NCBI GenBank assembly: GCA_937873455.1
Contig: CALMYG010000043.1
Coordinates: forward strand, 1-64,000
Direction of reading: 5' to 3'
DNA from: an uncultured Verrucomicrobiota bacterium
GTDB taxonomy: Bacteria > Verrucomicrobiota > Kiritimatiellia > CAIVKH01
Length of the DNA stretch: 64,000 nucleotides
Shown: positions 1-64,000 of the stretch, piece by piece
Layout of the letters: every line of letters starts with the position of its first letter
Position numbering within the stretch: the stretch's first letter is position 1
Notes under the pieces: model-generated
Databases searched by the model: none
What the model was told of the DNA's origin: nothing
Seen by the model: the letters and a program-made list of their open reading frames with translations, nothing else
Program-made: the position numbers and the translations under genes

Positions 1-55
1 GAGCAGGGCGCTGTTAACGCCAAGGTTGTAGGTTCGAGCCCTACCTCCGGAGCCA
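1..55 (+). tRNA. tRNA-Asn(GTT), 3' part
   Basis: The window opens inside a tRNA. The anticodon loop CTGTTAA at 11-17 gives anticodon GTT (Asn). The T arm (GTAGG, TTCGAGC loop, CCTAC) follows, then the 3' acceptor strand CTCCGGA, discriminator G and an encoded CCA ending at 55. The acceptor and most of the D arm lie outside the window. No clear terminator follows. The integrated element begins 60 bases downstream, so this tRNA was not disrupted by it. Confidence 0.93.
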
Positions 56-115
56 TTTCCCCGTCACACCACAATCGCTTGTACGCTTACCAAGTCGACG
101 TTTCACCGTTTCCGT

Positions 116-130
116 TTCCATGTCAAGGAA
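116..130. other. Left attachment site of the integrated element
   Basis: TTCCATGTCAAGGAA occurs here, at 12938-12952 and at 25760-25774, exactly 12,822 bp apart. The base before the core is T here and C at the other two sites. The base after it is A here and in the middle but G at the right end. This is the pattern expected if site-specific recombination joined chromosome (left) to element (right) within the core. The core is an imperfect palindrome (TTCC...GGAA) matching a tRNA anticodon stem-loop. Confidence 0.85.
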
Positions 131-647
131 AGGATCACCGCCACGGAATTAGAAGCAATCGAATTCCATTTTGCCCATGTATTCAGGTGAATTCCAGGTG
201 TGACCCGTCCTTGCCCTGATGTCGGAAATTTGATCTGCGACCATTCATGTGACCACTTTTTCCCGAAACTTTCCCTTGCTGGGTTTTGCGGTTCAGGCTG
301 ACACTTACGCCATGTTTTGCGGTTCTCGACAAACGAAGGATGTCTTAAAATATTTCCGATCTTGGGGATTGCCTTCGTTGCGAATCGCGTTCTATGATGA
401 GCACCGCGATGGGTCAATTGTCCCGTCGACTTGTTCTTTACATTTTAGTTTTTGCGTTTTACGCAGAGTCGTTTCACACGAAAACCGCGAACTTTTGATC
501 CATGAAGCGAGACATGCGGAGGCGCGCCCCATCGGGCGCGGCTCCCTGTCTTATGTTTCATGGATGGGGCTTCGCGGTCCCTCGTGTGAGGCATGAGCTA
601 GGAGTTCGCGCCTCTTCTTTTTTGAGGCGCAAATAAAGGAGGATAAA
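131..647. other. Gene-free left end of the element
   Basis: About 520 bp without a convincing gene; open frames on both strands here have no recognisable domain. It holds a possible promoter (TTTACA, 17-base spacer, TACGCA, around 438-466), GC-rich inverted repeats near 520-545, and a hairpin just before the first cargo gene. It probably acts as the leader of the TSP3/Rhs operon and as the left att arm for the integrase. Confidence 0.5.
608..630 (+). terminator. Leader hairpin before cargo operon
   Basis: GCGCCTC and GAGGCGC form a perfect 7-bp stem around a T-rich 9-base loop. It lies 5 bases before the Shine-Dalgarno sequence of the first cargo gene. There is no T tract after it, so an mRNA-leader role is as likely as termination. 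Confidence 0.45.
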
Positions 648-3600
648 ATGAGGAAATTTATTGTTTCGCATGGTCGCCGCTTCGCGGCGCTGATAACCGT
701 GCTCGGTGTATCCGCGATCACGTTGGCGTTTTCAAACGTCGAAAAAACCGAGAGTGATTCCGTCATCAACCCTGACGAATACGAATTCCTGATGTCGTTC
801 AAGGTCGGCGATATTTACGACCTCGAACAATATTTCGTGCTTCATCAATACGATTATCTTCCCATCACGCCGCCCCCGGCGGATTTCATCCTGCAACAGT
901 CCGGCATGCCCGATGTTCTGCCGTTCGATGGCAAGGCGTTTCCTAAAGAATTTATCGCCGGACTTGTCGGCACGTACGAATACAGCGCATTGGTTTATCC
1001 GCTCGTCGTGATCGAGGAGCCGAAAACACGCGAGATAGTTTTCCTCAATTCCGAGGGCAAGGAAATCTACAGTCTTCCGCCCGCGCCGGGTTACGATCCA
1101 TACGCCTACCTCAAAAGCCGTTGGGCGGCCCTGTATTCAGGCAAAGCCTCTTTGCAAGCCGTGAATTATTGGCAAGGGATTTACGATCCCGCCCGCGTTC
1201 AACTGCGGACCAAGTTGATTCCGATTGAGAATGTGGAGCCGTACCTGTTTGCCCAAGCCAAGGTGATGGAGGCCGCCGCTATGATGCAGGAGGAGGATGA
1301 AGGCGGCGGCATGATGATGCTGATGGAGGGCGAATCCGACAGCAACATTGTGTTTACCGCCATTTATAAAACCAACAGCGTGGCCGTCACCATCGCCTAC
1401 CCGGAGGATTTTACCAACCGATTGGATATTTACACCTGCAATGACCTGCTCGCGGAAATATGGTCGTTTGCCGTCCGCGAATTGCCGACCACGGGAACCA
1501 ATCAAATCACCTGGATCGACACGAATGCATGGATTCAGACCGGCTTGCCGGTACGATTTTACGCAGCGGGAAATGCCGATCTGGATACCGACGGCGACGG
1601 CTACGCCGACGCGCGGGAAATCATGGTTTATAAAACCGATCATGAGGACATCGATTCCCACCCGGTCAAAGTGTCCGGCACGGTCAGTTACTCCGGCATC
1701 GAAACCGGTTCGATCTTTGTCGTATGGGTGACCGACTCGAATAGCTGGTCCATTGCCAAATCGATCACGTTGCCCGGCCCCGCCGCCTATACCAACGAAG
1801 AAGTCGGCAACAATGAAAGCTACTGGATCAAGGCGTTTCGCGATGCAAACGGAAACAACACGCTCGACGCGTGGGAGCCGAGGGGAATTTACAGCGACAA
1901 CTCAACCTTGATCACCGGCGATATTTCCGGGGTCAACATTACGATGGCCGATGTTCCGTCGATATGGGGAACCATCGACTACATTGGAAGCGCGACCGGC
2001 GATATCTATGTCATCGCGGTGACGTCCTCGAACAGTTGGGACATGACCTATAAAACCGTCATTCCGTGGTCGCAGGGTGAAACCAACGACCTGGGCGGCG
2101 GCACGTTCTATGTGTCATTTCCCGTCGAGTACACGATCACCGGACTGCCGTCCTCCAATTATTTCATACGCGCGTTTATCGATTCGGACGCAAACGCCAT
2201 GTTCTCGCTGGGCGAAGCGGCGGGACAATACGCCTCCAATGGAATTCCCGTCAGCAACCGTGTGACGGGAATTGATTTTACCCTCGATCTGGATTCCGAC
2301 GGCGATGAGATGCCGGATTGGTGGGAGTGGCAATATGGGTTTGATCCGTTCGACGATGGCGATATGCGTCTTGATCGCGACAACGACGGGGCGGAAAACT
2401 ACAAGGAATTCCTTTTCGGGACGGACCCCGATAATCCCGATACCGACGGCGACGGCATGCCGGACGGTTGGGAAATTCTCTACGGCCTTGCGCCGCTTGA
2501 TCCCGCCGACGCCTTCGGAGATATCGACAACGATGGCTTGAATAATGTGGACGAATATCTTCGCGGCACGTTTCCCGACAACCCTGACAGCGATGGGGAT
2601 TTTATTTCCGATGGAACCAACACGCTGGGAAGCGGAGCGGCGACCATCTACCGTGGACCCGACCCAAATCCGTTGACGCCCGCGCCCGGCAATCTGGCTC
2701 TTCGCTATGTGTCGAAAGCCGGACGTAGCATCGTGGCGAAGGAAGATCGTTACGGTCGCCCGGTCGTGGCGTGGCAGGCCAACGACGATCAGGGCAAGGC
2801 GCAGGTGTACGTGATGCAGTGGTTCGGCGCACCGATGGATGCCAGCCTTGAAAGCTGGGCTGACCTGTCCGGGCGGTGGGAGCAATTCGGAGGTTCGGCC
2901 ATCAATCGCGGGGTAACGGCGGCCACTAACGGAATCTTCAGCTTCGACATGGCGCTGGACCGCGACGATTCCCCGGTCGTTACCTGGGTGGAACAAAGAA
3001 CTCCGCCCGCCCGCGTATATCTCCTCCGGTGGAGCGCGACCAATTGGGTGCAGAATGGAAATTCGTATTCAAGCGGTATCGCCGATGTGTTGGTGAATTC
3101 GTTTTCGGCAAGCACCAAGCAGCACACGAACACGATCGCTATCAATGGTGTGACCAACGGCACGATCTTCTACGCACGGGTGACGAATTGGTTTGATCGT
3201 GTGGCCGTCGCGGTGAACACGCAGAATCAACCGGTGGTCGTTTCGTTGCGTCCGGCGAATCCGACGGCGGTTCAACTTAGGCGGTTTAACGGGACAAATT
3301 GGGTGGGCATTTCCGGGTCCGCCCAAGATTCAGGAATCACCGGCCTCGGCAGTTATTTCAATCCGCAAATCGAAATCGGTCCCGACAATCGACCGGTCGT
3401 GACGTATTGGGACGCCTGGGCCTATTACTGCCGCAAGTGGGACGGTTCATCTTCGTGGCCGAATCTCGGCAGTAACATCGGCGTGGTGGACAACACCCAC
3501 GGCGCGTACGATCTTTGTTCGTTGTCCGTCAACGAGAGCAACATCGTGCATTTCGGCTGGTTGCAGTATCGCGCCCGGATCATGACCAACAACGTCCTGT

Positions 3601-4496
3601 TGCCGCCGAAGCATGGTTTTTGGGTGCGCCGTTTCGTGGGCGGCTCGTGGGCCAATATCGGCTCTTCCGGCTCCGGCATCGGTTTGCACAAGGACATCAC
3701 CAGCGAAATCGATTCCCGCAGTCTCTCGATTTCCTGCCGGGGTACCGGCGAAACGTTGGCGGTGTGGGCGCAATGGACCGGTGCGTCATCGCCGTTCGTT
3801 TTCGCCCGCCGCGCCCAGGGGACGAACTGGTTTGATCTGGGCGGTTCCTACACGAACAACGGCGTTAATTACGCCGGAGCCAGCGTCAACGCGGTCGCCG
3901 GTTTGACTTCATTGGGTTCGCCGATAGCGATCTATGCAGCCCAATGGAGCGGTTCCAATCACAAGTTACAGGCCCGGCAATTTGTGGCGGACAGCGACGG
4001 CGACGGGTTGAGCGATTTATATGAGCAGGCCATCGGCTTGAATCCAAACTCCAGCGATTCGGATAACGACGGCGTTTCCGACTGGGACGAAATATTTCTT
4101 TATGGTACGGACCCTCTTTCAGATGATTCTGATGGCGATGGGTTGCTCGACGGCGAAGAAGTCAACGGCACGAAATGGGGCATTTGGAGCGATCCGCTCA
4201 ACCCCGACACCGACGGCGACGGGATACTTGACGGCTGTGATCCCTATGTCAATTCACCTCAAGGCGATCAAGACGGCGATGGCTTACCCGATGAACTTGA
4301 TCCGGATATCGACAACGACGGAATTTCCAACGACGATGAATTGATCCTCGGCACGAACCCTTACAATCCTGACACCGATTGCGATGGCGTACCTGATGGC
4401 GAGGACGCAGACCCTCTTGACCCCGATACCCAGGGCGCGGACACCACGCCGCCCGTCATCATCATTATAGAACCCGTGGAAGGAGCTTTGCCATGA
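648..4496 (+). CDS. Secreted TSP3-repeat / beta-propeller-like protein
   Basis: A 1282-residue secreted protein. Residues 1-30 form a signal peptide. A Met-rich acidic stretch (about 205-225) precedes a PVC-type segment ending in AAGNADLDTDGDG (about 300-320). Two beta-sandwich-like repeats follow (about 340-540, each with SNSW and an AFRD/AFID turn). Next come calcium-binding thrombospondin type-3 repeats (about 548-660), a propeller-like region of recurring G-x-PVV-x-W strands (about 680-1110), and a second TSP3 block (about 1115-1265). The start is fixed by AAGGAGG six bases upstream. The protein ends abruptly after a TTPPVI motif, which normally opens an Ig-like domain, and its stop overlaps the Rhs start (ATGA). 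A surface or extracellular partner of the Rhs protein is inferred; no enzymatic domain is seen. Confidence 0.88.
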   Translation: MRKFIVSHGRRFAALITVLGVSAITLAFSNVEKTESDSVINPDEYEFLMSFKVGDIYDLEQYFVLHQYDYLPITPPPADFILQQSGMPDVLPFDGKAFPKEFIAGLVGTYEYSALVYPLVVIEEPKTREIVFLNSEGKEIYSLPPAPGYDPYAYLKSRWAALYSGKASLQAVNYWQGIYDPARVQLRTKLIPIENVEPYLFAQAKVMEAAAMMQEEDEGGGMMMLMEGESDSNIVFTAIYKTNSVAVTIAYPEDFTNRLDIYTCNDLLAEIWSFAVRELPTTGTNQITWIDTNAWIQTGLPVRFYAAGNADLDTDGDGYADAREIMVYKTDHEDIDSHPVKVSGTVSYSGIETGSIFVVWVTDSNSWSIAKSITLPGPAAYTNEEVGNNESYWIKAFRDANGNNTLDAWEPRGIYSDNSTLITGDISGVNITMADVPSIWGTIDYIGSATGDIYVIAVTSSNSWDMTYKTVIPWSQGETNDLGGGTFYVSFPVEYTITGLPSSNYFIRAFIDSDANAMFSLGEAAGQYASNGIPVSNRVTGIDFTLDLDSDGDEMPDWWEWQYGFDPFDDGDMRLDRDNDGAENYKEFLFGTDPDNPDTDGDGMPDGWEILYGLAPLDPADAFGDIDNDGLNNVDEYLRGTFPDNPDSDGDFISDGTNTLGSGAATIYRGPDPNPLTPAPGNLALRYVSKAGRSIVAKEDRYGRPVVAWQANDDQGKAQVYVMQWFGAPMDASLESWADLSGRWEQFGGSAINRGVTAATNGIFSFDMALDRDDSPVVTWVEQRTPPARVYLLRWSATNWVQNGNSYSSGIADVLVNSFSASTKQHTNTIAINGVTNGTIFYARVTNWFDRVAVAVNTQNQPVVVSLRPANPTAVQLRRFNGTNWVGISGSAQDSGITGLGSYFNPQIEIGPDNRPVVTYWDAWAYYCRKWDGSSSWPNLGSNIGVVDNTHGAYDLCSLSVNESNIVHFGWLQYRARIMTNNVLLPPKHGFWVRRFVGGSWANIGSSGSGIGLHKDITSEIDSRSLSISCRGTGETLAVWAQWTGASSPFVFARRAQGTNWFDLGGSYTNNGVNYAGASVNAVAGLTSLGSPIAIYAAQWSGSNHKLQARQFVADSDGDGLSDLYEQAIGLNPNSSDSDNDGVSDWDEIFLYGTDPLSDDSDGDGLLDGEEVNGTKWGIWSDPLNPDTDGDGILDGCDPYVNSPQGDQDGDGLPDELDPDIDNDGISNDDELILGTNPYNPDTDCDGVPDGEDADPLDPDTQGADTTPPVIIIIEPVEGALP

Positions 4497-7400
4497 TCGC
4501 GCGTAAATATTTTTCCATTCTCTCGTTTGCACTGTTTGCCATATCCGCGTTCGCCAAAAACGATTGCGACACCTGCAAGCAGACCTCCCTGAAACCGCTC
4601 GACCTTTCCCGCGCACCAAGCCATGAAGAACTGATCTTATCCGGTCAGTTGGGCGGCAATCTCGCTCCCACCGGCCCGGAAAATCGAACTACGCCGGAAG
4701 ACCGTATGGCCTTTGGCCGGGCCATGGACGCCTGGAACCGGCACGATTACAAACGCGCGAAAGTGTTGCTGAAGCAACACGCCGCGCAATTCCGCAACAG
4801 CCCGTGGAAAGCTGAAGCGGAGTTGCATCTAGGCTGCGAAGCGCGGTTTAACGGCCGTTATGCCGAGGCGGAGGATTATTTTACCGCCATCCTCGCCGAG
4901 CATGCCGACAAGCAGGGCACGGCGGACGGCGAAGTCTTGCACCGTGCGGAGTTGCGCCTGGCCATGTTGGAAACCATGCGCGGCGATTTTTCAGCGGCGC
5001 GGGAAAAGTGGGCGGCCATCCTTCGCAACGATCCCGACCGCGCCCGCCGCGACTACGCGCGGCACTGGCTCTATCGTGTCGGACTCTACGAACAGAACGC
5101 GGAGTTTGTGCGGCGATGCGGCACGGAATCCCTTTCCGTTTTGTTGTCCCGCATCGGCGAGGATCAAGCCGCCCGTGAAATCCTGGCCCTGCCCGCGAAT
5201 CCCGACTACGGTTTCCGCGCCGATGAACTGGTCACGCTTGCCCGTGAACACGGCGTGAAATTAAACGGTGTCAGGGCATCGAACACCGATCATCTGCCCA
5301 CGCCCTTTCTCGCCCATTACGACTTCAAACATTTCGTCGCGGTGACCGGGCGGGATGCGGATGGAAATGTCACCGTCTTCGATCCGATCCTGAACCTTGA
5401 AACCGTCATGACCTCGGAGGAGTTTTCGCGCGAGTGGTCCGGTGTCGCACTGGTGCCGAAAGAAAAACGCGGCCTGTTCGCCGGAATCTGGAACGGCGTC
5501 GCCCGGCTTTGGCGCTCCCCTTCGAAAGACGCCCCGCTGTTGCTCGCGATGTCTGCCCTCAAGGAATTTACCGGCGGCTGTTGCGGCATCGAAAACCCCA
5601 ACACCGACGAAGGTGGCAACGTGCCCACGGTCGGCGGCAGTCGTTGTCCCAAATCCGGCAACAAGGGCTTGAGCGGTTGGACCTTCGCGCCGAGCAGCGT
5701 CAATATTTACGCCTCCGACACGCCGCTGTGGTACGAACCGGCCATCGGCCCGGACATCGAATTCACCATGAGTTACAACGCGATTGACGCGGATAACAAC
5801 CTCCCGTCCTTCGGTCCCAAGTGGATGTTTTCCTATCACAGCTACGCCGTGGAGACCCCGGCGGCGGGCAATGGCACGATCACGATCTTCATGCCCGATG
5901 GCCGAAACGACGTGTATTCGCCTATTTCCGGAACCAACACCTTCACGCCTCCGGGCCGGGTGTTCAACCAACTTGTAAAATTGGGAACGAATCAATTCAC
6001 GCTCACCATGCCGGACGGAACCGTTTACCGCTACGGCCAACCGGTCGGCGCGACGAACGTTCAACAGGCATTGCTCACCGCCATCGAAGACCGGCACTCG
6101 AACACGGTGACGCTGGCCTATGACGGCCAGCCCAATCCCAAATTGATCGCGGTGGTGGACGCGCTCTCGCAGACCTCGCGAATTTATTACGGTGGGAGCG
6201 GATTTATCACCAACATCGTGGACCCGTTCGGGCGTGGCACGGTGGTTGTTTATTCCAACAACTATGTCGCCACGGTGCGCGATATGGGCGGGGTCGAGTC
6301 GCGCTACTCGTTTTATACGAACGGGCTTGAAAAAGATTACGTACAGTCCATGCGCACCGATTGCGGCGAGGTGACGTTTACCTATGCGCTGGCTGACGGA
6401 AAGTCCACCGGCACCTGGGACCGGAGCACGTTGACCGCCACCTTTGCCGACGGATCGACGGAAGTCCTGTTTTACAACGGAATCCGAAAAACCTTTTTCA
6501 CTGACCGCAACGGCCACACCGTGGAATACGACATCGGCATTGGTTCCGCGTTTCCGTATCAAGGCCGGATCAACTCCGCGCTTTTCCCGGACGGAAACTC
6601 GGCGGCCTTCAAATACAACGCCGCGTTGCAGGTGACCAACATCACCGACGAGGCCAATCAGAACTGGCGGTATGCGTACAACGATCAAGGCCGTCTGACT
6701 GCATTGCAAATGCCGAACAATTACCGGTTGGATTTCGCCTACACCAACGGCGGGTTCGATCTCGCAAAAGTGACCGAAGCGACCAGCATTGTGGTGGCCG
6801 CGATTTCCTACACGTCAAAACGCGATGTGGAAACCGTGACCAACGCGCTCAACGAAGCCACATATTTTGCCTACGATAATTTGGGACGCCTGACCAACAT
6901 CGTGGATGCCTTGAATATCGAAACCGTGCTGGCCTACGGCCCGAACCAATGGCTGGCCAGTGTTTCCCGTGCCGGATTCACCTTGGCGACGTATCAGCAG
7001 GACGCCATCGGTCGCGTAACGAACGTGATCGGGCCGGAGAATATTTCCGCCGGGATTTCCTACGATGATCTGAATCGGCTCACCAGCTTGAATTTCGGCG
7101 ACGGCCAGCCTTATCGCTGGATCTACGAAACCAACAGCCTGTTGCGAACCTCCATGTCCGACCGCACCGGTCGCCGGGCCAAATTTGAGTACGATGCCCT
7201 GGAACGCACCAAGCGCGTCTGGTTGCCCGACAACAGTTTTGTCAGTTTCGATTACGATTCCGCCGACAACCTTACCGCCCTGTTGGACGGCAAGGGAAAC
7301 CGGACCCGGTTTGCGCGGGATTCTCGCGACCGGCTCACGCAGAAAACCTATCCGTTGGGCGATACCGTTTCTATGACGTATGACCAACGCGGATTGCCCA

Positions 7401-9511
7401 TAACCCACACCGGCGGGCGAGGCTTTATTTCCACCCTCAAATACGATGCCGCCGGTTTGCTGACCAACGTCAGTTATTCCGCGACCAACACGCCCGGTGT
7501 TCGTTACGGGTACAACAGTCGCAATTTGCTCGTCAGCATGGCCGATGGCTGGTCCACCAATACCCTTCGTTATGATGATTTAGGCCGTCTTACCAACATG
7601 CTGGAAGTCTTCGGCGCCAGCACGCAGACGTGGAACTACGCCTTTGATCCCATCGGCAGAATGACCGCCCTGACATGGCGCATCACCGGCAACACAAACT
7701 TGTTCAGGGTGTCGTACGGCTTGGATGAACTCGGCCGCGTCACCAACGTGACCGGCGATGTCGGCAGTTTCAATTACGCCTACACCAACGCGGGGTTGCA
7801 GGTGTCGCAACTCGTTTATCCGAACGGTGAAACCGCGAATTATTTTTACGACGCCATCGGGCGAATGACCAATCTGGTTTATTCCACCGGCGAATCGTGG
7901 AGTTATGATTTCGATTCCCGCGATTTTGTGACCCGTTGCGTCGATCCCACGAATAACGTGTTTACTTACGCCTACGACGAAGCCGGGCGATTAATCGAGG
8001 CGAGGGGCGTCAAGGGAACCAATATTGTTTCCGGTTATCCGTTCCACTACGATTACGACCGCGCGGGCAACCGGATCAAACAAACCGAAGGGCAGAAACA
8101 GCGGGAACTGCTCTACAACGCCAACAACCAGTTGACCCGCTCCGGGCGCACGAACATCTTGAGCGTACGCGGTTATGTCAATGAACCGGGTTCGTTGGTG
8201 TCCGTGCGCACCAGCGCGTTCACGAACTGGGTTCCCGCGACGACTCGATTCATCAGCCACACCCAGGCATATTACGAGGCGCACAACGTGCGCACGGCGA
8301 CGAATCTGTCGCTGGTGACGAATACGGTGTTTGTTCGCGCCACCGATCCGGCGGGCAACACGTCCACCAGCACGGTCAAGGTAGTCACCACTGGTCCGGC
8401 ATCCACGAGGTTTTATGCGTCCGATGCCGACGGCAATCAGACCTTTTTCCAAGAGGGACTCAATCTGCGCACCCTGACGTGGGACGCCGAGAATCGCTTG
8501 ATTCGCGTTGACTACACGAACGGCAGCAGCCGGTTTCGTTACGACGGCTGGGGACGACTGCGGGAAATCGCCGAGCATAACTCCGTCGGGACATTGACCA
8601 GTTTGGTGCGCTACGCGTGGAACGGGTATCTGCCGTGGGCGGAGTTAAATTCCACCAACGGCGTGATTCGCACCTTCACGTGGGGGCTTGATGTGTCCGG
8701 CACCGTAGGCGGCGCGGGCGGCATCGGCGGACTGGTGGGTATCCGCAGTTACATTCCGGGGACGAACTATTTTGTCCGCTCCAACGGTCGCGGAAACGTG
8801 ACCGAAGTGAGGCGTACCAACGGCGCGGTGGTCGCGAATTATTCCTATGCTCCGTACGGCCAACTGCTGACCGACACCGGGTCTTACAGCCAGCCGTTCC
8901 GGTTCCAGACAAAACTTTATCATGGCAGGTCGGGCTACACCGCGTGGCCGTTGAGATGGTACGATCCGCAGGCGGGCAGGTGGTTGAGTCGTGATTTAAT
9001 AGGTGAGGATGGAGGGATTAACCTCTTTCAGCACGTTGGAAGTAATCCGATCAACCTTATCGATCCTGATGGCCGCTTTATACTGGAATTTGCTTTGGGC
9101 GCGGCGGCAGTATATGGAATTGTAGATAGTGCTCTTAAGTTGTATAATGCGTGGCTTGACTACAAACAGGCCGAGCTAGCCAGTGATTATTACTCAGACG
9201 CGCTATCGGCCAATGATTTCGAGCGTGCAGAGAAATGCAGGAGTGAAATGATATCACTAAGCGCAGATATGGCCGCGAATATTATTCAGGGTGTTCCGGG
9301 AACAAGTATTACGGGAATGCCCCCCGGCGCTGGTCCTAAGTCGCCCGATTTTATGGAGGCTGGTCCATCGAGCTACCAACTAGGTAGGCCCGGCTACAAT
9401 AGAGTAAAAGGCTACACACGTGATGACGGCACGCATGTTCCTTCATACTATCGGCGTTCAGAGGGTTCAACCGCGCCATATCCAGAAAATGATGCAATTC
9501 GGGGTCGATAG
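4493..9511 (+). CDS. C39-peptidase/Rhs (YD-repeat) protein with variable C-terminal tip
   Basis: A 1672-residue protein. Residues 1-21 are a signal peptide and 60-200 a TPR-like helical segment. A papain-like C39-type peptidase domain follows, with candidate triad Cys209 (CGTESL), His280 (HFVAV) and Asp297 (FDP). Roughly residues 380-1480 are YD repeats, closed by the Rhs-associated core (RWYDPQAGRWLSRD to NPINLIDPDG, ending near 1526). The last ~146 residues are an unrelated tip: a long hydrophobic helix, a Gly/Pro stretch, then GYTRDDGTHVPSYYRR. In Rhs proteins the YD shell encloses a toxin released by proteolysis, so C39 cleavage of this protein or a partner is plausible but inferred. GGAAGGAG precedes the start; the ATGA overlap implies translational coupling. 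The tip's DNA is visibly more AT-rich than the core. Confidence 0.9.
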   Translation: MIARKYFSILSFALFAISAFAKNDCDTCKQTSLKPLDLSRAPSHEELILSGQLGGNLAPTGPENRTTPEDRMAFGRAMDAWNRHDYKRAKVLLKQHAAQFRNSPWKAEAELHLGCEARFNGRYAEAEDYFTAILAEHADKQGTADGEVLHRAELRLAMLETMRGDFSAAREKWAAILRNDPDRARRDYARHWLYRVGLYEQNAEFVRRCGTESLSVLLSRIGEDQAAREILALPANPDYGFRADELVTLAREHGVKLNGVRASNTDHLPTPFLAHYDFKHFVAVTGRDADGNVTVFDPILNLETVMTSEEFSREWSGVALVPKEKRGLFAGIWNGVARLWRSPSKDAPLLLAMSALKEFTGGCCGIENPNTDEGGNVPTVGGSRCPKSGNKGLSGWTFAPSSVNIYASDTPLWYEPAIGPDIEFTMSYNAIDADNNLPSFGPKWMFSYHSYAVETPAAGNGTITIFMPDGRNDVYSPISGTNTFTPPGRVFNQLVKLGTNQFTLTMPDGTVYRYGQPVGATNVQQALLTAIEDRHSNTVTLAYDGQPNPKLIAVVDALSQTSRIYYGGSGFITNIVDPFGRGTVVVYSNNYVATVRDMGGVESRYSFYTNGLEKDYVQSMRTDCGEVTFTYALADGKSTGTWDRSTLTATFADGSTEVLFYNGIRKTFFTDRNGHTVEYDIGIGSAFPYQGRINSALFPDGNSAAFKYNAALQVTNITDEANQNWRYAYNDQGRLTALQMPNNYRLDFAYTNGGFDLAKVTEATSIVVAAISYTSKRDVETVTNALNEATYFAYDNLGRLTNIVDALNIETVLAYGPNQWLASVSRAGFTLATYQQDAIGRVTNVIGPENISAGISYDDLNRLTSLNFGDGQPYRWIYETNSLLRTSMSDRTGRRAKFEYDALERTKRVWLPDNSFVSFDYDSADNLTALLDGKGNRTRFARDSRDRLTQKTYPLGDTVSMTYDQRGLPITHTGGRGFISTLKYDAAGLLTNVSYSATNTPGVRYGYNSRNLLVSMADGWSTNTLRYDDLGRLTNMLEVFGASTQTWNYAFDPIGRMTALTWRITGNTNLFRVSYGLDELGRVTNVTGDVGSFNYAYTNAGLQVSQLVYPNGETANYFYDAIGRMTNLVYSTGESWSYDFDSRDFVTRCVDPTNNVFTYAYDEAGRLIEARGVKGTNIVSGYPFHYDYDRAGNRIKQTEGQKQRELLYNANNQLTRSGRTNILSVRGYVNEPGSLVSVRTSAFTNWVPATTRFISHTQAYYEAHNVRTATNLSLVTNTVFVRATDPAGNTSTSTVKVVTTGPASTRFYASDADGNQTFFQEGLNLRTLTWDAENRLIRVDYTNGSSRFRYDGWGRLREIAEHNSVGTLTSLVRYAWNGYLPWAELNSTNGVIRTFTWGLDVSGTVGGAGGIGGLVGIRSYIPGTNYFVRSNGRGNVTEVRRTNGAVVANYSYAPYGQLLTDTGSYSQPFRFQTKLYHGRSGYTAWPLRWYDPQAGRWLSRDLIGEDGGINLFQHVGSNPINLIDPDGRFILEFALGAAAVYGIVDSALKLYNAWLDYKQAELASDYYSDALSANDFERAEKCRSEMISLSADMAANIIQGVPGTSITGMPPGAGPKSPDFMEAGPSSYQLGRPGYNRVKGYTRDDGTHVPSYYRRSEGSTAPYPENDAIRGR

Positions 9512-9513
9512 TA

Positions 9514-9888
9514 ATGATGATGGCCAACGAGAACAGTTCTAATCTCAATTCTATAAGACGGCGTTATGGAAGAAGGCGAATTGTGTATTCCATCATCATT
9601 GGATTAATGGTGCTCAGGTTGTTTACTCATGGATACCGCCTTGTTTCGGCTGTTCAATATGAGCGTGGAGTTTTCGATTATAGGCAGGCTGTTTCAATGT
9701 TTGTTGGCGGCGGTATAAACAAAGCTCGCTGTTATCCTGGTCATCTTGTGGAGTTTGCCCATTCGTATGTTTTGGGCCTTGTCGAAATTCTACTTCTTAC
9801 TGTACTTCTCTTGGCTGTCAGAGGGAATTTTCGATGCTATGCTTTGTTGTTGGCCGAACACACGAGAAATCAGGATGTCGCCTCATAG
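9514..9888 (+). CDS. Small membrane protein, candidate immunity protein
   Basis: A 124-residue protein starting two bases after the Rhs stop (three consecutive ATG codons). A basic N-terminus is followed by one hydrophobic helix near residues 25-45 and another near 88-108. No family is recognised. The position directly behind a polymorphic-toxin tip, the membrane topology and an AT-rich composition shared with the tip fit an immunity protein; that is inference from context. The 3' end overlaps the next small gene. Confidence 0.6.
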   Translation: MMMANENSSNLNSIRRRYGRRRIVYSIIIGLMVLRLFTHGYRLVSAVQYERGVFDYRQAVSMFVGGGINKARCYPGHLVEFAHSYVLGLVEILLLTVLLLAVRGNFRCYALLLAEHTRNQDVAS

Positions 9889-10069
9889 TGGAATCCTTCC
9901 ACGGCTGATCCGCTTCGCAACCGGTTTTTTCCTTGGGGGATTGATCGGTTATTATTTCTTCCTGAGGTCTCACAGTGTGTTGAACTCATCATTTCAACCG
10001 CTCTTGATGCACATATTTGTTCCTGGTGTGGCATTCGGATTATTATTCGTAGTGTCACGAAACGAATGA
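9875..10069 (+). CDS. Small two-helix membrane protein
   Basis: A 64-residue frame (MSPHSGILPRLIRF...) overlapping the previous gene by 14 bases, as expected for coupled translation. It has two hydrophobic segments (about 12-28 and 44-60) around a short polar loop. The same frame is open upstream to 9746, but that part lies wholly inside the previous gene and is probably not translated. It could be a second immunity component. It could also be the out-of-frame 3' part of one longer gene broken by a frameshift near 9880, since both pieces are membrane proteins. Confidence 0.5.
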   Translation: MSPHSGILPRLIRFATGFFLGGLIGYYFFLRSHSVLNSSFQPLLMHIFVPGVAFGLLFVVSRNE

Positions 10070-10454
10070 TGCCCGAAGTTGCCGAAAAGTTTAACATCGC
10101 CGATGACAACGGCATGCTTCGTGATGTGATCTTCAACCTCAGATCGGAGCGAGCCGGGCCTCGGGAAAGCCCCAACCCCCGACCCCCGGCCTGTCACGGC
10201 ATCTGCTGTCGCACATGCCGCGCCAGTCCGCCCCGAAGACCCCACGCCCCTCCGCGCATCACGCGCTCTTGCCCTCACTCGCTTGGGGCTCGTTCGGTCA
10301 AGCCCGCGTCATGCGCTCCGCCCCCAGCGGACCACGCGAAGCGCGTGGCAAGCTCGCTACGCTCGACGCGCGCGCCCGCAGGAGCCGCGCCAGTCGGTAC
10401 TCGTCGAAGCGTCGAGAACCGCCTGTCACGCCTCCTGCTACACCCCCACGCCGA

Positions 10455-10559
10455 AACAAAAGCCACATTATGCGTCCGTTCGTCGAAGACTCCTCACACG
10501 TCGCGGGAATCCCTCGGCTTCGCCGTTTCCCGCGTCGTCGCATAATGTGCTCTTTTGTT
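10455..10559. repeat. Interrupted inverted repeat with nested hairpin
   Basis: The left arm 10455-10474 (AACAAAAGCCACATTATGCG) and right arm 10539-10559 pair almost perfectly, with one extra base in the right arm. Inside, CGCGGGAA (10502-10509) and TTCCCGCG (10527-10534) form a second, nested hairpin with a short GGCTTCGCC tip. Nested cruciform architecture of this kind is typical of sites acted on as single strands. Confidence 0.7.
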
Positions 10560-10804
10560 CCGGCGCCACCCGGCGCGCGCTGAAAGGCGCTTCGCTTAGC
10601 GTCCCCCTTGGGCCGTAGCCCCCGGCCTGGGGGCTGGCCCGTTGGTCGGGCCGGTCACACGGCTCGGCGCACCTCGCACGTGCCCGGCCCTCCGCGGACC
10701 TCGGCTATCGCCGAGTTCAATAAAATAGCCCCGGCACCCATCGCGCCCATGTGCGCAAAGCCGCCCATGGTCACGCTGGCTGCTCGCACCCCGAAGATCT
10801 GCGG

Positions 10805-10857
10805 ACACTTTTTCCTTTCGCCGCCGAAGATGGTGGGGCGGCGAAAGAAAAAAGTGT
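10805..10857. terminator. Strong bidirectional hairpin (terminator-like)
   Basis: Arms 10805-10825 and 10837-10857 form a 21-bp stem with a single mismatch and an 11-base loop. The stem has A/T-rich bases, so on either strand a U-rich run follows the GC-rich GGCGGCGAAAG core, with TTTTT after the right arm. It lies downstream of the leftward zinc-ribbon gene and could end that transcript. Confidence 0.6.
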
Positions 10858-10861
10858 TTTT

Positions 10862-10908
10862 GTCCAATGGTTGGAAAAGTGCCGGTGAAAAAGTTCCAAT
10901 CATTGGAA
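10862..10908. repeat. Composite palindrome (15-17-15)
   Basis: GTCCAATGGTTGGAA (10862-10876), a 17-base spacer, then TTCCAATCATTGGAA (10894-10908). The same architecture and near-same palindromes recur at 43977-44023 inside a coding gene. This looks like a dispersed palindromic element family. Confidence 0.75.
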
Positions 10909-10911
10909 ATG

Positions 10912-11175
10912 TCAGCGCGGCGTGTCGTATTCGTCGTTGCGCCAGGTCAAACCGATGCCCTTTGATTCGACGGACTGCACCCAGCCGCAAGCCGGACACC
11001 ACACCACGCGCAACGGTAAACGCAGTTCGGAAAAATACGCGCCGCGCGGCGGCGCGACCGCTTCAAAGGAAACCGAATCGCTGGGAATCTTCCGGTTACG
11101 CACAAGCGCGGTGTGACACGCGGGACATGTTCCGAGATTTGCGTTGTCGTCGCTCATATCGTCCCGCTGTGTCAC
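10912..11175 (-). CDS. Small zinc-ribbon protein
   Basis: An 87-residue leftward protein with two CPAC knuckles (about residues 17-20 and 60-63) separated by some 40 residues, the layout of a four-cysteine zinc ribbon. It starts at a GTG overlapping the stop of the XRE gene (GTGA); an ATG six codons later is an alternative. Its cotranslation with the repressor suggests a regulatory or DNA/protein-binding accessory role. No family name can be given. Confidence 0.72.
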   Translation of the reverse strand: MTQRDDMSDDNANLGTCPACHTALVRNRKIPSDSVSFEAVAPPRGAYFSELRLPLRVVWCPACGWVQSVESKGIGLTWRNDEYDTPR

Positions 11176-11597
11176 GGACGATTTTTAAGCACCGAGTCGA
11201 GCAGTTCGGTCAAAAACTTTTGTTTGGATTTCGGCAGTTTGCGGATTTCCTCCAACTGCCGTTCAAGTGTCGCCGGAGGTCCAGGTCGTTTGCGCGGAGC
11301 GCGCGTGTCCGCGCGCCCAATCAAATCCGATACGGAGACCTTGAGCAGATCAGCGGCTTTTTCGATGAACTCCAAGGTCGGGTTTTTCGCCCGGCTTTCG
11401 TAGTACGCGATCATGCTCCGGGTCATGCCGAGCTTGTCGGCCAGTTCCTGCTGGGACAGGCCGCGGCGTTCACGCGCGGCGGCCAGCCGTTGTCCGAACG
11501 GCGGCGCTTCTTTCATGGGTGGTCTTCCTGCCATGTCGCCAGCATACGGCATGGTTTTGTTTTTTTGTCTCATCTCGGGTTTTTTGCTTGTCTGCAT
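11172..11597 (-). CDS. XRE/Cro-CI family transcriptional regulator
   Basis: A 141-residue frame with a classic helix-turn-helix of the Cro/CI class (FGQRLAAARERRGLSQQEL...GMTRSMIAYYESRAKNPTLEFIEKAADLL, about residues 34-90) and a basic, helical C-terminal tail. The longest start abuts the operator; internal Met codons at residues 16, 22 and 28 are equally possible, and the conserved domain begins only after them. It is divergent from the integrase and shares an AT-rich control region with it, as expected of the lysogeny-type repressor of an integrative element. It is cotranslated with the zinc-ribbon gene. Confidence 0.9.
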   Translation of the reverse strand: MQTSKKPEMRQKNKTMPYAGDMAGRPPMKEAPPFGQRLAAARERRGLSQQELADKLGMTRSMIAYYESRAKNPTLEFIEKAADLLKVSVSDLIGRADTRAPRKRPGPPATLERQLEEIRKLPKSKQKFLTELLDSVLKNRP

Positions 11598-11640
11598 TGT
11601 TAATTATAGTTAACAATATGGCGTGAGGTTAACAATAACC
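11597..11640. promoter_or_regulatory. Operator/promoter between repressor and integrase
   Basis: TTGTTAA (11597-11603), a 6-base spacer and TTAACAA (11610-11616) form a perfect inverted repeat; a further half-site pair GTTAACAATAAC lies at 11629-11640. On the minus strand TATAAT (11608-11603) lies inside the first operator, so a bound regulator would block its own promoter. Autoregulation by the adjacent XRE protein is inferred from position and symmetry. Confidence 0.72.
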
Positions 11641-11665
11641 ATTTTTGCGAGCCTCCGAACTTGAC

Positions 11666-12799
11666 ATGATCACCCGCCGACACAGCTTGAGCCGCGACCC
11701 CCGGACCGGGATTTTCTACGCCAAAATCCAGGTCGATAAGATCCGTCGCCGGTTCACCTTCGGCAAGAATCGCAAGGCGGCGGAATCGGCATTGCGAAAA
11801 CTCGAACGGGAACTGGTGACCGGTGAAATGTCTTTCTGCGAACAGCCGACCGCTCCGACGGCTCCGCCGGAAACGGGACTGTTGTTGTCGGAGTTGATCG
11901 CAAAACATCTGGAATGGGTGCTGAACAACCGAAGCCGGGGAACCTACGAGGTGCGCCGCCACTTTCTGACCGGCTTCAAAAAGTTCACCGGGGAATGTCC
12001 GGTCAACCGGATCGACCGGATCACGCTGGAAAACTTCGTCGCCTGGGCGCGTAAGCATCACGCCAAAAGCGGTAACGGCGGGGTGGCTTATCTGCGCCAT
12101 GTGAAAACGATGTTTTTGTGGGCGGATGAAGTCGGGTTGTGTCCGTGTCCGGTTCGGCGTTTTCCCCGAGCGACCGAGGCGGCCGCACCGACCCGGCGTT
12201 TTACCGATGACGAGTTGGAAAAGTTGTTCCGGCAGGTGTCATCCGGGTTCAAGGACTTTCGGGACATGGTGTACTTCGGCCTGTTGACCGGCTTGAGGCC
12301 GCAGGAGTTGCGTCAATTACAGCGCGATCACATCTTGCGCGACAGCGAGGGTAACTTTTTCGTGATGATCCAGGAGCACAAGACGGCGAGGACAGCCCGT
12401 CAACCGATGGGGCGAAGTGTGCCGTTGACCGACGAGGCGGCGGAAATCGTCCGGCGTCAACTACACGCGCACACGTCGTCTTCGTTTGTGTTCTTGAACG
12501 CGGATAGCAAGCCGTACAAGGCGCACACCTTCCGTCAACGTTTTATGCGTTGGTGTAAACGCGCCGAAGTCGCTCCGCGTCCGCCGTACGCGTTGCGTCA
12601 TACGTTCGGCAGCATGGAAGCCGAGGCGAACATCAACCAGACCAGCTTGAGCCAGTTAATGGGGCATACCACGATCCGCACCACCGCCCGTTACATCTCC
12701 AACAATTACGATCATCACCGCAACGCCATCGGCGCGATTGTTGGCCGCGTAAAAACGCTCACCGGCCCCACGCTCACCGTGCTCGACAAGACCGCGTAA
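11666..12799 (+). CDS. Tyrosine-type site-specific recombinase (element integrase)
   Basis: A 377-residue integrase from the ATG at 11666 (a TTG seven codons upstream keeps the frame open). It has an N-terminal AP2-like arm-binding segment, a core-binding SAM-like domain (about 85-165), and a catalytic domain with Arg in TGLRPQEL, the YxxRH variant YALRHTFGS (Tyr replacing the usual His of HxxR), LMGHTTIRTTARY and the nucleophilic Tyr in ARYIS. It is the last gene before the att site, as usual for integrases, and should catalyse integration and excision at the anticodon-loop att core. Expression is likely controlled by the operator upstream. Confidence 0.94.
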   Translation: MITRRHSLSRDPRTGIFYAKIQVDKIRRRFTFGKNRKAAESALRKLERELVTGEMSFCEQPTAPTAPPETGLLLSELIAKHLEWVLNNRSRGTYEVRRHFLTGFKKFTGECPVNRIDRITLENFVAWARKHHAKSGNGGVAYLRHVKTMFLWADEVGLCPCPVRRFPRATEAAAPTRRFTDDELEKLFRQVSSGFKDFRDMVYFGLLTGLRPQELRQLQRDHILRDSEGNFFVMIQEHKTARTARQPMGRSVPLTDEAAEIVRRQLHAHTSSSFVFLNADSKPYKAHTFRQRFMRWCKRAEVAPRPPYALRHTFGSMEAEANINQTSLSQLMGHTTIRTTARYISNNYDHHRNAIGAIVGRVKTLTGPTLTVLDKTA

Positions 12800-12880
12800 T
12801 CACGCGGCCACTTTGTGACCAAATCCCGTCCGAAAATCCGCCCGACCGGGCGCAAGTGGTCACATGCCAAAATAAAGAAA

Positions 12881-12899
12881 CCCCTTGATAATCAAGGGG
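12881..12899 (-). terminator. Terminator carried with the tRNA 3' half
   Basis: CCCCTTGA/TCAAGGGG form an 8-bp stem with a 3-base loop. Read on the minus strand it is followed by TTTCTTTATTTT and lies just downstream of the tRNA-Val 3' half, so it is the tRNA terminator captured by the element. It may also stop the integrase transcript. Confidence 0.75.
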
Positions 12900-12903
12900 A
12901 AAA

Positions 12904-12952
12904 TGGTGGGCGATACAGGACTCGAACCTGTGACCTCTTCCATGTCAAGGAA
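12904..12952 (-). other. tRNA-Val(GAC) 3' half at the element junction
   Basis: The minus strand reads anticodon loop TTGACAT (anticodon GAC), a GGAAG anticodon-stem strand, a complete T arm, the 3' acceptor strand ATCGCCC, discriminator A and CCA. Its 3' region differs at two positions from the intact tRNA-Val at 40689-40765. There is no acceptor 5' strand or D arm upstream, so it is not a functional tRNA. It is the attP arm that would restore a split tRNA-Val. Confidence 0.85.
12938..12952. other. Central att core between the two element copies
   Basis: TTCCATGTCAAGGAA with element-type bases on both sides, that is, an intact attP-like junction. Recombination between it and either outer site would excise one copy as a circle. 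Confidence 0.85.
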
Positions 12953-13469
12953 AGGATCACCGCCACGGAATTAGAAGCAATCGAATTCCATTTTGCCCAT
13001 GTATTCAGGTGAATTCCAGGTGTGACCCGTCCTTGCCCTGATGTCGGAAATTTGATCTGCGACCATTCATGTGACCACTTTTTCCCGAAACTTTCCCTTG
13101 CTGGGTTTTGCGGTTCAGGCTGACACTTACGCCATGTTTTGCGGTTCTCGACAAACGAAGGATGTCTTAAAATATTTCCGATCTTGGGGATTGCCTTCGT
13201 TGCGAATCGCGTTCTATGATGAGCACCGCGATGGGTCAATTGTCCCGTCGACTTGTTCTTTACATTTTAGTTTTTGCGTTTTACGCAGAGTCGTTTCACA
13301 CGAAAACCGCGAACTTTTGATCCATGAAGCGAGACATGCGGAGGCGCGCCCCATCGGGCGCGGCTCCCTGTCTTATGTTTCATGGATGGGGCTTCGCGGT
13401 CCCTCGTGTGAGGCATGAGCTAGGAGTTCGCGCCTCTTCTTTTTTGAGGCGCAAATAAAGGAGGATAAA
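12953..13469. other. Gene-free left end, copy 2
   Basis: Identical to 131-647: leader of the cargo operon with a possible promoter, GC-rich inverted repeats and the 7-bp stem hairpin (13430-13452). No gene is seen. Confidence 0.5.
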
Positions 13470-16400
13470 ATGAGGAAATTTATTGTTTCGCATGGTCGCC
13501 GCTTCGCGGCGCTGATAACCGTGCTCGGTGTATCCGCGATCACGTTGGCGTTTTCAAACGTCGAAAAAACCGAGAGTGATTCCGTCATCAACCCTGACGA
13601 ATACGAATTCCTGATGTCGTTCAAGGTCGGCGATATTTACGACCTCGAACAATATTTCGTGCTTCATCAATACGATTATCTTCCCATCACGCCGCCCCCG
13701 GCGGATTTCATCCTGCAACAGTCCGGCATGCCCGATGTTCTGCCGTTCGATGGCAAGGCGTTTCCTAAAGAATTTATCGCCGGACTTGTCGGCACGTACG
13801 AATACAGCGCATTGGTTTATCCGCTCGTCGTGATCGAGGAGCCGAAAACACGCGAGATAGTTTTCCTCAATTCCGAGGGCAAGGAAATCTACAGTCTTCC
13901 GCCCGCGCCGGGTTACGATCCATACGCCTACCTCAAAAGCCGTTGGGCGGCCCTGTATTCAGGCAAAGCCTCTTTGCAAGCCGTGAATTATTGGCAAGGG
14001 ATTTACGATCCCGCCCGCGTTCAACTGCGGACCAAGTTGATTCCGATTGAGAATGTGGAGCCGTACCTGTTTGCCCAAGCCAAGGTGATGGAGGCCGCCG
14101 CTATGATGCAGGAGGAGGATGAAGGCGGCGGCATGATGATGCTGATGGAGGGCGAATCCGACAGCAACATTGTGTTTACCGCCATTTATAAAACCAACAG
14201 CGTGGCCGTCACCATCGCCTACCCGGAGGATTTTACCAACCGATTGGATATTTACACCTGCAATGACCTGCTCGCGGAAATATGGTCGTTTGCCGTCCGC
14301 GAATTGCCGACCACGGGAACCAATCAAATCACCTGGATCGACACGAATGCATGGATTCAGACCGGCTTGCCGGTACGATTTTACGCAGCGGGAAATGCCG
14401 ATCTGGATACCGACGGCGACGGCTACGCCGACGCGCGGGAAATCATGGTTTATAAAACCGATCATGAGGACATCGATTCCCACCCGGTCAAAGTGTCCGG
14501 CACGGTCAGTTACTCCGGCATCGAAACCGGTTCGATCTTTGTCGTATGGGTGACCGACTCGAATAGCTGGTCCATTGCCAAATCGATCACGTTGCCCGGC
14601 CCCGCCGCCTATACCAACGAAGAAGTCGGCAACAATGAAAGCTACTGGATCAAGGCGTTTCGCGATGCAAACGGAAACAACACGCTCGACGCGTGGGAGC
14701 CGAGGGGAATTTACAGCGACAACTCAACCTTGATCACCGGCGATATTTCCGGGGTCAACATTACGATGGCCGATGTTCCGTCGATATGGGGAACCATCGA
14801 CTACATTGGAAGCGCGACCGGCGATATCTATGTCATCGCGGTGACGTCCTCGAACAGTTGGGACATGACCTATAAAACCGTCATTCCGTGGTCGCAGGGT
14901 GAAACCAACGACCTGGGCGGCGGCACGTTCTATGTGTCATTTCCCGTCGAGTACACGATCACCGGACTGCCGTCCTCCAATTATTTCATACGCGCGTTTA
15001 TCGATTCGGACGCAAACGCCATGTTCTCGCTGGGCGAAGCGGCGGGACAATACGCCTCCAATGGAATTCCCGTCAGCAACCGTGTGACGGGAATTGATTT
15101 TACCCTCGATCTGGATTCCGACGGCGATGAGATGCCGGATTGGTGGGAGTGGCAATATGGGTTTGATCCGTTCGACGATGGCGATATGCGTCTTGATCGC
15201 GACAACGACGGGGCGGAAAACTACAAGGAATTCCTTTTCGGGACGGACCCCGATAATCCCGATACCGACGGCGACGGCATGCCGGACGGTTGGGAAATTC
15301 TCTACGGCCTTGCGCCGCTTGATCCCGCCGACGCCTTCGGAGATATCGACAACGATGGCTTGAATAATGTGGACGAATATCTTCGCGGCACGTTTCCCGA
15401 CAACCCTGACAGCGATGGGGATTTTATTTCCGATGGAACCAACACGCTGGGAAGCGGAGCGGCGACCATCTACCGTGGACCCGACCCAAATCCGTTGACG
15501 CCCGCGCCCGGCAATCTGGCTCTTCGCTATGTGTCGAAAGCCGGACGTAGCATCGTGGCGAAGGAAGATCGTTACGGTCGCCCGGTCGTGGCGTGGCAGG
15601 CCAACGACGATCAGGGCAAGGCGCAGGTGTACGTGATGCAGTGGTTCGGCGCACCGATGGATGCCAGCCTTGAAAGCTGGGCTGACCTGTCCGGGCGGTG
15701 GGAGCAATTCGGAGGTTCGGCCATCAATCGCGGGGTAACGGCGGCCACTAACGGAATCTTCAGCTTCGACATGGCGCTGGACCGCGACGATTCCCCGGTC
15801 GTTACCTGGGTGGAACAAAGAACTCCGCCCGCCCGCGTATATCTCCTCCGGTGGAGCGCGACCAATTGGGTGCAGAATGGAAATTCGTATTCAAGCGGTA
15901 TCGCCGATGTGTTGGTGAATTCGTTTTCGGCAAGCACCAAGCAGCACACGAACACGATCGCTATCAATGGTGTGACCAACGGCACGATCTTCTACGCACG
16001 GGTGACGAATTGGTTTGATCGTGTGGCCGTCGCGGTGAACACGCAGAATCAACCGGTGGTCGTTTCGTTGCGTCCGGCGAATCCGACGGCGGTTCAACTT
16101 AGGCGGTTTAACGGGACAAATTGGGTGGGCATTTCCGGGTCCGCCCAAGATTCAGGAATCACCGGCCTCGGCAGTTATTTCAATCCGCAAATCGAAATCG
16201 GTCCCGACAATCGACCGGTCGTGACGTATTGGGACGCCTGGGCCTATTACTGCCGCAAGTGGGACGGTTCATCTTCGTGGCCGAATCTCGGCAGTAACAT
16301 CGGCGTGGTGGACAACACCCACGGCGCGTACGATCTTTGTTCGTTGTCCGTCAACGAGAGCAACATCGTGCATTTCGGCTGGTTGCAGTATCGCGCCCGG

Positions 16401-17318
16401 ATCATGACCAACAACGTCCTGTTGCCGCCGAAGCATGGTTTTTGGGTGCGCCGTTTCGTGGGCGGCTCGTGGGCCAATATCGGCTCTTCCGGCTCCGGCA
16501 TCGGTTTGCACAAGGACATCACCAGCGAAATCGATTCCCGCAGTCTCTCGATTTCCTGCCGGGGTACCGGCGAAACGTTGGCGGTGTGGGCGCAATGGAC
16601 CGGTGCGTCATCGCCGTTCGTTTTCGCCCGCCGCGCCCAGGGGACGAACTGGTTTGATCTGGGCGGTTCCTACACGAACAACGGCGTTAATTACGCCGGA
16701 GCCAGCGTCAACGCGGTCGCCGGTTTGACTTCATTGGGTTCGCCGATAGCGATCTATGCAGCCCAATGGAGCGGTTCCAATCACAAGTTACAGGCCCGGC
16801 AATTTGTGGCGGACAGCGACGGCGACGGGTTGAGCGATTTATATGAGCAGGCCATCGGCTTGAATCCAAACTCCAGCGATTCGGATAACGACGGCGTTTC
16901 CGACTGGGACGAAATATTTCTTTATGGTACGGACCCTCTTTCAGATGATTCTGATGGCGATGGGTTGCTCGACGGCGAAGAAGTCAACGGCACGAAATGG
17001 GGCATTTGGAGCGATCCGCTCAACCCCGACACCGACGGCGACGGGATACTTGACGGCTGTGATCCCTATGTCAATTCACCTCAAGGCGATCAAGACGGCG
17101 ATGGCTTACCCGATGAACTTGATCCGGATATCGACAACGACGGAATTTCCAACGACGATGAATTGATCCTCGGCACGAACCCTTACAATCCTGACACCGA
17201 TTGCGATGGCGTACCTGATGGCGAGGACGCAGACCCTCTTGACCCCGATACCCAGGGCGCGGACACCACGCCGCCCGTCATCATCATTATAGAACCCGTG
17301 GAAGGAGCTTTGCCATGA
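13470..17318 (+). CDS. Secreted TSP3-repeat / beta-propeller-like protein (copy 2)
   Basis: Residue-for-residue the same 1282-aa protein as 648-4496: signal peptide, two beta-sandwich repeats, two TSP3 calcium-binding blocks around a propeller-like region, and the abrupt TTPPVI end. The same AAGGAGG ribosome-binding site precedes it and the same ATGA overlap joins it to the Rhs gene. Identity over this length, without any silent-frame change, argues for very recent duplication. Confidence 0.88.
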   Translation: MRKFIVSHGRRFAALITVLGVSAITLAFSNVEKTESDSVINPDEYEFLMSFKVGDIYDLEQYFVLHQYDYLPITPPPADFILQQSGMPDVLPFDGKAFPKEFIAGLVGTYEYSALVYPLVVIEEPKTREIVFLNSEGKEIYSLPPAPGYDPYAYLKSRWAALYSGKASLQAVNYWQGIYDPARVQLRTKLIPIENVEPYLFAQAKVMEAAAMMQEEDEGGGMMMLMEGESDSNIVFTAIYKTNSVAVTIAYPEDFTNRLDIYTCNDLLAEIWSFAVRELPTTGTNQITWIDTNAWIQTGLPVRFYAAGNADLDTDGDGYADAREIMVYKTDHEDIDSHPVKVSGTVSYSGIETGSIFVVWVTDSNSWSIAKSITLPGPAAYTNEEVGNNESYWIKAFRDANGNNTLDAWEPRGIYSDNSTLITGDISGVNITMADVPSIWGTIDYIGSATGDIYVIAVTSSNSWDMTYKTVIPWSQGETNDLGGGTFYVSFPVEYTITGLPSSNYFIRAFIDSDANAMFSLGEAAGQYASNGIPVSNRVTGIDFTLDLDSDGDEMPDWWEWQYGFDPFDDGDMRLDRDNDGAENYKEFLFGTDPDNPDTDGDGMPDGWEILYGLAPLDPADAFGDIDNDGLNNVDEYLRGTFPDNPDSDGDFISDGTNTLGSGAATIYRGPDPNPLTPAPGNLALRYVSKAGRSIVAKEDRYGRPVVAWQANDDQGKAQVYVMQWFGAPMDASLESWADLSGRWEQFGGSAINRGVTAATNGIFSFDMALDRDDSPVVTWVEQRTPPARVYLLRWSATNWVQNGNSYSSGIADVLVNSFSASTKQHTNTIAINGVTNGTIFYARVTNWFDRVAVAVNTQNQPVVVSLRPANPTAVQLRRFNGTNWVGISGSAQDSGITGLGSYFNPQIEIGPDNRPVVTYWDAWAYYCRKWDGSSSWPNLGSNIGVVDNTHGAYDLCSLSVNESNIVHFGWLQYRARIMTNNVLLPPKHGFWVRRFVGGSWANIGSSGSGIGLHKDITSEIDSRSLSISCRGTGETLAVWAQWTGASSPFVFARRAQGTNWFDLGGSYTNNGVNYAGASVNAVAGLTSLGSPIAIYAAQWSGSNHKLQARQFVADSDGDGLSDLYEQAIGLNPNSSDSDNDGVSDWDEIFLYGTDPLSDDSDGDGLLDGEEVNGTKWGIWSDPLNPDTDGDGILDGCDPYVNSPQGDQDGDGLPDELDPDIDNDGISNDDELILGTNPYNPDTDCDGVPDGEDADPLDPDTQGADTTPPVIIIIEPVEGALP

Positions 17319-20300
17319 TCGCGCGTAAATATTTTTCCATTCTCTCGTTTGCACTGTTTGCCATATCCGCGTTCGCCAAAAACGATTGCGACACCTGCAA
17401 GCAGACCTCCCTGAAACCGCTCGACCTTTCCCGCGCACCAAGCCATGAAGAACTGATCTTATCCGGTCAGTTGGGCGGCAATCTCGCTCCCACCGGCCCG
17501 GAAAATCGAACTACGCCGGAAGACCGTATGGCCTTTGGCCGGGCCATGGACGCCTGGAACCGGCACGATTACAAACGCGCGAAAGTGTTGCTGAAGCAAC
17601 ACGCCGCGCAATTCCGCAACAGCCCGTGGAAAGCTGAAGCGGAGTTGCATCTAGGCTGCGAAGCGCGGTTTAACGGCCGTTATGCCGAGGCGGAGGATTA
17701 TTTTACCGCCATCCTCGCCGAGCATGCCGACAAGCAGGGCACGGCGGACGGCGAAGTCTTGCACCGTGCGGAGTTGCGCCTGGCCATGTTGGAAACCATG
17801 CGCGGCGATTTTTCAGCGGCGCGGGAAAAGTGGGCGGCCATCCTTCGCAACGATCCCGACCGCGCCCGCCGCGACTACGCGCGGCACTGGCTCTATCGTG
17901 TCGGACTCTACGAACAGAACGCGGAGTTTGTGCGGCGATGCGGCACGGAATCCCTTTCCGTTTTGTTGTCCCGCATCGGCGAGGATCAAGCCGCCCGTGA
18001 AATCCTGGCCCTGCCCGCGAATCCCGACTACGGTTTCCGCGCCGATGAACTGGTCACGCTTGCCCGTGAACACGGCGTGAAATTAAACGGTGTCAGGGCA
18101 TCGAACACCGATCATCTGCCCACGCCCTTTCTCGCCCATTACGACTTCAAACATTTCGTCGCGGTGACCGGGCGGGATGCGGATGGAAATGTCACCGTCT
18201 TCGATCCGATCCTGAACCTTGAAACCGTCATGACCTCGGAGGAGTTTTCGCGCGAGTGGTCCGGTGTCGCACTGGTGCCGAAAGAAAAACGCGGCCTGTT
18301 CGCCGGAATCTGGAACGGCGTCGCCCGGCTTTGGCGCTCCCCTTCGAAAGACGCCCCGCTGTTGCTCGCGATGTCTGCCCTCAAGGAATTTACCGGCGGC
18401 TGTTGCGGCATCGAAAACCCCAACACCGACGAAGGTGGCAACGTGCCCACGGTCGGCGGCAGTCGTTGTCCCAAATCCGGCAACAAGGGCTTGAGCGGTT
18501 GGACCTTCGCGCCGAGCAGCGTCAATATTTACGCCTCCGACACGCCGCTGTGGTACGAACCGGCCATCGGCCCGGACATCGAATTCACCATGAGTTACAA
18601 CGCGATTGACGCGGATAACAACCTCCCGTCCTTCGGTCCCAAGTGGATGTTTTCCTATCACAGCTACGCCGTGGAGACCCCGGCGGCGGGCAATGGCACG
18701 ATCACGATCTTCATGCCCGATGGCCGAAACGACGTGTATTCGCCTATTTCCGGAACCAACACCTTCACGCCTCCGGGCCGGGTGTTCAACCAACTTGTAA
18801 AATTGGGAACGAATCAATTCACGCTCACCATGCCGGACGGAACCGTTTACCGCTACGGCCAACCGGTCGGCGCGACGAACGTTCAACAGGCATTGCTCAC
18901 CGCCATCGAAGACCGGCACTCGAACACGGTGACGCTGGCCTATGACGGCCAGCCCAATCCCAAATTGATCGCGGTGGTGGACGCGCTCTCGCAGACCTCG
19001 CGAATTTATTACGGTGGGAGCGGATTTATCACCAACATCGTGGACCCGTTCGGGCGTGGCACGGTGGTTGTTTATTCCAACAACTATGTCGCCACGGTGC
19101 GCGATATGGGCGGGGTCGAGTCGCGCTACTCGTTTTATACGAACGGGCTTGAAAAAGATTACGTACAGTCCATGCGCACCGATTGCGGCGAGGTGACGTT
19201 TACCTATGCGCTGGCTGACGGAAAGTCCACCGGCACCTGGGACCGGAGCACGTTGACCGCCACCTTTGCCGACGGATCGACGGAAGTCCTGTTTTACAAC
19301 GGAATCCGAAAAACCTTTTTCACTGACCGCAACGGCCACACCGTGGAATACGACATCGGCATTGGTTCCGCGTTTCCGTATCAAGGCCGGATCAACTCCG
19401 CGCTTTTCCCGGACGGAAACTCGGCGGCCTTCAAATACAACGCCGCGTTGCAGGTGACCAACATCACCGACGAGGCCAATCAGAACTGGCGGTATGCGTA
19501 CAACGATCAAGGCCGTCTGACTGCATTGCAAATGCCGAACAATTACCGGTTGGATTTCGCCTACACCAACGGCGGGTTCGATCTCGCAAAAGTGACCGAA
19601 GCGACCAGCATTGTGGTGGCCGCGATTTCCTACACGTCAAAACGCGATGTGGAAACCGTGACCAACGCGCTCAACGAAGCCACATATTTTGCCTACGATA
19701 ATTTGGGACGCCTGACCAACATCGTGGATGCCTTGAATATCGAAACCGTGCTGGCCTACGGCCCGAACCAATGGCTGGCCAGTGTTTCCCGTGCCGGATT
19801 CACCTTGGCGACGTATCAGCAGGACGCCATCGGTCGCGTAACGAACGTGATCGGGCCGGAGAATATTTCCGCCGGGATTTCCTACGATGATCTGAATCGG
19901 CTCACCAGCTTGAATTTCGGCGACGGCCAGCCTTATCGCTGGATCTACGAAACCAACAGCCTGTTGCGAACCTCCATGTCCGACCGCACCGGTCGCCGGG
20001 CCAAATTTGAGTACGATGCCCTGGAACGCACCAAGCGCGTCTGGTTGCCCGACAACAGTTTTGTCAGTTTCGATTACGATTCCGCCGACAACCTTACCGC
20101 CCTGTTGGACGGCAAGGGAAACCGGACCCGGTTTGCGCGGGATTCTCGCGACCGGCTCACGCAGAAAACCTATCCGTTGGGCGATACCGTTTCTATGACG
20201 TATGACCAACGCGGATTGCCCATAACCCACACCGGCGGGCGAGGCTTTATTTCCACCCTCAAATACGATGCCGCCGGTTTGCTGACCAACGTCAGTTATT

Positions 20301-22333
20301 CCGCGACCAACACGCCCGGTGTTCGTTACGGGTACAACAGTCGCAATTTGCTCGTCAGCATGGCCGATGGCTGGTCCACCAATACCCTTCGTTATGATGA
20401 TTTAGGCCGTCTTACCAACATGCTGGAAGTCTTCGGCGCCAGCACGCAGACGTGGAACTACGCCTTTGATCCCATCGGCAGAATGACCGCCCTGACATGG
20501 CGCATCACCGGCAACACAAACTTGTTCAGGGTGTCGTACGGCTTGGATGAACTCGGCCGCGTCACCAACGTGACCGGCGATGTCGGCAGTTTCAATTACG
20601 CCTACACCAACGCGGGGTTGCAGGTGTCGCAACTCGTTTATCCGAACGGTGAAACCGCGAATTATTTTTACGACGCCATCGGGCGAATGACCAATCTGGT
20701 TTATTCCACCGGCGAATCGTGGAGTTATGATTTCGATTCCCGCGATTTTGTGACCCGTTGCGTCGATCCCACGAATAACGTGTTTACTTACGCCTACGAC
20801 GAAGCCGGGCGATTAATCGAGGCGAGGGGCGTCAAGGGAACCAATATTGTTTCCGGTTATCCGTTCCACTACGATTACGACCGCGCGGGCAACCGGATCA
20901 AACAAACCGAAGGGCAGAAACAGCGGGAACTGCTCTACAACGCCAACAACCAGTTGACCCGCTCCGGGCGCACGAACATCTTGAGCGTACGCGGTTATGT
21001 CAATGAACCGGGTTCGTTGGTGTCCGTGCGCACCAGCGCGTTCACGAACTGGGTTCCCGCGACGACTCGATTCATCAGCCACACCCAGGCATATTACGAG
21101 GCGCACAACGTGCGCACGGCGACGAATCTGTCGCTGGTGACGAATACGGTGTTTGTTCGCGCCACCGATCCGGCGGGCAACACGTCCACCAGCACGGTCA
21201 AGGTAGTCACCACTGGTCCGGCATCCACGAGGTTTTATGCGTCCGATGCCGACGGCAATCAGACCTTTTTCCAAGAGGGACTCAATCTGCGCACCCTGAC
21301 GTGGGACGCCGAGAATCGCTTGATTCGCGTTGACTACACGAACGGCAGCAGCCGGTTTCGTTACGACGGCTGGGGACGACTGCGGGAAATCGCCGAGCAT
21401 AACTCCGTCGGGACATTGACCAGTTTGGTGCGCTACGCGTGGAACGGGTATCTGCCGTGGGCGGAGTTAAATTCCACCAACGGCGTGATTCGCACCTTCA
21501 CGTGGGGGCTTGATGTGTCCGGCACCGTAGGCGGCGCGGGCGGCATCGGCGGACTGGTGGGTATCCGCAGTTACATTCCGGGGACGAACTATTTTGTCCG
21601 CTCCAACGGTCGCGGAAACGTGACCGAAGTGAGGCGTACCAACGGCGCGGTGGTCGCGAATTATTCCTATGCTCCGTACGGCCAACTGCTGACCGACACC
21701 GGGTCTTACAGCCAGCCGTTCCGGTTCCAGACAAAACTTTATCATGGCAGGTCGGGCTACACCGCGTGGCCGTTGAGATGGTACGATCCGCAGGCGGGCA
21801 GGTGGTTGAGTCGTGATTTAATAGGTGAGGATGGAGGGATTAACCTCTTTCAGCACGTTGGAAGTAATCCGATCAACCTTATCGATCCTGATGGCCGCTT
21901 TATACTGGAATTTGCTTTGGGCGCGGCGGCAGTATATGGAATTGTAGATAGTGCTCTTAAGTTGTATAATGCGTGGCTTGACTACAAACAGGCCGAGCTA
22001 GCCAGTGATTATTACTCAGACGCGCTATCGGCCAATGATTTCGAGCGTGCAGAGAAATGCAGGAGTGAAATGATATCACTAAGCGCAGATATGGCCGCGA
22101 ATATTATTCAGGGTGTTCCGGGAACAAGTATTACGGGAATGCCCCCCGGCGCTGGTCCTAAGTCGCCCGATTTTATGGAGGCTGGTCCATCGAGCTACCA
22201 ACTAGGTAGGCCCGGCTACAATAGAGTAAAAGGCTACACACGTGATGACGGCACGCATGTTCCTTCATACTATCGGCGTTCAGAGGGTTCAACCGCGCCA
22301 TATCCAGAAAATGATGCAATTCGGGGTCGATAG
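17315..22333 (+). CDS. C39-peptidase/Rhs protein (copy 2)
   Basis: The same 1672-aa protein as 4493-9511, with Cys209/His280/Asp297 C39 triad candidates, YD-repeat shell, Rhs-associated core and the same C-terminal tip. Both copies have the same tip, so the duplication has not generated toxin diversity; Rhs loci with several tips usually do so by exchanging the 3' end after the core. Confidence 0.9.
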   Translation: MIARKYFSILSFALFAISAFAKNDCDTCKQTSLKPLDLSRAPSHEELILSGQLGGNLAPTGPENRTTPEDRMAFGRAMDAWNRHDYKRAKVLLKQHAAQFRNSPWKAEAELHLGCEARFNGRYAEAEDYFTAILAEHADKQGTADGEVLHRAELRLAMLETMRGDFSAAREKWAAILRNDPDRARRDYARHWLYRVGLYEQNAEFVRRCGTESLSVLLSRIGEDQAAREILALPANPDYGFRADELVTLAREHGVKLNGVRASNTDHLPTPFLAHYDFKHFVAVTGRDADGNVTVFDPILNLETVMTSEEFSREWSGVALVPKEKRGLFAGIWNGVARLWRSPSKDAPLLLAMSALKEFTGGCCGIENPNTDEGGNVPTVGGSRCPKSGNKGLSGWTFAPSSVNIYASDTPLWYEPAIGPDIEFTMSYNAIDADNNLPSFGPKWMFSYHSYAVETPAAGNGTITIFMPDGRNDVYSPISGTNTFTPPGRVFNQLVKLGTNQFTLTMPDGTVYRYGQPVGATNVQQALLTAIEDRHSNTVTLAYDGQPNPKLIAVVDALSQTSRIYYGGSGFITNIVDPFGRGTVVVYSNNYVATVRDMGGVESRYSFYTNGLEKDYVQSMRTDCGEVTFTYALADGKSTGTWDRSTLTATFADGSTEVLFYNGIRKTFFTDRNGHTVEYDIGIGSAFPYQGRINSALFPDGNSAAFKYNAALQVTNITDEANQNWRYAYNDQGRLTALQMPNNYRLDFAYTNGGFDLAKVTEATSIVVAAISYTSKRDVETVTNALNEATYFAYDNLGRLTNIVDALNIETVLAYGPNQWLASVSRAGFTLATYQQDAIGRVTNVIGPENISAGISYDDLNRLTSLNFGDGQPYRWIYETNSLLRTSMSDRTGRRAKFEYDALERTKRVWLPDNSFVSFDYDSADNLTALLDGKGNRTRFARDSRDRLTQKTYPLGDTVSMTYDQRGLPITHTGGRGFISTLKYDAAGLLTNVSYSATNTPGVRYGYNSRNLLVSMADGWSTNTLRYDDLGRLTNMLEVFGASTQTWNYAFDPIGRMTALTWRITGNTNLFRVSYGLDELGRVTNVTGDVGSFNYAYTNAGLQVSQLVYPNGETANYFYDAIGRMTNLVYSTGESWSYDFDSRDFVTRCVDPTNNVFTYAYDEAGRLIEARGVKGTNIVSGYPFHYDYDRAGNRIKQTEGQKQRELLYNANNQLTRSGRTNILSVRGYVNEPGSLVSVRTSAFTNWVPATTRFISHTQAYYEAHNVRTATNLSLVTNTVFVRATDPAGNTSTSTVKVVTTGPASTRFYASDADGNQTFFQEGLNLRTLTWDAENRLIRVDYTNGSSRFRYDGWGRLREIAEHNSVGTLTSLVRYAWNGYLPWAELNSTNGVIRTFTWGLDVSGTVGGAGGIGGLVGIRSYIPGTNYFVRSNGRGNVTEVRRTNGAVVANYSYAPYGQLLTDTGSYSQPFRFQTKLYHGRSGYTAWPLRWYDPQAGRWLSRDLIGEDGGINLFQHVGSNPINLIDPDGRFILEFALGAAAVYGIVDSALKLYNAWLDYKQAELASDYYSDALSANDFERAEKCRSEMISLSADMAANIIQGVPGTSITGMPPGAGPKSPDFMEAGPSSYQLGRPGYNRVKGYTRDDGTHVPSYYRRSEGSTAPYPENDAIRGR

Positions 22334-22335
22334 TA

Positions 22336-22710
22336 ATGATGATGGCCAACGAGAACAGTTCTAATCTCAATTCTATAAGACGGCGTTATGGAAGAAGGCG
22401 AATTGTGTATTCCATCATCATTGGATTAATGGTGCTCAGGTTGTTTACTCATGGATACCGCCTTGTTTCGGCTGTTCAATATGAGCGTGGAGTTTTCGAT
22501 TATAGGCAGGCTGTTTCAATGTTTGTTGGCGGCGGTATAAACAAAGCTCGCTGTTATCCTGGTCATCTTGTGGAGTTTGCCCATTCGTATGTTTTGGGCC
22601 TTGTCGAAATTCTACTTCTTACTGTACTTCTCTTGGCTGTCAGAGGGAATTTTCGATGCTATGCTTTGTTGTTGGCCGAACACACGAGAAATCAGGATGT
22701 CGCCTCATAG
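22336..22710 (+). CDS. Small membrane protein, candidate immunity protein (copy 2)
   Basis: Identical to 9514-9888: 124 residues, two hydrophobic helices, two bases behind the Rhs stop, AT-rich. Function is inferred only from its position behind the toxin tip. Confidence 0.6.
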   Translation: MMMANENSSNLNSIRRRYGRRRIVYSIIIGLMVLRLFTHGYRLVSAVQYERGVFDYRQAVSMFVGGGINKARCYPGHLVEFAHSYVLGLVEILLLTVLLLAVRGNFRCYALLLAEHTRNQDVAS

Positions 22711-22891
22711 TGGAATCCTTCCACGGCTGATCCGCTTCGCAACCGGTTTTTTCCTTGGGGGATTGATCGGTTATTATTTCTTCCTGAGGTCTCACAGTGT
22801 GTTGAACTCATCATTTCAACCGCTCTTGATGCACATATTTGTTCCTGGTGTGGCATTCGGATTATTATTCGTAGTGTCACGAAACGAATGA
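22697..22891 (+). CDS. Small two-helix membrane protein (copy 2)
   Basis: Identical to 9875-10069: 64 residues overlapping the preceding gene by 14 bases. The overlap is the same in both copies, so if it is really a frameshift it predates the duplication. Confidence 0.5.
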   Translation: MSPHSGILPRLIRFATGFFLGGLIGYYFFLRSHSVLNSSFQPLLMHIFVPGVAFGLLFVVSRNE

Positions 22892-23733
22892 TGCCCGAAG
22901 TTGCCGAAAAGTTTAACATCGCCGATGACAACGGCATGCTTCGTGATGTGATCTTCAACCTCAGATCGGAGCGAGCCGGGCCTCGGGAAAGCCCCAACCC
23001 CCGACCCCCGGCCTGTCACGGCATCTGCTGTCGCACATGCCGCGCCAGTCCGCCCCGAAGACCCCACGCCCCTCCGCGCATCACGCGCTCTTGCCCTCAC
23101 TCGCTTGGGGCTCGTTCGGTCAAGCCCGCGTCATGCGCTCCGCCCCCAGCGGACCACGCGAAGCGCGTGGCAAGCTCGCTACGCTCGACGCGCGCGCCCG
23201 CAGGAGCCGCGCCAGTCGGTACTCGTCGAAGCGTCGAGAACCGCCTGTCACGCCTCCTGCTACACCCCCACGCCGAAACAAAAGCCACATTATGCGTCCG
23301 TTCGTCGAAGACTCCTCACACGTCGCGGGAATCCCTCGGCTTCGCCGTTTCCCGCGTCGTCGCATAATGTGCTCTTTTGTTCCGGCGCCACCCGGCGCGC
23401 GCTGAAAGGCGCTTCGCTTAGCGTCCCCCTTGGGCCGTAGCCCCCGGCCTGGGGGCTGGCCCGTTGGTCGGGCCGGTCACACGGCTCGGCGCACCTCGCA
23501 CGTGCCCGGCCCTCCGCGGACCTCGGCTATCGCCGAGTTCAATAAAATAGCCCCGGCACCCATCGCGCCCATGTGCGCAAAGCCGCCCATGGTCACGCTG
23601 GCTGCTCGCACCCCGAAGATCTGCGGACACTTTTTCCTTTCGCCGCCGAAGATGGTGGGGCGGCGAAAGAAAAAAGTGTTTTTGTCCAATGGTTGGAAAA
23701 GTGCCGGTGAAAAAGTTCCAATCATTGGAAATG
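22892..23733. other. Gene-free, inverted-repeat-rich region (copy 2)
   Basis: Identical to 10070-10911. The nested interrupted inverted repeat lies at 23277-23381, the 21-bp stem hairpin at 23627-23679 and the composite palindrome at 23684-23730. No gene is seen. Confidence 0.55.
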
Positions 23734-23997
23734 TCAGCGCGGCGTGTCGTATTCGTCGTTGCGCCAGGTCAAACCGATGCCCTTTGATTCGACGGACTGC
23801 ACCCAGCCGCAAGCCGGACACCACACCACGCGCAACGGTAAACGCAGTTCGGAAAAATACGCGCCGCGCGGCGGCGCGACCGCTTCAAAGGAAACCGAAT
23901 CGCTGGGAATCTTCCGGTTACGCACAAGCGCGGTGTGACACGCGGGACATGTTCCGAGATTTGCGTTGTCGTCGCTCATATCGTCCCGCTGTGTCAC
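23734..23997 (-). CDS. Small zinc-ribbon protein (copy 2)
   Basis: Identical to 10912-11175: 87 residues, two CPAC knuckles, GTGA overlap with the upstream XRE gene. Confidence 0.72.
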   Translation of the reverse strand: MTQRDDMSDDNANLGTCPACHTALVRNRKIPSDSVSFEAVAPPRGAYFSELRLPLRVVWCPACGWVQSVESKGIGLTWRNDEYDTPR

Positions 23998-24419
23998 GGA
24001 CGATTTTTAAGCACCGAGTCGAGCAGTTCGGTCAAAAACTTTTGTTTGGATTTCGGCAGTTTGCGGATTTCCTCCAACTGCCGTTCAAGTGTCGCCGGAG
24101 GTCCAGGTCGTTTGCGCGGAGCGCGCGTGTCCGCGCGCCCAATCAAATCCGATACGGAGACCTTGAGCAGATCAGCGGCTTTTTCGATGAACTCCAAGGT
24201 CGGGTTTTTCGCCCGGCTTTCGTAGTACGCGATCATGCTCCGGGTCATGCCGAGCTTGTCGGCCAGTTCCTGCTGGGACAGGCCGCGGCGTTCACGCGCG
24301 GCGGCCAGCCGTTGTCCGAACGGCGGCGCTTCTTTCATGGGTGGTCTTCCTGCCATGTCGCCAGCATACGGCATGGTTTTGTTTTTTTGTCTCATCTCGG
24401 GTTTTTTGCTTGTCTGCAT
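23994..24419 (-). CDS. XRE/Cro-CI family regulator (copy 2)
   Basis: Identical to 11172-11597. With two copies in tandem, repressor dosage is doubled while each copy keeps its own operator. Confidence 0.9.
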   Translation of the reverse strand: MQTSKKPEMRQKNKTMPYAGDMAGRPPMKEAPPFGQRLAAARERRGLSQQELADKLGMTRSMIAYYESRAKNPTLEFIEKAADLLKVSVSDLIGRADTRAPRKRPGPPATLERQLEEIRKLPKSKQKFLTELLDSVLKNRP

Positions 24420-24462
24420 TGTTAATTATAGTTAACAATATGGCGTGAGGTTAACAATAACC
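24419..24462. promoter_or_regulatory. Operator/promoter between repressor and integrase (copy 2)
   Basis: The same TTGTTAA-N6-TTAACAA inverted repeat and neighbouring half-site pair as at 11597-11640, overlapping the leftward TATAAT box. Confidence 0.72.
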
Positions 24463-24487
24463 ATTTTTGCGAGCCTCCGAACTTGAC

Positions 24488-25621
24488 ATGATCACCCGCC
24501 GACACAGCTTGAGCCGCGACCCCCGGACCGGGATTTTCTACGCCAAAATCCAGGTCGATAAGATCCGTCGCCGGTTCACCTTCGGCAAGAATCGCAAGGC
24601 GGCGGAATCGGCATTGCGAAAACTCGAACGGGAACTGGTGACCGGTGAAATGTCTTTCTGCGAACAGCCGACCGCTCCGACGGCTCCGCCGGAAACGGGA
24701 CTGTTGTTGTCGGAGTTGATCGCAAAACATCTGGAATGGGTGCTGAACAACCGAAGCCGGGGAACCTACGAGGTGCGCCGCCACTTTCTGACCGGCTTCA
24801 AAAAGTTCACCGGGGAATGTCCGGTCAACCGGATCGACCGGATCACGCTGGAAAACTTCGTCGCCTGGGCGCGTAAGCATCACGCCAAAAGCGGTAACGG
24901 CGGGGTGGCTTATCTGCGCCATGTGAAAACGATGTTTTTGTGGGCGGATGAAGTCGGGTTGTGTCCGTGTCCGGTTCGGCGTTTTCCCCGAGCGACCGAG
25001 GCGGCCGCACCGACCCGGCGTTTTACCGATGACGAGTTGGAAAAGTTGTTCCGGCAGGTGTCATCCGGGTTCAAGGACTTTCGGGACATGGTGTACTTCG
25101 GCCTGTTGACCGGCTTGAGGCCGCAGGAGTTGCGTCAATTACAGCGCGATCACATCTTGCGCGACAGCGAGGGTAACTTTTTCGTGATGATCCAGGAGCA
25201 CAAGACGGCGAGGACAGCCCGTCAACCGATGGGGCGAAGTGTGCCGTTGACCGACGAGGCGGCGGAAATCGTCCGGCGTCAACTACACGCGCACACGTCG
25301 TCTTCGTTTGTGTTCTTGAACGCGGATAGCAAGCCGTACAAGGCGCACACCTTCCGTCAACGTTTTATGCGTTGGTGTAAACGCGCCGAAGTCGCTCCGC
25401 GTCCGCCGTACGCGTTGCGTCATACGTTCGGCAGCATGGAAGCCGAGGCGAACATCAACCAGACCAGCTTGAGCCAGTTAATGGGGCATACCACGATCCG
25501 CACCACCGCCCGTTACATCTCCAACAATTACGATCATCACCGCAACGCCATCGGCGCGATTGTTGGCCGCGTAAAAACGCTCACCGGCCCCACGCTCACC
25601 GTGCTCGACAAGACCGCGTAA
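24488..25621 (+). CDS. Tyrosine-type integrase (copy 2)
   Basis: Identical to 11666-12799. This copy is the one next to the chromosomal right att site. Catalytic residues (Arg of TGLRPQEL, YxxRH, GH, Tyr of ARYIS) are all present, so both integrases should be active. Confidence 0.94.
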   Translation: MITRRHSLSRDPRTGIFYAKIQVDKIRRRFTFGKNRKAAESALRKLERELVTGEMSFCEQPTAPTAPPETGLLLSELIAKHLEWVLNNRSRGTYEVRRHFLTGFKKFTGECPVNRIDRITLENFVAWARKHHAKSGNGGVAYLRHVKTMFLWADEVGLCPCPVRRFPRATEAAAPTRRFTDDELEKLFRQVSSGFKDFRDMVYFGLLTGLRPQELRQLQRDHILRDSEGNFFVMIQEHKTARTARQPMGRSVPLTDEAAEIVRRQLHAHTSSSFVFLNADSKPYKAHTFRQRFMRWCKRAEVAPRPPYALRHTFGSMEAEANINQTSLSQLMGHTTIRTTARYISNNYDHHRNAIGAIVGRVKTLTGPTLTVLDKTA

Positions 25622-25702
25622 TCACGCGGCCACTTTGTGACCAAATCCCGTCCGAAAATCCGCCCGACCGGGCGCAAGTGGTCACATGCCAAAATAAAGA
25701 AA

Positions 25703-25721
25703 CCCCTTGATAATCAAGGGG
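25703..25721 (-). terminator. Terminator carried with the tRNA 3' half (copy 2)
   Basis: The same 8-bp stem, 3-base-loop hairpin as at 12881-12899, T-rich on the minus strand. Confidence 0.75.
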
Positions 25722-25725
25722 AAAA

Positions 25726-25774
25726 TGGTGGGCGATACAGGACTCGAACCTGTGACCTCTTCCATGTCAAGGAA
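25726..25774 (-). other. tRNA-Val(GAC) 3' half at the right end
   Basis: The same 3' half as at 12904-12952. On the minus strand the five bases before the anticodon loop are CTTCC, which pair perfectly with GGAAG. Further upstream is ordinary intergenic DNA with a terminator and no D arm. No complete tRNA is therefore rebuilt at this junction. Confidence 0.85.
25760..25774. other. Right attachment site of the integrated element
   Basis: TTCCATGTCAAGGAA followed by chromosomal G (not A), then GGATCA shared with the element for six more bases. Joining the left flank (to 115) and right flank (from 25775) around one core predicts the empty chromosomal site. Confidence 0.85.
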
Positions 25775-25808
25775 GGGATCAACGGAGTACGTTACGTTCA
25801 CGGTTGGC

Positions 25809-25855
25809 AAAAAATCGCCCTCCTGACGGGTATCATTTACCTGATGGGAGGGCGA
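25809..25855 (-). terminator. Rho-independent terminator of the winged-helix gene
   Basis: TCGCCCTCC (25815-25823) pairs with GGAGGGCGA (25847-25855), with a further CGGGTA/TACCTG inner stem. On the minus strand the stem is followed by TTTTTT. It lies downstream of the leftward gene ending at 25918. Confidence 0.85.
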
Positions 25856-25859
25856 ACAT

Positions 25860-25895
25860 CCTCCCGCGCCCTCAAACTGAGGGAACCGCGGGAGG
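25860..25895 (-). terminator. Second hairpin downstream of the winged-helix gene
   Basis: Outer stem CCTCCCGCG/CGCGGGAGG (25860-25868, 25887-25895) and inner stem CCCTCA/TGAGGG. There is no T tract; it may protect the mRNA 3' end ahead of the true terminator. Confidence 0.55.
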
Positions 25896-25917
25896 TTAGG
25901 GTCGACTGAAGATAAGG

Positions 25918-26328
25918 TTACTTCAGAACGTAGCGACCGCGCTCGGCTTTTTTGAACCGTTTGTCGCGTCCAAGGGTTTGATAGATGATCGTGCGGAAAT
26001 TACCCGCGCTCGTCTTATAACCTTTGGCCACCACCGCTTGTTCGATTTGCGTGGCGGAAAGAGGCTTATCCTTGGTTAACACTTCGTGAATCGCATCGGC
26101 GAGGCTCACCCGGTTGCGCGGACGCCTGGCGCCAGCGCTACCTTTGCGCCCGGCCGCCACGGCCACGGATTTTACTTCACCACCGCCTGCTTTGATTTCC
26201 TCTTCGATTTGTTTGACTTTAGCCAACAATTGAGCCCGGCGGCGATTTAACTTCGCAATCAGACGATTGCGACGTTTAATTTCACCCAGCATGGCGTCAA
26301 TGGATAGTTTGCGTAATGATAGTTGCAT
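25918..26328 (-). CDS. Coiled-coil plus HARE-type winged-helix protein
   Basis: A 136-residue protein with a basic N-terminal coiled coil (about 10-50, rich in RR, KL and EE), a Gly/Arg linker, and a C-terminal winged-helix domain (about 72-136: SLADAIHEVLTKDKPLSATQIEQAVVAKGY...NFRTIIYQTLGRDKRFKKAERGRYVLK). This resembles the HARE-HTH domains of small DNA-binding proteins common in Planctomycetes and relatives. It probably binds DNA as a coiled-coil oligomer; the target is unknown. It stands alone, with an AT-rich upstream region and a double terminator downstream. Confidence 0.78.
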   Translation of the reverse strand: MQLSLRKLSIDAMLGEIKRRNRLIAKLNRRRAQLLAKVKQIEEEIKAGGGEVKSVAVAAGRKGSAGARRPRNRVSLADAIHEVLTKDKPLSATQIEQAVVAKGYKTSAGNFRTIIYQTLGRDKRFKKAERGRYVLK

Positions 26329-26468
26329 GTAGTTTCCTTTTATTTACTTGTGGTTAGACTAATGCATGATCGTTTTTGATCAAACATTAATTTATATTCG
26401 TTGGTGTTGCCTTGCCTGAATACGTCGTGATGGTAGTTATCATTCCGCGTCGTTGAATCGTAGCGATT

Positions 26469-27182
26469 TCAGTTGGAAGGCGTTTCCAGCTTCCCAAGTA
26501 GAAGGCGAGCCGCTTCCGCTTCGGCCGCGCGCTTGCTCCCGGCGGTGGCGGTTGCACCGCCCTGATCGGCAATCGCTACGGCAACGGTAAATCGACGTAG
26601 ATGCGCGGGTCCTTCCTCCCCGATAATCGTATAAACCGGAACCGGCCACCCATGCCGCTGCGCCCATTCTTGCAGGCGACCCTTGGGGTTGTCGTGCCCG
26701 TCCGCAGCGGAAATATCTCCGGTATCGGCGAGGAAAAGGTGTTCAAAAACCCGCCATGCAGCCTCCAATCCGCCATCCAGATAAACCGCGCCAATCAATG
26801 CTTCCAAGGCATCGGCGAGGTTGCCTGCCTTTTCGCATCCGCCGCCATTGGCCTCGCCGCGGCCGAATACCAGAAATTCGCCGAGTCCCATCCGCCGGGC
26901 CAGCCGGGCGAGGGGTACGGTTCCAGCCATTGCGCTTCGCTTGATGGTTAATGCCCCTTCGTCGTCATCGGCCTTGATTGCATATAAATGATGCGCGGTG
27001 ACCAGGCCCAGCACGGCATCGCCCAGATATTCCAGGCGTTGATTGTCTTCCGGCAAGTTGAACTCGTAACGCGCCGACGGATGAATCAAAGCGGTTTGTA
27101 ACAAGTCCGGATTGCGAAACACATGCCCGATGCGTGTTTCGAGGGGATGCCGGCTTTCCATAGAATTGAGGTCCTGGTTCAT
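26469..27182 (-). CDS. rnc: Ribonuclease III
   Basis: A 237-residue endoribonuclease that cleaves double-stranded RNA (rRNA precursors, structured mRNAs). The catalytic domain (about 10-155) shows the signature NQRLEYLGDAVLGL with the Glu/Asp metal ligands and a second acidic pair in NLADALEALIGAVYLDGG. The C-terminal double-stranded RNA-binding domain starts at NPKGRLQEWAQ (about 166-235). Length is normal. Its ATG follows the xerD stop by one base, so the two are cotranslated. Confidence 0.96.
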   Translation of the reverse strand: MNQDLNSMESRHPLETRIGHVFRNPDLLQTALIHPSARYEFNLPEDNQRLEYLGDAVLGLVTAHHLYAIKADDDEGALTIKRSAMAGTVPLARLARRMGLGEFLVFGRGEANGGGCEKAGNLADALEALIGAVYLDGGLEAAWRVFEHLFLADTGDISAADGHDNPKGRLQEWAQRHGWPVPVYTIIGEEGPAHLRRFTVAVAIADQGGATATAGSKRAAEAEAARLLLGKLETPSN

Positions 27183-27183
27183 G

Positions 27184-28071
27184 TCATGCCCGGGGGTGAT
27201 AACGCTGATGCACGGATTTTAGCCGAGCGCTGTCGACGTGCGTATAGATTTGTGTGGTGGCAATGTCGGCGTGGCCGAGCATTTCTTGAATGACGCGCAA
27301 GGGCGCCTGGTTGGCCAATAAATGGCTGGCGAAGGAATGGCGCAGGGTATGCGGGGAAATATCCCGGTCTACGCCGGCGAACCGGGCGTAGCGCTTGACG
27401 CGCGCCCACATGGTTTTCCGGCTTAATGGTTGGTCCCGGCGCGAAATAAAAAGATGGCGTTGCCGCGGATCGCGATTCCAACCCGGACGCACTTCGCTGA
27501 GATAGCGGTTGACGTACATCTCGGCGGATTGGCCGAAGGGAACGACCCGTTCTTTCCTGCCTTTGCCCATGCACTTTAAATAGCGTGCGTCGGGGAACAG
27601 GTCATCCAGCGTTAACCCGACCAATTCGCTGATCCGGAGCCCCGAGCCGTATAACAGCTCCAGCATGGCTCGGTCGCGAAGGCCTTGCGGCTTGGTAAGA
27701 TCGGGAGCTTTCAACAGCCGTTCCACTTCGGCGACGCTGAGCGTTTCCGGTAAAATTTTCCATAAGCGGGGGGCATCCATGGCCTCGGTGATGTTGGCGG
27801 CAAGCAACCCTTCCTGTTCGAGATAACGGAAAAACATGCGAATCGCAACCAAACGGCGGGCCAGCGTGGTCGGCGCCCGGTTTTTTTCCCGCAGTTCGAG
27901 CAGGTAATCCATGATGTGCCGGCGGGTGACATCATTCAAGGTGGTCAGCTTGCGCCGGTGCAGCCAGCCGAGGAAGTCGCCGAGGTCCGTTTGGTATGAA
28001 CTCCTGGTGTTCGGGCGCAATCCTTTTTCCAACGCGATGTAGTCGAGAAAAGATTCCAGCAGGTGATTCAT
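27184..28071 (-). CDS. xerD: Site-specific tyrosine recombinase XerD
   Basis: A 295-residue recombinase of the XerC/XerD family that resolves chromosome dimers at dif. The N-terminal SAM-like domain (LESFLDYIALEKGLRPNTRSSYQTDLGDF) is followed by a catalytic domain with Arg in GSGLRISELVGL, HTLRHSFASHLL, LGHADIATTQIY and the nucleophilic Tyr in IYTHVD. It resembles XerD more than XerC in the HTLRHSFASHLL and IYTHV motifs. It is a housekeeping enzyme unrelated to the element integrase and forms an operon with rnc. Confidence 0.92.
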   Translation of the reverse strand: MNHLLESFLDYIALEKGLRPNTRSSYQTDLGDFLGWLHRRKLTTLNDVTRRHIMDYLLELREKNRAPTTLARRLVAIRMFFRYLEQEGLLAANITEAMDAPRLWKILPETLSVAEVERLLKAPDLTKPQGLRDRAMLELLYGSGLRISELVGLTLDDLFPDARYLKCMGKGRKERVVPFGQSAEMYVNRYLSEVRPGWNRDPRQRHLFISRRDQPLSRKTMWARVKRYARFAGVDRDISPHTLRHSFASHLLANQAPLRVIQEMLGHADIATTQIYTHVDSARLKSVHQRYHPRA

Positions 28072-28077
28072 TCCGGA

Positions 28078-28974
28078 TCAGCCATGCAGGCGCCGGCCGG
28101 TGAGCAAATGGAAAACTTCGAGATACTTTTCCCGGGTTTTTTCAATCACCTCCGGGGGCAGGGCGGGGGCGGGAGGTTGTTTATTCCAAGGCAATCCCTC
28201 CAGGTAATCCCGCACAAATTGCTTGTCAAAGGATGTGGGGGAGTCGCCGGGTAAGTACCGGGCAACTGGCCAGTAGCGGGAACTGTCCGGAGTAAGCGCT
28301 TCATCGATCCAGATGATCGTGCCGCGGTCATCAAGGCCGAATTCGAATTTCGTGTCGGCCAGGATAATGCCGCGTCGCGCGGCGTGCACCATCGCTTCGC
28401 CGTAGAGCCGGAGGGTTAAATCACGAAGGTCGATGGCTTCCCGTTTTCCGATGCGATCGCAGAGTTGGGCGAAGGTGATATTTTCATCATGACCGCTTTC
28501 CGCCTTGGTGGATGGCGTGAAAATTGGTTCATCGAGACGTTCGGCCAACCGGTATCCGGGTCGTAACGGGATGCCGCAAACCTCGCCGGTGGCGGTATAT
28601 TCTTTCCATCCGGAACCGATCAAATGCCCCCGGGCCACACATTCCACGGGAAAAACCTTGGTTTTTTTCACCAACATGGACCGGTCTTTTAGTACATCCC
28701 GGTAGGCGGCGAACGAAGCAGGAAAGTCATCAACGTTCACGCTCACCACGTGGTGCGGGGTCAGGTGTTGAAGTTTTTGAAACCACCATGCCGACAACGA
28801 ATTGAGGACGCGTCCCTTGTCGGGTATGCCGGTGGGCAATACGCAGTCAAAAGCGGAAATGCGATCCGTGGCGACCAGGAGGTAATGTTCGCCGGCATCA
28901 TAGACTTCGCGAACTTTTCCGGATCGTACCGGTGAAAGGTTCGGGAAATCGAGGCGGGTCAACGCTTCGCTCAT
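28078..28974 (-). CDS. purC: Phosphoribosylaminoimidazole-succinocarboxamide synthase
   Basis: SAICAR synthase, the ATP-dependent ligation of aspartate to CAIR in purine synthesis. It has about 298 residues from MSEALTRLDF. The N-terminal SGKVREVYDAG ATP-binding motif, ATDRISAFDCVLP, RGHLIGSGWKEY and the C-terminal ADTKFEFGLD...DEALTPDSSRYW motifs are all present. This is the longer, yeast-type form. The frame continues upstream to 29016, but that part overlaps the lipoprotein gene. The chosen ATG lies seven bases after that gene's stop. Confidence 0.96.
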   Translation of the reverse strand: MSEALTRLDFPNLSPVRSGKVREVYDAGEHYLLVATDRISAFDCVLPTGIPDKGRVLNSLSAWWFQKLQHLTPHHVVSVNVDDFPASFAAYRDVLKDRSMLVKKTKVFPVECVARGHLIGSGWKEYTATGEVCGIPLRPGYRLAERLDEPIFTPSTKAESGHDENITFAQLCDRIGKREAIDLRDLTLRLYGEAMVHAARRGIILADTKFEFGLDDRGTIIWIDEALTPDSSRYWPVARYLPGDSPTSFDKQFVRDYLEGLPWNKQPPAPALPPEVIEKTREKYLEVFHLLTGRRLHG

Positions 28975-28981
28975 GGCACGG

Positions 28982-29311
28982 TTACCGACAAGGAACGGGA
29001 AGAGCCGCGCGGGCATCCGGTGCGCCCGGTGTGTCGTTTACGTCAAACCCGGCTTCCGCGATGATGAATTCGATGTTTTTCAGGGCCAACTTCAAGCCGT
29101 TGAAGGTCACAGTAACCGTACCGGCGGTAAAGTCACCGCGAACGTCTTCCACGCCTTCAGCGCCGCGAAGCCTGCCCGATAAAAAGTTAAGACATTCCTG
29201 CGCCTGCATCTGCGGAACGTTAAACGTTACGACGCGCTGGTCGTTGCGGAAACAACCGGTAAAAACCAGCATAAATATAAGGGGAAACACTATTTTTAAC
29301 ATATTTTTCAT
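28982..29311 (-). CDS. HMA-like small lipoprotein
   Basis: A 109-residue protein with a hydrophobic leader ending in the lipobox FTGC (Cys20). The mature part has the beta-alpha-beta-beta-alpha-beta pattern of a heavy-metal-associated domain (VVTFNVPQMQAQECLNFLSGRLRGAEGVEDVRGDFTAGTVTVTF...) but lacks the CxxC metal site. It may therefore use the fold for protein contacts rather than metal transfer. It lies directly upstream of purC, with a gap of seven bases. Confidence 0.72.
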   Translation of the reverse strand: MKNMLKIVFPLIFMLVFTGCFRNDQRVVTFNVPQMQAQECLNFLSGRLRGAEGVEDVRGDFTAGTVTVTFNGLKLALKNIEFIIAEAGFDVNDTPGAPDARAALPVPCR

Positions 29312-29439
29312 TTAACCACTTGCATTAGGATTTTGTTTAAGTACATTGAAGGTAGTTAATCGGTTTGATGCCGTCAATTGTATCGAGTGATCGAAATAAA
29401 GTTGAACATCGGCGTTAATCGGTTGTCTATTTTAATCTG

Positions 29440-29505
29440 AAGAGCGTGGTTGCGTTTATCCCTATGGGGTTCCTCACCCCGACCTCCTTGGCGCGCCACG
29501 CTCTT
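29440..29505 (+). terminator. Long-stem hairpin with U-rich tail
   Basis: AAGAGCGTGG (29440-29449) pairs with CCACGCTCTT (29496-29505). The enclosed sequence can form a second stem (GGGG...CCCC). CTCTTTTTATT follows on the plus strand, yet both neighbouring genes run leftward. It may be a small structured RNA read rightward or a bidirectional barrier. Confidence 0.55.
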
Positions 29506-29511
29506 CTCTTT

Positions 29512-31518
29512 TTATTCATGTGGCTTGCCGACAAAGGTTAAGGCTATTTCCAAGGCCCGTTGCGCTCGGGCCGCCAGTACCGGGTGCGTTTGACTGAAGC
29601 CATCGATCACCCGCCCAAACGTTTCAACCGCATCCTGGTGCCGTCCGGCGTAAAATTGACTGACACCTAAATTGTATAACGGAATTGGATCGAAATCATG
29701 CCGGTTGGCGACAAAAGCGAATTCGTCGATGGCCCGGTCATAAGCCCTTTGCTTGAAAAACACCCGGCCTTTAATCGCGCGTAGAATCGGAGAATCGGCA
29801 TGGCCTCGTTTTTCCAGCTCTTCCAGCTTCTCAAGCGCCGTGGTGTAATCACCGGCTGCGTAGAAGTGAAGCATCATGCCGATACGCGTTTCAAAAACAC
29901 TTCTTGGCAAGGTGCGCCGACATTGGAGCAGCAGGACGCCGGAAGTGAATAACAGCAGGAGCGCCGCAATACCGACGGCAAGGGTTTTCCTGCGCTGATT
30001 TAACCACTGCACAAAAGACGCTCCGGCAACCGTGGCGGAACCCGGGATGGTCGTGTCGCCTTCTAATATACCCTGATTCAACCCCACCGCGGCGGCCAGG
30101 GATACGAGCGATCCTGGCGCAGGACTCCCCGCGCCAAACAAGGCGTTTCGCCGCTCCCGCCAGGCGCGAACGGCTTCATCCCGTAACCACGAACGCCATT
30201 CCGCCTCCGCATTCGGCGCTACTTCGGGCAAACGATTCGCAATCAACGTCATCCATATCCAGCGATCCGCGTTCAAATAGGCCGGGTCATCGTGACAGCG
30301 CATCCGAAGTGCGCGCAGCTCCTGGAGCCAATCGTCGGTTTTTAGCAACCGGGCGGAGCTTTCATCCACCAGCAACCACCATGCCCCTTCCCGAAAAGGA
30401 ATGCGTTCTTCCAAATTATGTGCACGAATCTTTTCCCGGATGCCCCGTGAATTTTGTTCGATCTGCCGACCTCCAATGTGCAGGATTTCGCCCCACGCGC
30501 GCCATTCCTGCCTCACCAGGATCCGAAACCGTTGATCATCTTCCTGGTTGGAGGCACGTTGAGGCGCCTGATCCAATAAGGCCTCGAAATAACGGGATAA
30601 CGCGGGAGCGGCCTGGGTTAATTCTACGGGCCAGCGCCCGGTTTGCCGGTAGTTGGATACAAAAAGCTGCAGGAGAATGGGGAAGCGTGCGGCATCATGT
30701 CGTAAAGGCTGCACATCGCCGTGGGCCGAGGGCAAATTCCCGTTTTGATCAATCAACTCGATGATGTTTTCCAGCAGACCTTGAGCAAGTTCCGGCTCCC
30801 GGGGGCGAAGCATCAGCGAAACCAGTCCGATCATCGCCAGATCCCATGCCGGTTCTTGCCGGTCGCCCGCCAGCCAGGGAAACGGAATTTTCGGGCAGGC
30901 CGGCCGCAAGCGGCTTTTCAGGAATTCATAGGCCTCGGCATGGATGTCGGCGGTTTCACCGCTACCCCCAACCGTAATCTTACGGTCGCGCAGCAATTGA
31001 TCCATGTGATCGTGCGCGCTCCAGGCGAGATGCGTTCGCGCTTTTTGTACCAGCAGGTCGATATCTCCGGTACCTGATGTAATCGCCATCCGGTTGGGAA
31101 TGATCGACCAATCCACCACCATGATCACATGGTAGGGCGCCGAGCTGACCACAAAGGCGGGAGGGTGCTGGCGTTCCACGATTTCGCCATCGGCGGCGAA
31201 CGAGAGGGCCGTTTCGTCCGCCTCCATCAGCAGGGTGGTGCCGTCGATTTGAACAAAAGAAAAATTGGCCGATCCGTCTTCACGATCGGTACTGACCCGA
31301 AGACCATGGGCGCTGAGCGAGAGCCGGTACGGAGTGGCCAGCGATAAAACGACTTCAGCGCGAATCCCGTGGATTTCAATCTGGAGCGTCAGAGGCGTGG
31401 AATGCAACGAGACGTGAAGCGGCGTGGATGTTTCCCGGAATAAATGCTCGGAAGGCGCCGTCAGCGTCCAGCCGGGCGCCCAAGCCGATTCACAGGTTTG
31501 CTTGGATGGATCAGTCAT
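29512..31518 (-). CDS. Membrane protein with C-terminal TPR repeats
   Basis: About 668 residues from MTDPSKQTC; the frame is open to a TTG at 31560 with another ATG at 31545, and no start has a clear ribosome-binding site. The N-terminal third is beta-rich. A middle segment (PFPWLAGDRQEPAWDLAMIGLVSLMLRP...LIDQNGNLPSAHG) resembles an alpha/alpha-barrel glycosidase fold. One transmembrane helix (LAVGIAALLLLFTSGVLLL) lies near residue 550, followed by three or more TPR units. It is divergent from the SH3b gene. No function can be assigned; an envelope protein with carbohydrate-related ancestry is one possibility. Confidence 0.75.
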   Translation of the reverse strand: MTDPSKQTCESAWAPGWTLTAPSEHLFRETSTPLHVSLHSTPLTLQIEIHGIRAEVVLSLATPYRLSLSAHGLRVSTDREDGSANFSFVQIDGTTLLMEADETALSFAADGEIVERQHPPAFVVSSAPYHVIMVVDWSIIPNRMAITSGTGDIDLLVQKARTHLAWSAHDHMDQLLRDRKITVGGSGETADIHAEAYEFLKSRLRPACPKIPFPWLAGDRQEPAWDLAMIGLVSLMLRPREPELAQGLLENIIELIDQNGNLPSAHGDVQPLRHDAARFPILLQLFVSNYRQTGRWPVELTQAAPALSRYFEALLDQAPQRASNQEDDQRFRILVRQEWRAWGEILHIGGRQIEQNSRGIREKIRAHNLEERIPFREGAWWLLVDESSARLLKTDDWLQELRALRMRCHDDPAYLNADRWIWMTLIANRLPEVAPNAEAEWRSWLRDEAVRAWRERRNALFGAGSPAPGSLVSLAAAVGLNQGILEGDTTIPGSATVAGASFVQWLNQRRKTLAVGIAALLLLFTSGVLLLQCRRTLPRSVFETRIGMMLHFYAAGDYTTALEKLEELEKRGHADSPILRAIKGRVFFKQRAYDRAIDEFAFVANRHDFDPIPLYNLGVSQFYAGRHQDAVETFGRVIDGFSQTHPVLAARAQRALEIALTFVGKPHE

Positions 31519-31596
31519 GGCGCATTTTTTTATTCTTTTTTCCATCAGACGGATAGTCAATAATGTAACAGGCAGATATTTAATGAAAGGATTTCC

Positions 31597-32514
31597 GTGA
31601 ACATAAGGTATGCCTTGTGGGGACTATGCATCGGGTGGCTGGCGGTATGGAGTGCTGAGGCGGATACGCAGATTCTTGCCCGGGTTAACGCGGACCGGGT
31701 CAACCTGCGGGCTCGTCCCGACCAGCAATCGGAGACCGTCAGTCAAGTCGGGATCGGTGATGCGCTGGCGGTGCGATCGATCCAGGACGCCTGGATCGAA
31801 ATCGTGCCTCCCGAATCGGTAGATTTCTGGGTTCACCGCGAATTTATTGTCGATGATATTGTCGTGGTAAACCGCCTGAATGTGCGTTCCGGTGCAGGAA
31901 TCAATTACAACGTGGTCGGATCGTACAGCCGCGGTGAAACCATTAAACGGCGAGGCAGTTTCGGTGAATGGCTGAAGGTGTCTGCTCCGTCGGATGCTTC
32001 GTTGTGGGTCAGCCGCGATTTGGTTGAGTTGATCTATCCGCCGGTTCCCGCGCCGGCGCCGGAAGCCGCGCCGCCCGTCCCGCCGCCCGCCATGGAGGGG
32101 GTCGCTGCGTCCTCCCTCGCTCCGCCACCTCCGGAGTCGGCGCTGGCGCCGGACGAAGCCGAAGAACCGGCGCCGGCATTCGTCTTCGATGTGCCGGCTG
32201 AACCGGTCCGGCCCTCCATACCGCCACCAAGCGATTTGCGGCTGATTCCCCTCGATGGCCAGGGGCGCGAGGTGCAGCGTGAAGGGCTGCTGAAACGCTC
32301 ACCGACGTTGTTGTTTAACGCGCCCGGATCCCATCGGTTGGTCAAGCGTGAAGGAAATAAACTTATCACTACGGCCTATCTTCGTGGCAATGCCGCGCAG
32401 CTCAATGCGCTGATTGATCGCCACTTGTTGATCCGCGGTCGGGAATACTGGGTCGAGGACGTGAAAGCCCCGGTGATTGTGATCGAGACGATCGAAAAGC
32501 GGACCTTTTTCTAA
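31597..32514 (+). CDS. Exported protein with two SH3b domains
   Basis: A 305-residue protein starting at GTG with AAAGGA upstream. It has a signal peptide (about 1-23), two bacterial SH3 domains (about 28-85 with VNLRARPD, and 90-147 with LNVRSGAGINYNVVG), a Pro/Ala/Glu-rich linker (about 148-215), and a C-terminal beta domain (about 218-305, LLIRGREYWVEDV...). SH3b pairs typically bind cell-wall peptides, so a periplasmic or envelope role is likely. It converges with tadA, the stop codons overlapping. Confidence 0.82.
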   Translation: MNIRYALWGLCIGWLAVWSAEADTQILARVNADRVNLRARPDQQSETVSQVGIGDALAVRSIQDAWIEIVPPESVDFWVHREFIVDDIVVVNRLNVRSGAGINYNVVGSYSRGETIKRRGSFGEWLKVSAPSDASLWVSRDLVELIYPPVPAPAPEAAPPVPPPAMEGVAASSLAPPPPESALAPDEAEEPAPAFVFDVPAEPVRPSIPPPSDLRLIPLDGQGREVQREGLLKRSPTLLFNAPGSHRLVKREGNKLITTAYLRGNAAQLNALIDRHLLIRGREYWVEDVKAPVIVIETIEKRTFF

Positions 32515-33035
32515 TCCGCCGGCTGTATGCCTGAATCTGACGGCTCGACGAGATTACGGCGGCTTCGAAAAAAATCCTGGATGATGGAACGGCATTCGTC
32601 TTCCAACACCCCGGTGATGATATCAACGCGATGGTTCAGGGTATCGCTTTGCAGTATGTTGAAACGGGAAACCGCGCCGCCCCGCAGGGGGTCGGAGAGG
32701 CCCCACACCACCTGGGAAATCCGGGACAGGACTATCGCCCCCGCGCACATGGGGCACGGCTCCTTGGTCACGTACAACACGCAATTGGTTAGTCGCCAGT
32801 CACCGACCGCCGACGCGGCCTGGGTCAATGCGATCATTTCCGCATGCGCGGTGGCGTCCTTGAGCAGTTCCACTTGGTTGTAAGCCTGGGCGATCACGTG
32901 CCCGTCGCGTACGATAACCGCACCGACCGGCACTTCGCCGGACGCCGCGGCACGTTCGGCTAACCGCAAGGCTTTGCGCATATACCAGCGGTGCGGGTGA
33001 AGCAAATCGCTGTCTTCCGAAAGGTTATCGTTCAT
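32511..33035 (-). CDS. tadA: tRNA-specific adenosine deaminase
   Basis: A 174-residue zinc deaminase that converts A34 to inosine in tRNA-Arg(ACG). The zinc site is HAEM (His and catalytic Glu) and PCPMCAGA (two Cys). The chosen start is MNDNLSEDSDLLHPHRWYM; the frame remains open upstream to 33374, but that stretch is dispersed-repeat DNA and the opposite-strand lipA promoter. The C-terminus (EDECRSIIQDFFRSRR) matches the family. Confidence 0.93.
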   Translation of the reverse strand: MNDNLSEDSDLLHPHRWYMRKALRLAERAAASGEVPVGAVIVRDGHVIAQAYNQVELLKDATAHAEMIALTQAASAVGDWRLTNCVLYVTKEPCPMCAGAIVLSRISQVVWGLSDPLRGGAVSRFNILQSDTLNHRVDIITGVLEDECRSIIQDFFRSRRNLVEPSDSGIQPAD

Positions 33036-33108
33036 GGCCGGCAGGGTGGCAGAAAGCTCCGGCGCGGGCAAGCGCGATGGCGATTTCGTTGCGCGTGCCC
33101 GGAGGGCG

Positions 33109-33157
33109 GGGCGCATCCCGGATTCTTTGACTGATGCCATTTCGGTCATCATCCATA
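33109..33157. repeat. Dispersed intergenic repeat, copy A
   Basis: GGGCGCATCCCGGATTC followed by TTTGACTGATGC and a CATCCAT end. It aligns over about 48 bases, with a few substitutions and one gap, to 42583-42631, also intergenic. No coding function. Confidence 0.7.
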
Positions 33158-33211
33158 CTTCAGGATAATAAAGGGAGTGTGCAACGACTGGCGGCTTCCA
33201 TAAGCAAGTGG

Positions 33212-33239
33212 TTGACAAGCCGGGTTCCCGACCTAGATT
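33212..33239 (+). promoter_or_regulatory. Promoter of lipA
   Basis: TTGACA (33212-33217), a 16-base spacer and TAGATT (33234-33239), six bases before the lipA ATG. The expected transcription start coincides with the A of ATG, so the mRNA would be leaderless. Confidence 0.6.
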
Positions 33240-33245
33240 GGTGGG

Positions 33246-34145
33246 ATGCCAAGAATACCGGAATGGATACGTCTGAAGTGGAAAGTCGATAGCGATTTCG
33301 CCAAGGTGCATAACCTGGTTGGCGGGCTGGGCCTGCATACCGTCTGCCAGAGCGCGAAATGTCCCAACATTCATGAATGCTGGGGCGCCGGCACCGCCAC
33401 CATCATGTTGCTCGGCAATTTATGCACCCGGAACTGCAAGTTCTGTTCGGTACCGCATGGACGGCCGTTGGCGGTGGATACCGGGGAGCCCCGGCGGGTG
33501 GCCGATGCGGCGCGCGGCATGAAGCTCAATCATATCGTACTCACCAGCGTCAACCGCGATGATCTTCCGGATGGCGGCGCCGCTATTTTTGCGGAAACCA
33601 TCGTACGGTTGCGCGAAGCGATTCCCGGCTTGAAAGTCGAAGTGCTGACCCCGGACTTTGAAGGCAATGAGTCGGCCATGCGCACGGTCTTCGAAGCGTG
33701 GCCCGATGTCTTCAGTCACAATATCGAAACCGTGGAGCGCCTCCAGGCGGTGATCCGTCCCCAGGCGTCCTACGGCCGCTCCCTTTCCGTGCTTCGCGCC
33801 GCCTCGGAATGGCGGCCGAAAATGGCGATCAAGAGCGGGATCATGCTGGGAATGGGCGAAACTTCCGACGAGGTCGAGCAGGCCATGCGGGATCTGTTTG
33901 AGGCCGGATGCCGCATTCTGACTCTTGGGCAATACCTTCAGCCGACCCGCCATAACCGGCCGGTCGACCGCTACGTCATGCCCAGGGAATTTGACGCCTA
34001 TGCCGCCACCGCCCGCCAAATCGGATTCGCGGGTGTGGCTTCCGGCCCGATGGTCCGGTCGTCTTACAAAGCGGAGGAATTGCTGCAAAGCGCCCTGGAG
34101 CAGGATCCGGAACTGTATGCGGCGCGTTCATCCGCTGTCGCCTGA
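33246..34145 (+). CDS. lipA: Lipoyl synthase
   Basis: A 299-residue radical-SAM enzyme that inserts two sulfurs into octanoyl-carrier domains. It shows the auxiliary iron-sulfur cluster motif CQSAKCPNIHECW (C-x4-C-x5-C) and the radical-SAM motif CTRNCKFC, followed by VLTSVNRDDLPDGGA, SHNIETV, KSGIMLGMGE and QYLQPTRHNRPV, and the C-terminal GPMVRSSYKAEE with its serine ligand. Length is normal. The gene is followed by a glycosyltransferase after 13 bases. No lipB is visible in this window. Confidence 0.96.
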   Translation: MPRIPEWIRLKWKVDSDFAKVHNLVGGLGLHTVCQSAKCPNIHECWGAGTATIMLLGNLCTRNCKFCSVPHGRPLAVDTGEPRRVADAARGMKLNHIVLTSVNRDDLPDGGAAIFAETIVRLREAIPGLKVEVLTPDFEGNESAMRTVFEAWPDVFSHNIETVERLQAVIRPQASYGRSLSVLRAASEWRPKMAIKSGIMLGMGETSDEVEQAMRDLFEAGCRILTLGQYLQPTRHNRPVDRYVMPREFDAYAATARQIGFAGVASGPMVRSSYKAEELLQSALEQDPELYAARSSAVA

Positions 34146-34158
34146 CCACCCGAATCCC

Positions 34159-34854
34159 ATGCCTGCTTCCGCACCATCGGCTTGCGTGATTATTCCCGCC
34201 TTCAACGAAGCGGCGGCGATCGACGGGGTGGTGCGCGAGGCGTTGACGGTGACCCCGGACGTCTTGGTGGTCGATGACGGTTCAATCGACGAAACCGGTC
34301 GCCTGGCCGCCGAAGCCGGAGCGCAGGTGCAGCGTCTTGAAGCCAACCTCGGCAAAGGCGCGGCCCTTTTGCATGGTTTTGTATGGGCGCGCGAACGTGG
34401 GTGTGAAGTCGTGGTCACGCTCGATGCCGACGGCCAACACGACGCGCGGGAAATCGCGCGGTTCATCGACACCTACCGGAGAACCCGGATCCCGGTTCTC
34501 ATCGGTAATCGCCTGTGGGATCCGGCGCGTATGCCGCCCATACGGCGCTGGACCAATCAATTTATGAGCCGGCTGTTGAGCCGGATGATGGGCCGTTACC
34601 TGCCGGACACCCAATGCGGTTTTCGTTTGTATCGTACCGATATTCTTGCTTACGCCCCGGTGCAATCGCGCCGCTTCGCCATGGAATCCGAGATTCTTCT
34701 CCAATTGGCCCTTCGGGGTTTTCGCATGGATTCCGTGCGCATTCCTACGTGGTACCGGGGGGAAACCAGCAGCATTCATCCCATCCTCGACACCGTGCGA
34801 TTCATCCTCATGCTGTTGCGCTTCCAACACGAACGGCGCATGCGCCGGGCATGA
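34159..34854 (+). CDS. Family-2 glycosyltransferase
   Basis: About 231 residues from MPASAPSAC. It has a GT-A fold: VIIPAFNEAAAIDGVV, VVDDGSIDETG, NLGKGAALLHG, and VTLDADGQHD (DxD metal site). Then come GNRLWDP and DTQCGFRLYRTD, as in dolichol-phosphate-mannose-synthase-like enzymes that use a polyprenyl phosphate acceptor. There is no C-terminal membrane pair, so it is probably cytoplasmic or peripheral. It probably transfers a sugar to a lipid carrier; the exact donor is unknown. Confidence 0.88.
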   Translation: MPASAPSACVIIPAFNEAAAIDGVVREALTVTPDVLVVDDGSIDETGRLAAEAGAQVQRLEANLGKGAALLHGFVWARERGCEVVVTLDADGQHDAREIARFIDTYRRTRIPVLIGNRLWDPARMPPIRRWTNQFMSRLLSRMMGRYLPDTQCGFRLYRTDILAYAPVQSRRFAMESEILLQLALRGFRMDSVRIPTWYRGETSSIHPILDTVRFILMLLRFQHERRMRRA

Positions 34855-34891
34855 GGAGCCAAACGATCGGGATCACGAGCCGGGCGGGTAT

Positions 34892-35218
34892 TTATTTCCC
34901 CTGTTTTTTCCACTCGTCAATGACGGTTCCTTTCCACAGCGCCACCCCGAATTCGTAGGCCGCCCGTCCAATCATGTGCGCGGCGACCGGCGCGGTGGCC
35001 AGGAAAAACACGATAATCAAGAGGGCCGGAGCGACCACTTTCATATCTTGGAAATAAAATGCGGCGGCTAACACGATGCTGCTCACGCCGACGGTTCCCA
35101 CTTTGGTGGCGGCATGCATGCGGGTGAACAAATCCGGCATGCGAACCACGCCCACGGCGGACAACAACATGAAGACGCTGCCGATTAACAACAGGATGGC
35201 GGTGATCGCTTCGCTCAT
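34892..35218 (-). CDS. mrpG: Mrp cation/proton antiporter subunit G
   Basis: 108 residues, three transmembrane helices. The MrpG signature VRMPDLFTRMHAATKVGTVGV is present. It is the last gene of the leftward mrpABCDEFG operon and overlaps mrpF by four bases. MrpG is a small core subunit required for assembly of the antiporter. Confidence 0.93.
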   Translation of the reverse strand: MSEAITAILLLIGSVFMLLSAVGVVRMPDLFTRMHAATKVGTVGVSSIVLAAAFYFQDMKVVAPALLIIVFFLATAPVAAHMIGRAAYEFGVALWKGTVIDEWKKQGK

Positions 35219-35490
35219 TGCGGCGCCCCCCGGCGAATGAACAAGGCCAACGCGACGGTGCCGATAAACGCAATCAGGGCCAGCGCAATGCCCGCGGTGA
35301 GGTAAACATAGTCGCCGCTGCGAATGGAATGAATGGTCAACATGCCGACCACCACCGAGGCGATCAAATCCAGCGCCACAATCCGGTCGGGCAGTGAGGG
35401 TCCCCGCAACACACGATAAAAGGCCAGCACAAGCGCCACGGCCAGAATGACCATGCTGATTTGCGCCACGCGGTCGAGCCAGGATGTCAT
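35215..35490 (-). CDS. mrpF: Mrp cation/proton antiporter subunit F
   Basis: 91 residues, three transmembrane helices, with FYRVLRGPSLPDRIVALDLIA, the family motif carrying the conserved Asp. It overlaps mrpE by four bases. Its homologues are also found in Mbh hydrogenases. Confidence 0.93.
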   Translation of the reverse strand: MTSWLDRVAQISMVILAVALVLAFYRVLRGPSLPDRIVALDLIASVVVGMLTIHSIRSGDYVYLTAGIALALIAFIGTVALALFIRRGAPQ

Positions 35491-35960
35491 CGCATTACCT
35501 CCAGCAGTTGTTTCTCGAGCCCTTCCTTGATTTCCCGCCGCAACGCGTCCGGGTCGTGAACAAACATGGCATGAATGTAGAGCGTGCGACGATCCTCGGA
35601 AACATCCAGACTAAGCGTTCCCGGCGTCAAGGTGATCACATTGGCCAACAAGGCAATTTCCGCGTCGGTTTTGGCGTCCAGCGGAATCGCCACCACGCCC
35701 GGGCGCATGTAGTAGGTCGGGGTGATCACGTCGTACGCTACGCGCGCGCTCGAGACCACCATTTCCTTGAGAAAGAGCACGACGAAGCGGATCACTTGTC
35801 CGACCTTCAGGAAATACGACGACTTTTCCCGGGCGCCGAAAAGAAGGCCCAGAATGACGTAGCCAAGCACAAAGCCGGCGAACAGGTTACCCAGGCTGAT
35901 TTCGCCGGTCAGCAAGGCCCACAAAAAGGCTAGAACCAGGTTGTAGAAAAAGGGTTTCAT
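35487..35960 (-). CDS. mrpE: Mrp cation/proton antiporter subunit E
   Basis: 157 residues. N-terminal helices ([25 protein letters not shown]) precede a cytoplasmic domain with the family motif [26 protein letters not shown]. MrpE is needed for antiport but is not itself a channel subunit. It overlaps mrpD by four bases. Confidence 0.93.
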
Positions 35961-37468
35961 GGGCGTGCGCCTCCCGGGAGTACAGCTTCCAGGTAGGCCG
36001 CCGGGTTCAAAAGTTGGGTCGCCGCCGTTCCACAGAGGTCAAGCGCCCATCCCGCCCCAAGACCCAGCGCAACCGAACACGCCGCAAGCAGCGCCACCGG
36101 CCCCATCAGCGCGATCCGCTCCCGGGTGGTCCAGGTCCACGGTGTTGCCGGCAGCGGGGAATCCGCCGGGCGAGGCTTCCAGAATGCCTCGTTCCAAATT
36201 TTGGTCATGGAAAACAAGGTCAAAAGTCCCACCCCCAGGGCGATCGCGGTAACCGCATACCGTTCCACCGCGAAACCGCTCTGGGCCAGCGACCATTTAC
36301 CGAAAAATCCGGACAACGGCGGCAAACCGGCCAGCGCCATCGCCGCGATCAGAAAACCAACGGAAAACAGCGGTTGCGCCTTGAACAATCCGCCCATCTG
36401 CTTGAGGTCGTGAATGCCGGTCTTGTGGGATACAATCCCGGCGATCAGGAACAAATTGGTTTTGGCGATGATGTTGTGCACCATATAAAAAATCGCCGCC
36501 GCGATGGCCGTCTGGGTGAACAGTCCCAACCCCATGATCATGTAGCCGATCTGGCTGATAATGTGAAATGCCAGCAACCGCCGGAAATTCATTTGCGCGG
36601 CCGCGCCAAGCACCCCGGTTACCATCGTGAAGGCGGCCAGCATCAAGATTAACTGCAAGGTGAAGGTATCCGGGGTAAATACCAGCGTGAACATGCGCAA
36701 CAGCGCATAGACACCCACCTTGGTGAGCAATCCGGCGAAAATCGCCGATACCGGCGCCGGCGGAGTGTGGTACGAAGCCGGCAGCCAGAAAAACAAGGGG
36801 AAGATCGCCGCCTTGATACCGAAGGCCACCAGGAAGAGCATGCTCACCGTGGTGATCAGACCGGGGTCCTCGGACCCGCGCAACACCAAAGCAAGATCCG
36901 CCATGTTCAGTGTCCCGGTCAACCCGTATAAAATCCCGACCGCGGCGAGAAACAGCGCCGAGGCGAGAAAGTTCAAGGCCACATATTTAATGGCGCCCTC
37001 AAGTTGCGGGCGTTCCCCGCCCAGCGCGAGCAGGACGAACGAGGCCATGAGCATGACCTCAAACCAAACGTACAAGTTGAACAGATCCCCGGTTAAAAAC
37101 GACCCGTTCACGCCCATGAGCAAAATCTGGAAAAACGCATGGTAATAATGACGTTCCCGACGCTCGTCCATGGTGACCAACCCGTACACCGCGGACAACA
37201 AACCGAGCAGACCGGACATCACCAGCATGATTGCGCTCAATACGTCCACGACCAGCGTGATACCGTAAGGCGCCGCCCAGTCGCCCATCTGCGCAACGAT
37301 CAGCGTGCCGCCCCCGACCCGAACCATCAAAACCACCGCCACCACCAGTTGAAGGAGACAACCGGCGATCGAAGCCATCCGCTGCGCCGGCAGGTTGCCG
37401 CGCATCAGGATGCACACGATACCGGTCAGCAACGGCAATAGAATGGGAAGCGCGGGCAAGGCGTTCAT
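35957..37468 (-). CDS. mrpD: Mrp cation/proton antiporter subunit D
   Basis: 503 residues with about 14 transmembrane helices, homologous to the NuoM/NuoN antiporter-like subunits of complex I. Key signs are the conserved TM5 Glu region ([13 protein letters not shown]), the TM7-8 lysine motif ([28 protein letters not shown]), and [16 protein letters not shown]. It carries one of the two proton paths of the antiporter, the other being in MrpA. Four-base overlaps join it to mrpC and mrpE. Confidence 0.95.
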
Positions 37469-37815
37469 GCGTCGGTGCTCCGCAGCTTTTCCATGTCATC
37501 GGTTTCCGTTTCCTGGTGGGTGCGCAACAGCAGCACCAGGGCGAACGCCAGCAGCGCGAAGCTGATCACGATGGCGGTCAGGATCAGCGCCTGGGGGAGG
37601 GGGTCGGCAATAAGCCCGGCTGGCGCATCGCTTCCTTCTGGAATAATCGGCGCGCGGCCGCCGCTCAACCCGCCAGCGGTAAAAATCAACAGGTTGGCCC
37701 CGTGGCTGAGCAGGGCCAGGCCGATGATGAACCGGGCGATGCTTCGCCGCATCATGAGGTACAATCCGGAGGCGTAGAGCACGCCGATGGCGATGGCCAG
37801 CATCAATTCGGTCAT
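37465..37815 (-). CDS. mrpC: Mrp cation/proton antiporter subunit C
   Basis: 116 residues, three transmembrane helices, homologous to NuoK. Motifs: [26 protein letters not shown] and [17 protein letters not shown]. It overlaps mrpB and mrpD by four bases each. Confidence 0.93.
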
Positions 37816-38240
37816 GACGCCTCGTCCTCCCCCTCGGCCAAGGCAAATAAAATGGTGACGGTTACCCCCAAGACAACCAGATAGACCCCGACATCAAAAA
37901 GCAACGGGGTGCCCGCCTTCACGATCCAGGTCTCGGTGATGGTCCATTTGCCCCACCGTGCGGTTAAAAACGGGCGGCCCGCCGCCAAACCGGCCAACCC
38001 GCTCAACAGCGCGAGCAACAGGCCCCACGCGGTCAGACGGGCGCTGTCCACCCGGAGCAATCCCCGCGCCGCCTTCACGTCAAAGGCCAATGCGTACAAC
38101 ACATAGGCGCTGGCCGCGGCCAACCCGCCGACAAACCCGCCACCCGGATCGTTGTGGCCGCGAAACAGCACATAGATGGAAAACAGGAGGATCAGCGGAA
38201 ACAAGTAACGCGCCGCCGTACGTAAAATCAGCGACGTCAT
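37812..38240 (-). CDS. mrpB: Mrp cation/proton antiporter subunit B
   Basis: 142 residues, four transmembrane helices, with the MrpB signature [13 protein letters not shown]. It overlaps mrpA and mrpC by four bases. MrpB resembles the C-terminal end of MrpA and the MbhF subunit. Confidence 0.93.
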
Positions 38241-40534
38241 GATTCCCCGCCTCCATTTTTTGTGCGCAATTTCAACAAGGCCAATGCCCCCAGGCCGGCC
38301 ACCGCGAGCACGGTGATTTCACCCAGCGTATCCAACGCACGGTAGTCCACGAGAATCACGTTCACGATGTTTCTTCCGTGGCCGAGCGGAACACTGGTCG
38401 CCGCAAAATAATCCGAAATCGGCTCGCCCACGCTGACGCCGGTCGCCAGCAACACCAACAGCGTCATCACCACGCCGGCAAAAATCGACACCAGTAAATC
38501 GCGGGCGCGGCCACGCCAGGTCGACCGTCGGGTGAACGCCGGCAGGTAATAGAACGCGGAAACGAGAAGCACGACACTGAGGGTTTCGATCACCAATTGC
38601 GTCATCGCCAGGTCGGGCGCGCCGAATAAAACAAAAACCAGGGCGATGGAAAATCCAACCACGCCCATCGCGGCCACCGCGCCCAGCCGCGACGCCGATA
38701 CCGCCGCGGCAATCGACGCCACCACGATCAACGCGCACAAGATAAACATGGGCAGGGTTAGCGGAGTCCGGTCGCGCAACTGCAGGGAAAGTTCCGAGCG
38801 GGCAAAGCTCACCGCGAACAAGGCGATTACGGTCAGCAGAATGATCATCAGGTACCGGCGAAGGGAACCGCTCTGTAGCGCCTTGGTCTGCCATTTGGCC
38901 AGACTCAACAAGCCGCGGAGTGCGCCATCATAACCCCGGTCCGGACCCAGGCGAGCCAACCCGGCCATTCGATTCCCCAGCCCGGCCAACCGGGGCGAAA
39001 CCAACACGACAATTCCCCCCAACGCCAGCGTGGCCAGGCTGGCCATTAATTCGCGATTAAAACCGTGCCAGACGTGCAGGTGCATATCAACCGGGGCGAA
39101 TGCGGTTGCGGATGCCGCCGCGCCGGCCAATGCATCCGCGGTCCAGCCGGGAAACAAGCCCCCGGCCACCGTGATGACGCCCAGCAACACCGGCCCCAAG
39201 GTCATCGTCCATGGCGGCTCATGCGCATGCTTGGGCGTCTCCCGGTAGCGCGCCCAAAACGGTCGAATGCCGGTTTGCACCGCCACCAGCAGAAAAAATG
39301 CCCCGGAGACCACGGCGACCACCGGCAACCAGCCGTGTTGGAAAAGAACCGCGTACTGCAGTTCTTTACTGATAAAACCGAAGGCCGACGGAACACCGGC
39401 CATGGAAAGCGCGGCCACCAGCGCCGTCGCCCCGGTGATCGGCATGTAGCGGAACAAACCGCCCAGCTTCGTGACATTCTTTTCGCCGGTTTCGTGGTCG
39501 ATCGAACCGGCGACCAGAAAAAGCGCCGCCTTGTAGCAGGCATGGGCCATCAGGAAAACCATCGCCGCTTCGACTGCCGCCTCGGTGCCGATTCCCAACA
39601 GCATCACCAGCGCGCCCAACGCCGCCACCGTCGTATAGGCCAGCAACCGTTTCAGGTACACCTGCCCGGCCGCCATCACCGCTCCGGTCAGTAAGGTCAG
39701 CGCACCGAAACCGGTCAATGTCAGCGTCCAGGCCTCCGTGCCGCCGAGCGCGGGATGCAGGCGGGCCAACAGGTAAACGCCCGCCTTCACCATCGTCGAA
39801 GAATGCAGGTACGCGCTGGCCGGGGTGGGGGCGGCCATGGCATTCGGCAGCCAGAAATGAAACGGCGCCTGGGCCGATTTGGTAAACGCGCCGACCAGTA
39901 CCAACCCCAGCATAACCGGATAGTGCGGGTGATCAACCAAGAGATCACGGGAGGCCACCACCGCGCTCAGGGAAAACGTGCCGACGGCCCGGCCGATCAG
40001 CAACACCCCGGCGAGTAAAAACAAACCGCCCATCACGGTTACCAGCATCGCCTGCAAGGCCGCGCGGCGTGAAGCCTCCTCATCGTGGTTAAACCCGATC
40101 AATAGAAACGAGGTGAAACTGGTCAATTCCCAGAATATGAACAGCAGGATCAGGTTGTCCGCGGTCACCACGCCCAACATCGACGCCATGAACATCAGCG
40201 TGTACATCACAAAGCGGTGCTGTCGGGGATCGCCATGCAGGTAACCGTGGGTGTACAGGACCACCAATGTTCCGATACCACTGATCATCAACGCAAACAG
40301 CAGCGACAAACCGTCCAGGCGGAATGCAAGGTCCAGCCCCAGCGTCGGCATCCACGGGAGGTAGGCCGTGATGACGTCGCCGGAGGTGACCCCGACGAAG
40401 CCGGAGGCCAGCCACAGCGTAGCCGCCAGCGGACACAATGCCGCCACCAGCGACGCCTTGTCGCCGATCCGGCGGTGAAGCCAGGGCAACAGCGCCGCCA
40501 CAACAAAGCCGCTGAAAACCATCGCCAGCATCAC
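38237..40534 (-). CDS. mrpA: Mrp cation/proton antiporter subunit A
   Basis: 765 residues; GTG start, with an ATG as the second codon. The N-terminal ~500 residues are a NuoL-type antiporter domain ([70 protein letters not shown]). The C-terminal ~250 residues are the MrpA-specific part ([42 protein letters not shown]). This is the full-length fused form, first gene of a seven-gene operon with four-base overlaps throughout. The complex exchanges cytoplasmic Na+ (or other monovalent cations) for external protons. Confidence 0.95.
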
Positions 40535-40644
40535 GAGCTTACCGCCTTAACGTTGGAACAATTGTATACCATCGCGCGCACCCTACATAAAATCGCCCTC
40601 CGGCTCAACCGGAATAGAAAGAAGGCAAAAGTACCGGCGACGGG

Positions 40645-40673
40645 TTGACAGCGCATGCCGAATTTCGTAGTGT
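40645..40673 (+). promoter_or_regulatory. Promoter of tRNA-Val
   Basis: TTGACA (40645-40650), a 17-base spacer and TAGTGT (40668-40673), ending 15 bases before the tRNA. It is a good match to a sigma-70 type promoter. Confidence 0.7.
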
Positions 40674-40688
40674 GCCGATCCTTCTTGA

Positions 40689-40765
<77 letters not shown>

Positions 40766-40802
40766 GACTTCGTCCACCGCATACCCCCCCGATTGAAAGC
40801 TG

Positions 40803-41366
40803 TTAATCGGCGGGCGGTTTCTCGAAATAAATATCGTCGATGTAGCCGTGCTCGAAGTGCCATTTCTTTTGCCCCCCAGCGACGACCCAAAGCTCAATCT
40901 GCGCCTCGCTGCCGAGGTATTCGGACAAGTCGTACGTAGAACGGGTCCATCGCGAGCCATCCAACACCACCGCGCCAATCGACTCGCCGTTCACCCGGCA
41001 GTCGAGGATGCAATCACCGTTCACATTTCCCGAAGCTTCTACGACCAAAATCGGACGACTGAGGGGCACGGTTCCGATAAAGGTGAGCCGGGCAGGCTCC
41101 AGCGGGGTTATGGGGTGCAGTTCAAGGATGCCAGATCTTGGATGGACGGGGTCATAATGTGGGCGGTTTACAAATTTTCCAGGCAGCATTTGACCTGCGT
41201 ACCAATGACGATCGAATTGGGATGACGGAACTCCGCCCTCGCCCCAAGTCGTCACGAGCGCCCATTGTGTCGTCCATGGCTCTTGTTTCTTGCTGTTGAG
41301 GGTGGCGCACGACGTGATCGTCATGGTTGCAAGAAGTGCAACGATCAGGTGACGGAAACGGTTCAT
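40803..41366 (-). CDS. Lipoprotein with beta-sandwich domain
   Basis: 187 residues with a lipoprotein signal ending ITSC (about Cys20); AGGAG stands seven bases before the ATG. The mature part is beta-rich (LTFIGTVPLSRPILVVEASGNVNGDCILDCRVNGESIG...STYDLSEYLGSEAQIELWVVAGG), a jelly-roll pattern like carbohydrate-binding or NPCBM-type modules. The HFEHGYIDDIYFEK ending fits the last strand. It lies 58 bases downstream of the RCC1 gene on the same strand. Specific ligand unknown. Confidence 0.75.
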   Translation of the reverse strand: MNRFRHLIVALLATMTITSCATLNSKKQEPWTTQWALVTTWGEGGVPSSQFDRHWYAGQMLPGKFVNRPHYDPVHPRSGILELHPITPLEPARLTFIGTVPLSRPILVVEASGNVNGDCILDCRVNGESIGAVVLDGSRWTRSTYDLSEYLGSEAQIELWVVAGGQKKWHFEHGYIDDIYFEKPPAD

Positions 41367-41424
41367 GTCATTCTCCTTTATTTCCCAACGTACTCATCGT
41401 TTGGACGCGGTTGGCCATCAAGGT

Positions 41425-42528
41425 TTATTCCCTAAATACGCGATAAAACATGGTCTGTTTATTATCCGGCGGCAGAAGGTGGAGCGTGGTCAATGAATCG
41501 CTACCCGTCCAGAATGGCAATACGGTTTCCCATCTGGCCAGATCGGAAGAAGCCATCATCGTATAGCGAACCGAGCGCTCGGAAGTGATCTGCATGCCGA
41601 TGATGGGGCTGTCTTCACCCACGGAAACCTCTGCTATGGCATGTTCCTGTTGAAAGGGGATCTTCCATGTAAAATCCGGCACATTGGTTTGACCTCCGCT
41701 GTTTCCGCCCCAGCACACGAGTTGACCCTCAGCGGTCAAGGCCATGCTATGAAAGCCGCCAGCCGCTATCGCGACGACGTTGGAAAGTCCGGGCGGAACG
41801 TTGCATTGTCCATTAACATTCAATCCCCAAGCACGCACGGTTCCGTTCATTAAAAGGGCGAGATAGTGCTGATAATTACCGGCTATGGCGATAATGCCCG
41901 TCGTGACCGGCGGCGATGGCACATCGCCCCAATAGGTGATAACACCATTATCACGTAGCGCAAGGCTTCCATAATGACCGGCAGCAATGGCGACCACATT
42001 GGAAAGACCTGCAGGTACATTGACCGCGCCCTTCAAGGTGTCACCCCAAGCCGTGACGCGACCATCAGCTCCCAAGGCGAGGCTGTGCTCAGGTGCGGCG
42101 GCAATGGCAATCACGTTGGATAAGGATGGGGGCGGAGTCGCCTTTCCCTGCCTGTTTCCACCCCAGCCAACGACAACACCTTGCTGCGTCAACGCCAGGC
42201 TGTGCTCGCTTCCTGCGGCAATGGCGACCACATTGGAAAGCGTAGGCGGGATGGCGATCTGATTGGTATAATTATTTCCCCAACCGAAAACCCTGCCATC
42301 GTCACGGAGGCCCAGGCAGAAAACATTTCCGGCAGAACCGCTAAGCGCGACACAATTTGTCAGTTCAGGCGGCACATTGAGTGCATTGACGATATCCCAA
42401 CCCCATGCCTTTACGCTGCCATCTTCAGCAATGGCATAACTCTGGTTGGATGCGCCGTCGATGGTAAATCCGGTTGATATGTGCCCGGTCAGCAGCAGAA
42501 ACGTTGCGATCGCAAAAAGTGATCTCAC
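41425..42528 (-). CDS. Exported RCC1-repeat protein
   Basis: 367 residues: a signal peptide (about 1-21), then six or seven RCC1-type propeller repeats of about 48 residues (NVVAIAAGSEHSLALTQQGVVVGWG and similar), then a C-terminal beta domain (about 290-367: ISSERSVRYTMMASSDLARWETV-like pattern) seen in secreted PVC proteins. RCC1 propellers mediate protein contacts; no enzymatic motif is present. Probably in an operon with the downstream lipoprotein. Confidence 0.82.
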   Translation of the reverse strand: MRSLFAIATFLLLTGHISTGFTIDGASNQSYAIAEDGSVKAWGWDIVNALNVPPELTNCVALSGSAGNVFCLGLRDDGRVFGWGNNYTNQIAIPPTLSNVVAIAAGSEHSLALTQQGVVVGWGGNRQGKATPPPSLSNVIAIAAAPEHSLALGADGRVTAWGDTLKGAVNVPAGLSNVVAIAAGHYGSLALRDNGVITYWGDVPSPPVTTGIIAIAGNYQHYLALLMNGTVRAWGLNVNGQCNVPPGLSNVVAIAAGGFHSMALTAEGQLVCWGGNSGGQTNVPDFTWKIPFQQEHAIAEVSVGEDSPIIGMQITSERSVRYTMMASSDLARWETVLPFWTGSDSLTTLHLLPPDNKQTMFYRVFRE

Positions 42529-42815
42529 GTATGTCCCTTAAGCGCGGTTAAAAGAAGATTCAAGCTTAATGTCAATCTCACAAGGGCGCATCCCAGATTC
42601 CTTGACTGATGCATTTCGTTTACCATCCATGCCATCAGGGGACTTTAGAGGGGATTGTGAAAAGAGCCCGCCTTCTTTTTATGCAACGCAGGCGCATGTG
42701 CTACCGCGGGAAGCCGTCGGGCAGACCCGCGAACGCGGGTCCGGGGAGTCGGTTGAACCAGCGGGCCGAGCCGGTCGTCGGCGACCGGCGGTCAGCAAGG
42801 CGGAGCGGGGGACGC
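42529..42815. other. Repeat-bearing intergenic region
   Basis: About 290 bp without a gene. It holds dispersed repeat copy B (42583-42631) and a second repeat (about 42678-42714, ending CTACCGCGGGAAGCC) that recurs at 60221-60257. It also holds a hairpin GACCCGCG-AA-CGCGGGTC near 42725. These are shared with other intergenic regions of this window. Confidence 0.6.
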
Positions 42816-44591
42816 TTACTGCGCGAGCCAGAACAGGATCAGGGCGACCGCCCCGGCAGCGAGGCCGCTGATACTCCAAACGGATAGCGCCTGCTCGCCT
42901 TGCGCCAAGGCGCGGGACACCGGTTGCATGAATCGGCGGAAGCCATCGGCAATTCCACTGGTTGCGGCCGCCGCCCCGGTCTGTGTGCGCGGGCGAAACG
43001 CGGCTCCAATAACCCGGCCGGTGGCGGCATAAAGCCTATACAAGTCGCCGGCCGGAATGATCGGCGTTTCCCCGTTCAACCACCGGCGAACCAGGCCGTA
43101 ACCCGCCGCGCCAATCACCATGGGAATTACGCCTTTCAAGGCGGCGAACGGCAACGATCCGAGGTGGGCGTGATCAAATACACCCAAGGCGACAATCAGC
43201 GGTCCGACGATGATACCCGTCAACAGTACAAGCCAGGGTTGCCAAACGCCCACGGGCGACGCGTGGTGTTCGTCATAGGCAATGGTTCTCAACGTGAAGA
43301 GGTACCGCAACATCAGCAAGGTGGTGCCCGCCGCCGCGAAGGTCAACAAGGTGATGATCGTCGCCTCCGAGGGCAGTCCGGCCCGTCCGACCGCATCCTT
43401 CAGCGCCGCCTTGGCCAGTGCGCCGCTGGTGAACGGGGCGCCAATCAAGGCGAGCGCTGCGAAACTATTGCCCGACCAAAACACCACCCGTTCCCATCCG
43501 GTTAAGTTCCGCACGGATTTAAGACCTACGCTGAGAAACAGCAGGCATTTGGCAAAGGCGTGATGACTGGCATATAAAACGATGGCCGGAATCAACGCGG
43601 TCACCAGGTAGGGCGCGGTGAGCGCAATGCCGATACCGGTGGTCATGAGTCCCATTTGGCTGACGCTGGAGTACGCCAGCACCGCCTTCGGGTGCGTTTG
43701 CAGGCAGCCGATCACCGCGGCCAAATAGGCTCCGGCCAATCCGAGCGTGATCATCAAACCACCCAGGACCGGGAAAGCATCCAAGCCCAGCGGCAACAGA
43801 TGCATCCAGCCGATCAAGCCGGCTTTAATCATCGCACCGCTAAGTACCGCGCTGGCCGGGGTGGGCGCAACCGGATGGGCCATCGGCAGCCACACGTGCA
43901 AACCAAGCAGCCCCGCTTTTACGCCGAATCCGGCAATAAAGAGACCGGCGACCCACGGATCGCTGGCACGAAAATGTTCCAAGGTTTGGAAGTTTTCCAG
44001 CCCGGAAGTTCCAAGGTTTGGAAAAATGGCCAGAACCAAACCGGCGAATTGGAGGACTTCGCCGAGCACGGCCATGCCCAGATATACGCGGCCGGCGACC
44101 ATGGAGGCGGGGCGACCGTCATGAATGACCAGGCCGTACGACATGAAACTCATCACGGCAAAGCAGGTGAAAAACATCGCGGGATCGCGGGCGAGAATCA
44201 GGCCGAAATTTCCGGCCATTGCGCCGAGAAAAAAACCGCCGTACCGTCCGCGGCGTTCATCGTGGGCGAGGTAATAGCGCCCGAACCATCCGGCGCAGCA
44301 CCACAACAACGCGGTGAAAAACAACCAGGGGGCGTTGCCAAGGTCCAAGGCAAACCGTGCGCCCAGCACCAGCGCGGATACGTTAAGCTCGATCGCGCCA
44401 AAGGGTGAATCCGGAAAGAATAGCGCCCAGAGCGCGGCGGGTATCGCCGGGAGCGCGGCAATGGGCGCAAGCCCGAAGATGCGGTCGGCCATTCCCGGAA
44501 CCAAGGCGATGACCAGTAACAGCACGGGCAACAGGAGTACCGTCGCCAGCAGGATCTGGCCGGGATCAAGCGTCGAAAGCATCGCGCTCAT
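42816..44591 (-). CDS. MrpD/HyfB-like antiporter subunit (third large subunit)
   Basis: About 591 residues from MSAMLSTLDPGQ; the frame extends upstream to 44750 but that lies inside the preceding gene, and ATG overlaps its stop as TGATG. It has 14-16 transmembrane helices, with FGVKAGLLGLHVWLPMAHPVAPTPASAVLSGAMIKAGLIG (channel lysine and proline turn) and VLAYSSVSQMGLM. It belongs with NuoL/M/N, HyfB and MrpD. In-frame, about residues 190-205 (FPNLGTSGLENFQTLEHF) are encoded by a composite palindrome and look inserted in an interhelix loop. It is the last gene of the second Mrp-like operon. Confidence 0.87.
   Translation of the reverse strand: MSAMLSTLDPGQILLATVLLLPVLLLVIALVPGMADRIFGLAPIAALPAIPAALWALFFPDSPFGAIELNVSALVLGARFALDLGNAPWLFFTALLWCCAGWFGRYYLAHDERRGRYGGFFLGAMAGNFGLILARDPAMFFTCFAVMSFMSYGLVIHDGRPASMVAGRVYLGMAVLGEVLQFAGLVLAIFPNLGTSGLENFQTLEHFRASDPWVAGLFIAGFGVKAGLLGLHVWLPMAHPVAPTPASAVLSGAMIKAGLIGWMHLLPLGLDAFPVLGGLMITLGLAGAYLAAVIGCLQTHPKAVLAYSSVSQMGLMTTGIGIALTAPYLVTALIPAIVLYASHHAFAKCLLFLSVGLKSVRNLTGWERVVFWSGNSFAALALIGAPFTSGALAKAALKDAVGRAGLPSEATIITLLTFAAAGTTLLMLRYLFTLRTIAYDEHHASPVGVWQPWLVLLTGIIVGPLIVALGVFDHAHLGSLPFAALKGVIPMVIGAAGYGLVRRWLNGETPIIPAGDLYRLYAATGRVIGAAFRPRTQTGAAAATSGIADGFRRFMQPVSRALAQGEQALSVWSISGLAAGAVALILFWLAQ
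43977..44023. repeat. Composite palindrome (15-17-15) inside a coding gene
   Basis: TTCCAAGGTTTGGAA twice (43977-43991 and 44009-44023) separated by 17 bases, the same layout as at 10862-10908. It lies in frame in the leftward antiporter gene and encodes part of NLGTSGLENFQTLE. It resembles palindromic elements known to insert into genes in some bacteria. Confidence 0.78.
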
Positions 44592-46084
44592 CAATATTCC
44601 CTCCCGGTGATCAGCAGCGCCCACTGGAGCGGGCTGTAATCCGATCCGGCAAACAAGCCGACCAGCACGGTGAGCAGCGCGGTGACCACCGGGGGTATGA
44701 CCAACCACCACGAAGCTTCCAGCCAGCCGCGGGCATGACGTTCTTCCCAAACCCGGTCCGGCCGCTCAAACCATGCCACCCGCAGGATGGGGAGAAAGTA
44801 AGCCGCGTTTAACAGGCTGCTTGCCGCAAGCACCAGCAGCACCCAGTTGTTTCCGGATTCCACCGCGCCCAGACCGAGGTACCACTTGCTGATAAAACCG
44901 GCAAGCGGGGGAACGCCGATCATGCCGAGCGCGGCGATGGAAAAAGCGCCCATGGTCAAGGGCATGCGCCGGCCAACGCCCTTGAGCTCGCTGATTTTGT
45001 GCAGATGCAGCGTCTCGGCAATATTCCCGGCGGCGAAGAACATGGTGATTTTCATCACGCCTTGATGCACCAGATGCACGAGTCCGCCAACCGTGCCGAG
45101 CGGCCCGAACAAGGTAATGCCGAGCAAAATGTAGGAAACCTGACTGACCGTGGAAAAGGCCAGTCGTTTCTTGAAGTCATCCTGCACCAAGGCCCGCGCC
45201 GAACCGTACAAAATGGTGAACGAGGCCATGATCATAAACGGGGTCAACACCTGCAGCGTCTCGGCGAATTCGATGCCGAAGACGTCATACACGATGCGCA
45301 CCATGCCGAACGCGCCCGCCTTCACCACCGCCACCGCATGCAACAAGGCGCTGACCGGGGCTGGCGCCACCATCGCCGATGGCAACCACGCATGCAGCGG
45401 GAACAACGCCGCTTTTACCCCCGCCCCGAGCATGAACAGGAAAAAGATGATGACCAGGGAACCGTGGGTCGACGACGGCAACGCGGACAAAACGCCGGTT
45501 TCGGTGAAGTCAAAAGCGCCGGCAATCGAATACAACCAAACCATGCCGACCAAAAACAGCGCGCTGCCGCCCAAGGTGTAGGCCAGGTAAAGGGTGCCGG
45601 CTTTGATCGATTTCTCGTTGCCCCGATGCACCACCAGCGGATAGGTGGTCAACGTGAGCATTTCGTAAAACAGAAAAAAGGTTACCAGATTGCCGGCGAG
45701 CGAGACGCCCATGGTCGCGGTTACACAAAAGCTGAAATAACCGAAAAACCGGCGGCGAAAGGGCGAGTTTTCAAGGTAACCAATGGCGTAGATGGTCGTC
45801 AACAACCACAAGCCCGCCGACAAGGTGGAAAACAGAACCGTCATGCCGTCGGCGCGCAGCACAAGATCAAAGCCGGGTAAAAACGGGATGCGGGTTTGAT
45901 ACTCGTGGCCATGAAACACGCCCCATAACATCATCGCAACCAGTCCCATTTTTGCGACCGCCCCGATGAGGTTCAGTGCGGTACGCGCGGCGACCCGGTG
46001 TTCGCCGAGCGCCAGGATGATCACCCCGGTGACGAACGACGTCAGCAATACCAACAAGGGAATCCAGGCATCCAGGCTGGTCAC
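44591..46084 (-). CDS. MrpD/NuoL-like antiporter subunit (second large subunit)
   Basis: 497 residues from a GTG that overlaps the upstream stop (GTGA); the longer frame to 46366 is inside the neighbour. About 14 transmembrane helices, with RRFFGYFSFCVTATMGVSLAGNLVTFFLFYEMLTLTTYPLVVH (TM5 Glu), GAGVKAALFPLHAWLPSAMVAPAPVSALLHAVAVVKAG and KKRLAFSTVSQVSYILLG. It is the NuoL/MrpA-N-like proton-path subunit of the second Mrp-like complex. Confidence 0.9.
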   Translation of the reverse strand: MTSLDAWIPLLVLLTSFVTGVIILALGEHRVAARTALNLIGAVAKMGLVAMMLWGVFHGHEYQTRIPFLPGFDLVLRADGMTVLFSTLSAGLWLLTTIYAIGYLENSPFRRRFFGYFSFCVTATMGVSLAGNLVTFFLFYEMLTLTTYPLVVHRGNEKSIKAGTLYLAYTLGGSALFLVGMVWLYSIAGAFDFTETGVLSALPSSTHGSLVIIFFLFMLGAGVKAALFPLHAWLPSAMVAPAPVSALLHAVAVVKAGAFGMVRIVYDVFGIEFAETLQVLTPFMIMASFTILYGSARALVQDDFKKRLAFSTVSQVSYILLGITLFGPLGTVGGLVHLVHQGVMKITMFFAAGNIAETLHLHKISELKGVGRRMPLTMGAFSIAALGMIGVPPLAGFISKWYLGLGAVESGNNWVLLVLAASSLLNAAYFLPILRVAWFERPDRVWEERHARGWLEASWWLVIPPVVTALLTVLVGLFAGSDYSPLQWALLITGREY

Positions 46085-47583
46085 GGCAAGCCCTCCAGAT
46101 ACAGGCCGACCGAGGCCGGTGCGCCGATCCGCAAGAGGTAAAAGAGCGGATAGGAGGATAGACCAAAAACCAGGGACAGAATGGCCAGGGTCAGCGCCAC
46201 CGCTTCCATCCGGCGCGGCGGTTGATGCAGCACCGGCACATCCCGGGCGGTGAGCAAACGACGATACACCCGGAACAAATAACCCACCGCCATCAACCCG
46301 CCGAGAATCATCACCACCGCCCAACCCCATTGCCCGGAAGCCACCGACGCGCTCAACAACAGCCATTTGGCGATAAACCCGGCCCCCGGCGGAATGCCCA
46401 TCAGGCTGATGCCGGCCAAGGCCATCGCGGTGGCCGTCAACGGCAGTTTTTCACCGAGCCCGCGCAAGCTGTCGAGTCGGTCATCGCCCACGGCATGAAT
46501 CACCACGCCCGCGGCCAAAAACAACGCCGCTTTGGCCAGCCCGTGCGACAGCGCCTGGTAGACGCCGCCGGCCCACGCATAGCTCGCCCATAGCGGATCA
46601 CCCGCCCATCCGGCATGAAGCAGGGGAAACATGATGAACAGGTAGCCGATCTGCGCCACCGTCGAATAAGCAATCAGCAATTTCAGTCGCGACTGGCGTA
46701 TCGCCTGGGCCGAACCCCAAAGAATCGCCGCCGCGCCCAGCGCACCCAGGCCGATCGCCAAGTACCGGGTTGACACTACCGGCCACAAGACAAGTTGCAA
46801 CCGCAACAGAATGTAAAAGCCTGCTTTTACCACCAGCGCCGACAACGCGGCGCTGACCGGCGATGGCGCATTCGCGTGCGCCGGTGGCAGCCAGAAGTGC
46901 AGGGGAAACAAGGCGGCCTTGGCGATCAATCCGATCGTCATCAAGGCCAAGGCCACCTGCGTTACGCTGCCGGGTTGTATCCGCGCGGCCAGCGTCGTCA
47001 AGTCCAGCGAACCGTACTCTCCATACAGGAAGACCACCCCCAGCAAGTAAAACAGCGATGCGCACAAGGCAATCAGCAGGTAACGCATGCTGCCGGTCAA
47101 GGCTTGCGGTTTTTCCGACAAGGTGATCAGCCCCACCGCGGCCAGGCCCGAAAGCTCCAGCGTGACGTACCAATTAAAAATGTCAGCGGTTAAAAAGATG
47201 GCGTACAGCCCGCTCAACAGGAAGAACCACAACGGCCAGAAATATGCGGCTTGGCGTTGCTCCTCGGCCGAGGAGCCGAAATACTCCAGGGCATAGCGGG
47301 AAATCATAACCCCCACCAGCGAGGTCAGGAGAATCATCGCCGCGGCCAGGCCGTCGATTTGCCAGGTAATGCCGAGCGGGGCCACCCAGCCGCCGATGCT
47401 GTGGCTGTAGGGGCCGCGCAGAAGCAACTTCGCGAACGTCATCGCGGTGGAAATGGCGATCCCCGCCAACACGAAGCTCACCACCCCTCGCCGGCCCTGC
47501 TCCCGAAAGGCAAAGGTCGTCGCCGCGCCCAACGCCGGGATCGCGACCAACCAGGTTTCCGGTTGTTGAAGGACCGGGATCAT
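46081..47583 (-). CDS. mrpD: Mrp-type antiporter subunit D
   Basis: 500 residues, about 14 transmembrane helices. IFNWYVTLELSGLAAVGLITLSEKPQALTGSMRYLLIAL is characteristic of MrpD-type subunits; AKAALFPLHFWLPPAHANAPSPVSAALSALVVKAG carries the channel lysine, and RLKLLIAYSTVAQIGYL follows. It overlaps its neighbours by four bases on each side. Paralogous to 35957-37468 but clearly diverged. Confidence 0.9.
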   Translation of the reverse strand: MIPVLQQPETWLVAIPALGAATTFAFREQGRRGVVSFVLAGIAISTAMTFAKLLLRGPYSHSIGGWVAPLGITWQIDGLAAAMILLTSLVGVMISRYALEYFGSSAEEQRQAAYFWPLWFFLLSGLYAIFLTADIFNWYVTLELSGLAAVGLITLSEKPQALTGSMRYLLIALCASLFYLLGVVFLYGEYGSLDLTTLAARIQPGSVTQVALALMTIGLIAKAALFPLHFWLPPAHANAPSPVSAALSALVVKAGFYILLRLQLVLWPVVSTRYLAIGLGALGAAAILWGSAQAIRQSRLKLLIAYSTVAQIGYLFIMFPLLHAGWAGDPLWASYAWAGGVYQALSHGLAKAALFLAAGVVIHAVGDDRLDSLRGLGEKLPLTATAMALAGISLMGIPPGAGFIAKWLLLSASVASGQWGWAVVMILGGLMAVGYLFRVYRRLLTARDVPVLHQPPRRMEAVALTLAILSLVFGLSSYPLFYLLRIGAPASVGLYLEGLP

Positions 47584-47888
47584 GGTTCATCCACCGCCGG
47601 TTCTTCGAGGGTGGGGGACCCGGTGATTTTTTGTAGCCGGGCGGCCAACGCCACCGCATAGGCGGTCGCGCTGACTGAAATTACGATGCCGGTCAACACC
47701 AGCGCGTGCGGCACCGGGTCCAGCTTGTCGCCGCGATAGGCCAGCGCCACCATCAGCAGGAACACCCCGGCCGAGGCAATGTTGAGGCTCAACAATTTCT
47801 TCAACAGATGCGGCTGGGTCATCAGGCCGAATACCCCCATGACAAACAGCAACACGCCGGTAATGCCGTAAATGGATACCACGGTCAT
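47580..47888 (-). CDS. mrpC: Mrp-type antiporter subunit C (NuoK-like)
   Basis: 102 residues, three transmembrane helices. YGITGVLLFVMGVFGLMTQPHLLKKLLSLNIASAGVFLL and DPVPHALVLTGIVISVSATAYAVAL match MrpC. It overlaps neighbours by four bases. Confidence 0.9.
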   Translation of the reverse strand: MTVVSIYGITGVLLFVMGVFGLMTQPHLLKKLLSLNIASAGVFLLMVALAYRGDKLDPVPHALVLTGIVISVSATAYAVALAARLQKITGSPTLEEPAVDEP

Positions 47889-48628
47889 GGTCCGCGCTCC
47901 TCCCGGCGGGAAGGCGATCCCGGTTCATCCACCTTGATACCGGCCACACCCGCAAACAGAGCGGCCAACGCCGCACCGATGGAAACCGCCAACAAGGTTT
48001 CGATCAGCAGGATCATCGTGCCCGCCCAGGCCATCGGATAATTCAACAGGCGTCCTTTGAATAAAACAGTCAAAATCGCCACCGTCATGAAAAAAGAAAA
48101 GCCACCGGCCAGAGCCAACCGGGTGCGACGGCTGCGCCCGAACGGCGCGGGCAACATGCCGCTGGAAATCAACGTCACGGCGGCCGCGCCGAGAATCGCC
48201 CCCGACTGAAACGCACCGCCCGGACGGTACGAGCCGATCCAAACCATGTAACCGGCCATCAAAACCATCAGCGGCAAAATAATCGAAAGATCCACCCGCA
48301 GCGCGGCATTGTTCGGCGAAGGCAAACGCAAGCGCAAGTGACCGCTTTTGCCCGAGGCATCCAGCGACCATACCGCAATCACCGCAACCAATAACACGCC
48401 GATCTCCAACAGCGTGTCGTAGCCGCGAAAATTCAGCAATACCGCCGTCAACGGATGCAGAACGCCGCTGGCCGACATTTCCTCATCGACCAGGCGCGGC
48501 AGTTCGCCATTCGCCGGCGCGGTGGACAAAACCGTTTGCACCAGCACCACCGCGAGCGCGATGAACACAGGCAACAGAGCCCACCGGCTCACGCGATACC
48601 AGCGTCGATGTTTGCGTCGAAGACTCAC
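47885..48628 (-). CDS. MrpA-C-terminal/MrpB fusion subunit (MbhE/F-like)
   Basis: 247 residues. The N-terminal half holds the piece normally at the end of MrpA (VLLNFRGYDTLLEIGVLLVAVIAVWSL). The C-terminal half is MrpB-like (LMAGYMVWIGSYRPGGAFQSGAILGAAAV, with the GGAF motif). Together they have about six helices. In a classical Mrp operon these are parts of two proteins; here they are fused, as in some Mbh-type clusters. It overlaps neighbours by four bases. Confidence 0.82.
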   Translation of the reverse strand: MSLRRKHRRWYRVSRWALLPVFIALAVVLVQTVLSTAPANGELPRLVDEEMSASGVLHPLTAVLLNFRGYDTLLEIGVLLVAVIAVWSLDASGKSGHLRLRLPSPNNAALRVDLSIILPLMVLMAGYMVWIGSYRPGGAFQSGAILGAAAVTLISSGMLPAPFGRSRRTRLALAGGFSFFMTVAILTVLFKGRLLNYPMAWAGTMILLIETLLAVSIGAALAALFAGVAGIKVDEPGSPSRREERGP

Positions 48629-48921
48629 GGGGCCTCCTCCGGTGGCGGCTTGGTCGCGGGCGGAGGTTCCGTCGCCGCCGGGCCGGCCTTAAACGCCCGC
48701 AAGGCATGCAGCAAAAGCGCCCCGGTCAAACCGGCGCCCAGCGCGGCCTCGGTCAACGCGATATCCGGAGCGCGCAAACGCGCCCAGCCCAGCGCCATGA
48801 GCAGACCAAAAACCATGAACAAAATCACCGAACGCAACAACACGCGGGAAAAAATGGCCGCCGCCGCCAACCCCAGCAAGGCCGCCGCCAGCAAGGCATC
48901 AAAAGCGACAATCGCATTCAC
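48625..48921 (-). CDS. DUF4040/MbhD-like subunit
   Basis: 98 residues from a GTG overlapping the upstream stop (GTGA), with GGAGG eight bases before; a TTG five codons upstream is less likely. Three helices with ILFMVFGLLMALGWARLRAPDIALTEAALGAGLTGALLL, the APDIALTEAALGAG motif of the MrpA C-terminal domain and MbhD. It ends in a Pro/Glu-rich tail. In classical Mrp systems this domain is fused to MrpA. Confidence 0.85.
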   Translation of the reverse strand: MNAIVAFDALLAAALLGLAAAAIFSRVLLRSVILFMVFGLLMALGWARLRAPDIALTEAALGAGLTGALLLHALRAFKAGPAATEPPPATKPPPEEAP

Positions 48922-49223
48922 GACTCCTTCCTCCAAAAGGGCGTGCGGTTGCGGTGCGCGGCATTGGCGACCAAAAACGCGCTCAGCGAGCTGCTGAACA
49001 TGATGAGCAGCCAGACCAGAAACAACTTCACCGCTTCAAACGGCGACCCGGCCCGGAGCGCCAGCGCCAGGGCAATCAAGCCCAGGCCCAGATTGTCGGC
49101 TTTGGTCAAGGCATGCAGCCGGGTATAGACATCGGGAAAACGAAGCATGCCGACGGTCCCGGCCAGGAAGAACAGACAACCCAACCCGAGAAGCCCAATC
49201 GATAAAACATCAAGCCACGACAT
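48918..49223 (-). CDS. mrpG: Mrp-type antiporter subunit G
   Basis: 101 residues from MSWLDVLSI; GGAGGAGG precedes by six bases, making this ATG preferable to the one two codons upstream. It has three helices and the motif VGMLRFPDVYTRLHALTKADNLGLG. It overlaps mrpF by 14 bases. Confidence 0.9.
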   Translation of the reverse strand: MSWLDVLSIGLLGLGCLFFLAGTVGMLRFPDVYTRLHALTKADNLGLGLIALALALRAGSPFEAVKLFLVWLLIMFSSSLSAFLVANAAHRNRTPFWRKES

Positions 49224-49503
49224 CGTCATCCTCCTCCGAATCGGGCGGCAAGCTCGTCCACAACCGGCAAACAAACGCGATCAACGTCACCGCGGCCAAA
49301 AGCGCAAAAATCAACGCCGCATCGATCAGCGACGATGACTCCTGCCAAACCGCCAGAATCAGCAGGATGCCCGTTCCGGTTGTACCGAGAAGTTGCGTAG
49401 CCAGCAGCCGGTCGGCCGGCGTCGGTCCCAAATAAATCCGGAACAATCCGGCCAGCAGGTTCAACATTAAAAAAAGCGCCGCGGCGGCATGGATTTCATT
49501 CAT
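49210..49503 (-). CDS. mrpF: Mrp-type antiporter subunit F
   Basis: 97 residues, three helices, with FRIYLGPTPADRLLATQLLGTTGTGILL (conserved Asp) and an acidic C-terminal tail (SEEDDDVV). It overlaps mrpE by eight bases. Confidence 0.9.
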   Translation of the reverse strand: MNEIHAAAALFLMLNLLAGLFRIYLGPTPADRLLATQLLGTTGTGILLILAVWQESSSLIDAALIFALLAAVTLIAFVCRLWTSLPPDSEEDDDVVA

Positions 49504-50020
49504 GACCGGCCTCCAGCGTTTCGCGGAAAATCGCCGCGGTTCGATTTTCCAGCGCGGTCAGTTCCGTCACCAGGGCTGCACGGCTGCCGGACAAAACATG
49601 TACGATCAAGTTTCGCCGGCTGATCCGGCAGGCCAGGGTGCCCGGCATCAAACTCACCACCTGCGCCAAAAACACCCGCGAGCTATCCGATGTCAATCGC
49701 AGCGGATACAGATAACTGTTCGGCTCCAACGGCAAGCGGGGATGAAACGAGCGCCAGGCAACGTCCAAGCCGCCGATCAACGACTGCCAGAGAAAGTAGG
49801 GGATGAAGGATACGAACGCCCAGGTACTGATGGCGCGCCGGGAACGCGGTATGGGCATTGCCCGGCGAACCAGAAAGGCCGCGGCCAATACCGGGATGGC
49901 AAACCAGAGTCCGTCCATACGGCCCTCAACCAGCAACCACCACAGCAACGCCAAAAGACCCAGCCAAGCCAGCCAGGCCCGGAGGGTTGTCGAATCTCGA
50001 CTGGATGATGATGGTTGCAT
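49496..50020 (-). CDS. mrpE: Mrp-type antiporter subunit E
   Basis: 174 residues: two or three N-terminal helices, then the MrpE cytoplasmic domain with VVSLMPGTLACRISRRNLIVHVL. It is the first gene of the second Mrp-like operon, whose order is E-F-G-D'(DUF4040)-A'B-C-D-D-D rather than A-B-C-D-E-F-G. No separate regulator is adjacent. Confidence 0.9.
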   Translation of the reverse strand: MQPSSSSRDSTTLRAWLAWLGLLALLWWLLVEGRMDGLWFAIPVLAAAFLVRRAMPIPRSRRAISTWAFVSFIPYFLWQSLIGGLDVAWRSFHPRLPLEPNSYLYPLRLTSDSSRVFLAQVVSLMPGTLACRISRRNLIVHVLSGSRAALVTELTALENRTAAIFRETLEAGHE

Positions 50021-50140
50021 CGCGGGTTCTTACCAGAACGAATCACCGCATAACCTATCGGTCAGGGGAGCGGTGTCAATGCGATCTGGTGCACAGAACG
50101 CTTAATCGTGATTGAGAACAACAGGAATGTGCAGTCATGC

Positions 50141-50160
50141 GCCGGACGCAGAGGTCCGGC
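50141..50160. repeat. Hairpin repeat (GCCGGAC stem)
   Basis: GCCGGAC, a 6-base loop GCAGAG and GTCCGGC, followed by CTACA. An identical 20-base hairpin with the same CTACA lies at 61929-61948. Confidence 0.75.
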
Positions 50161-50246
50161 CTACAAGGTGGCGAAGCGTTGTGGGCCGCGGAGCTACAAG
50201 TGGGCGAAACGTTGTATGCCGACCCTCCGTTTTCATGCCGTTAAAA

Positions 50247-50324
50247 TGGTCGGGGCGACTGGATTTGAACCAGCGACCTCTTGGTCCCGAACCAAGCGCT
50301 CTAGCCAGGCTGAGCCACGCCCCG
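50247..50324 (-). tRNA. tRNA-Pro(CGG)
   Basis: On the minus strand: acceptor CGGGGCG/CGCCCCG, D arm, anticodon stem CTTGG/CCAAG with loop TTCGGGA (anticodon CGG), T arm CTGG-TTCAAAT-CCAG, discriminator A and encoded CCA. Intact. The repeat array immediately upstream of its 5' end is built from its fragments. Confidence 0.95.
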
Positions 50325-50755
50325 AAAAAAATCCTATTTAATTGCACGCGGCGGGCTTTAACACCAGCGACCTTCCCGACACCTTCATGTCGGGACGCTC
50401 TAGCCAGGCTGAGCCACGCCCCGAAAAAAATCCTATTTAATTGCACGCGGCGGGCTTTAACACCAGCGACCTTCCCGACACCTTCGTGTCGGGACGCTCT
50501 AGCCAGGCTGAGCCACGCCCCGAAAAAATTCTTATTCAATTGCACGCGGCGGGCTTTAACACCAGCGACCTTCCCGACACCTTCATGTCGGGACGCTCTA
50601 GCCAGGCTGAGCCACGCCCCGAAAAAAATCCTATTTAATTGCACGCGGCGGGCTTTAACACCAGCGACCTTCCCGACACCTTCGTGTCGGGACGCTCTAG
50701 CCAGGCTTCCACCTTCGCCCTTAGCAGGCTGCGGCGGACAAGGAGCCACGCCCCG
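50325..50755 (-). repeat. Tandem array of four tRNA-Pro-derived 99-bp modules
   Basis: Four units (ends at 50423, 50522, 50621 and 50755) with an exact 99-bp period, continuing in register with the real tRNA-Pro. On the minus strand each unit repeats the tRNA 5' part (CGGGGCGTGGCTCAGCCTGG...GAGCG). The anticodon arm is replaced by a hairpin (TCCCGACA...TGTCGGGA), then AGGTCGCTGG and a degenerate T arm without CCA. The fourth carries a 35-bp insertion (50708-50742). Open frames through the array are fortuitous. Confidence 0.88.
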
Positions 50756-50903
50756 AAAAAATCTTATTTATATACCACTCGGACGCGAATTACCCGCGAA
50801 CAAGTGCATCAAATTGCCAAAACTTTATTCCGGATGCAAGCTTTCATCCGCCGCGATCACAAATAGTTCCATGGTGCGCACGGCGATCCTGTATGGTAAG
50901 CAA

Positions 50904-52112
50904 ATGCGCGTGACCACGATCCTGCATATTGATATGGACGCGTTTTTTGCCGCAGTGGAGGTCTTGGATCATCCCGAATGGGCCGGAAAACCCCTGGTGG
51001 TTGGTTCTCCAGCGGACAAGCGGGGCGTTGTTTGCACGGCCTCCTACGAAGCTCGAAAATTCGGCATCCATTCGGCCATGCCGTCCCGAACCGCCTACCG
51101 ACTCTGTCCGCATGCCATTTTCGCCCCGGTCCGTATGAGCCGCTACCTGGATGTTTCCGAACAGGTGATGGCGATCCTGGGCGACTTCACGCCGATGATC
51201 GAACAGCTTTCGGTCGACGAGGCCTTTCTGGACGTAACCGGCGTGATGCGTTCGTGGGACAGTCCCGCGGCATTGGCGGGCGCGATCAAGGCGCGTATCC
51301 GAAAGGTTACCGGGTTGACCGCCTCCATCGGCATTGCCACCAATAAGTTCCTGGCCAAGCTGGCCAGTGATCTCCATAAACCGGATGGCATGACCCGCGT
51401 ACCCGAAAAACGCGAGGATATTCAAGCCTTTCTCGCTCCGTTGCCGGTGAACAAAATCTGGGGGGTGGGGGAAGTCACGGAAAAACTCCTTCACCAGGCG
51501 GGCTTCCGGTATATGGCTGATATTCAGCAAGTCGGCCCCTCAGTTCTGGTCCCGGTGGTCGGGCCGGCCCTTGCCGATCATATCAGCCGGCTGGCCCGCG
51601 GGGACGATCAACGACCGGTCATCACGGAGTCCGCCGCCAAAAGCATTTCCGCGGAAAATACGTTTGATGAAGATGTCCAGGATCGCGACACCGTCCGGCA
51701 GGAATTGATTCGCCTCGTGGAACAGGTCGGTCGACGATTGCGACAGTCCGACCAGGTGGCGCAAACCGTTCATATCAAGATTCGTTTTGACGATTTCCAA
51801 ACCATCACCCGGCAGGAACAGCTTCCCGATCCGGTCTGTTCGGACCGGCGCCTGATCGCAGCGGCGCTGGCGTTGTTTGAACGGCAGTCCATCGTCCAAC
51901 CCGTTCGCTTGATCGGCATGGGCGTATCTCATTTCCGTGATGCCGGTCAAACCGCCCGCCAACTCGACCTGTTCGCCGATGAAGCGCATGAACGCGAAGC
52001 GCGGGATGCCCGGGTGGATCGCGCCCTGGATCACCTCCGCGAAAAGCTCGGTCCGGACGCCATCCGGCGCGCCGGGTCTTGGGACGGAAAATCCCAGCTC
52101 AACAAGGGGTAG
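50904..52112 (+). CDS. dinB: DNA polymerase IV (Y family)
   Basis: 402 residues from MRVTTILHIDMDAFFAAVE; the frame is open far upstream, but that part is the tRNA-derived array. An ATG at 50871 is a less likely start. Catalytic acidic residues are in HIDMDAFF and in SVDEAFLDVT. SIGIATNKFLAKLASDLHKP and the helix-hairpin-helix NKIWGVGEVTEKLL are present, as is the little-finger domain. It ends with ARQLDLFADE, resembling a beta-clamp-binding peptide (QLDLF). It performs error-prone translesion synthesis; no LexA box is evident upstream. Confidence 0.94.
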   Translation: MRVTTILHIDMDAFFAAVEVLDHPEWAGKPLVVGSPADKRGVVCTASYEARKFGIHSAMPSRTAYRLCPHAIFAPVRMSRYLDVSEQVMAILGDFTPMIEQLSVDEAFLDVTGVMRSWDSPAALAGAIKARIRKVTGLTASIGIATNKFLAKLASDLHKPDGMTRVPEKREDIQAFLAPLPVNKIWGVGEVTEKLLHQAGFRYMADIQQVGPSVLVPVVGPALADHISRLARGDDQRPVITESAAKSISAENTFDEDVQDRDTVRQELIRLVEQVGRRLRQSDQVAQTVHIKIRFDDFQTITRQEQLPDPVCSDRRLIAAALALFERQSIVQPVRLIGMGVSHFRDAGQTARQLDLFADEAHEREARDARVDRALDHLREKLGPDAIRRAGSWDGKSQLNKG

Positions 52113-52151
52113 GGGATTCCCTCGAAGTAATTAGAACGCCTCGTTGTTGTG

Positions 52152-53273
<1,122 letters not shown>

Positions 53274-53289
53274 ACCCGACGTTCCCCGG

Positions 53290-53317
53290 CCTCTTCCGCC
53301 GGATCCGGCGGAAGAGG
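53290..53317. terminator. 28-bp perfect palindrome between gap and pgk
   Basis: CCTCTTCCGCCGGA and its exact complement form a 28-bp perfect palindrome centred on GGATCC. There is no T tract, so it is more likely an mRNA processing or stability element that tunes gap against pgk than a full terminator. Confidence 0.6.
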
Positions 53318-53358
53318 CGGCTTATCAAACACGGTCTTTCACCCGAAGGTTACCCACC

Positions 53359-54612
53359 ATGGACAAACTGACAGTTCGCGACATCGATCTCAAAGGGAAG
53401 CGGGTTCTCATCCGCGTGGATTTCAATGTGCCGATCAAGGACGGGAAGGTCGCCGACGACACCCGGATCACCTCGGCCTTGCCGACCATCAAATACATCC
53501 TCGACCACGGCGCCTCGGTCATCCTGATGAGTCACCTCGGGCGGCCGAAAGGCAAACCCGCGCCGGAATTCAGCTTGAAGCCGGTGGCCGATCGTTTGTC
53601 CGACTTGATGCACCGTCCCGTTCTCTTCGCCCCCGACTGCATCGGCGCGGAAGTCAAGGCCATGGCGGAATCCCTGCGCCGCGAACAGCATATCCTGCTG
53701 CTGGAAAACCTCCGCTTCCATGCCGAAGAGGAAGGCAAGGCGAAAGTACCCGAAACCGCCACCGATGAAGAGAAAAAGGCGGCCAAGGCCGAGATGAAGA
53801 AGAAGCAGGAAGAGTTCGCCCGCCAATTGTCCGAGCTCGGCGATGTGTATGTGAACGATGCATTCGGCACCGCTCATCGCGCCCATGCCTCCACCGCGAT
53901 CATCACCAAGTTCTTCAAGGTCAACGCCGCCGGTTTCCTCATGGAAAAGGAAATCAAATACATGGGCCAGGCGCTGGCCAATCCCGAACGCCCGTTCATT
54001 GCCATCCTCGGCGGCGCGAAAGTCAGTGACAAGGTCAACGTCATCGCCAACCTACTGACCAAAGTAGACGCCCTCTTGATCGGCGGCGCCATGGCCTACA
54101 CCTTCTACCGCGCCATGGGCATTCCGGTGGGCAAGTCCCTGGTCGAAGAAGATAAAAAGGATCTCGCCGCCGATCTGCTCAAGCAGGCGGAAGCCCGCGG
54201 CGTGAAGCTCATGCTGCCGGTTGACAACGTCGTCGCCGACGCGTTCTCCGCCGAGGCCAACCACAAGGTCGTTCCCCGCACCGGCATCCCCGGCGATTGG
54301 GAATCCCTGGATATTGGCCCGGAAACCGCCACGATATATGCCGAGGAAATCAAGAAGGCGCGCACGGTCATCTGGAACGGTCCCATGGGCTGCTTCGAGA
54401 TGGCCCCGTTTGCCAAGGGGACCCTTGCGGTCGCCCAGGCCATCGCCGAAACCGATTGCGTCAGCATTATCGGCGGCGGCGACAGCGTCAGCGCCATCAA
54501 TCAAAGCGGCCTGGCCGACCGGATGACCCACATCAGCACCGGCGGCGGCGCCAGTCTCGAATTTCTCGAAGGCAAGGAGCTGCCCGGCGTGGCCGCCCTG
54601 ACCTCCAAATAA
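53359..54612 (+). CDS. pgk: Phosphoglycerate kinase
   Basis: 417 residues. N-domain substrate site [16 protein letters not shown] and [12 protein letters not shown], hinge [13 protein letters not shown], and nucleotide site motifs [11 protein letters not shown] and [17 protein letters not shown], ending [13 protein letters not shown]...[19 protein letters not shown]. It transfers phosphate from 1,3-bisphosphoglycerate to ADP. A Lys/Glu-rich helix (about 130-155) is slightly longer than in many homologues. Confidence 0.97.
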
Positions 54613-54635
54613 ATCACGCACGGGAATCGTACCTC

Positions 54636-55403
54636 ATGACCGTAAAAAGCAGAAAACCTATCGTTGCCGGCAACTGGAAAATGAACAAAACGGTGGCTGA
54701 AGCCATCGATCTTGCCGGCGCCATCAAACGCGACCTCGCCGGTTGCAAGGAAGTCGACATTGTGTTGTGCCCGCCCTTCACCGCCTTGAAAGCGGTGAGC
54801 GATGTCATCACCGGCACCCACATCGACCTCGGCGCCCAGAACATGCACTGGGAAAAGTCGGGCGCCTTCACCGGGGAAGTTTCCGCGGAAATGCTGCGGG
54901 AAGTTTATTGCCACTACGTAATTCTCGGGCATAGCGAACGCCGGACCTACTTCGGCGAAACCGATGCCATCGTGAACCGCAAGACCAAGGCCGCCCTGGA
55001 AAGCAACCTCACGCCCATCGTTTGCGTCGGTGAAACCCTCGCCGAGCGGGAAGGGGGCCGCACCAACGACGTGGTCGGCACGCAAGTGCGTGGCAGCCTG
55101 GCCAACCTCACCGCCCGGCAATTGGTCGATACGGTGATCGCCTACGAACCGGTCTGGGCGATCGGCACCGGCAAAACCGCCTCGGCGGAACAAGCGCAGG
55201 AGGTGCACGCCTACATCCGTTCCGTTTTGGTCGAATTGGCCGACGAAGCGGTGGCGCAGTCCGTTCGCATTCAATACGGCGGCAGCGTCAAAGCCTCCAA
55301 CGCGCGCGAATTGTTCAGCCTGCCCGATATCGATGGCGGACTGATCGGCGGCGCCGCGCTCGAAGCGCGTTCGTTTATTGACATCGTCCAAGCGGCGATC
55401 TAA
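54636..55403 (+). CDS. tpiA: Triosephosphate isomerase
   Basis: 255 residues from [19 protein letters not shown]; the frame is open upstream inside pgk. Catalytic Lys in NWKMN, His in ILGHSERR, Glu in [15 protein letters not shown], and the phosphate-binding YGGSVKASN and GGLIGGAAL. Interconverts the triose phosphates; starts 23 bases after pgk. Confidence 0.97.
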
Positions 55404-55429
55404 GGCAAGAAAGGGAATCAGGGACGTTC

Positions 55430-55999
55430 ATGGAAATTCTTCGTTATGTGTTAATTGTGGTGGAAGTGCTGGTTTGTTTGTTGCTGATCGGCGTTATTTT
55501 GTTGCAGCAATCGAAAAGCCAGGGCATGGGCCTGGCCTTCGGTGGCGGGATGGGTGAAACGTTGTTCGGCTCCCGCGCCGGCAATGTCTTGACCAAACTC
55601 ACCGTAATTCTGGCCCTGGTCTTCCTGGCCAACACCACCTTGTTGGGTATTCTCTACACCACCAAGCAGGAACGCTCACTGGTCGATTCCGCCCGTGCGC
55701 CAGCCCCCGCGCCGCTGCCGGTATCCCCGACCGCTCCGGTCGGACAGGAGTTGATGACCACGCCGCCGCAACAGCCCGCTGCGCCCATGTTAAGCGTTGA
55801 GGATGTGCCGGTGGATGCCTCCTCCTTTCCCGGCTTCTCTTCCGATACCGTGATCATTCCCGGCGATGCCGGCGCCGACATCCAGATTATGGAAGAAGCG
55901 CCCATCGTATCCGAATTTGAAGACGTCGCGGTCCAGGACGCCCCGCCGGTGGAAGAACCCGGCCTCGAGCCCGGTGATGCCGAACCGGTATCGCCCTAA
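55430..55999 (+). CDS. secG: Preprotein translocase subunit SecG, C-terminally extended
   Basis: 189 residues. The N-terminal ~75 are SecG: a first helix (LIVVEVLVCLLLIGVILLQQ), SKSQGMGLAFGGGMGETLFGSRAG, then a second helix (LTKLTVILALVFLANTTLLGILY). It assists SecYE in protein export. The remaining ~110 residues are an extension rich in Pro, Ala and acidic residues, disordered-looking, and longer than in typical SecG. The tpiA-secG order is common in bacteria. Confidence 0.92.
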   Translation: MEILRYVLIVVEVLVCLLLIGVILLQQSKSQGMGLAFGGGMGETLFGSRAGNVLTKLTVILALVFLANTTLLGILYTTKQERSLVDSARAPAPAPLPVSPTAPVGQELMTTPPQQPAAPMLSVEDVPVDASSFPGFSSDTVIIPGDAGADIQIMEEAPIVSEFEDVAVQDAPPVEEPGLEPGDAEPVSP

Positions 56000-56021
56000 G
56001 CCTTCGCCCCGGGCGATTGCG

Positions 56022-57824
56022 ATGCAAACCGGCCTGATGCCGCCGTTTCGTTTGGCGGGTTGGGCCGGTTTTTTCATGCTCGCGGCATGCCTCACCGTTG
56101 GCTGTGGGGAATCGTCCCGTACCGATCGCGCGCAAGGCGACAGCACCCTCTACCAGGATACCCTGCGCATTCGCGGTTTTGATCCGGTCCGGGCCGGTGA
56201 TCAGCCCAGCGCCTTGGCCATCGCCCGCATCTACGAAACCCTGCTGCAATACCATTATCTGGACCGGCCGTACCGGGTGGAACCGTTGCTCGCCGAATCG
56301 CTGCCCGAGGTTTCCGACGACGGCTTGGTGTATACCTTCCGCATCCGTCCCGGCATTTATTTTCAAGATGATCCGTGTTTCATCGCCACCGACGGAAAGG
56401 GCCGGGAAGTAACCGCCGACGATTTCGTCTACGCGGTCAAACGGCTGGCCGACCGGAAAAACCAATCGGTCGGTTACTGGACCTTGAGTGGACGCGTGGT
56501 CGGCCTGGACGACTTCCGGGAAAAATCCGGCGATCCCGAGCCGACCGACTACGAACAGGAAATTCCGGGAATCCGGGCCTTGGATCGTTATACCCTGCAG
56601 TGGACGCTCACCCAACCGTACCCGCAATTGCTCTGGATTTTGGCCATGCACTACATCGTAGCCACCCCGCGCGAGGCGGTGGCGTATTACGGACCCGAGT
56701 TTTCCCGTCATCCTGTCGGTACCGGGCCCTACATCCTCAAGGAATGGCGGCAAAATTATCGCCTGGAATACGTGCGCAATCCCAAGTGGCAAGAGACCGG
56801 GCGGGTGGATCGGTATCCATCTACCGGCGCTCCGGACGACCTCGAGGCCGGGCGATTGAGCGATGCCGGAGCGGTATTGCCGCTGACCGATCGTATTGTG
56901 GATTATGTGGTCATGGACCCCGCCACCCGTTGGCTCAAATTCATCACCGGACAATTGGATTCGTCCGATGTTTCCCGCGACAACTGGGAGGCGATCCTCG
57001 ATGACAATCTCGCGCTGAACCCGGTGCTCGCGGAAAAAGGCATCGCCATGAGCATGGGACCTTCCCTGCGGCTGGGGTACTTCGCCTTCAACATGGAAGA
57101 TCCCGTGCTCGGTCCCAACCGTGCGCTCCGCCAGGCCATGACCTGCGCCTTCGACACCGAAGCATGGATTCAGCTCTTTAACGGACGCATAACCCGTCCT
57201 ACCGGACCCATTCCCGAAGGCCTGGCCGGCCACGATCCCGATCACCATCCGTTTCCATTCGACCTCGAACGCGCACGCCGCCTGATGATCGAGGCCGGTT
57301 ATCCCGAAGGCCGTGACCCGCAAACCGGAAGGCGTTTGACCATTACCCTCGAACTCGGCCGGGCCGACGACGCCGAACTTCGCCAATCCGCCGAGTTGTT
57401 CACCTTTTTTATGAGCCGCATCGGCATTCAAATTCACGTCAGCTATAACAACGGTCCGGCGTTCTTTGACAAACTGGAACGCCGGCTCGCCCCCATGTTT
57501 TTCCTGAGTTGGATCGGCGATTATCCCGACGCGGAAAATTTTCTCCAGTTGTTTTACGGCCCCAACGCCTCGCCCGGACCCAACCGCTGCAACTACCGCA
57601 ACCCTGATTTTGACGCGCTATACGATGTGATCCGGACCATGCCCGACTCACCCGAACGCACGGAACTTTACCGTAAAATGGCCGCTATTGTCGTGGAAGA
57701 TGCGCCCTGGATTTTTGCGTACCAGTATATCAATGTCGGCCTGCGACATCCCTGGTTTCGCAATTACAAGATGCACGCATTTCCGTACGGCATGGAAAAA
57801 TACTACCGGGTGGAACGCCCATGA
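56022..57824 (+). CDS. oppA: Peptide ABC transporter substrate-binding lipoprotein
   Basis: 600 residues from MQTGLMPPF; the frame is open upstream inside secG. A lipoprotein signal with two candidate lipoboxes (LAAC and TVGC). The rest is a family-5 solute-binding protein: LRIRGFDPVRAGDQPSALAIARIYETLLQY, TYTFRIRPGIYFQDDP-like motif, ADDFVYAVKRL, RHPVGTGPYILKEW, and a C-terminal DAENFLQLFYG segment. It delivers oligopeptides (or a similar ligand) to the permeases encoded next, with which it overlaps by four bases. Confidence 0.92.
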   Translation: MQTGLMPPFRLAGWAGFFMLAACLTVGCGESSRTDRAQGDSTLYQDTLRIRGFDPVRAGDQPSALAIARIYETLLQYHYLDRPYRVEPLLAESLPEVSDDGLVYTFRIRPGIYFQDDPCFIATDGKGREVTADDFVYAVKRLADRKNQSVGYWTLSGRVVGLDDFREKSGDPEPTDYEQEIPGIRALDRYTLQWTLTQPYPQLLWILAMHYIVATPREAVAYYGPEFSRHPVGTGPYILKEWRQNYRLEYVRNPKWQETGRVDRYPSTGAPDDLEAGRLSDAGAVLPLTDRIVDYVVMDPATRWLKFITGQLDSSDVSRDNWEAILDDNLALNPVLAEKGIAMSMGPSLRLGYFAFNMEDPVLGPNRALRQAMTCAFDTEAWIQLFNGRITRPTGPIPEGLAGHDPDHHPFPFDLERARRLMIEAGYPEGRDPQTGRRLTITLELGRADDAELRQSAELFTFFMSRIGIQIHVSYNNGPAFFDKLERRLAPMFFLSWIGDYPDAENFLQLFYGPNASPGPNRCNYRNPDFDALYDVIRTMPDSPERTELYRKMAAIVVEDAPWIFAYQYINVGLRHPWFRNYKMHAFPYGMEKYYRVERP

Positions 57825-59125
57825 TCCGCTACATCCTCCGCCGGATCGTCCAGATGATTCCCACCTTGTTCGGGGTGGTGCTGATCACATTCGTTTTATT
57901 CAACCTCGTCGGTGGCAGCCCGGCCCGCATGATGCTTGGCGACAAAGCTTCCGCCCGCGAACTGGAGGAATTCGATGAACAGCGGGGCTTTAACCTCCCG
58001 CTGTTCTGGGGGACTCATTCCACCACCCGGTTGTATGCTGAAACGGATTTCTCCCGCTCCGCCGGTCCATGGTCGGGGGTTCCCAGTTCATCCTGGACCT
58101 CCGGGGAAGGCTTGCTCCTGCGCGGAGGTCATCCGGTTTCCGTTCCGGTGGCGTTTACCCCGCCGGCTGGTCGCGCATACACATGGCGGCTACGTTACAC
58201 GCTCGACGTGTCAAACGAGAGCGCGGCGACGTTTGGTGATCAACCCTTGACCGCTTCGGACACGCCGCGGCTCCTGACCTGGACCATGCGGAGCGGTGAA
58301 TCGCCGCCTCCGGTCTTCGTCTTGCCGGAAGGCGCGGTCTTGCGGATTCTCGCACTCGACTGCCGGCGTCACCACGATCGACCCTGGCAATCGCAATGGC
58401 TTCATTACCTCGGCCAGTTGGCGCGCTTTGATTTCGGCCGCTCCCACGCCGCCAACCAGTCCGTGATTGATTTGCTTCGCCAAGGCATCCGTCCGACCCT
58501 CATGCTGGCCACGCCAATCTTGATCGGCGAAACCGTCATCAGCCTGGTCCTTGCCCTGGGGTGCGCTTACCATCGCAACCGATTCTTTGACCGGTTCATG
58601 TTGTTTCTGTGCGTTGGGTTGATGAGCGTGAACTACCTGGTTTGGATCGTCGCCGGGCAATACTGGTTGTCCTACCGGCTTGGTCTTTTTCCGGTCTGGG
58701 GATTCGAGTCGTGGAGTTATCTGGTGCTCCCGGTCATCATCGGCATTGCGCATGGCCTGGGTCCTAACGTGCGTTTCTACCGGTCGGTGATGCTGGAGGA
58801 AATGCATAAAGATTACGTCCGCACCGCCCGGGCCAAGGGACTCGGGCCGGTGCGCATCCTGTTGGTGCATGTGCTGAAGAACGCGATGATTCCGGTGATC
58901 ACGAACGTCGTGTTGTCGCTGCCGTTTCTGTATACCGGCAGCTTGTTGCTGGAGACCTTCTTCGGCATTCCCGGACTTGGTTACCTCAGCATTAACGCCA
59001 TCAATTCATCGGATGTCGATGTTGTCCGCGCCGTTGTGATCATCGGTTCATTGCTGTATCTCGCCGCCAATTTGCTGGCCGACCTGGCCTATGCCTGGGT
59101 CGATCCGAGGGTGAAATTATCATGA
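57821..59125 (+). CDS. oppB: Peptide ABC transporter permease, with periplasmic insertion
   Basis: 434 residues. TM1 (MIRYILRRIVQMIPTLFGVVLITFVLFNLVGGSP) and the distal five-helix permease core (RQGIRPTLMLATPILIGETVISLVLALG onward, with the ATPase-contact loop DYVRTARAKGLGPVRILLVHVLKNAMIPVIT) are standard OppB. Between them, about residues 65-190 are a hydrophilic, beta-rich extra domain (WTSGEGLLLRGGHPVSVPVAF...VFVLPEGAVLRILAL), making the protein some 100 residues longer than usual. Confidence 0.92.
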   Translation: MIRYILRRIVQMIPTLFGVVLITFVLFNLVGGSPARMMLGDKASARELEEFDEQRGFNLPLFWGTHSTTRLYAETDFSRSAGPWSGVPSSSWTSGEGLLLRGGHPVSVPVAFTPPAGRAYTWRLRYTLDVSNESAATFGDQPLTASDTPRLLTWTMRSGESPPPVFVLPEGAVLRILALDCRRHHDRPWQSQWLHYLGQLARFDFGRSHAANQSVIDLLRQGIRPTLMLATPILIGETVISLVLALGCAYHRNRFFDRFMLFLCVGLMSVNYLVWIVAGQYWLSYRLGLFPVWGFESWSYLVLPVIIGIAHGLGPNVRFYRSVMLEEMHKDYVRTARAKGLGPVRILLVHVLKNAMIPVITNVVLSLPFLYTGSLLLETFFGIPGLGYLSINAINSSDVDVVRAVVIIGSLLYLAANLLADLAYAWVDPRVKLS

Positions 59126-60015
59126 GCGGTTCTGACGCCATGCTGGCTCCGGCCCCGATCTCCGTGTTCCGGCGTTTACTCGCCTCGCGGTTGTCCCGCT
59201 GTTGCCTCGTCGTTGTCGCGCTTTATACCCTGATGGCCGGTTATGGCGAGGCCGTCTACCAATGGCATCAGTGGCACGATACCGTACCCGGCTACCAGCA
59301 TCAGGACCTTGATCGCCGCTTCCAACCACCCAGTCGAGCCCATTGGATGGGAACCGACGCGCTCGGGCGGGACGTCTTCGCCCGGTTGCTCCAGGGCGCC
59401 CGCATCGCATTCCGCGTCGGTATCATCACCTCGCTGATCGCCATTCCTATCGGGGTGCTGCTCGGTGCGCTGGCCGGATATTTCGGGGGTAAAACCGATG
59501 ATATCATCGTCTGGTTGTACTCCACGTTCGCCGCCATACCCGGTTTGCTGTTTATCCTCGCCATCGCCATGATTGCCGGCAAGGGATTGCTCGGGGTATA
59601 TCTCGGGATTGGGTTGACCATGTGGGTCGGTGTGTGCCGGTTGATCCGCGCCGAGGTGATGAAACAACGGTCCCTGCCGTATGTCATGGCCGGACGCGTG
59701 CTGGGATTCAGTCACGCCCGTATTTTGTTCCGCCACATCCTGCCGAACGTCACCCATGTCATCATCGTGGCCTTCACCTTGCGATTTCCCGCCTCGATCA
59801 GCACCGAGGTGTTCATGAGCTTTCTCGGCCTGGGCGTGCAGGGCGAGCCTTCCTGGGGCATCATGATCAACAACGCCCGACTTCGCCTGTGGCAAGGCGT
59901 CTGGTGGGAAATGACCTTCGTCACCATCGCCGTATTGCTGATTGTCCTCACCTTCAACCTGCTCGGCGATGCTCTCCGTGATGCCCTCGATCCCCGACTG
60001 AAGAAAGTAAAGTAA
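59122..60015 (+). CDS. oppC: Peptide ABC transporter permease
   Basis: 297 residues, overlapping oppB by four bases. OppC/DppC signatures: HWMGTDALGRDVFARLLQGARIAF, the ATPase-contact loop LPYVMAGRVLGFSHARILFRHILPNV, and FLGLGVQGEPSWGIMI. The genes for the two ATPases (oppD, oppF) that usually follow are absent; a repeat region follows instead. Confidence 0.94.
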   Translation: MSGSDAMLAPAPISVFRRLLASRLSRCCLVVVALYTLMAGYGEAVYQWHQWHDTVPGYQHQDLDRRFQPPSRAHWMGTDALGRDVFARLLQGARIAFRVGIITSLIAIPIGVLLGALAGYFGGKTDDIIVWLYSTFAAIPGLLFILAIAMIAGKGLLGVYLGIGLTMWVGVCRLIRAEVMKQRSLPYVMAGRVLGFSHARILFRHILPNVTHVIIVAFTLRFPASISTEVFMSFLGLGVQGEPSWGIMINNARLRLWQGVWWEMTFVTIAVLLIVLTFNLLGDALRDALDPRLKKVK

Positions 60016-60655
60016 CAGAATCCGTTCGAATCCTTTTGTAGCTGCTTTCGTCAGAAGGCGGCCGTCATGAGAGATGAGACGCGGTCACCGCCCGCACGTG
60101 TGCATCTCTGCGAAGATGACGTCGCAGAGAGAAAGAGAGCACCACCACGTTTATGTTCCCTTCATCATCCACTTCACAAGGAACATGAAGATGACCGTGT
60201 AGCGTGCCAGACCATTCTTTATGCGCCGAAGGCGCATGCGGTACCGCGGGAAGCCGGCTCCCCGCCGACGGATTCCCGCATGGCTCACCGAGGCACAGCC
60301 AGGCCGCTTCACATCATTACAGACCTATTGGCAATGGGTGTCCCATTTCGAAAAACAGGATGTGCACTCGGTAGCTGCTTTCGTCAGAAAGCGGACGTCA
60401 TGGGAAATGAGACGCGGTCGCCGCCCGCGACTACAGCACGGGGCTCTGCTTGCTCGAGCGTCCTCAGTAGCTGCTTTCGTCAGAAAGCGGACGTCATGAG
60501 AGGAGTGACGCGGTCACCGCCCGCGTCTACAGCACGGGGCTCTGCTTACTCAAGCGTCCTCGGTAGCTGCTTTCGTCAGAAAGCGGACGTCATGGGAAAT
60601 GAGACGCGGTCGCCGCCCGCGTCTACAGTACCGGGTTCCGGCCCTGAAGATGGTC
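60016..60655. other. Repeat-rich gap after oppC
   Basis: 640 bp without a gene. Contains one diverged repeat unit (60038-60098), a hairpin CTCTGCGA...TCGCAGAG near 60108-60131, a hairpin ATGCGCC-GAA-GGCGCAT near 60222 followed by GGTACCGCGGGAAGCC (shared with 42.7 kb), and a 96-bp tandem array. Confidence 0.7.
60371..60637. repeat. 96-bp tandem repeat, three units
   Basis: Units begin GTAGCTGCTTTCGTCAGAAA at 60371, 60467 and 60563, an exact 96-bp period; the third is truncated. A diverged single copy lies at 60038. Units differ by a few substitutions. Open frames through it (SCFRQKADVM, GRRPRLQ) are not genes. Confidence 0.85.
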
Positions 60656-60985
60656 TTACGCCCCGATCACATTATCGATGCGCGTCTTCAGCGACGCTTT
60701 GCTCATCGCGCCGACGCTCTGGTCGACCACCGTACCGTTTTTGAAGATGAGCAGGGTAGGGATCGAGCGAATGTTGAACTGCTGGGCGACATCCGGAGCT
60801 TCGTCCACATTGACCTTCACGATTTTGATTTTTCCCGCCAGTTCCTTGGCCAATTCTTCCAAGACCGGGGCGATCGCCCGGCACGGGCCGCACCATTCCG
60901 CCCAAAAATCTACCAGCACCGGCACGTCGGAACCGGTGACTTTGCTCCAGGTGGCGGCATTTACGTGTTCAATGTTCTCTGACAT
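60656..60985 (-). CDS. trxA: Thioredoxin
   Basis: 109 residues with active site [18 protein letters not shown], buried Asp in VLVDFWA, cis-Pro in [10 protein letters not shown] and [20 protein letters not shown] precedes by seven bases. General cytoplasmic disulfide reductase. It lies 30 bases downstream of the TRIDL-repeat gene, probably in the same transcript. Confidence 0.96.
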
Positions 60986-61015
60986 GACAAAACTCCTGTT
61001 GCGGTTGTTGAAAGA

Positions 61016-61810
61016 TTAAATCCGGCCCGGGAAGGGGAGATCAGGGGCCAGCGTTTGCCCCAGCAAGACATAAAACAGCACGCCGGCCACCAGCAGCGCT
61101 GCGATGGCGACAATGCCTTCGAGAATGCCGCTGCTTTCCTCCGCCGCGCCAACGTGTTCTACCGGTTCCTGGGAAATGGTCGGAGCGGATTCGCCTTCCG
61201 GACGGGAAATGGTCAATGCCTTGCGGGCGCTGGTTCCATCCGGACGCTTGATGCGGATCGTCTTGGGCTTGGTCGCCGGGCGATCCAGGTCTTCCGCGGT
61301 CAGGTCGATGCGGGCGGTTTCGCTCTTGCGCGCCTGCTCGGTGGCGCTGGCCGTGGATTCCGGGGAGACAATAATCGATTCACCGGCGGCGGCAGCCATC
61401 GGTTTCTTGATTTGCAGCGTCTTGGGCCGGGTCGGCGGCGCCGCGGGCGTTGCCGGAATACCGACGGGAACGGCTTTCGCCGGGAAAACATCGCCACGCT
61501 CTGCCGCGCCAGGCAGATCCATCTTCGCCGTCTGCTTCTTGACCGTCTCGCCAACCGGAGGAATATCGATCCGCGTGGTCTCCGACTTCTTGTCGCCACC
61601 CGGCGGGGTCAAGTCGATCCGCATCGTGCTGCGCTTGAAATAATCATCCGCGTCGGCGGGAAGATCCTTCTTGTCGAGAATCGACGGCGGCGGCTTGGCG
61701 CTCGCTAAATCAATCCGGGTGGTGTCGGATTTTTTGTCGGCCGGCTTGATCGAAATCGGCGTCGGTTTCTTTTCGGCGGCATTTTCCGGTTGGATAGGTT
61801 CTTCAGCCAT
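61016..61810 (-). CDS. TRIDL-repeat protein with C-terminal membrane anchor
   Basis: 264 residues. The first ~215 are low-complexity and Pro/Ala/Lys-rich, with a recurring motif around TRIDL: KSDTTRIDL, STMRIDL, KSETTRIDI, QTAKMDL, KSETARIDL and TIRIKR. A single transmembrane helix near the C-terminus (GILEGIVAIAALLVAGVLFYVLLG) makes it a tail-anchored protein. Regularly spaced Thr within basic-acidic motifs could be phosphorylation sites, but no domain is recognised. Upstream of trxA. Confidence 0.78.
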   Translation of the reverse strand: MAEEPIQPENAAEKKPTPISIKPADKKSDTTRIDLASAKPPPSILDKKDLPADADDYFKRSTMRIDLTPPGGDKKSETTRIDIPPVGETVKKQTAKMDLPGAAERGDVFPAKAVPVGIPATPAAPPTRPKTLQIKKPMAAAAGESIIVSPESTASATEQARKSETARIDLTAEDLDRPATKPKTIRIKRPDGTSARKALTISRPEGESAPTISQEPVEHVGAAEESSGILEGIVAIAALLVAGVLFYVLLGQTLAPDLPFPGRI

Positions 61811-61886
61811 GGCTATGATCCTTGCGTTATACGGAAAAAGATAGGACGTTTGTCCCTGATGGTCAAAGTAAAAACAAGGATGATTA

Positions 61887-61996
61887 GCCGCCCCTCCGTG
61901 GGCGGCGGGGAACGCGGGGTACAGGAACGCCGGACGCAGAGGTCCGGCCTACACCCGCGCAATCCGGATGTTGTAGGCCGCCCCTCCGTGGGCGGC
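61887..61996. repeat. Three hairpin repeats of one family
   Basis: GCCGCCC-CTCCGT-GGGCGGC at 61887-61906 and again at 61977-61996 (90 bp apart), and GCCGGAC-GCAGAG-GTCCGGC at 61929-61948 in opposite orientation. Read in one orientation all fit AGGCCG-N3-CTC-N3-N3-CGGC with stems CCC/GGG or GAC/GTC, so pairing is kept while sequence changes. Confidence 0.78.
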
Positions 61997-62530
61997 GGAA
62001 CACGGACCGTCTACAGGAACCGGGCCCCGAACATTTTCGCCACCCTTTGCCTGATTGCCCTGACCGCGCTGCTCGTCGGCTGCGAACCGATGCTCCCGGA
62101 AGACCGCGCCTTCTTCGAGCAACGCGAGCGGGACCGCATCAACCGCGAGCACCTGATGCGGACCGCCAGCGAGGGCGTCCGCGCCCAGGACCTGATCGAC
62201 CGTGTCCGGCAACACCCCGCGCCGGAAGGCGAGGGAACCGTGGAGGATTGGCTGGAACGTCAGTCCCAGGCCTTGCGCGGCCAGGTGATGTTTCCCCGCT
62301 GGACCACCTCCCGGCGCGGCTCCAACAAACAGGAAATATCTTTTCACTTTGTGCTTATCGACGCACAAAACCACATGCGCCGACTGGCCTACTCCTGGGA
62401 TATCGATGTGCTGGACATGACCATCAGCGAACCCCGGTTCGCCCAGTTGGAGGAATCGGTCTCGCCCGACCGCGCGCTCGCCCAGCAACAAGAGCGCCGC
62501 GTGCGCGAACACGAAAGTTTTCTCCGATAA
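61988..62530 (+). CDS. Small lipoprotein upstream of mutY
   Basis: About 180 residues from a GTG at 61988 (MGGGTRTVYRNRAPN...); no nearer start precedes the signal peptide FATLCLIALTALLVGC, whose lipobox LVGC is clear. The frame is open further upstream through repeats. The mature part is charged and helical (EDRAFFEQRERDRINREHLM...), followed by a mixed domain (ISFHFVLIDAQNHMRRLAYSWDIDVLDMTI). Family unknown. Its stop overlaps the mutY start (TAATG), so the two are coupled. The start codon lies in the loop of a hairpin repeat. Confidence 0.68.
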   Translation: MGGGTRTVYRNRAPNIFATLCLIALTALLVGCEPMLPEDRAFFEQRERDRINREHLMRTASEGVRAQDLIDRVRQHPAPEGEGTVEDWLERQSQALRGQVMFPRWTTSRRGSNKQEISFHFVLIDAQNHMRRLAYSWDIDVLDMTISEPRFAQLEESVSPDRALAQQQERRVREHESFLR

Positions 62531-63666
62531 TGCCTGCTCCTACTCCGAAACGCACCGCCATCCGGCGGCCACCCATCCGATCAAGCGACCGCCGCGTGTT
62601 CCACGAAGACCTGCTTGCCTGGTTCCAAGCCAATCGACGGGCGTTGCCTTGGCGCAAAAAACGCACGCCCTACCGCGTCTGGATTTCCGAATTGATGCTC
62701 CAGCAAACCCGGGCGGACCAGGCCATCCCATACTTCGATCGCTTTATGCGCCGCTTTCCGACCTTAACGTCCCTCGCCGAGGCGCCCCGCCAGGATGTTC
62801 TCAAGGCCTGGGAGGGACTCGGCTACTACAGCCGTGCGGTTCGTGCGCACGAAACCGCCAAGCAGGTGCTGCAACGCGGCGGCGACTTCCCTGGCACCTA
62901 CGAGGAATTGCTGGCGCTTCCCGGGGTTGGTTCCTACACCGCCGCCGCCATCGCCAGCCTGGCTTACGGTTTGGACCACGCCGTGCTCGACGGCAACGTG
63001 ATCCGGGTGCTTAGCCGGGTGCTCGCGGTGGAAGCGCCCGCCGATAAACCGGCCACCCGGCGGTTGCTGCAGGATGTTCTCGACCGGATCCTCCCGGTCG
63101 GGCGGGCCGCCGACTTCAACGAGGCCATGATGGAACTCGGCGCTTTGGTCTGCACGCCCCGCTCGCCGAAGTGCCCGGCCTGTCCGTTCGCCCCGATCTG
63201 CCGCGCCCGGCGGAACGACCAGCCCGAACGTTTTCCGGTAAAATCCGCGAAACCGTCCATCCCGCATCGCCATGTCGGCGCTGGCGTGATTATTGATGAC
63301 CGGGGGCGCGTCTTGATCGCCCGGCGCAAGGAAGCCTCCATGCTCGGCGGCTTATGGGAATTTCCCGGCGGCGGGGTGGAGGAGGGGGAATCCTTGCCCC
63401 AATGCATCACCCGTGAATTAAAGGAAGAACTCGACCTCGAGGTTCGGGTGGGACCGCACCTCACCACCGTACGCCATACCTTCAGTCATTTTCGCATGGA
63501 CCTGCACGCCTACTGGGTGCGCGTCAACCGGGGAAAACCTAAGGCAATCGGCTGTGACGGCTGGGCCTGGGTGCAACGCGACCGGATCGCCGACTACCCC
63601 TTGCCGCGAGCCGATCAGAAAATCCTCCGCGTTCTCGAAAAGGCCGGAGACTGGCCGGAGTTTTAG
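62530..63666 (+). CDS. mutY: A/G-specific adenine glycosylase
   Basis: 378 residues. HhH-GPD domain: LPWRKKRTPYRVWISELMLQQTRADQAIPYFDRFM (catalytic Glu), LPGVGSYTAAAIASLAYG and VLDGNVIRVLSR (catalytic Asp). The 4Fe-4S site is C-x6-C-x2-C-x5-C (CTPRSPKCPACPFAPIC). The C-terminal domain recognising 8-oxoG is of Nudix type and keeps a full Nudix box (G-x5-E-x7-REL-x-EE). Removes A opposite 8-oxoG. The start overlaps the lipoprotein stop. Confidence 0.95.
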   Translation: MPAPTPKRTAIRRPPIRSSDRRVFHEDLLAWFQANRRALPWRKKRTPYRVWISELMLQQTRADQAIPYFDRFMRRFPTLTSLAEAPRQDVLKAWEGLGYYSRAVRAHETAKQVLQRGGDFPGTYEELLALPGVGSYTAAAIASLAYGLDHAVLDGNVIRVLSRVLAVEAPADKPATRRLLQDVLDRILPVGRAADFNEAMMELGALVCTPRSPKCPACPFAPICRARRNDQPERFPVKSAKPSIPHRHVGAGVIIDDRGRVLIARRKEASMLGGLWEFPGGGVEEGESLPQCITRELKEELDLEVRVGPHLTTVRHTFSHFRMDLHAYWVRVNRGKPKAIGCDGWAWVQRDRIADYPLPRADQKILRVLEKAGDWPEF

Positions 63667-63770
63667 CGGATTGCGGACGCAACCGTTTGGAATCTTACGG
63701 AAAAAGATGACACACAAAAGCGTGCACGTTGACACGAGTGAACGAGATGAGATGGGCTTAAATCACTTCT

Positions 63771-63816
63771 TTGTCGCGAGCTTTGTCGTATACTTTGTCG
63801 ACAAAGCTCGCGACAA
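63771..63816. repeat. 18-bp perfect inverted repeat
   Basis: TTGTCGCGAGCTTTGTCG (63771-63788) and its exact complement (63799-63816) around a 10-base loop. There is no T tract; it lies between convergent mutY and frr. Flanked by smaller hairpins with a GGAC loop (63667-63686 and 63835-63856). Confidence 0.75.
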
Positions 63817-63924
63817 GGTTTAGGACAACGTTCGGGTTGCGGACGCAGCCCGCGTTGGGTACGTGCGTCAGTCGGGTCTACCACCAGCCGGGCGCATCAA
63901 CCTTCGCCACGGCTGACCGGAATC

Positions 63925-64000
63925 TCAAACCACCATGATATCTTTTTCCTTGGCCGCGATCAGCGTATCGACTTTGGCGATGTACTGATCGGTCAGCTTC
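63925..64000 (-). CDS. frr: Ribosome recycling factor, C-terminal end (partial)
   Basis: The last 24 codons on the minus strand read KLTDQYIAKVDTLIAAKEKDIMVV and a TGA stop at 63927-63925. The final helix with KEKDIM is the hallmark of ribosome recycling factor, which with EF-G splits post-termination ribosomes. The gene continues beyond the window. Confidence 0.88.
   Translation of the reverse strand, partial: KLTDQYIAKVDTLIAAKEKDIMVV

Follow-up and report, generated by a model that had tools for sequence, protein, structure and literature searches.

The familiar Rhs toxins travel with a T6SS or Tc carrier. What, then, is the role of an Rhs gene that sits directly behind a TSP3/propeller gene on a mobile element of an uncultured Verrucomicrobiota bacterium (Kiritimatiellia)? 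The window, i.e., the whole stretch of DNA that was analyzed (64,000 nucleotides of contig CALMYG010000043.1), had been described in a sequence-only reading as carrying a four-gene unit on a mobile element; the open reading frames were confirmed at their positions, and a tyrosine integrase lies downstream. The gene order is TSP3/propeller gene, C39-Rhs gene, two small genes, regulator, and integrase, and the stop of gene 1 and the start of gene 2 share 4 nt, in agreement with the ATGA coupling described earlier. We favor, with a probability of about 60%, the view that an integrative element here carries a polymorphic Rhs toxin that is secreted and has its targeting subunit encoded by a gene of its own. 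The features are as follows.

116..130, +, att-like core of 15 bp, TTCCATGTCAAGGAA, left end of the first element copy, placed by the ends of the exact repeat
648..4496, +, gene 1, the partner (1282 aa): hydrophobic N-terminus, a propeller flanked by TSP3 repeats on both sides, C-terminal tail
2730..3980, +, propeller of gene 1 (∼aa 695-1111), PLL/PHL-lectin-like fold by strand pattern, Foldseek, and VIA
4440..4493, +, C-terminal tail of gene 1, DTTPPVIIIIEPVEGALP, proposed donor strand, aligned with 3 relatives
4493..9511, +, gene 2, the Rhs protein (1672 aa): TPR-like region, C39, RHS repeats, Ig insert, core, tip
5114..5467, +, C39-like domain (aa 208-325; Peptidase_C39, E = 6.4e-15)
8162..8392, +, Ig-like insert between RHS repeats (aa 1224-1300), proposed acceptor, apparently from strand B on
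8846..9073, +, Rhs_assc_core (aa 1452-1527; E = 1.3e-18), ends in PINLIDPDG (PxxxxDPxG)
9074..9508, +, variable C-terminal tip (GC 0.498) that belongs to no family, hydrophobic segment at its start (aa 1530-1548)
9514..9888, +, gene 3, small membrane protein (124 aa), candidate immunity gene, 2 nt past the Rhs stop
9875..10069, +, gene 4, small membrane protein (64 aa), overlaps the end of gene 3
10912..11175, -, small Cys-rich open reading frame, zinc-ribbon-type matches, all sub-threshold
11172..11597, -, HTH regulator, near the phage RstR model, under its cut-off
11645..12799, +, tyrosine integrase (Pfam Phage_integrase, E = 4.4e-24)
12904..12952, -, element-borne 3' piece of a tRNA-Val(GAC)-like gene
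12938..25774, +, second element copy, identical (gene 1, 13470-17318; Rhs, 17315-22333; gene 3, 22336-22710; integrase, 24467-25621)

The element of 12,822 bp is present twice as a perfect tandem (116-25774), a feature overlooked by the sequence-only reading; repeat comparison within the window matched bases 116-12952 exactly to 12938-25774. Further copies of the 15-bp core lie at 12938-12952 and 25760-25774, and the genome holds three forward and no reverse copies (control, 0). The tRNA-Val(GAC)-like fragment shares 45 of 50 bases with the chromosomal tRNA-Val at 40689, and the sole Rfam match in region 1-26500 was the truncated tRNA with which the contig opens. When the right flank was compared with nine genomes, including the source genome, the matches elsewhere began over 1 kb into the flank, apart from one in G002 (161-351), and none was read as an empty integration site. 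PADLOC gave generic HTH matches for the regulator, one sub-threshold match in the Rhs protein, and nothing else. The tandem may have arisen in assembly, from a chromosomal copy plus an excised circle, and be no true array, a reading to which we assign somewhat less than even odds: identity over 12.8 kb is perfect in an assembly of 197 contigs, and the left flank comprises only 115 bases, the contig beginning within a tRNA, but the middle junction is attP-type under either reading, as made by excision or array formation.

Gene 2 carries the hallmarks of Rhs polymorphic toxins, namely RHS/YD repeats (Pfam RHS_repeat in 11 stretches, E = 1.7e-47), an Rhs-associated core, and a PxxxxDPxG boundary before the tip. 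In its boundary motif, PINLIDPDG, the usual following L is replaced by R, and an earlier DPxG-like motif reads DLIG; the Rhs motif PxxxxDPxGL is described in the accessible part of PMC8636562. Sequence comparison indicates that the C39-like domain claimed for this protein is indeed present, with Cys209, His280, and Asp297 invariant in 7 sequences. Alignment of this putative protease to the ComA peptidase places Cys, His, and Asp at the positions of the catalytic residues, but an invariant Ala203 occupies that of the oxyanion Gln of ComA, six residues before the Cys. No relatives of the C39-Rhs N-terminus were found in the viral contigs searched. The signal peptides of both proteins are putative and were judged by eye; gene 1 possesses a hydrophobic stretch near its N-terminus (aa 13-31), and the N-terminus of gene 2 falls under the hydrophobicity threshold.

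Pfam identified six TSP3_bac stretches in gene 1 (E = 3e-14). The propeller suspected between them is backed by a structure model, for which VIA gave Z values of ∼25 against PLL/PHL lectins and 26 against CylK, other propellers following closely, and Foldseek a best E of 1.8e-9. The whole-chain model is weak (mean pLDDT 38; propeller blocks, 26-85). The PLL/PHL lectins in the PDB have the propeller fold in common with gene 1 at 11-14% identity; sugar binding by gene 1 is at most predicted.

A TSP3-repeat gene lies directly before the Rhs gene in all nine C39-type relatives with a readable upstream side (L023-L029, L044, and L045; assessed partly by eye). The pair itself is kept, whereas the middle module of the partner, the Rhs tip, and the genes after the tip are exchanged. 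According to Pfam, the partner modules comprise LamG plus beta-helix, LamG, pectinesterase/beta-helix, PMP/beta-helix, and RCC1, compared with the modeled PLL-like propeller in the window. Different tips occur on one scaffold in the window, L024, L025, L027, and L029. Because one of these relatives, L024, ends in an AHH nuclease tip (E = 1.7e-12) followed by Imm11 (E = 2.6e-11), the scaffold is considered that of a polymorphic toxin; AHH and Imm11 are listed together in the available portion of PMC3482391. The expected covariation of tips and downstream genes was borne out insofar as both vary from relative to relative and, at four loci, are both lower in GC than the body. With tip boundaries set by hand and downstream genes taken from four loci (none for L027), GC values for body/tip/downstream were 0.578/0.498/0.441 in the window (the last for genes 3 and 4 together), 0.560/0.469/0.444 in L024, 0.565/0.482/0.447 in L025, and 0.549/0.487/0.481 in L029. 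Among same-length pieces of the window's gene 1 and Rhs body, 0 of 2658 and 0 of 2619 were equally GC-low. The GC of the G065 tip is nearly unchanged (0.615 to 0.598), which counts against the favored explanation. Rhs cores were found in 47 of the 58 Kiritimatiellia genomes searched.

Genes 3 and 4 each encode one strong hydrophobic segment, consistent with the two small membrane proteins described before, and ATG 9875 is the more likely start of gene 4 over TTG 9746. The tip is a candidate toxin and genes 3 and 4 its candidate immunity genes, roles suggested by analogy. A search of 288 genomes revealed no convincing relatives of the tip and gene 3 outside the source genome, and Pfam and PADLOC family searches gave no convincing match for gene 4. 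Tip matches in 9 other genomes of the 288 (E = 1e-4 to 6e-3) were taken as chance, with no Rhs gene seen by eye at the seven loci read, and a gene 3 match in 1 other genome of the 288 (E = 0.009) was ignored as too weak.

How might the two proteins be joined? Many Rhs-adjacent partners end in sequence that resembles Ig strand A (a likeness judged by eye), and the Rhs insert appears to begin at strand B. The window insert gave a weak match to PF09136 (E = 0.014, profile positions 52-80). When 17 inserts were searched together with 45 upstream residues, 10 matched PF09136, and 9 of the 10 matches started at profile position 16-22 of 83, the tenth being that of the window from position 52; the other 7 inserts had no match at E ≤ 0.1. 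Two single-chain Ig domains match from position 1, and some non-Rhs matches likewise start at position 19. An AF2 model of the insert aligned with glucodextranase 1ug9 over 66 residues, beginning at residue 31 (Z 7.9, rmsd 1.9); this Z falls in the tool's unspecific range, and sulfite dehydrogenases were equal in rank (Z 8.2). Foldseek found no match of the model in the PDB at E ≤ 0.001. The tails, too short for Pfam, gave TSP3-type, other sub-threshold, or no matches, and the best hits of the A2 profile among PDB sequences were beta-lactamases (E = 0.32).

The association of tail and insert was surveyed by Rhs core, using 75 cores among the matches listed, in open frames of at least 1271 aa; nine had no usable upstream gene, and the window (twice), C192, L027, L029, and L107, obtained by other routes, were left out. 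Inserts occurred in 11 of 17 Rhs proteins with a TSP3-ended partner versus 7 of 49 without (Fisher p = 1.7e-4, ignoring the kinship of related loci). These seven are L119, L130, L136, L146, L157, L161, and L162; in L157, the upstream open reading frame probably represents the broken 5' end of the Rhs gene itself. Five loci that bear an insert by eye (L116, L120, L123, L145, and L168) fail the cut-off and were scored as misses, and the L095 insert is recognized by eye only (HMM E = 32). L034 and L037 have no row in the tail/insert comparison, probably having been removed as duplicates. L034, on contig C9 of the source genome, has an insert by eye and stops inside it. A simple tail pattern was dropped as too loose after matching 47 of 148 unrelated open reading frame ends; it gave p = 0.066 against inserts at the strict insert cut-off and 0.005 and 0.0002 at looser ones. 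The insert is absent from two Rhs proteins that carry TSP3 repeats within their own chain. From these sequence comparisons we infer that the partner may dock on the Rhs protein by strand complementation. In chaperone-usher pili, an Ig domain without one strand is completed from another protein, the pilins lacking strand G; in the window pair, the proposed donated strand is A, from the end of the partner. We tentatively propose, at slightly less than an even chance, a Verrucomicrobiota class of two-gene Rhs toxins in which the last residues of an exchangeable surface-binding protein (lectin-like propeller, LamG, beta-helix, or RCC1) would form strand A and an Rhs shell with an exchangeable tip would hold strands B-G.

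Alternatively, the partner tail could be a sorting or chaperone signal without Rhs contact, the insert folding alone and the two co-occurring because one clade inherited both. In keeping with this view, the tail is short, survey families recur (L115, L124, L134, L138, and L150 look like a single group), and inserts are found also without a TSP3-ended partner. In the source genome, however, none of the 16 TSP3 genes that lack an Rhs neighbor and whose end is readable has the tail; of the three Rhs-adjacent TSP3 genes, those on C43 and C19 have the tail, whereas C192 has none and its Rhs protein has no insert. Moreover, tail-like sequence in the C22 TSP3 gene runs directly into a full-length Ig domain (profile positions 1-82). 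We consider a mere signal unlikely, if still a serious competitor. Others might see an adhesin pair and no weapon, with the tip an inert or decayed stub and genes 3 and 4 chance passengers; although the tip has no family and neither it nor gene 3 has a convincing relative, the tip is open and GC-low together with genes 3 and 4, likewise in three relatives, and a relative on the same scaffold carries a nuclease and an immunity gene, making this account rather improbable.

A Tc (ABC)-like toxin with gene 1 in the role of TcB is highly implausible. The partner does have a propeller and the Rhs protein is TcC-like, and the accessible text of PMC8636562 and PMC3482391 likewise portrays TcB-TcC as two proteins, a propeller and a TcC-like Rhs, the Tc plug in PMC8636562 being another, propeller-containing protein. 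In genes 1 and 2, however, Pfam matches up to E = 1 include neither SpvB/TcB nor TcA nor Tc mid domains, the RHS repeats lie all within gene 2, and the relatives' partners contain by Pfam LamG, beta-helix, RCC1, or TSP3 alone. The claim that VgrG, PAAR, and Tc domains are missing held among the Pfam matches of the eight proteins scanned. T6SS sheath VipB was not detected in the source genome (assembly 93% complete; E. coli control positive); of the two marks of a T6SS effector, the Pfam matches show no PAAR-linked N-terminus and the VipB search no T6SS. As described in the available part of PMC8636562, the T6SS-linked P. laumondii Rhs1 has the RHS shell, PxxxxDPxG boundary, variable tip, and an Ig-like domain in common with the window protein, but there the Ig-like domain resides in a same-chain N-terminal plug and a PAAR/EagR N-terminus loads the T6SS, whereas the window Rhs starts with what looks by eye like a signal peptide, contains C39, and bears its Ig insert toward the end of the shell. 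Bacterial teneurin-like proteins, in the accessible portion of PMC13018210, share polymorphic tips, downstream immunity genes (candidates in the window), and variable N-terminal adhesion domains, but they hold FN-plug, NHL, and YD-shell in one protein (gene 2 has no Pfam match to NHL); the six phyla reported by its authors do not include Verrucomicrobiota. The label of an undescribed system thus stands in part: Rhs polymorphic toxins are well known, whereas our literature search found no published account of a separately encoded TSP3/lectin-type Rhs partner or of a split-Ig connection.

In the secreted, partner-targeted toxin that we favor, both proteins would leave the cytoplasm via signal peptides, and the propeller of the partner (LamG or beta-helix in relatives) would bind a surface ligand. 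The C-terminal strand of gene 1 would complete the Ig insert and thereby tether the Rhs protein, whose shell would enclose the tip and release it by a cut at the DPxG motif. Opening with its hydrophobic segment, the tip might act on or across the membrane of a neighbor while the membrane proteins of genes 3 and 4 guard the producer; C39 may process one of the two proteins or gate release.

If the proposed strand donation is real, the pair would form a modular toxin, exchangeable at three points and held together non-covalently at a defined joint, and the joint between partner and Rhs protein would be a short, readable sequence; the direct prediction is that gene 1 binds, by its final residues, to a defined insert of gene 2. 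The pairs offer a starting point for function among the TSP3 proteins of Kiritimatiellia genomes, and, if the inference is right, Kiritimatiellia would secrete Rhs toxins and direct them to their targets through separate binding proteins.

The four-gene unit of the sequence-only reading was confirmed, with every open reading frame in place, and its TSP3, Rhs and C39 parts were matched by Pfam and NCBIfam as TSP3_bac, RHS repeats, C39 and Rhs core. The remaining parts of the unit are an integrase, a small ORF rich in Cys, and a helix-turn-helix (HTH) regulator. The regulator came nearest to RstR, which represses a phage that is known to integrate in tandem.

Features of the window
648-4496: gene 1, the partner (TSP3 repeats and propeller)
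4493-9511: gene 2, the C39-Rhs protein, overlapping gene 1 by ATGA
2 nt past the Rhs stop codon: start of gene 3 (small membrane protein)
9875: ATG preferred as the start of gene 4 (small membrane protein), within the 3' end of gene 3
10070-10900: gene 4 to regulator, short overlapping ORFs only in every frame, of non-coding look by eye
11172-11597: HTH regulator (RstR model, 71.9 bits, below the cut-off of 80)
116-12952 and 12938-25774: tandem copies of the element
12938: attP-type junction, middle of the tandem
50297-50707: 99-bp tandem repeat, 4.2 copies; overlaps a tRNA-Pro gene at its end
60367-60635: 96-bp tandem repeat, 2.8 copies

The mobile element proposed earlier proved to be a 12,822-bp unit with an integrase, present twice in the window as a perfect tandem duplication (no difference between the units) and bounded by a 15-bp att-like core that occurs three times in the 4.1-Mb assembly. 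Beside the integrase in each unit lies a tRNA-Val(GAC)-like 3' fragment sharing 45 of 50 bases with the window's chromosomal tRNA-Val; such fragments are carried by elements that use the tRNA anticodon arm for attachment. Because the flanks of the tandem element differ from tRNA-Val(GAC), the present integration site may be a secondary one. Since the contig starts inside a tRNA and only 115 bases precede the first core, the second copy may be an assembly product; even so, the middle junction is of attP type. An integrase-like ORF, recognized by eye, follows the toxin pair of genome G092 (L029:7222-8655), so further copies of the pair may be mobile too.

Of 345 genomes of the class, 5 (the window's own included) gave a match covering the greater part of the C39-type N-terminus; a first search had given any match in 9 of 146 genomes. 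In a collection of named genomes it was found in nine loci, namely contigs of the already matched class genomes and two contigs (L044, L045) of one Verrucomicrobia MAG. Relatives are labeled Kiritimatiellia, Lentisphaerae, Verrucomicrobia or uncultured bacteria, and viral contigs searched for this N-terminus gave no match. The nearest named relative, of the same family, shares 81% with the window Rhs in the N-terminus, so the window genome is probably of Kiritimatiellia. The C39 domain keeps Cys, His and Asp, with Ala at the position that is Gln in ComA.

In most pairs inspected, the partner ends shortly past its last repeats in a tail consisting of a short hydrophobic strand and Pro.

C-terminal tails of partners
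Window gene 1: PPVIIIIEPVEGALP
L029: PVITVISPLEGVAL
L044: PPVITITFPTVGVTPL
L035 (contig C19, own genome): AITIYFPRFGNNHP

The L107 and L108 partners have the tail without a TSP3 motif (by regex). Partner and Rhs genes overlap by 4 nt in eleven pairs (window, L023, L024, L025, L026, L028, L094, L096, L097, L104 and L107), and the remaining pairs show small gaps or overlaps that vary with start codon choice. Among 17 further TSP3 genes of the own genome with a readable end (30 of 79 matches had loci), the tail was absent from 16 of 16 without an Rhs neighbor and present, as in the window, in the C19 gene beside an Rhs gene. On C192 (L036), where a third TSP3 gene adjoins an Rhs gene, the partner lacks the tail and the Rhs lacks the insert. 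Other partner ends were also seen. Five TSP3 partners (L111, L116, L120, L123, L145) end in DHPDxEL and a strand upstream of Rhs proteins of 1773-2370 aa, of which 4/5 fail the insert HMM. By eye, the 1305-1340 aa partners directly before a 3.2-kaa Rhs in L137, L141 and L144 terminate with one EF-hand repeat of dockerin type, RADVNGDGRINGDDVVAVEEGMP, which may be a different way of docking.

The proposed acceptor of the tail is an Ig-like insert between the RHS repeats, shortly N-terminal of the core and in most rows starting 7-9 residues past an NQL-like RHS motif. Among loci found by the N-terminus, 18 have a tailed partner and a readable insert position (window, L024, L025, L027, L029, L030, L044, L045, L094, L095, L098, L100, L102, L103, L104, L107, L108 and L109). 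The HMM detected the insert in 17 of the 18 (L095 was assigned by eye), a count that describes rather than tests the link because 16 of the 17 were HMM seeds. Seven further tailed pairs have an Rhs cut before the insert position (L023, L026, L028, L035, L096, L097, L105), and no insert was detected at E ≤ 0.1 in the five Rhs ORFs whose partner is not tailed or is absent (L099, L101, two in L106, L036). A survey by Rhs core comprised, among the matches listed, 75 loci, nine of them without a usable upstream gene; the insert HMM was iterated on all 75. The insert occurred in 11/17 loci with a TSP3-ended partner (ending within 60 aa past the repeats) versus 7/49 where the upstream ORF is of another kind (Fisher p = 1.7e-4, optimistic because the loci are related). 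With a loose tail regex, which also matched 47 of 148 unrelated ORF ends, an earlier test gave p = 0.066 when the insert cut-off was strict, and 0.005 and 0.0002 when it was relaxed. Two Rhs chains (L172, L176) contain TSP3 repeats themselves, by eye, and have no insert; insert-bearing Rhs genes in L146, L161 and L119 adjoin small upstream proteins (166-222 aa) without TSP3 motifs.

Seventeen inserts taken from DNA, each with 45 preceding residues, were compared with Pfam. Ten matched the 83-position Ig-type profile PF09136 at E ≤ 0.1, starting at position 16 (L174), 18 (L024, L029), 19 (L102, L103), 20 (L107, L108), 21 (L044) or 22 (L045), and in the window only at 52 (E 0.014); L102, L044, L045 and L174 passed the curated cut-off. 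The others (L025, L027, L030, L094, L098, L100, L104) were unmatched at that E-value, L030 and L100 matching Big_13. Two single-chain Ig domains, in the C22 TSP3 gene of the own genome (L216) and in L218, match from position 1. A late start, taken as a sign of an absent strand A, is on its own little proof because some non-Rhs matches also begin at 19. An AF2 insert model (7 sequences, pLDDT 78) had no Foldseek match in the PDB at E ≤ 0.001; further structure comparison aligned it from about residue 31 with Ig-like domains, the top match being sulfite dehydrogenase (Z 8.2), with glucodextranase 1ug9 near (Z 7.9, rmsd 1.9).

The partner's other module is exchanged among loci. The propeller region is alignable in the window, L038 (= L023), L039 (= L024) and L046 (= L025); that of the window, from a structure prediction poor in the remaining regions, resembles PLL/PHL lectins (Z about 25), with other propellers next.

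Modules of other partners (Pfam)
L026, L027: LamG and beta-helix
L035: LamG
L102: pectinesterase/beta-helix
L095: PMP/beta-helix
L045: RCC1 repeats
L097: TSP3 alone

Tips vary as well. That of L024 is an AHH nuclease adjoining an Imm11 immunity gene, and those of L025, L027, L029 and the window matched no Pfam family at a useful E-value. GC is lower in the tip than in the Rhs body, and lower still in the downstream genes, in all four loci whose downstream genes were taken; in L027 (G065), which is not one of these four, the tip is hardly lower than the body (0.615 to 0.598). This is the pattern of co-acquired tip-immunity cassettes, and it supports the earlier suggestion that the tip and the small genes move as a set, but the window's pair was not seen a second time with a different cassette.

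Anatomy and exchange of parts are established at the sequence level. In the mechanism that we propose, both proteins would be exported, the partner would bind a surface and dock on the Rhs by strand donation, and C39 would act in processing. The Rhs would encapsulate its tip and cleave it off itself, as known Rhs proteins do according to PMC8636562, with genes 3 and 4 as candidate immunity genes. A membrane-acting toxin would fit the hydrophobic segment at the start of the tip and the membrane nature of the candidate immunity proteins. Delivery by a T6SS is unlikely, since no VipB was found in the own genome while an E. coli control was positive.

By the features tested, the pair belongs to the Rhs polymorphic toxins, and its Rhs is neither a T6SS Rhs nor a Tc toxin. 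A literature search, with thin coverage of subscription journals, found no paper on such an arrangement, with a separately encoded partner and a proposed split-Ig joint; one large PVC-superphylum protein uniting Rhs and TSP3 domains is described in PMC12057145. The unit is real and mobile, and is a candidate secreted-type Rhs toxin with an unusual partner. As described in PMC8636562, the plug is an Ig-like domain in T6SS Rhs proteins, another protein with a propeller in Tc toxins, and Ig-like domains with a propeller in teneurins; compared with these, the window's arrangement would be a further solution.

Follow-up and report, generated by a model that had tools for sequence, protein, structure and literature searches.

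The window, by which we mean the entire 64,000-nucleotide stretch analysed here, opens contig C43 in an assembly of 197 contigs, from a genome of 4.12 Mb that is 92.6% complete. The contig begins inside a tRNA-Asn(GTT) gene (1–55, plus strand), leaving its 3′ part (1–54) in the left chromosomal flank; the same 55 bases open contig C1, which carries the complete gene. A 12,822-bp unit follows and is present twice head to tail (copy 1, 116–12937; copy 2, 12938–25759; both on the plus strand), the copies being 100% identical with 0 differences between them. Beyond the second copy lie the terminator hairpin of a neighbouring chromosomal gene (25811–25855, minus strand), a 136-aa chromosomal gene (25918–26328, minus strand) and the resident tRNA-Val(GAC) gene (40689–40765, plus strand).

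Each copy of the element encodes a 1282-aa protein with bacterial TSP3 repeats (648–4496 and 13470–17318, plus strand; PF18884, 3e-14) and a 1672-aa RHS/YD-repeat protein with a peptidase C39 domain (4493–9511 and 17315–22333, plus strand; PF05593, PF03412, TIGR03696), both annotated as cargo, followed by a 124-aa ORF that matched no family in the family searches (9514–9888 and 22336–22710, plus strand). The RHS protein has a distinct C-terminal tail ahead of the 124-aa ORF (4493–9888), and this arrangement resembles that of a polymorphic toxin gene with a candidate immunity gene behind it. A 141-aa HTH repressor-like protein (11172–11597 and 23994–24419, minus strand; PF01381, 1e-15; phrog_8) and a 384-aa tyrosine integrase (11645–12799 and 24467–25621, plus strand; PF00589, 4e-24; alignment A1) complete the annotated genes. 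No relaxase or conjugation family was found in the six element ORFs scanned, and the element is not classed as an ICE.

Junctions and the captured tRNA half

A 15-bp core, TTCCATGTCAAGGAA (TTCC-ATGTCAA-GGAA), marks the left junction (attL, 116–130), the attP-type junction between the copies (12938–12952) and the right junction (attR, 25760–25774), after which the chromosome reads on as GGGATCAACGG vs AGGATCACCGC in the element. These three insertion copies are the only ones in the 4.12-Mb genome at one mismatch or fewer, and ~0.004 chance copies are expected at the genome's base composition. On the minus strand, positions 12904–12952 form the 3′ half of a tRNA-Val(GAC) gene, from the anticodon stem-loop through the CCA, with a second copy at the right junction (25726–25774). 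This half is identical at 49/49 positions to the complete tRNA-Val gene of genome G077 and at 48/49 to those of G040, G013 and G032, and is therefore not a chance resemblance. Behind it stands a hairpin, CCCCTTGATTATCAAGGGG, that resembles a terminator and has a weak T-tract (12869–12899 and 25691–25721, minus strand). The first-pass annotation had described the core as the anticodon stem-loop of tRNA-Val(GAC) and the element as carrying the matching 3′ half, CCA and terminator, and both descriptions hold, with the terminator seen as the terminator-like hairpin.

Neither chromosomal flank contains a tRNA-Val 5′ half, as the same annotation had reported, though its account of the tRNA content of the flanks left out the tRNA-Asn 3′ part on the left. 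No displaced tRNA fragment was found at the host locus and no complete tRNA is restored at either end, for which reason we do not file the insertion as a tRNA island. An orphan tRNA half is no proof of insertion into a tRNA gene.

The start of contig C43 overlaps an end of contig C1 by exactly 55 bases, which points to de Bruijn assembly with k=55. A short-read assembly of this kind cannot resolve identical 12.8-kb repeats and may write a loop twice, so the tandem arrangement is not secure, and we set aside the argument that the duplication proves two copies. The left, right and attP-type junctions are all supported; a tandem array, or one insert together with an excised circle, may have yielded them, since either would produce all three.

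Target sites of related integrases

The residues Arg218, Lys246, Arg318, His341 and Tyr350 are invariant in the eight integrases of alignment A1. Tyrosine recombinases usually have a histidine in the HxxR box; the corresponding position is a tyrosine in all eight aligned sequences (PYALRH, PYSLRH or PYDLRH), among them the integrase at 24467–25621.

Related integrases with 37–47% identity adjoin complete tRNA-Val, tRNA-Ala or tRNA-Pro genes, namely Val-GAC in G048 (contig C12) and, at a distance of ~800 bp, in G003, Ala-CGC in G095 and Pro-GGG in G364, while shorter integrase fragments adjoin Val-GAC in G058 and Val-CAC in G049 (loci L042 and L046 for Val-GAC, L044/L084 for Val-GAC at ~800 bp, L043 for Ala-CGC, L077/L082 for Pro-GGG and L047 for Val-CAC). 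In G003, a member of the host's family, the tRNA-Val lies at 40.04 kb and its displaced 3′ half at 50.01 kb; in G095 the tRNA-Ala lies at 29.2 kb and its displaced 3′ half at 51.5 kb. The repeat identity begins exactly at the anticodon loop in both genomes. In G040, a tRNA-Val gene that contains the exact core of the host element is accompanied by the remnant of an integrase (52% identity). The host locus shares with anticodon-loop tRNA islands a tyrosine integrase (PF00589) at the element end and an attP side holding a tRNA 3′ half that includes the anticodon loop; it lacks the pairing of a complete tRNA at one end with a displaced 3′ fragment at the opposite end, which G003 and G095 have. 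By comparison with these relatives, the host-element integrase is an ordinary anticodon-loop tRNA integrase, predicted to recombine attP with the secondary attB.

No tRNA lies near the integrase in G144 and G077, and these two, together with contig C46 of G048, were left out of the support for tRNA targeting. A related element already occupies the tRNA-Val of G048 (on contig C12). An orphan tRNA-Val 3′ half near position 1280 of contig C46 in this genome (L041/L074) is joined to non-tRNA DNA with a PEP-CTERM-like gene; it may mark another insertion at a secondary site, or else a tandem junction with the C12 element. In G144 (L040), an anticodon-like sequence, CTACATTGACATGGTAG, is found near position 1241 in the opposite orientation, ~230 bp behind the integrase and with no surrounding tRNA. 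The G144 and G048 contigs checked for circularity had no end overlap. Phage and plasmid records gave only weak integrase homologs (22–32% identity), which were not used, and a search of viral contigs with the integrase, alignment A1 and the attP pattern returned nothing. A scan of genome contigs with alignment A1 found 5 loci, all apparently in genomes already covered, after a first scan without matches.

Core recognition and the host tRNA-Val

The two arms of attP, GTGATCCTTTCC and GTGACCTCTTCC, are imperfect inverted repeats of each other (9/12). Inverted arms flanking a 7-bp overlap are the standard core-site layout of tyrosine integrases, and for the anticodon class the 7-bp overlap should fall at the anticodon loop (PMC8371274). 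The inverted-arm core seen here is therefore the textbook layout and involves no new principle. The first-pass annotation had proposed that the integrase recognizes the hairpin-like symmetry of the core, a proposal that is unsupported in this form: the host genome contains 308 TTCC-N7-GGAA palindromes (34 for the reversed control pattern), so symmetry by itself cannot guide the element to its site. The site used also carries ATGTCAA and so matches all 7 bases of the tRNA loop, which is the expected strand-exchange overlap, and the 7-bp loop apparently must match in addition to the arms. On one side the similarity to the element extends through GGATCA and, after one mismatch, CG (10/12 arm bases), so that the secondary site matches the attP core at 15/15 positions plus part of one arm.

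Many of the 308 sites belong to a dispersed palindrome family, TTCCAAnnnTTGGAA, typically paired exactly 32 bp apart (for example at 43977–44023 and at L115–L120). A related, less regular palindrome pair lies inside the mobile element (10876–10908 and 23698–23730).

A search with the pattern TAGAGCRCTNNNTTGACATNNNAGRGGTC recovered one tRNA-Val(GAC) gene in each of eight family genomes. Six of them (G001, G002, G003, G005, G006 and G007, which include the sister species) have a TTCC/GGAA anticodon stem and the exact 15-bp core, and the remaining two, the host and G004, have TTGC/GCAA. The TTCC stem is likewise found in other families of the class, and the TTGC state of the host therefore looks derived; synteny did not establish orthology between the tRNA-Val of G001 and that of the host. 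The difference amounts to a compensatory change of one stem pair, which places two mismatches in the core arms. The resident gene is intact, as the annotation had stated, but its stem reads TTGC/GCAA and differs from the core at 2 positions; this loss of the exact core by the host tRNA-Val had been missed. No primary attB was recovered in the host: there is no core at one mismatch or fewer besides the insertion, and the sole tRNA-Val(GAC) found in the 92.6% complete genome has the TTGC stem.

We consider it likely that the locus records secondary-site integration by a tyrosine integrase of the anticodon class, the core having been lost from the tRNA-Val of this host. Integrases of this group would normally recombine within the anticodon loop, whose 7 bp read TTGACAT in tRNA-Val(GAC), and would use the inner bases of the stem as inverted core-binding arms; the tRNA 3′ half at the element end would restore the target gene. 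With one stem pair changed, the host tRNA-Val(GAC) would no longer offer the exact core; the element would then have entered an intergenic secondary site that matches 15/15 core bases, and the insertion would have left the tRNA-Val half orphaned. The position of the element at the only exact match fits a stem change that breaks the core in the host tRNA. That this change is the reason for the unused primary site is what we infer, as are the exact positions of the strand cuts. Against this reading, the resident tRNA-Val matches 13/15 core bases including the whole overlap, which some integrases would tolerate, and 92.6% completeness leaves some room for a second tRNA-Val. The earlier suggestion that the element is adapted to a tRNA-Val target and sits at a non-tRNA site agrees with the tRNA targets (Val and others) of the integrase group and with a site that is not tRNA-Val.

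The studies cited here document integration at secondary sites, once the primary one is gone, from laboratory deletions (ICEBs1, PMC3715440; SGI1, PMC2297512). In Bacillus subtilis, the attB of ICEBs1 is a 17-bp stem-loop in a tRNA-Leu gene with 5-bp arms and a 7-bp overlap, and ICEBs1 without its primary attB enters genic or intergenic core-like sites (PMC3715440). The present element resembles it in having a stem-loop primary attB in a tRNA gene and a secondary site resembling the core, but the attB of ICEBs1 was deleted in the laboratory whereas here a natural substitution altered the host tRNA stem, and the element lacks visible conjugation genes. SGI1 has a secondary intergenic site, sodB-purR, and where the primary site was absent, 100% of the transconjugants carried tandem arrays (PMC2297512). 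The use of an intergenic secondary site when the primary is missing is common to both. Tandem copies were demonstrated for SGI1 by PFGE and Southern blot, and here the two identical copies of the k=55 assembly are a candidate tandem; the primary site of SGI1, unlike ours, is the 3′ end of thdF and not a tRNA. A real tandem would fit the behaviour of SGI1 at its secondary site.

The part of the Islander account that describes tRNA islands with an anticodon-centred att site (PMC4383910, citing Williams 2002) matches our case in the tyrosine integrase, the attP with a tRNA 3′ half and the crossover region in the loop, the last as shown in the relatives; it differs in that no tRNA is reconstituted and no displaced fragment is present at the host locus. 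Lysogeny of mycobacteriophage Fionnbharth is tRNA-dependent: the phage brings a full tRNA of its own, and the host gene is disrupted (PMC10865867). A short common core at a tRNA and secondary sites used if the tRNA strategy fails are shared with our element; the full phage-borne tRNA, the disrupted host gene and secondary sites with little shared core are peculiar to the phage. Nature seems to have performed here the deletion type of experiment, as the compensatory stem change keeps the pairing and removes the exact att core. The locus is a natural example of a behaviour known from the laboratory, with no new mechanism, and it suggests that stem changes in host tRNAs could be barriers to tRNA-targeting elements.

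The flanking locus and alternative readings

In G001, G002, G003, G005, G006 and G007, tRNA-Asn comes after the 136-aa gene in the same orientation, and TTGAC stands between them, 42–54 bp ahead of the tRNA. No tRNA-Val lies between the two genes in any relative that has the locus; the check that had been proposed for a full tRNA-Val spanning the empty site thus found tRNA-Asn only. The empty site itself, with the flanks joined and the element missing, was not found in any genome searched. In the host, the core follows the 136-aa gene and the tRNA-Asn beyond the element is oppositely oriented, inverted relative to all relatives checked; the flanks may therefore not have adjoined before the insertion, and the pre-insertion site is uncertain. 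The host tRNA-Asn promoter, with TTGACAT 46 bp before the tRNA, lies on contig C1, the contig with the exact 55-base overlap to the start of the window.

The −35 consensus TTGACA is part of TTGACAT, the anticodon-loop sequence of tRNA-Val(GAC). A refinement of the favoured reading would be that the element entered the tRNA-Asn promoter at its −35 region and that the integrase then inverted a short tRNA-Asn segment between TTGACAT sites. The conserved TTGAC before the same-strand tRNA-Asn in the six relatives agrees with it, as do the inverted host tRNA-Asn and the presence of TTGACAT both in the gene-side core and in the promoter on C1. We nevertheless regard it as rather unlikely: any tRNA promoter may be expected to contain TTGACA, the link between C1 and C43 rests on the 55-base overlap only, and the two species of the genus have different DNA beyond tRNA-Asn, so that an unrelated, older rearrangement is possible. 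If the refinement were true, integrases targeting this anticodon would find ready-made fallback sites in tRNA promoters.

The tRNA-Val half would instead be a relic if the integrase had shifted its specificity to intergenic symmetric stem-loops. Such a shift could account for the match between attP and the site beyond the core and for the integrases of G144 and G077 that have no tRNA nearby. A half that matches the complete tRNA-Val of another genome at 49/49 positions is no decayed relic, however, only the one palindrome with the tRNA loop sequence was used among 308, and no second independent intergenic insertion of the same element is known; we judge the shift improbable. Scarcely credible is an ordinary insertion into a tRNA-Val gene whose two halves were both lost afterwards. 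The 3′ half on the element is what speaks for it, but each flank would have had to lose its half exactly at the core and yet keep the core arms, and we reject a former tRNA-Val at the site because the relatives that have the locus show tRNA-Asn only and the right flank holds a gene terminator ~40 bp from the junction. The preferred reading remains integration at a secondary site by a tRNA-targeting integrase.

In each of the two species of the genus, a contig breaks at the tRNA-Asn gene (1–55 of the window and the start of C1, L053; L034 and L059). The difference between the two species in the DNA downstream of this gene fits a rearrangement or an integration hot spot.

Follow-up and report, generated by a model that had tools for sequence, protein, structure and literature searches.

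The element in the antiporter gene

The window, i.e., the whole stretch of 64,000 nucleotides that was analysed, contains at 35957-49503 a large antiporter cluster of Mrp/Mbh-like type, in which several subunits belong to PF00361 and one subunit is a fusion to MbhD/MbhE domains; the palindromic element considered here is present in one subunit only of this cluster. The host protein is an Mrp/NuoN-like antiporter subunit of 591 aa, and the product of its gene (42816-44591, minus strand) matches Proton_antipo_M (PF00361, 5.5e-26). As for the element, it spans 47 bp (43977-44023), it is in frame, and it consists of TTCCAAGGTTTGGAA, 17 bp, and TTCCAAGGTTTGGAA again; the palindromic element announced by the original prediction is therefore real, with two identical 15-bp palindromes and a 17-bp spacer. 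The relevant features of the window are:

43977..43991, no strand: palindrome 1, TTCCAAGGTTTGGAA, 15 bp
43992..44008, no strand: linker GTTTTCCAGCCCGGAAG, 17 bp, with an imperfect extra TTCC...GGAA at 43995-44007
44009..44023, no strand: palindrome 2, TTCCAAGGTTTGGAA, 15 bp, 32 bp from palindrome 1
43971..44024, minus strand: codons 190-207, FPNLGTSGLENFQTLEHF, inter-helix loop
42816..44591, minus strand: antiporter subunit carrying the element, PF00361, loop colinear with homologues
10862..10908, no strand: second element of the family, GTCCAATGGTTGGAA (one mismatch) and TTCCAATCATTGGAA, 32 bp apart
23684..23730, no strand: the element at 10862 again, within the second unit of a 12.8-kb tandem duplication

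The last entry stems from a 12,822-bp tandem direct duplication (116-12952, repeated at 12938-25774 without mismatch) that doubles one palindromic element, and is either a very recent event or an assembly artefact.

Regarding translation, the segment reads AI-FPNLGTSGLENFQTLEHF-RA (aa 190-207), and the element codes for most of FPNLGTSGLENFQTLEHF. In the AlphaFold model, built on a five-sequence alignment and with a mean pLDDT of 60.8, this segment falls in a loop (193-203) of low confidence that joins helices 161-192 and 212-232, in agreement with the view that the palindrome is read in frame at a place between helices where change is tolerated. That the element had been inserted there, as was also proposed, is not borne out: the loop is 2 aa shorter than in a congener with 54% identity, and alignment with homologues lacking the palindrome gave no length excess. 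The peptide does recur elsewhere in the proteome, since FPxxGxx...FFQTLE also occurs in Cas3 of the same genome.

Spacing, placement and distribution of the family

Six TTCCAANNNTTGGAA sites at ≤1 mismatch occur in the window against 0.21 expected, a number reached by 0 of 100 shuffles, and 151 exact copies are present in the 4.12-Mb genome, with ~0.11 expected from composition; the reversed control pattern gave no match in this genome. Rfam returned only tRNAs within the window. In the class (Kiritimatiellae-type Verrucomicrobiota), the exact pair was found in 57 of the 288 genomes sampled, in 1 to 1089 copies and with zero control matches, and in none of the 40 genomes sampled elsewhere in the phylum; in this sample, the family is restricted to the class. 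Among the matches listed, the named contigs carrying the pair are labelled Kiritimatiellae, Lentisphaerae, Verrucomicrobia, or uncultured MAGs. At L119 and L135, TTCCAANNNTTGGAA palindromes are dispersed within coding genes and are mostly unpaired. The literature searched yielded no paper that contains this exact motif or reports repeats of the kind from the group.

Element statistics for this genome refer to ~694 kb of it, selected partly for holding elements; in these 694 kb, palindromes ≤110 bp apart are spaced by 32 bp (43 times) or 64 bp (7 times) only, pairs and triples being the rule. Named relatives have 195 spacings of 32 bp, 32 of 31 bp, and 7 of 33 bp. The linkers are mostly unconserved, with a mean identity of 8.8/17 compared with 5.7/17 after shuffling, an excess that comes partly from the A/T flanks; information is near zero a few bases beyond the palindromes, and the element is without defined ends. 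The central base of the palindromes is C/G in 370 of 376, those of this genome tend to have AAAAAG or CTTTTT flanks, and the favoured exact central triplets are genome specific (ACC/GGT here, TCA/TGA in G003). Dyad sites, a fixed helical spacing, and a free linker, the traits of a phased protein-binding site, are all found.

As for placement, ~31 of 39 elements of this genome are intergenic on a gene map drawn with a simple, purpose-written Markov gene finder in place of a standard program. The flanking genes are tandem in 15 cases, convergent in 5, and divergent in 8, the background being 57/18/25% of intergenic length; as the counts follow the background, the elements appear neutral to gene direction, and a terminator or promoter role was rejected for this reason. 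The median distance is 36 bp from stop codons and 107 bp from start codons.

The short distance from stop codons would suit an RNA-level element, with the palindromes acting as tandem bidirectional hairpin terminators or mRNA stabilisers; likewise, the AAAAAG...CTTTTT-flanked unit folds at -11.1 kcal/mol into a hairpin of 12 bp, and shuffled sequences fold less well than the pairs do. However, the elements are not depleted between divergent genes, copies lie within conserved coding regions, the T-tracts are unconserved in G003, and the dialect-B pair has no significant hairpin (z -1.6), which makes this reading very improbable. In addition, reverse-complementary central triplets are not in excess over identical ones in this genome, so a long stem between the two palindromes was rejected.

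The family also resembles REP/BIME elements, which, with the RAYT transposases, fall into the GTAG and CGTC super-families (PMC3733652). The likeness lies in short, clustered, mostly intergenic palindromes with patchy copy number and occasional intragenic copies; the differences are the exact 32-bp register, the codon colinearity, the lack of depletion between divergent genes, and the lack of correlation with Y1_Tnp. Under a REP/MITE-like reading, a transposase would spread a short non-autonomous palindromic unit through intergenic DNA and now and then into a gene, and the copies would later decay by mutation. Dispersal with copy numbers of 0-1089, the mostly intergenic placement, and favoured triplets that differ by genome speak for it, since few favoured triplets per genome could reflect copying from a master sequence; the elements lie nearer stops than starts, and so do REPs. 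Furthermore, two of the six Y1_Tnp/RAYT loci of this genome (L210 and L211; G000:C34 and C173) have an element within ~1.5 kb, with ~0.4 expected. Conversely, the mostly unconserved linker and the lack of defined ends do not fit a copied unit; copy number is unrelated to the number of Y1_Tnp genes over 34 genomes (Spearman 0.02, p 0.92), G021, G039, and G050 carry elements with no Y1_Tnp match, and the element logo has no GTAG/CGTC tag at the palindrome end, displaying A/T tracts instead. Mobilisation by RAYT was judged unlikely on the missing correlation and tag.

Coding copies and orthologous sites

Six coding cases were compared with homologues; in five of them (antiporter, ThiD, Cas3, PPTase, and NamZ), palindrome-free homologues line up with the element codons in a colinear manner. 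Cas3, whose element copy has one mismatch, reads FPTIGTLHDRFFQTL where a homologue has FPGLDELHRRYEQYM; ThiD, with one mismatch, aligns gap-free; the Sfp-type PPTase is colinear and 3 aa shorter. NadE (L044) is the sixth case: its element is in an inter-domain linker that exceeds the one in two solved homologues by ~37 aa, and a net DNA gain may have occurred there.

These data also bear on the similarity to Rickettsia palindromic elements (RPEs), which are inserted units of ~150 bp, each encoding a conserved peptide (PMC10969869). This part of the original prediction holds in that the element is palindromic, repeated, and in frame in tolerant regions of unrelated genes, and fails on the rest: the unit is 15 bp and paired at 32 bp, the linker is mostly unconserved in place of a ~150-bp sequence conserved throughout with its peptide, and the host proteins are not lengthened relative to homologues, apart from the NadE linker. 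As five of the six genes show no gain in length, an RPE-type insertion was rejected.

ThiD offers the clearest comparison, within one genus (g11): palindromes at 32 bp are present in G013 and G040 and absent from G157 and G095, and yet the peptide is nearly the same and of equal length there, with no indel; the differences are substitutions, silent in 6-7 of the 9-12 codons concerned, and the change may be either gain or loss of the palindromes. ThiD of family f30 (L280 of G119, L282 of G212) has two to three palindromes 29-30 bp apart that overlap the g11 places, and the two sets may be convergent.

Regarding orthologous sites, the element is retained, with altered triplets and flanks, in the PPTase genes L033/L137 and at the intergenic site L048/L296 (G007/G005), where G006 has no element. 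Such retention, like the missing length gain in five of six genes, weighs against the REP/MITE-like reading. In the empty-site test in congeners, the L058 element is missing from G005, but the G005 spacer is longer, and no clean insertion signature was obtained. On the other side, some intergenic comparisons have extra DNA on the element side, e.g., L092 of G003, with a 115-bp spacer at the element where this genome has overlapping genes. The surplus sequence at these junctions and in the linker of NadE, together with the favoured triplets and the stop-codon bias, keeps a REP-like origin alive, although we consider it rather unlikely.

Dialects and a candidate paired binding site

The motif differs between close relatives. 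G006 has 49 TTACAGNGCATGGAA pairs ~31 bp apart and zero TTCCAANNNTTGGAA pairs, whereas its congeners G005 and G007 have 76 and 87 TTCCAANNNTTGGAA pairs; a search of 39 other genomes gave no TTACAGNGCATGGAA pairs. L057/L250 is an orthologous intergenic site at which one dialect replaces the other within a single 1.9-kb alignment. Intermediate motif forms occur at 31 bp in G002, and a degenerate variant at 32 bp in G001.

Many copies, in-situ gain within codons, and lineage dialects are features of DNA uptake sequences, such dialects being reported for Neisseriaceae (PMC3630211). By analogy, biased uptake during transformation would let the motif accumulate in situ by molecular drive. This is improbable, considering that the elements are dyad-symmetric, mostly intergenic, and obligatorily paired at a fixed distance of three helical turns, an arrangement that, to our knowledge, no known uptake sequence has.

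Noc NBS, MatP matS, and ParB parS are chromosome-organising dyad sites, and the family is like them in that short palindromic sites are scattered over the chromosome, also within genes, protein binding being putative here; the family differs in its strict pairs or triples at 32 bp, its up to ~1000 sites, the single class in which it was seen, and its putative reader.

The fixed three-turn spacing, the dyad symmetry, the free linker, the central C/G, the codon colinearity, and the coherent dialects are more readily explained by a paired protein-binding site than by mobile DNA or an RNA hairpin, and this is the best reading of the sequences. Specifically, we give a probability of about one half to the element being a bipartite recognition site for a putative DNA-binding protein, with copies arising by substitution. 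The 15-bp dyad sites, TTCCAANSNTTGGAA, usually two but sometimes three or four in number and 32 bp or ~three helical turns apart, would place the bound dimers on the same face of the helix, suggesting cooperative binding. The putative sequence-specific reader would occupy between some tens and about a thousand positions, most of them intergenic, and would be indifferent to the direction of neighbouring genes. Intragenic copies would arise without insertion: bases in codons already present would be substituted at places where the protein can bear the change, the antiporter loop being one example. Between species, the motif would shift genome-wide with the spacing nearly constant, as expected if the sites co-evolve with their reader. 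The most likely role would be chromosome organisation or another form of genome-wide tagging, more so than the regulation of individual promoters or terminators.

A broader interpretation is put forward tentatively, and is doubtful on present comparisons: the family may be a class-specific and apparently undescribed genome-tagging system, in which phased palindrome pairs are point-substituted into intergenic DNA and into the codons of conserved enzymes, and in which sibling species change dialect across the whole genome as the sites co-evolve with a single putative DNA-binding protein. If so, repeated palindromes within bacterial proteins need not be selfish insertions, and the demand for a phased site at the DNA level could rewrite codons even in conserved enzymes; congeners that differ in dialect would provide a natural experiment, both for tracing the reader protein and for learning the function of the sites across the chromosome.

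Follow-up and report, generated by a model that had tools for sequence, protein, structure and literature searches.

A hairpin-capped tRNA-Pro array in a Verrucomicrobiota genome as the apparent trace of a hitherto undescribed selfish element aimed at tRNA genes

The closest described system to the locus considered here is SegB, a free-standing GIY-YIG homing endonuclease of T-even phages (PMC13096335, PMC2988022). In the first of these reports, DNA breaks are mapped within tRNA genes, the segB gene is co-located with tRNAs of many isotypes, and the enzyme is reported to drive tandem amplification of tRNA and nuclease by way of microhomology that the tRNA 5' region shares with the 3' end of the nuclease gene (PMC13096335). 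The family described below is like SegB, as portrayed there, in that its GIY-YIG genes adjoin tRNA genes of many isotypes, but it is chromosomal rather than phage-borne, and no hairpin-capped half tRNAs are reported for SegB in those accounts. On this comparison, the present family would be a chromosomal relative of SegB in kind rather than a proven homolog in descent.

Some group I introns also carry GIY-YIG genes. Group I introns occur in the anticodon loops of tRNAs together with homing endonuclease genes (PMC3984707). The scars described here share the anticodon-loop position but differ in that the two halves are separate, lie outside the intact tRNA, and are capped by simple hairpins; instead of an intron core between two exon halves, an intact tRNA stands beside the halves. 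A further precedent is found in the rtT repeats of Escherichia coli tyrT (Rfam RtT), which are tandem repeats with a tRNA fragment beside a tRNA gene; they differ from the present units in having 3' fragments only, no hairpin swap, and no nuclease. An Rfam search of the window, by which is meant the whole 64,000-nucleotide stretch of DNA analyzed here, returned neither a group I intron nor an RtT match. A literature search found no chromosomal tRNA/GIY-YIG element and no hairpin-capped tRNA halves, although papers beyond the searched collection could describe them.

The tRNA-Pro array of the window

An intact tRNA-Pro(CGG) gene occupies positions 50247–50324 on the minus strand (ARAGORN; Rfam RF00005, 64.3 bits), and the stretch adjoining it on its 5' side, 50325–50755 of the same strand, is wholly occupied by four head-to-tail units. 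The initial annotation had recognized a tRNA-Pro-derived array with a hairpin in place of the anticodon arm, a description borne out by TRF (50297–50707, period 99, 4.2 copies, 97% matches), ARAGORN, and Rfam. It had also counted four units of 99 bp each. The number stands, with the proviso that it derives from a 197-contig assembly of read length not given and could be off, but the lengths, read on the minus strand from the tRNA outward, are 99, 99, 99, and 134 bp.

The unit plan is CGGGGCGTGGCTCAGCCTGGCTAGAGCG (tRNA positions 1–26), the hairpin TCCCGACAyGAAGGTGTCGGGA, AGGTCGCTGG, and a tail of ~39 bp; the tRNA 3' half is reduced to the ~10 nt of AGGTCGCTGG, and a 9-bp hairpin replaces the anticodon arm. 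In unit 1 (50325–50423, delimited by repeat analysis and sequence), these parts correspond, on the minus strand as throughout the array, to a 5' half at 50396–50423, the hairpin at 50374–50395, the b' segment at 50364–50373, and the tail at 50325–50363. Unit 2 (50424–50522) has its hairpin at 50473–50494 in the CACG form, unit 3 (50523–50621) at 50572–50593 in the CATG form, and unit 4, the outermost (50622–50755), at 50671–50692 in the CACG form. The T-run at the end of each tail is a partial copy of the tRNA's own 5' flank, the native version of which, GTATATAAATAAGATTTTTT, lies just beyond the array at 50756–50780 on the minus strand, as seen by sequence comparison. The outermost unit owes its extra length to a 35-bp insert in the D loop (TTGTCCGCCGCAGCCTGC..GGGCGAAGGTGGA, 50708–50742, minus strand), and hairpins are present both in this insert and in the D or T loops of dead tRNA copies at two other loci (L353, L026).

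From the outermost to the innermost unit, the closing position of the hairpin reads CACG, CATG, CACG, CATG, such that a C–G or U–G pair is always kept. The C/T alternation that had been noted is real and preserves pairing, but the duplication of a two-unit block that it was taken to imply is inexact: apart from the insert, unit 4 matches unit 2 throughout, whereas units 1 and 3 disagree at three positions of the tail, at which unit 3 departs from the other units. A simple two-unit block duplication was rejected on this ground.

The neighbors of the array are housekeeping genes, namely dinB, gap, pgk, secG, and Mrp-antiporter genes; dinB, coding for DNA polymerase IV (50904–52112, plus strand; Pfam IMS, IMS_HHH, and IMS_C), lies outside the element. 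This setting bears on the possibility that the units are attachment-site remnants of tyrosine-integrase islands, given that tRNA 3' fragments beside tRNA genes are the classic scars of such integration (PMC9897764, on the fragments left). A scar of that type would be a 3' fragment only, located at the distal end of an integrase-bearing island, whereas here 5' halves lie upstream, hairpins stand at the split, units are shorter than 400 bp, the family's repeated unit includes a GIY-YIG gene, and no island accompanies the housekeeping genes at the window locus, all of which makes an integrase origin highly improbable.

Three other features of the window may be recorded. A 666-aa open frame (50112–52112) spans the tRNA-Pro gene, the array, and dinB; the dinB start more likely lies at 50904, and translations of the tRNA and array may turn up in protein databases. 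A 96-bp tandem repeat of 2.8 copies, each with a CTTTCGTCAGAAAG palindrome, is located at 60367–60635. The contig begins within a tRNA resembling tRNA-Asn(GTT) (1–52), an assembly edge at which no half-copy features were seen.

Half copies and GIY-YIG genes in the same genome

Six tRNA genes of the same genome, Pro-CGG, Pro-GGG, Ala-GGC, Ser-GGA, fMet, and Met, have half copies. Five of these emerged when the tRNA loci of the genome were scanned for half copies with no hairpin assumed: Pro-CGG with four upstream copies, Ala-GGC with one upstream and two downstream, Ser-GGA with two on each side, fMet with one downstream, after which the contig ends, and elongator Met with copies upstream. Pro-GGG, not among the loci given by the scan, came to light through BLAST with the unit as query and has several upstream units divided over two contig ends. 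The initial annotation had proposed looking for the hairpin with AGGTCGCTGG beside other tRNA genes, and the outcome of that search was strongly positive.

The stem TCCCG/CGGGA is common to the Pro, Ala, Ser, and fMet loci, the Met locus has a different GC-rich stem, and the Ser-type insert is a double hairpin; stems seen among loci include TCCCGA, TCCGCC, CCTGCC, and CCGCCTGCC. As short GC-rich palindromes, these hairpins resemble the known CGTC-tagged REPs and double-hairpin elements (PMC3733652), raising the question of whether the hairpin is itself a REP-like mobile palindrome that lands in anticodon arms, with the half copies arising secondarily. Hairpins in the D and T loops of dead copies would suit such an origin, as would the dispersal of TCCCGA palindromes in some Bacteroidota, e.g. 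Pedobacter frigiditerrae (110 vs 2 for the control). The many dispersed intergenic copies typical of REP/RAYT systems are, however, confined to those Bacteroidota; in the window's genome the hairpins are tied to tRNA split points, and GTCCCGA..TCGGGA yields 18 matches against 3 for a reversed-pattern control, nearly all of them in tRNA scars. Other scars have unrelated stems, intact tRNAs are not hit, and both the nuclease gene and the polarity of the scars would be left unexplained, so that a REP-like origin appears rather improbable.

The nuclease gene in question is a small GIY-YIG gene. Nine PF01541 matches were found in the genome: three at Ala, two at Ser, one each at fMet and Met, one inside an ORF as long as UvrC, and one at the end of a contig. 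Seven of the eight small matches are located at the four half-copy loci Ala, Ser, fMet, and Met, where the gene forms part of the repeated stretch. The eighth lies at the end of its contig (L255, G000:C34) with no tRNA in sight. The domain is present in the family but not at the window locus, which has no GIY-YIG gene; the Pro-GGG locus has none either.

All nine proteins tested match PF01541 above the cut-off, and a Tyr, R25, and E61, residues of catalytic type, are invariant across ten aligned proteins. They are single-domain proteins of ~85–130 aa whose best PDB matches are UPF0213 and SLX1 (E ~1e-14 to 1e-8), and only one of ten has a PHROG match, features that set them apart from SegB. 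SLX1 acts in repair together with SLX4 and is not known as a mobile gene linked to tRNAs; UPF0213 has no known function. Downstream of the tRNA, the GIY-YIG reading frame extends directly to the hairpin, and in 10 cases its stop codon is the TAG within the D-stem TAGAGCG.

Polarity and distribution of the scars

Across loci, the common layout is [5' half-hairpin]n, intact tRNA, [GIY-YIG gene, hairpin-3' half]m. In the combined set of the genome itself, its relatives, and the GTDB matches listed, 47 of 52 5' halves lie upstream and 5 downstream of the intact gene, and 48 of 51 3' halves lie downstream and 3 upstream; the choice of reference tRNA accounts artefactually for all three upstream 3' halves and for one of the five downstream 5' halves (L302, L140), and one copy (L121) is a near-full-length tRNA. 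Breakpoints cluster at 26/27 and 43/44, or at 34–36 in Ser and Leu. Most 5' copies cease to match at position 27 and 3' copies begin at 44, such that the anticodon arm (27–43) is exactly swapped, and the hairpin of Ser and Leu scars enters at 34–36 without loss of sequence. The GTDB matches were picked out by the TCCCGA stem and its short tRNA flanks, so that their stem conservation and exact 27/44 breaks are not independent evidence; the polarity in all sets and the breaks in the genome's own and relative sets are.

This arrangement is what would be expected if a tRNA gene had been split at the anticodon arm and a segment bearing an intact tRNA placed between its halves. Upstream and downstream unit numbers are rarely equal (4/0 at the window, 1/6 at L314), and simple nested insertion is therefore not enough. 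At the latter locus, seven tandem GIY-YIG copies stand behind tRNA-Leu(TAA) (1447–3948), the copies being separated and followed by six hairpin-3' half units in all. The near identity and tandem order of the window units, the varying unit numbers, and the lack of a GIY-YIG gene at the window locus would also be compatible with a tRNA pseudogene duplicated neutrally by slippage or unequal crossing-over, no nuclease being involved. Neutral duplication would not be expected, however, to place breaks at 26/27 and 43/44 with a hairpin exactly at the anticodon arm, to set 5' halves upstream and 3' halves downstream, or to do so repeatedly at many isotypes in several phyla; it is best regarded as an unlikely alternative.

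Among class relatives, 60 GIY-YIG regions chosen by Pfam match alone were inspected. A tRNA gene lies within 1.2 kb at 35 of the 60, on the same strand in all 35 and with the GIY-YIG gene just 3' of the tRNA in ~32, against a chance expectation for adjacency of ~2.5% (P ~1e-40). Of the other 25, two adjoin tmRNA and several are found near truncated tRNA 3' ends or contig edges. With regard to the two that adjoin tmRNA (L261, L280), the association may reach beyond tRNA.

A GTDB scan with the hairpin flanked by tRNA consensus as query matched at least 117 stretches, and ~70 of the 80 matches listed are of this type by context, the remainder being chance matches in coding DNA. Those of this type come from Bacteroidota, Marinimicrobia, Ignavibacteria, Acidobacteria (Acidobacteriota), Armatimonadetes, Verrucomicrobia (Verrucomicrobiota), and Patescibacteria, and include the isolates Parapedobacter indicus, Pedobacter frigiditerrae, Barnesiella sp. 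An22, and Flavilitoribacter nigricans. Hairpin tRNA copies together with a GIY-YIG gene are also present on two uncultivated virus contigs (L350, L351), the second of which has a T-loop hairpin in addition.

Closer relatives offer a view of how the scars change. Two sister species, G029 and G132, have in common the gene upstream of tRNA-Ser(TGA), the downstream GIY-YIG gene, and a double-hairpin core, at a locus ~78% identical in DNA. The cores differ in sequence with pairing kept, e.g. GGTCCCGC/GCGGGACC versus GGCCCGC/GCGGGCC, and the hairpin structure thus appears to be maintained. Only in G029 is the intact tRNA separated from the native flank by upstream 5'-half units, which indicates that the upstream array was gained or lost independently. 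The variable arm differs between the species and agrees between inner and outer copies within each; this likeness of inner and outer 3' halves favors duplication in place or gene conversion over a foreign rescue tRNA, for which support was sought in this pair and not found. In a species of the window's own genus (G001), the tRNA-Pro(CGG) locus is not syntenic with the window locus. Downstream of that gene lie a decayed 3' half and a TCCCGA remnant (L028, 1020–1080).

The retained pairing between G029 and G132 could alternatively point to units functioning as a host RNA or DNA device, be it one that acts as a decoy, as a leader governing the maturation of tRNA-Pro, or as bait to absorb the nuclease. 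The window units do fold well: the unit hairpin, 9 bp with a GAAG loop, has z-scores of -4.5 (T variant) and -5.5 (C variant), none of 200 shuffles folds as well, and the whole-unit RNA gives z -3.8. The upstream array is, however, patchily present among close relatives, promoter and terminator scans of the units gave no signal, the 5' flank likewise shows no consensus promoter, and the units have neither a T arm nor a full acceptor. A search with RF00005 gave no match even at E up to 1, so that the units do not score as tRNA, and the RNase P decoy put forward in the initial annotation finds no support. A host device of any kind is accordingly quite doubtful, a shade more so than a REP-like origin.

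A proposed tRNA-parasitic element

The window array is probably the gene-less portion, on the upstream side, of a member of a family of tRNA-parasitic GIY-YIG elements, and the claim for the window itself is limited to that gene-less array. Scars of this type look like traces left by a selfish element, as yet undescribed, that targets tRNAs. The initial annotation's proposals of a tRNA-fragment-derived repeat or a recombination by-product were on the right track; the tie to GIY-YIG genes, the 3'-half copies, and the spread over phyla lay beyond the view of its author. GIY-YIG genes are associated with tRNA genes, and the adjoining tRNA would be the target of each gene, which may move by homing.

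A complete element would comprise upstream 5' halves ending in hairpins, an intact tRNA, a GIY-YIG gene reading out of the tRNA, and downstream 3' halves led by hairpins. The enzyme, related to the structure-specific UPF0213 and SLX1 proteins, would cut the DNA of the tRNA gene at the anticodon arm, and the break would be repaired by copying the tRNA-bearing segment between the broken halves, so that the original 5' and 3' halves would be left on the outside as scars, flanking a single intact copy that sustains the cell. The hairpin stands exactly at the split point of both scars, replacing or interrupting the anticodon arm, and would thereby ensure that the scars are neither tRNAs nor good targets. 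Identical units might then expand or contract by unequal recombination. At the window locus four 5'-half units are left, on which nucleases encoded elsewhere in the genome, at Ala, Ser, fMet, and Met, might act in trans. Points against this scheme are the lack of a GIY-YIG gene at the window locus, the unequal unit numbers, the likeness of inner and outer 3' halves within G029 and within G132, the variation of hairpin sequences among loci, and the dispersal of TCCCGA in some Bacteroidota.

More tentatively, and with less confidence than the assignment of the array to the family, it may be speculated that these are natural cleave-and-rescue elements of bacterial chromosomes, in which a very small nuclease breaks an essential tRNA gene at the anticodon, the sole intact copy is provided by the element, and hairpin-capped halves are the end marks, in several phyla and at nearly all isotypes plus tmRNA. 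Cutting, biased inheritance, and the function of the hairpin are inferred. The findings tie the widely annotated but unexplained small GIY-YIG proteins to tRNA genes and account for odd tRNA fragments on which annotation tools stumble. The family would offer a chromosomal parallel to the amplification by SegB that was reported for phage in 2026, and a testable case of a selfish nuclease that may be aimed at essential RNA genes while sparing its host.
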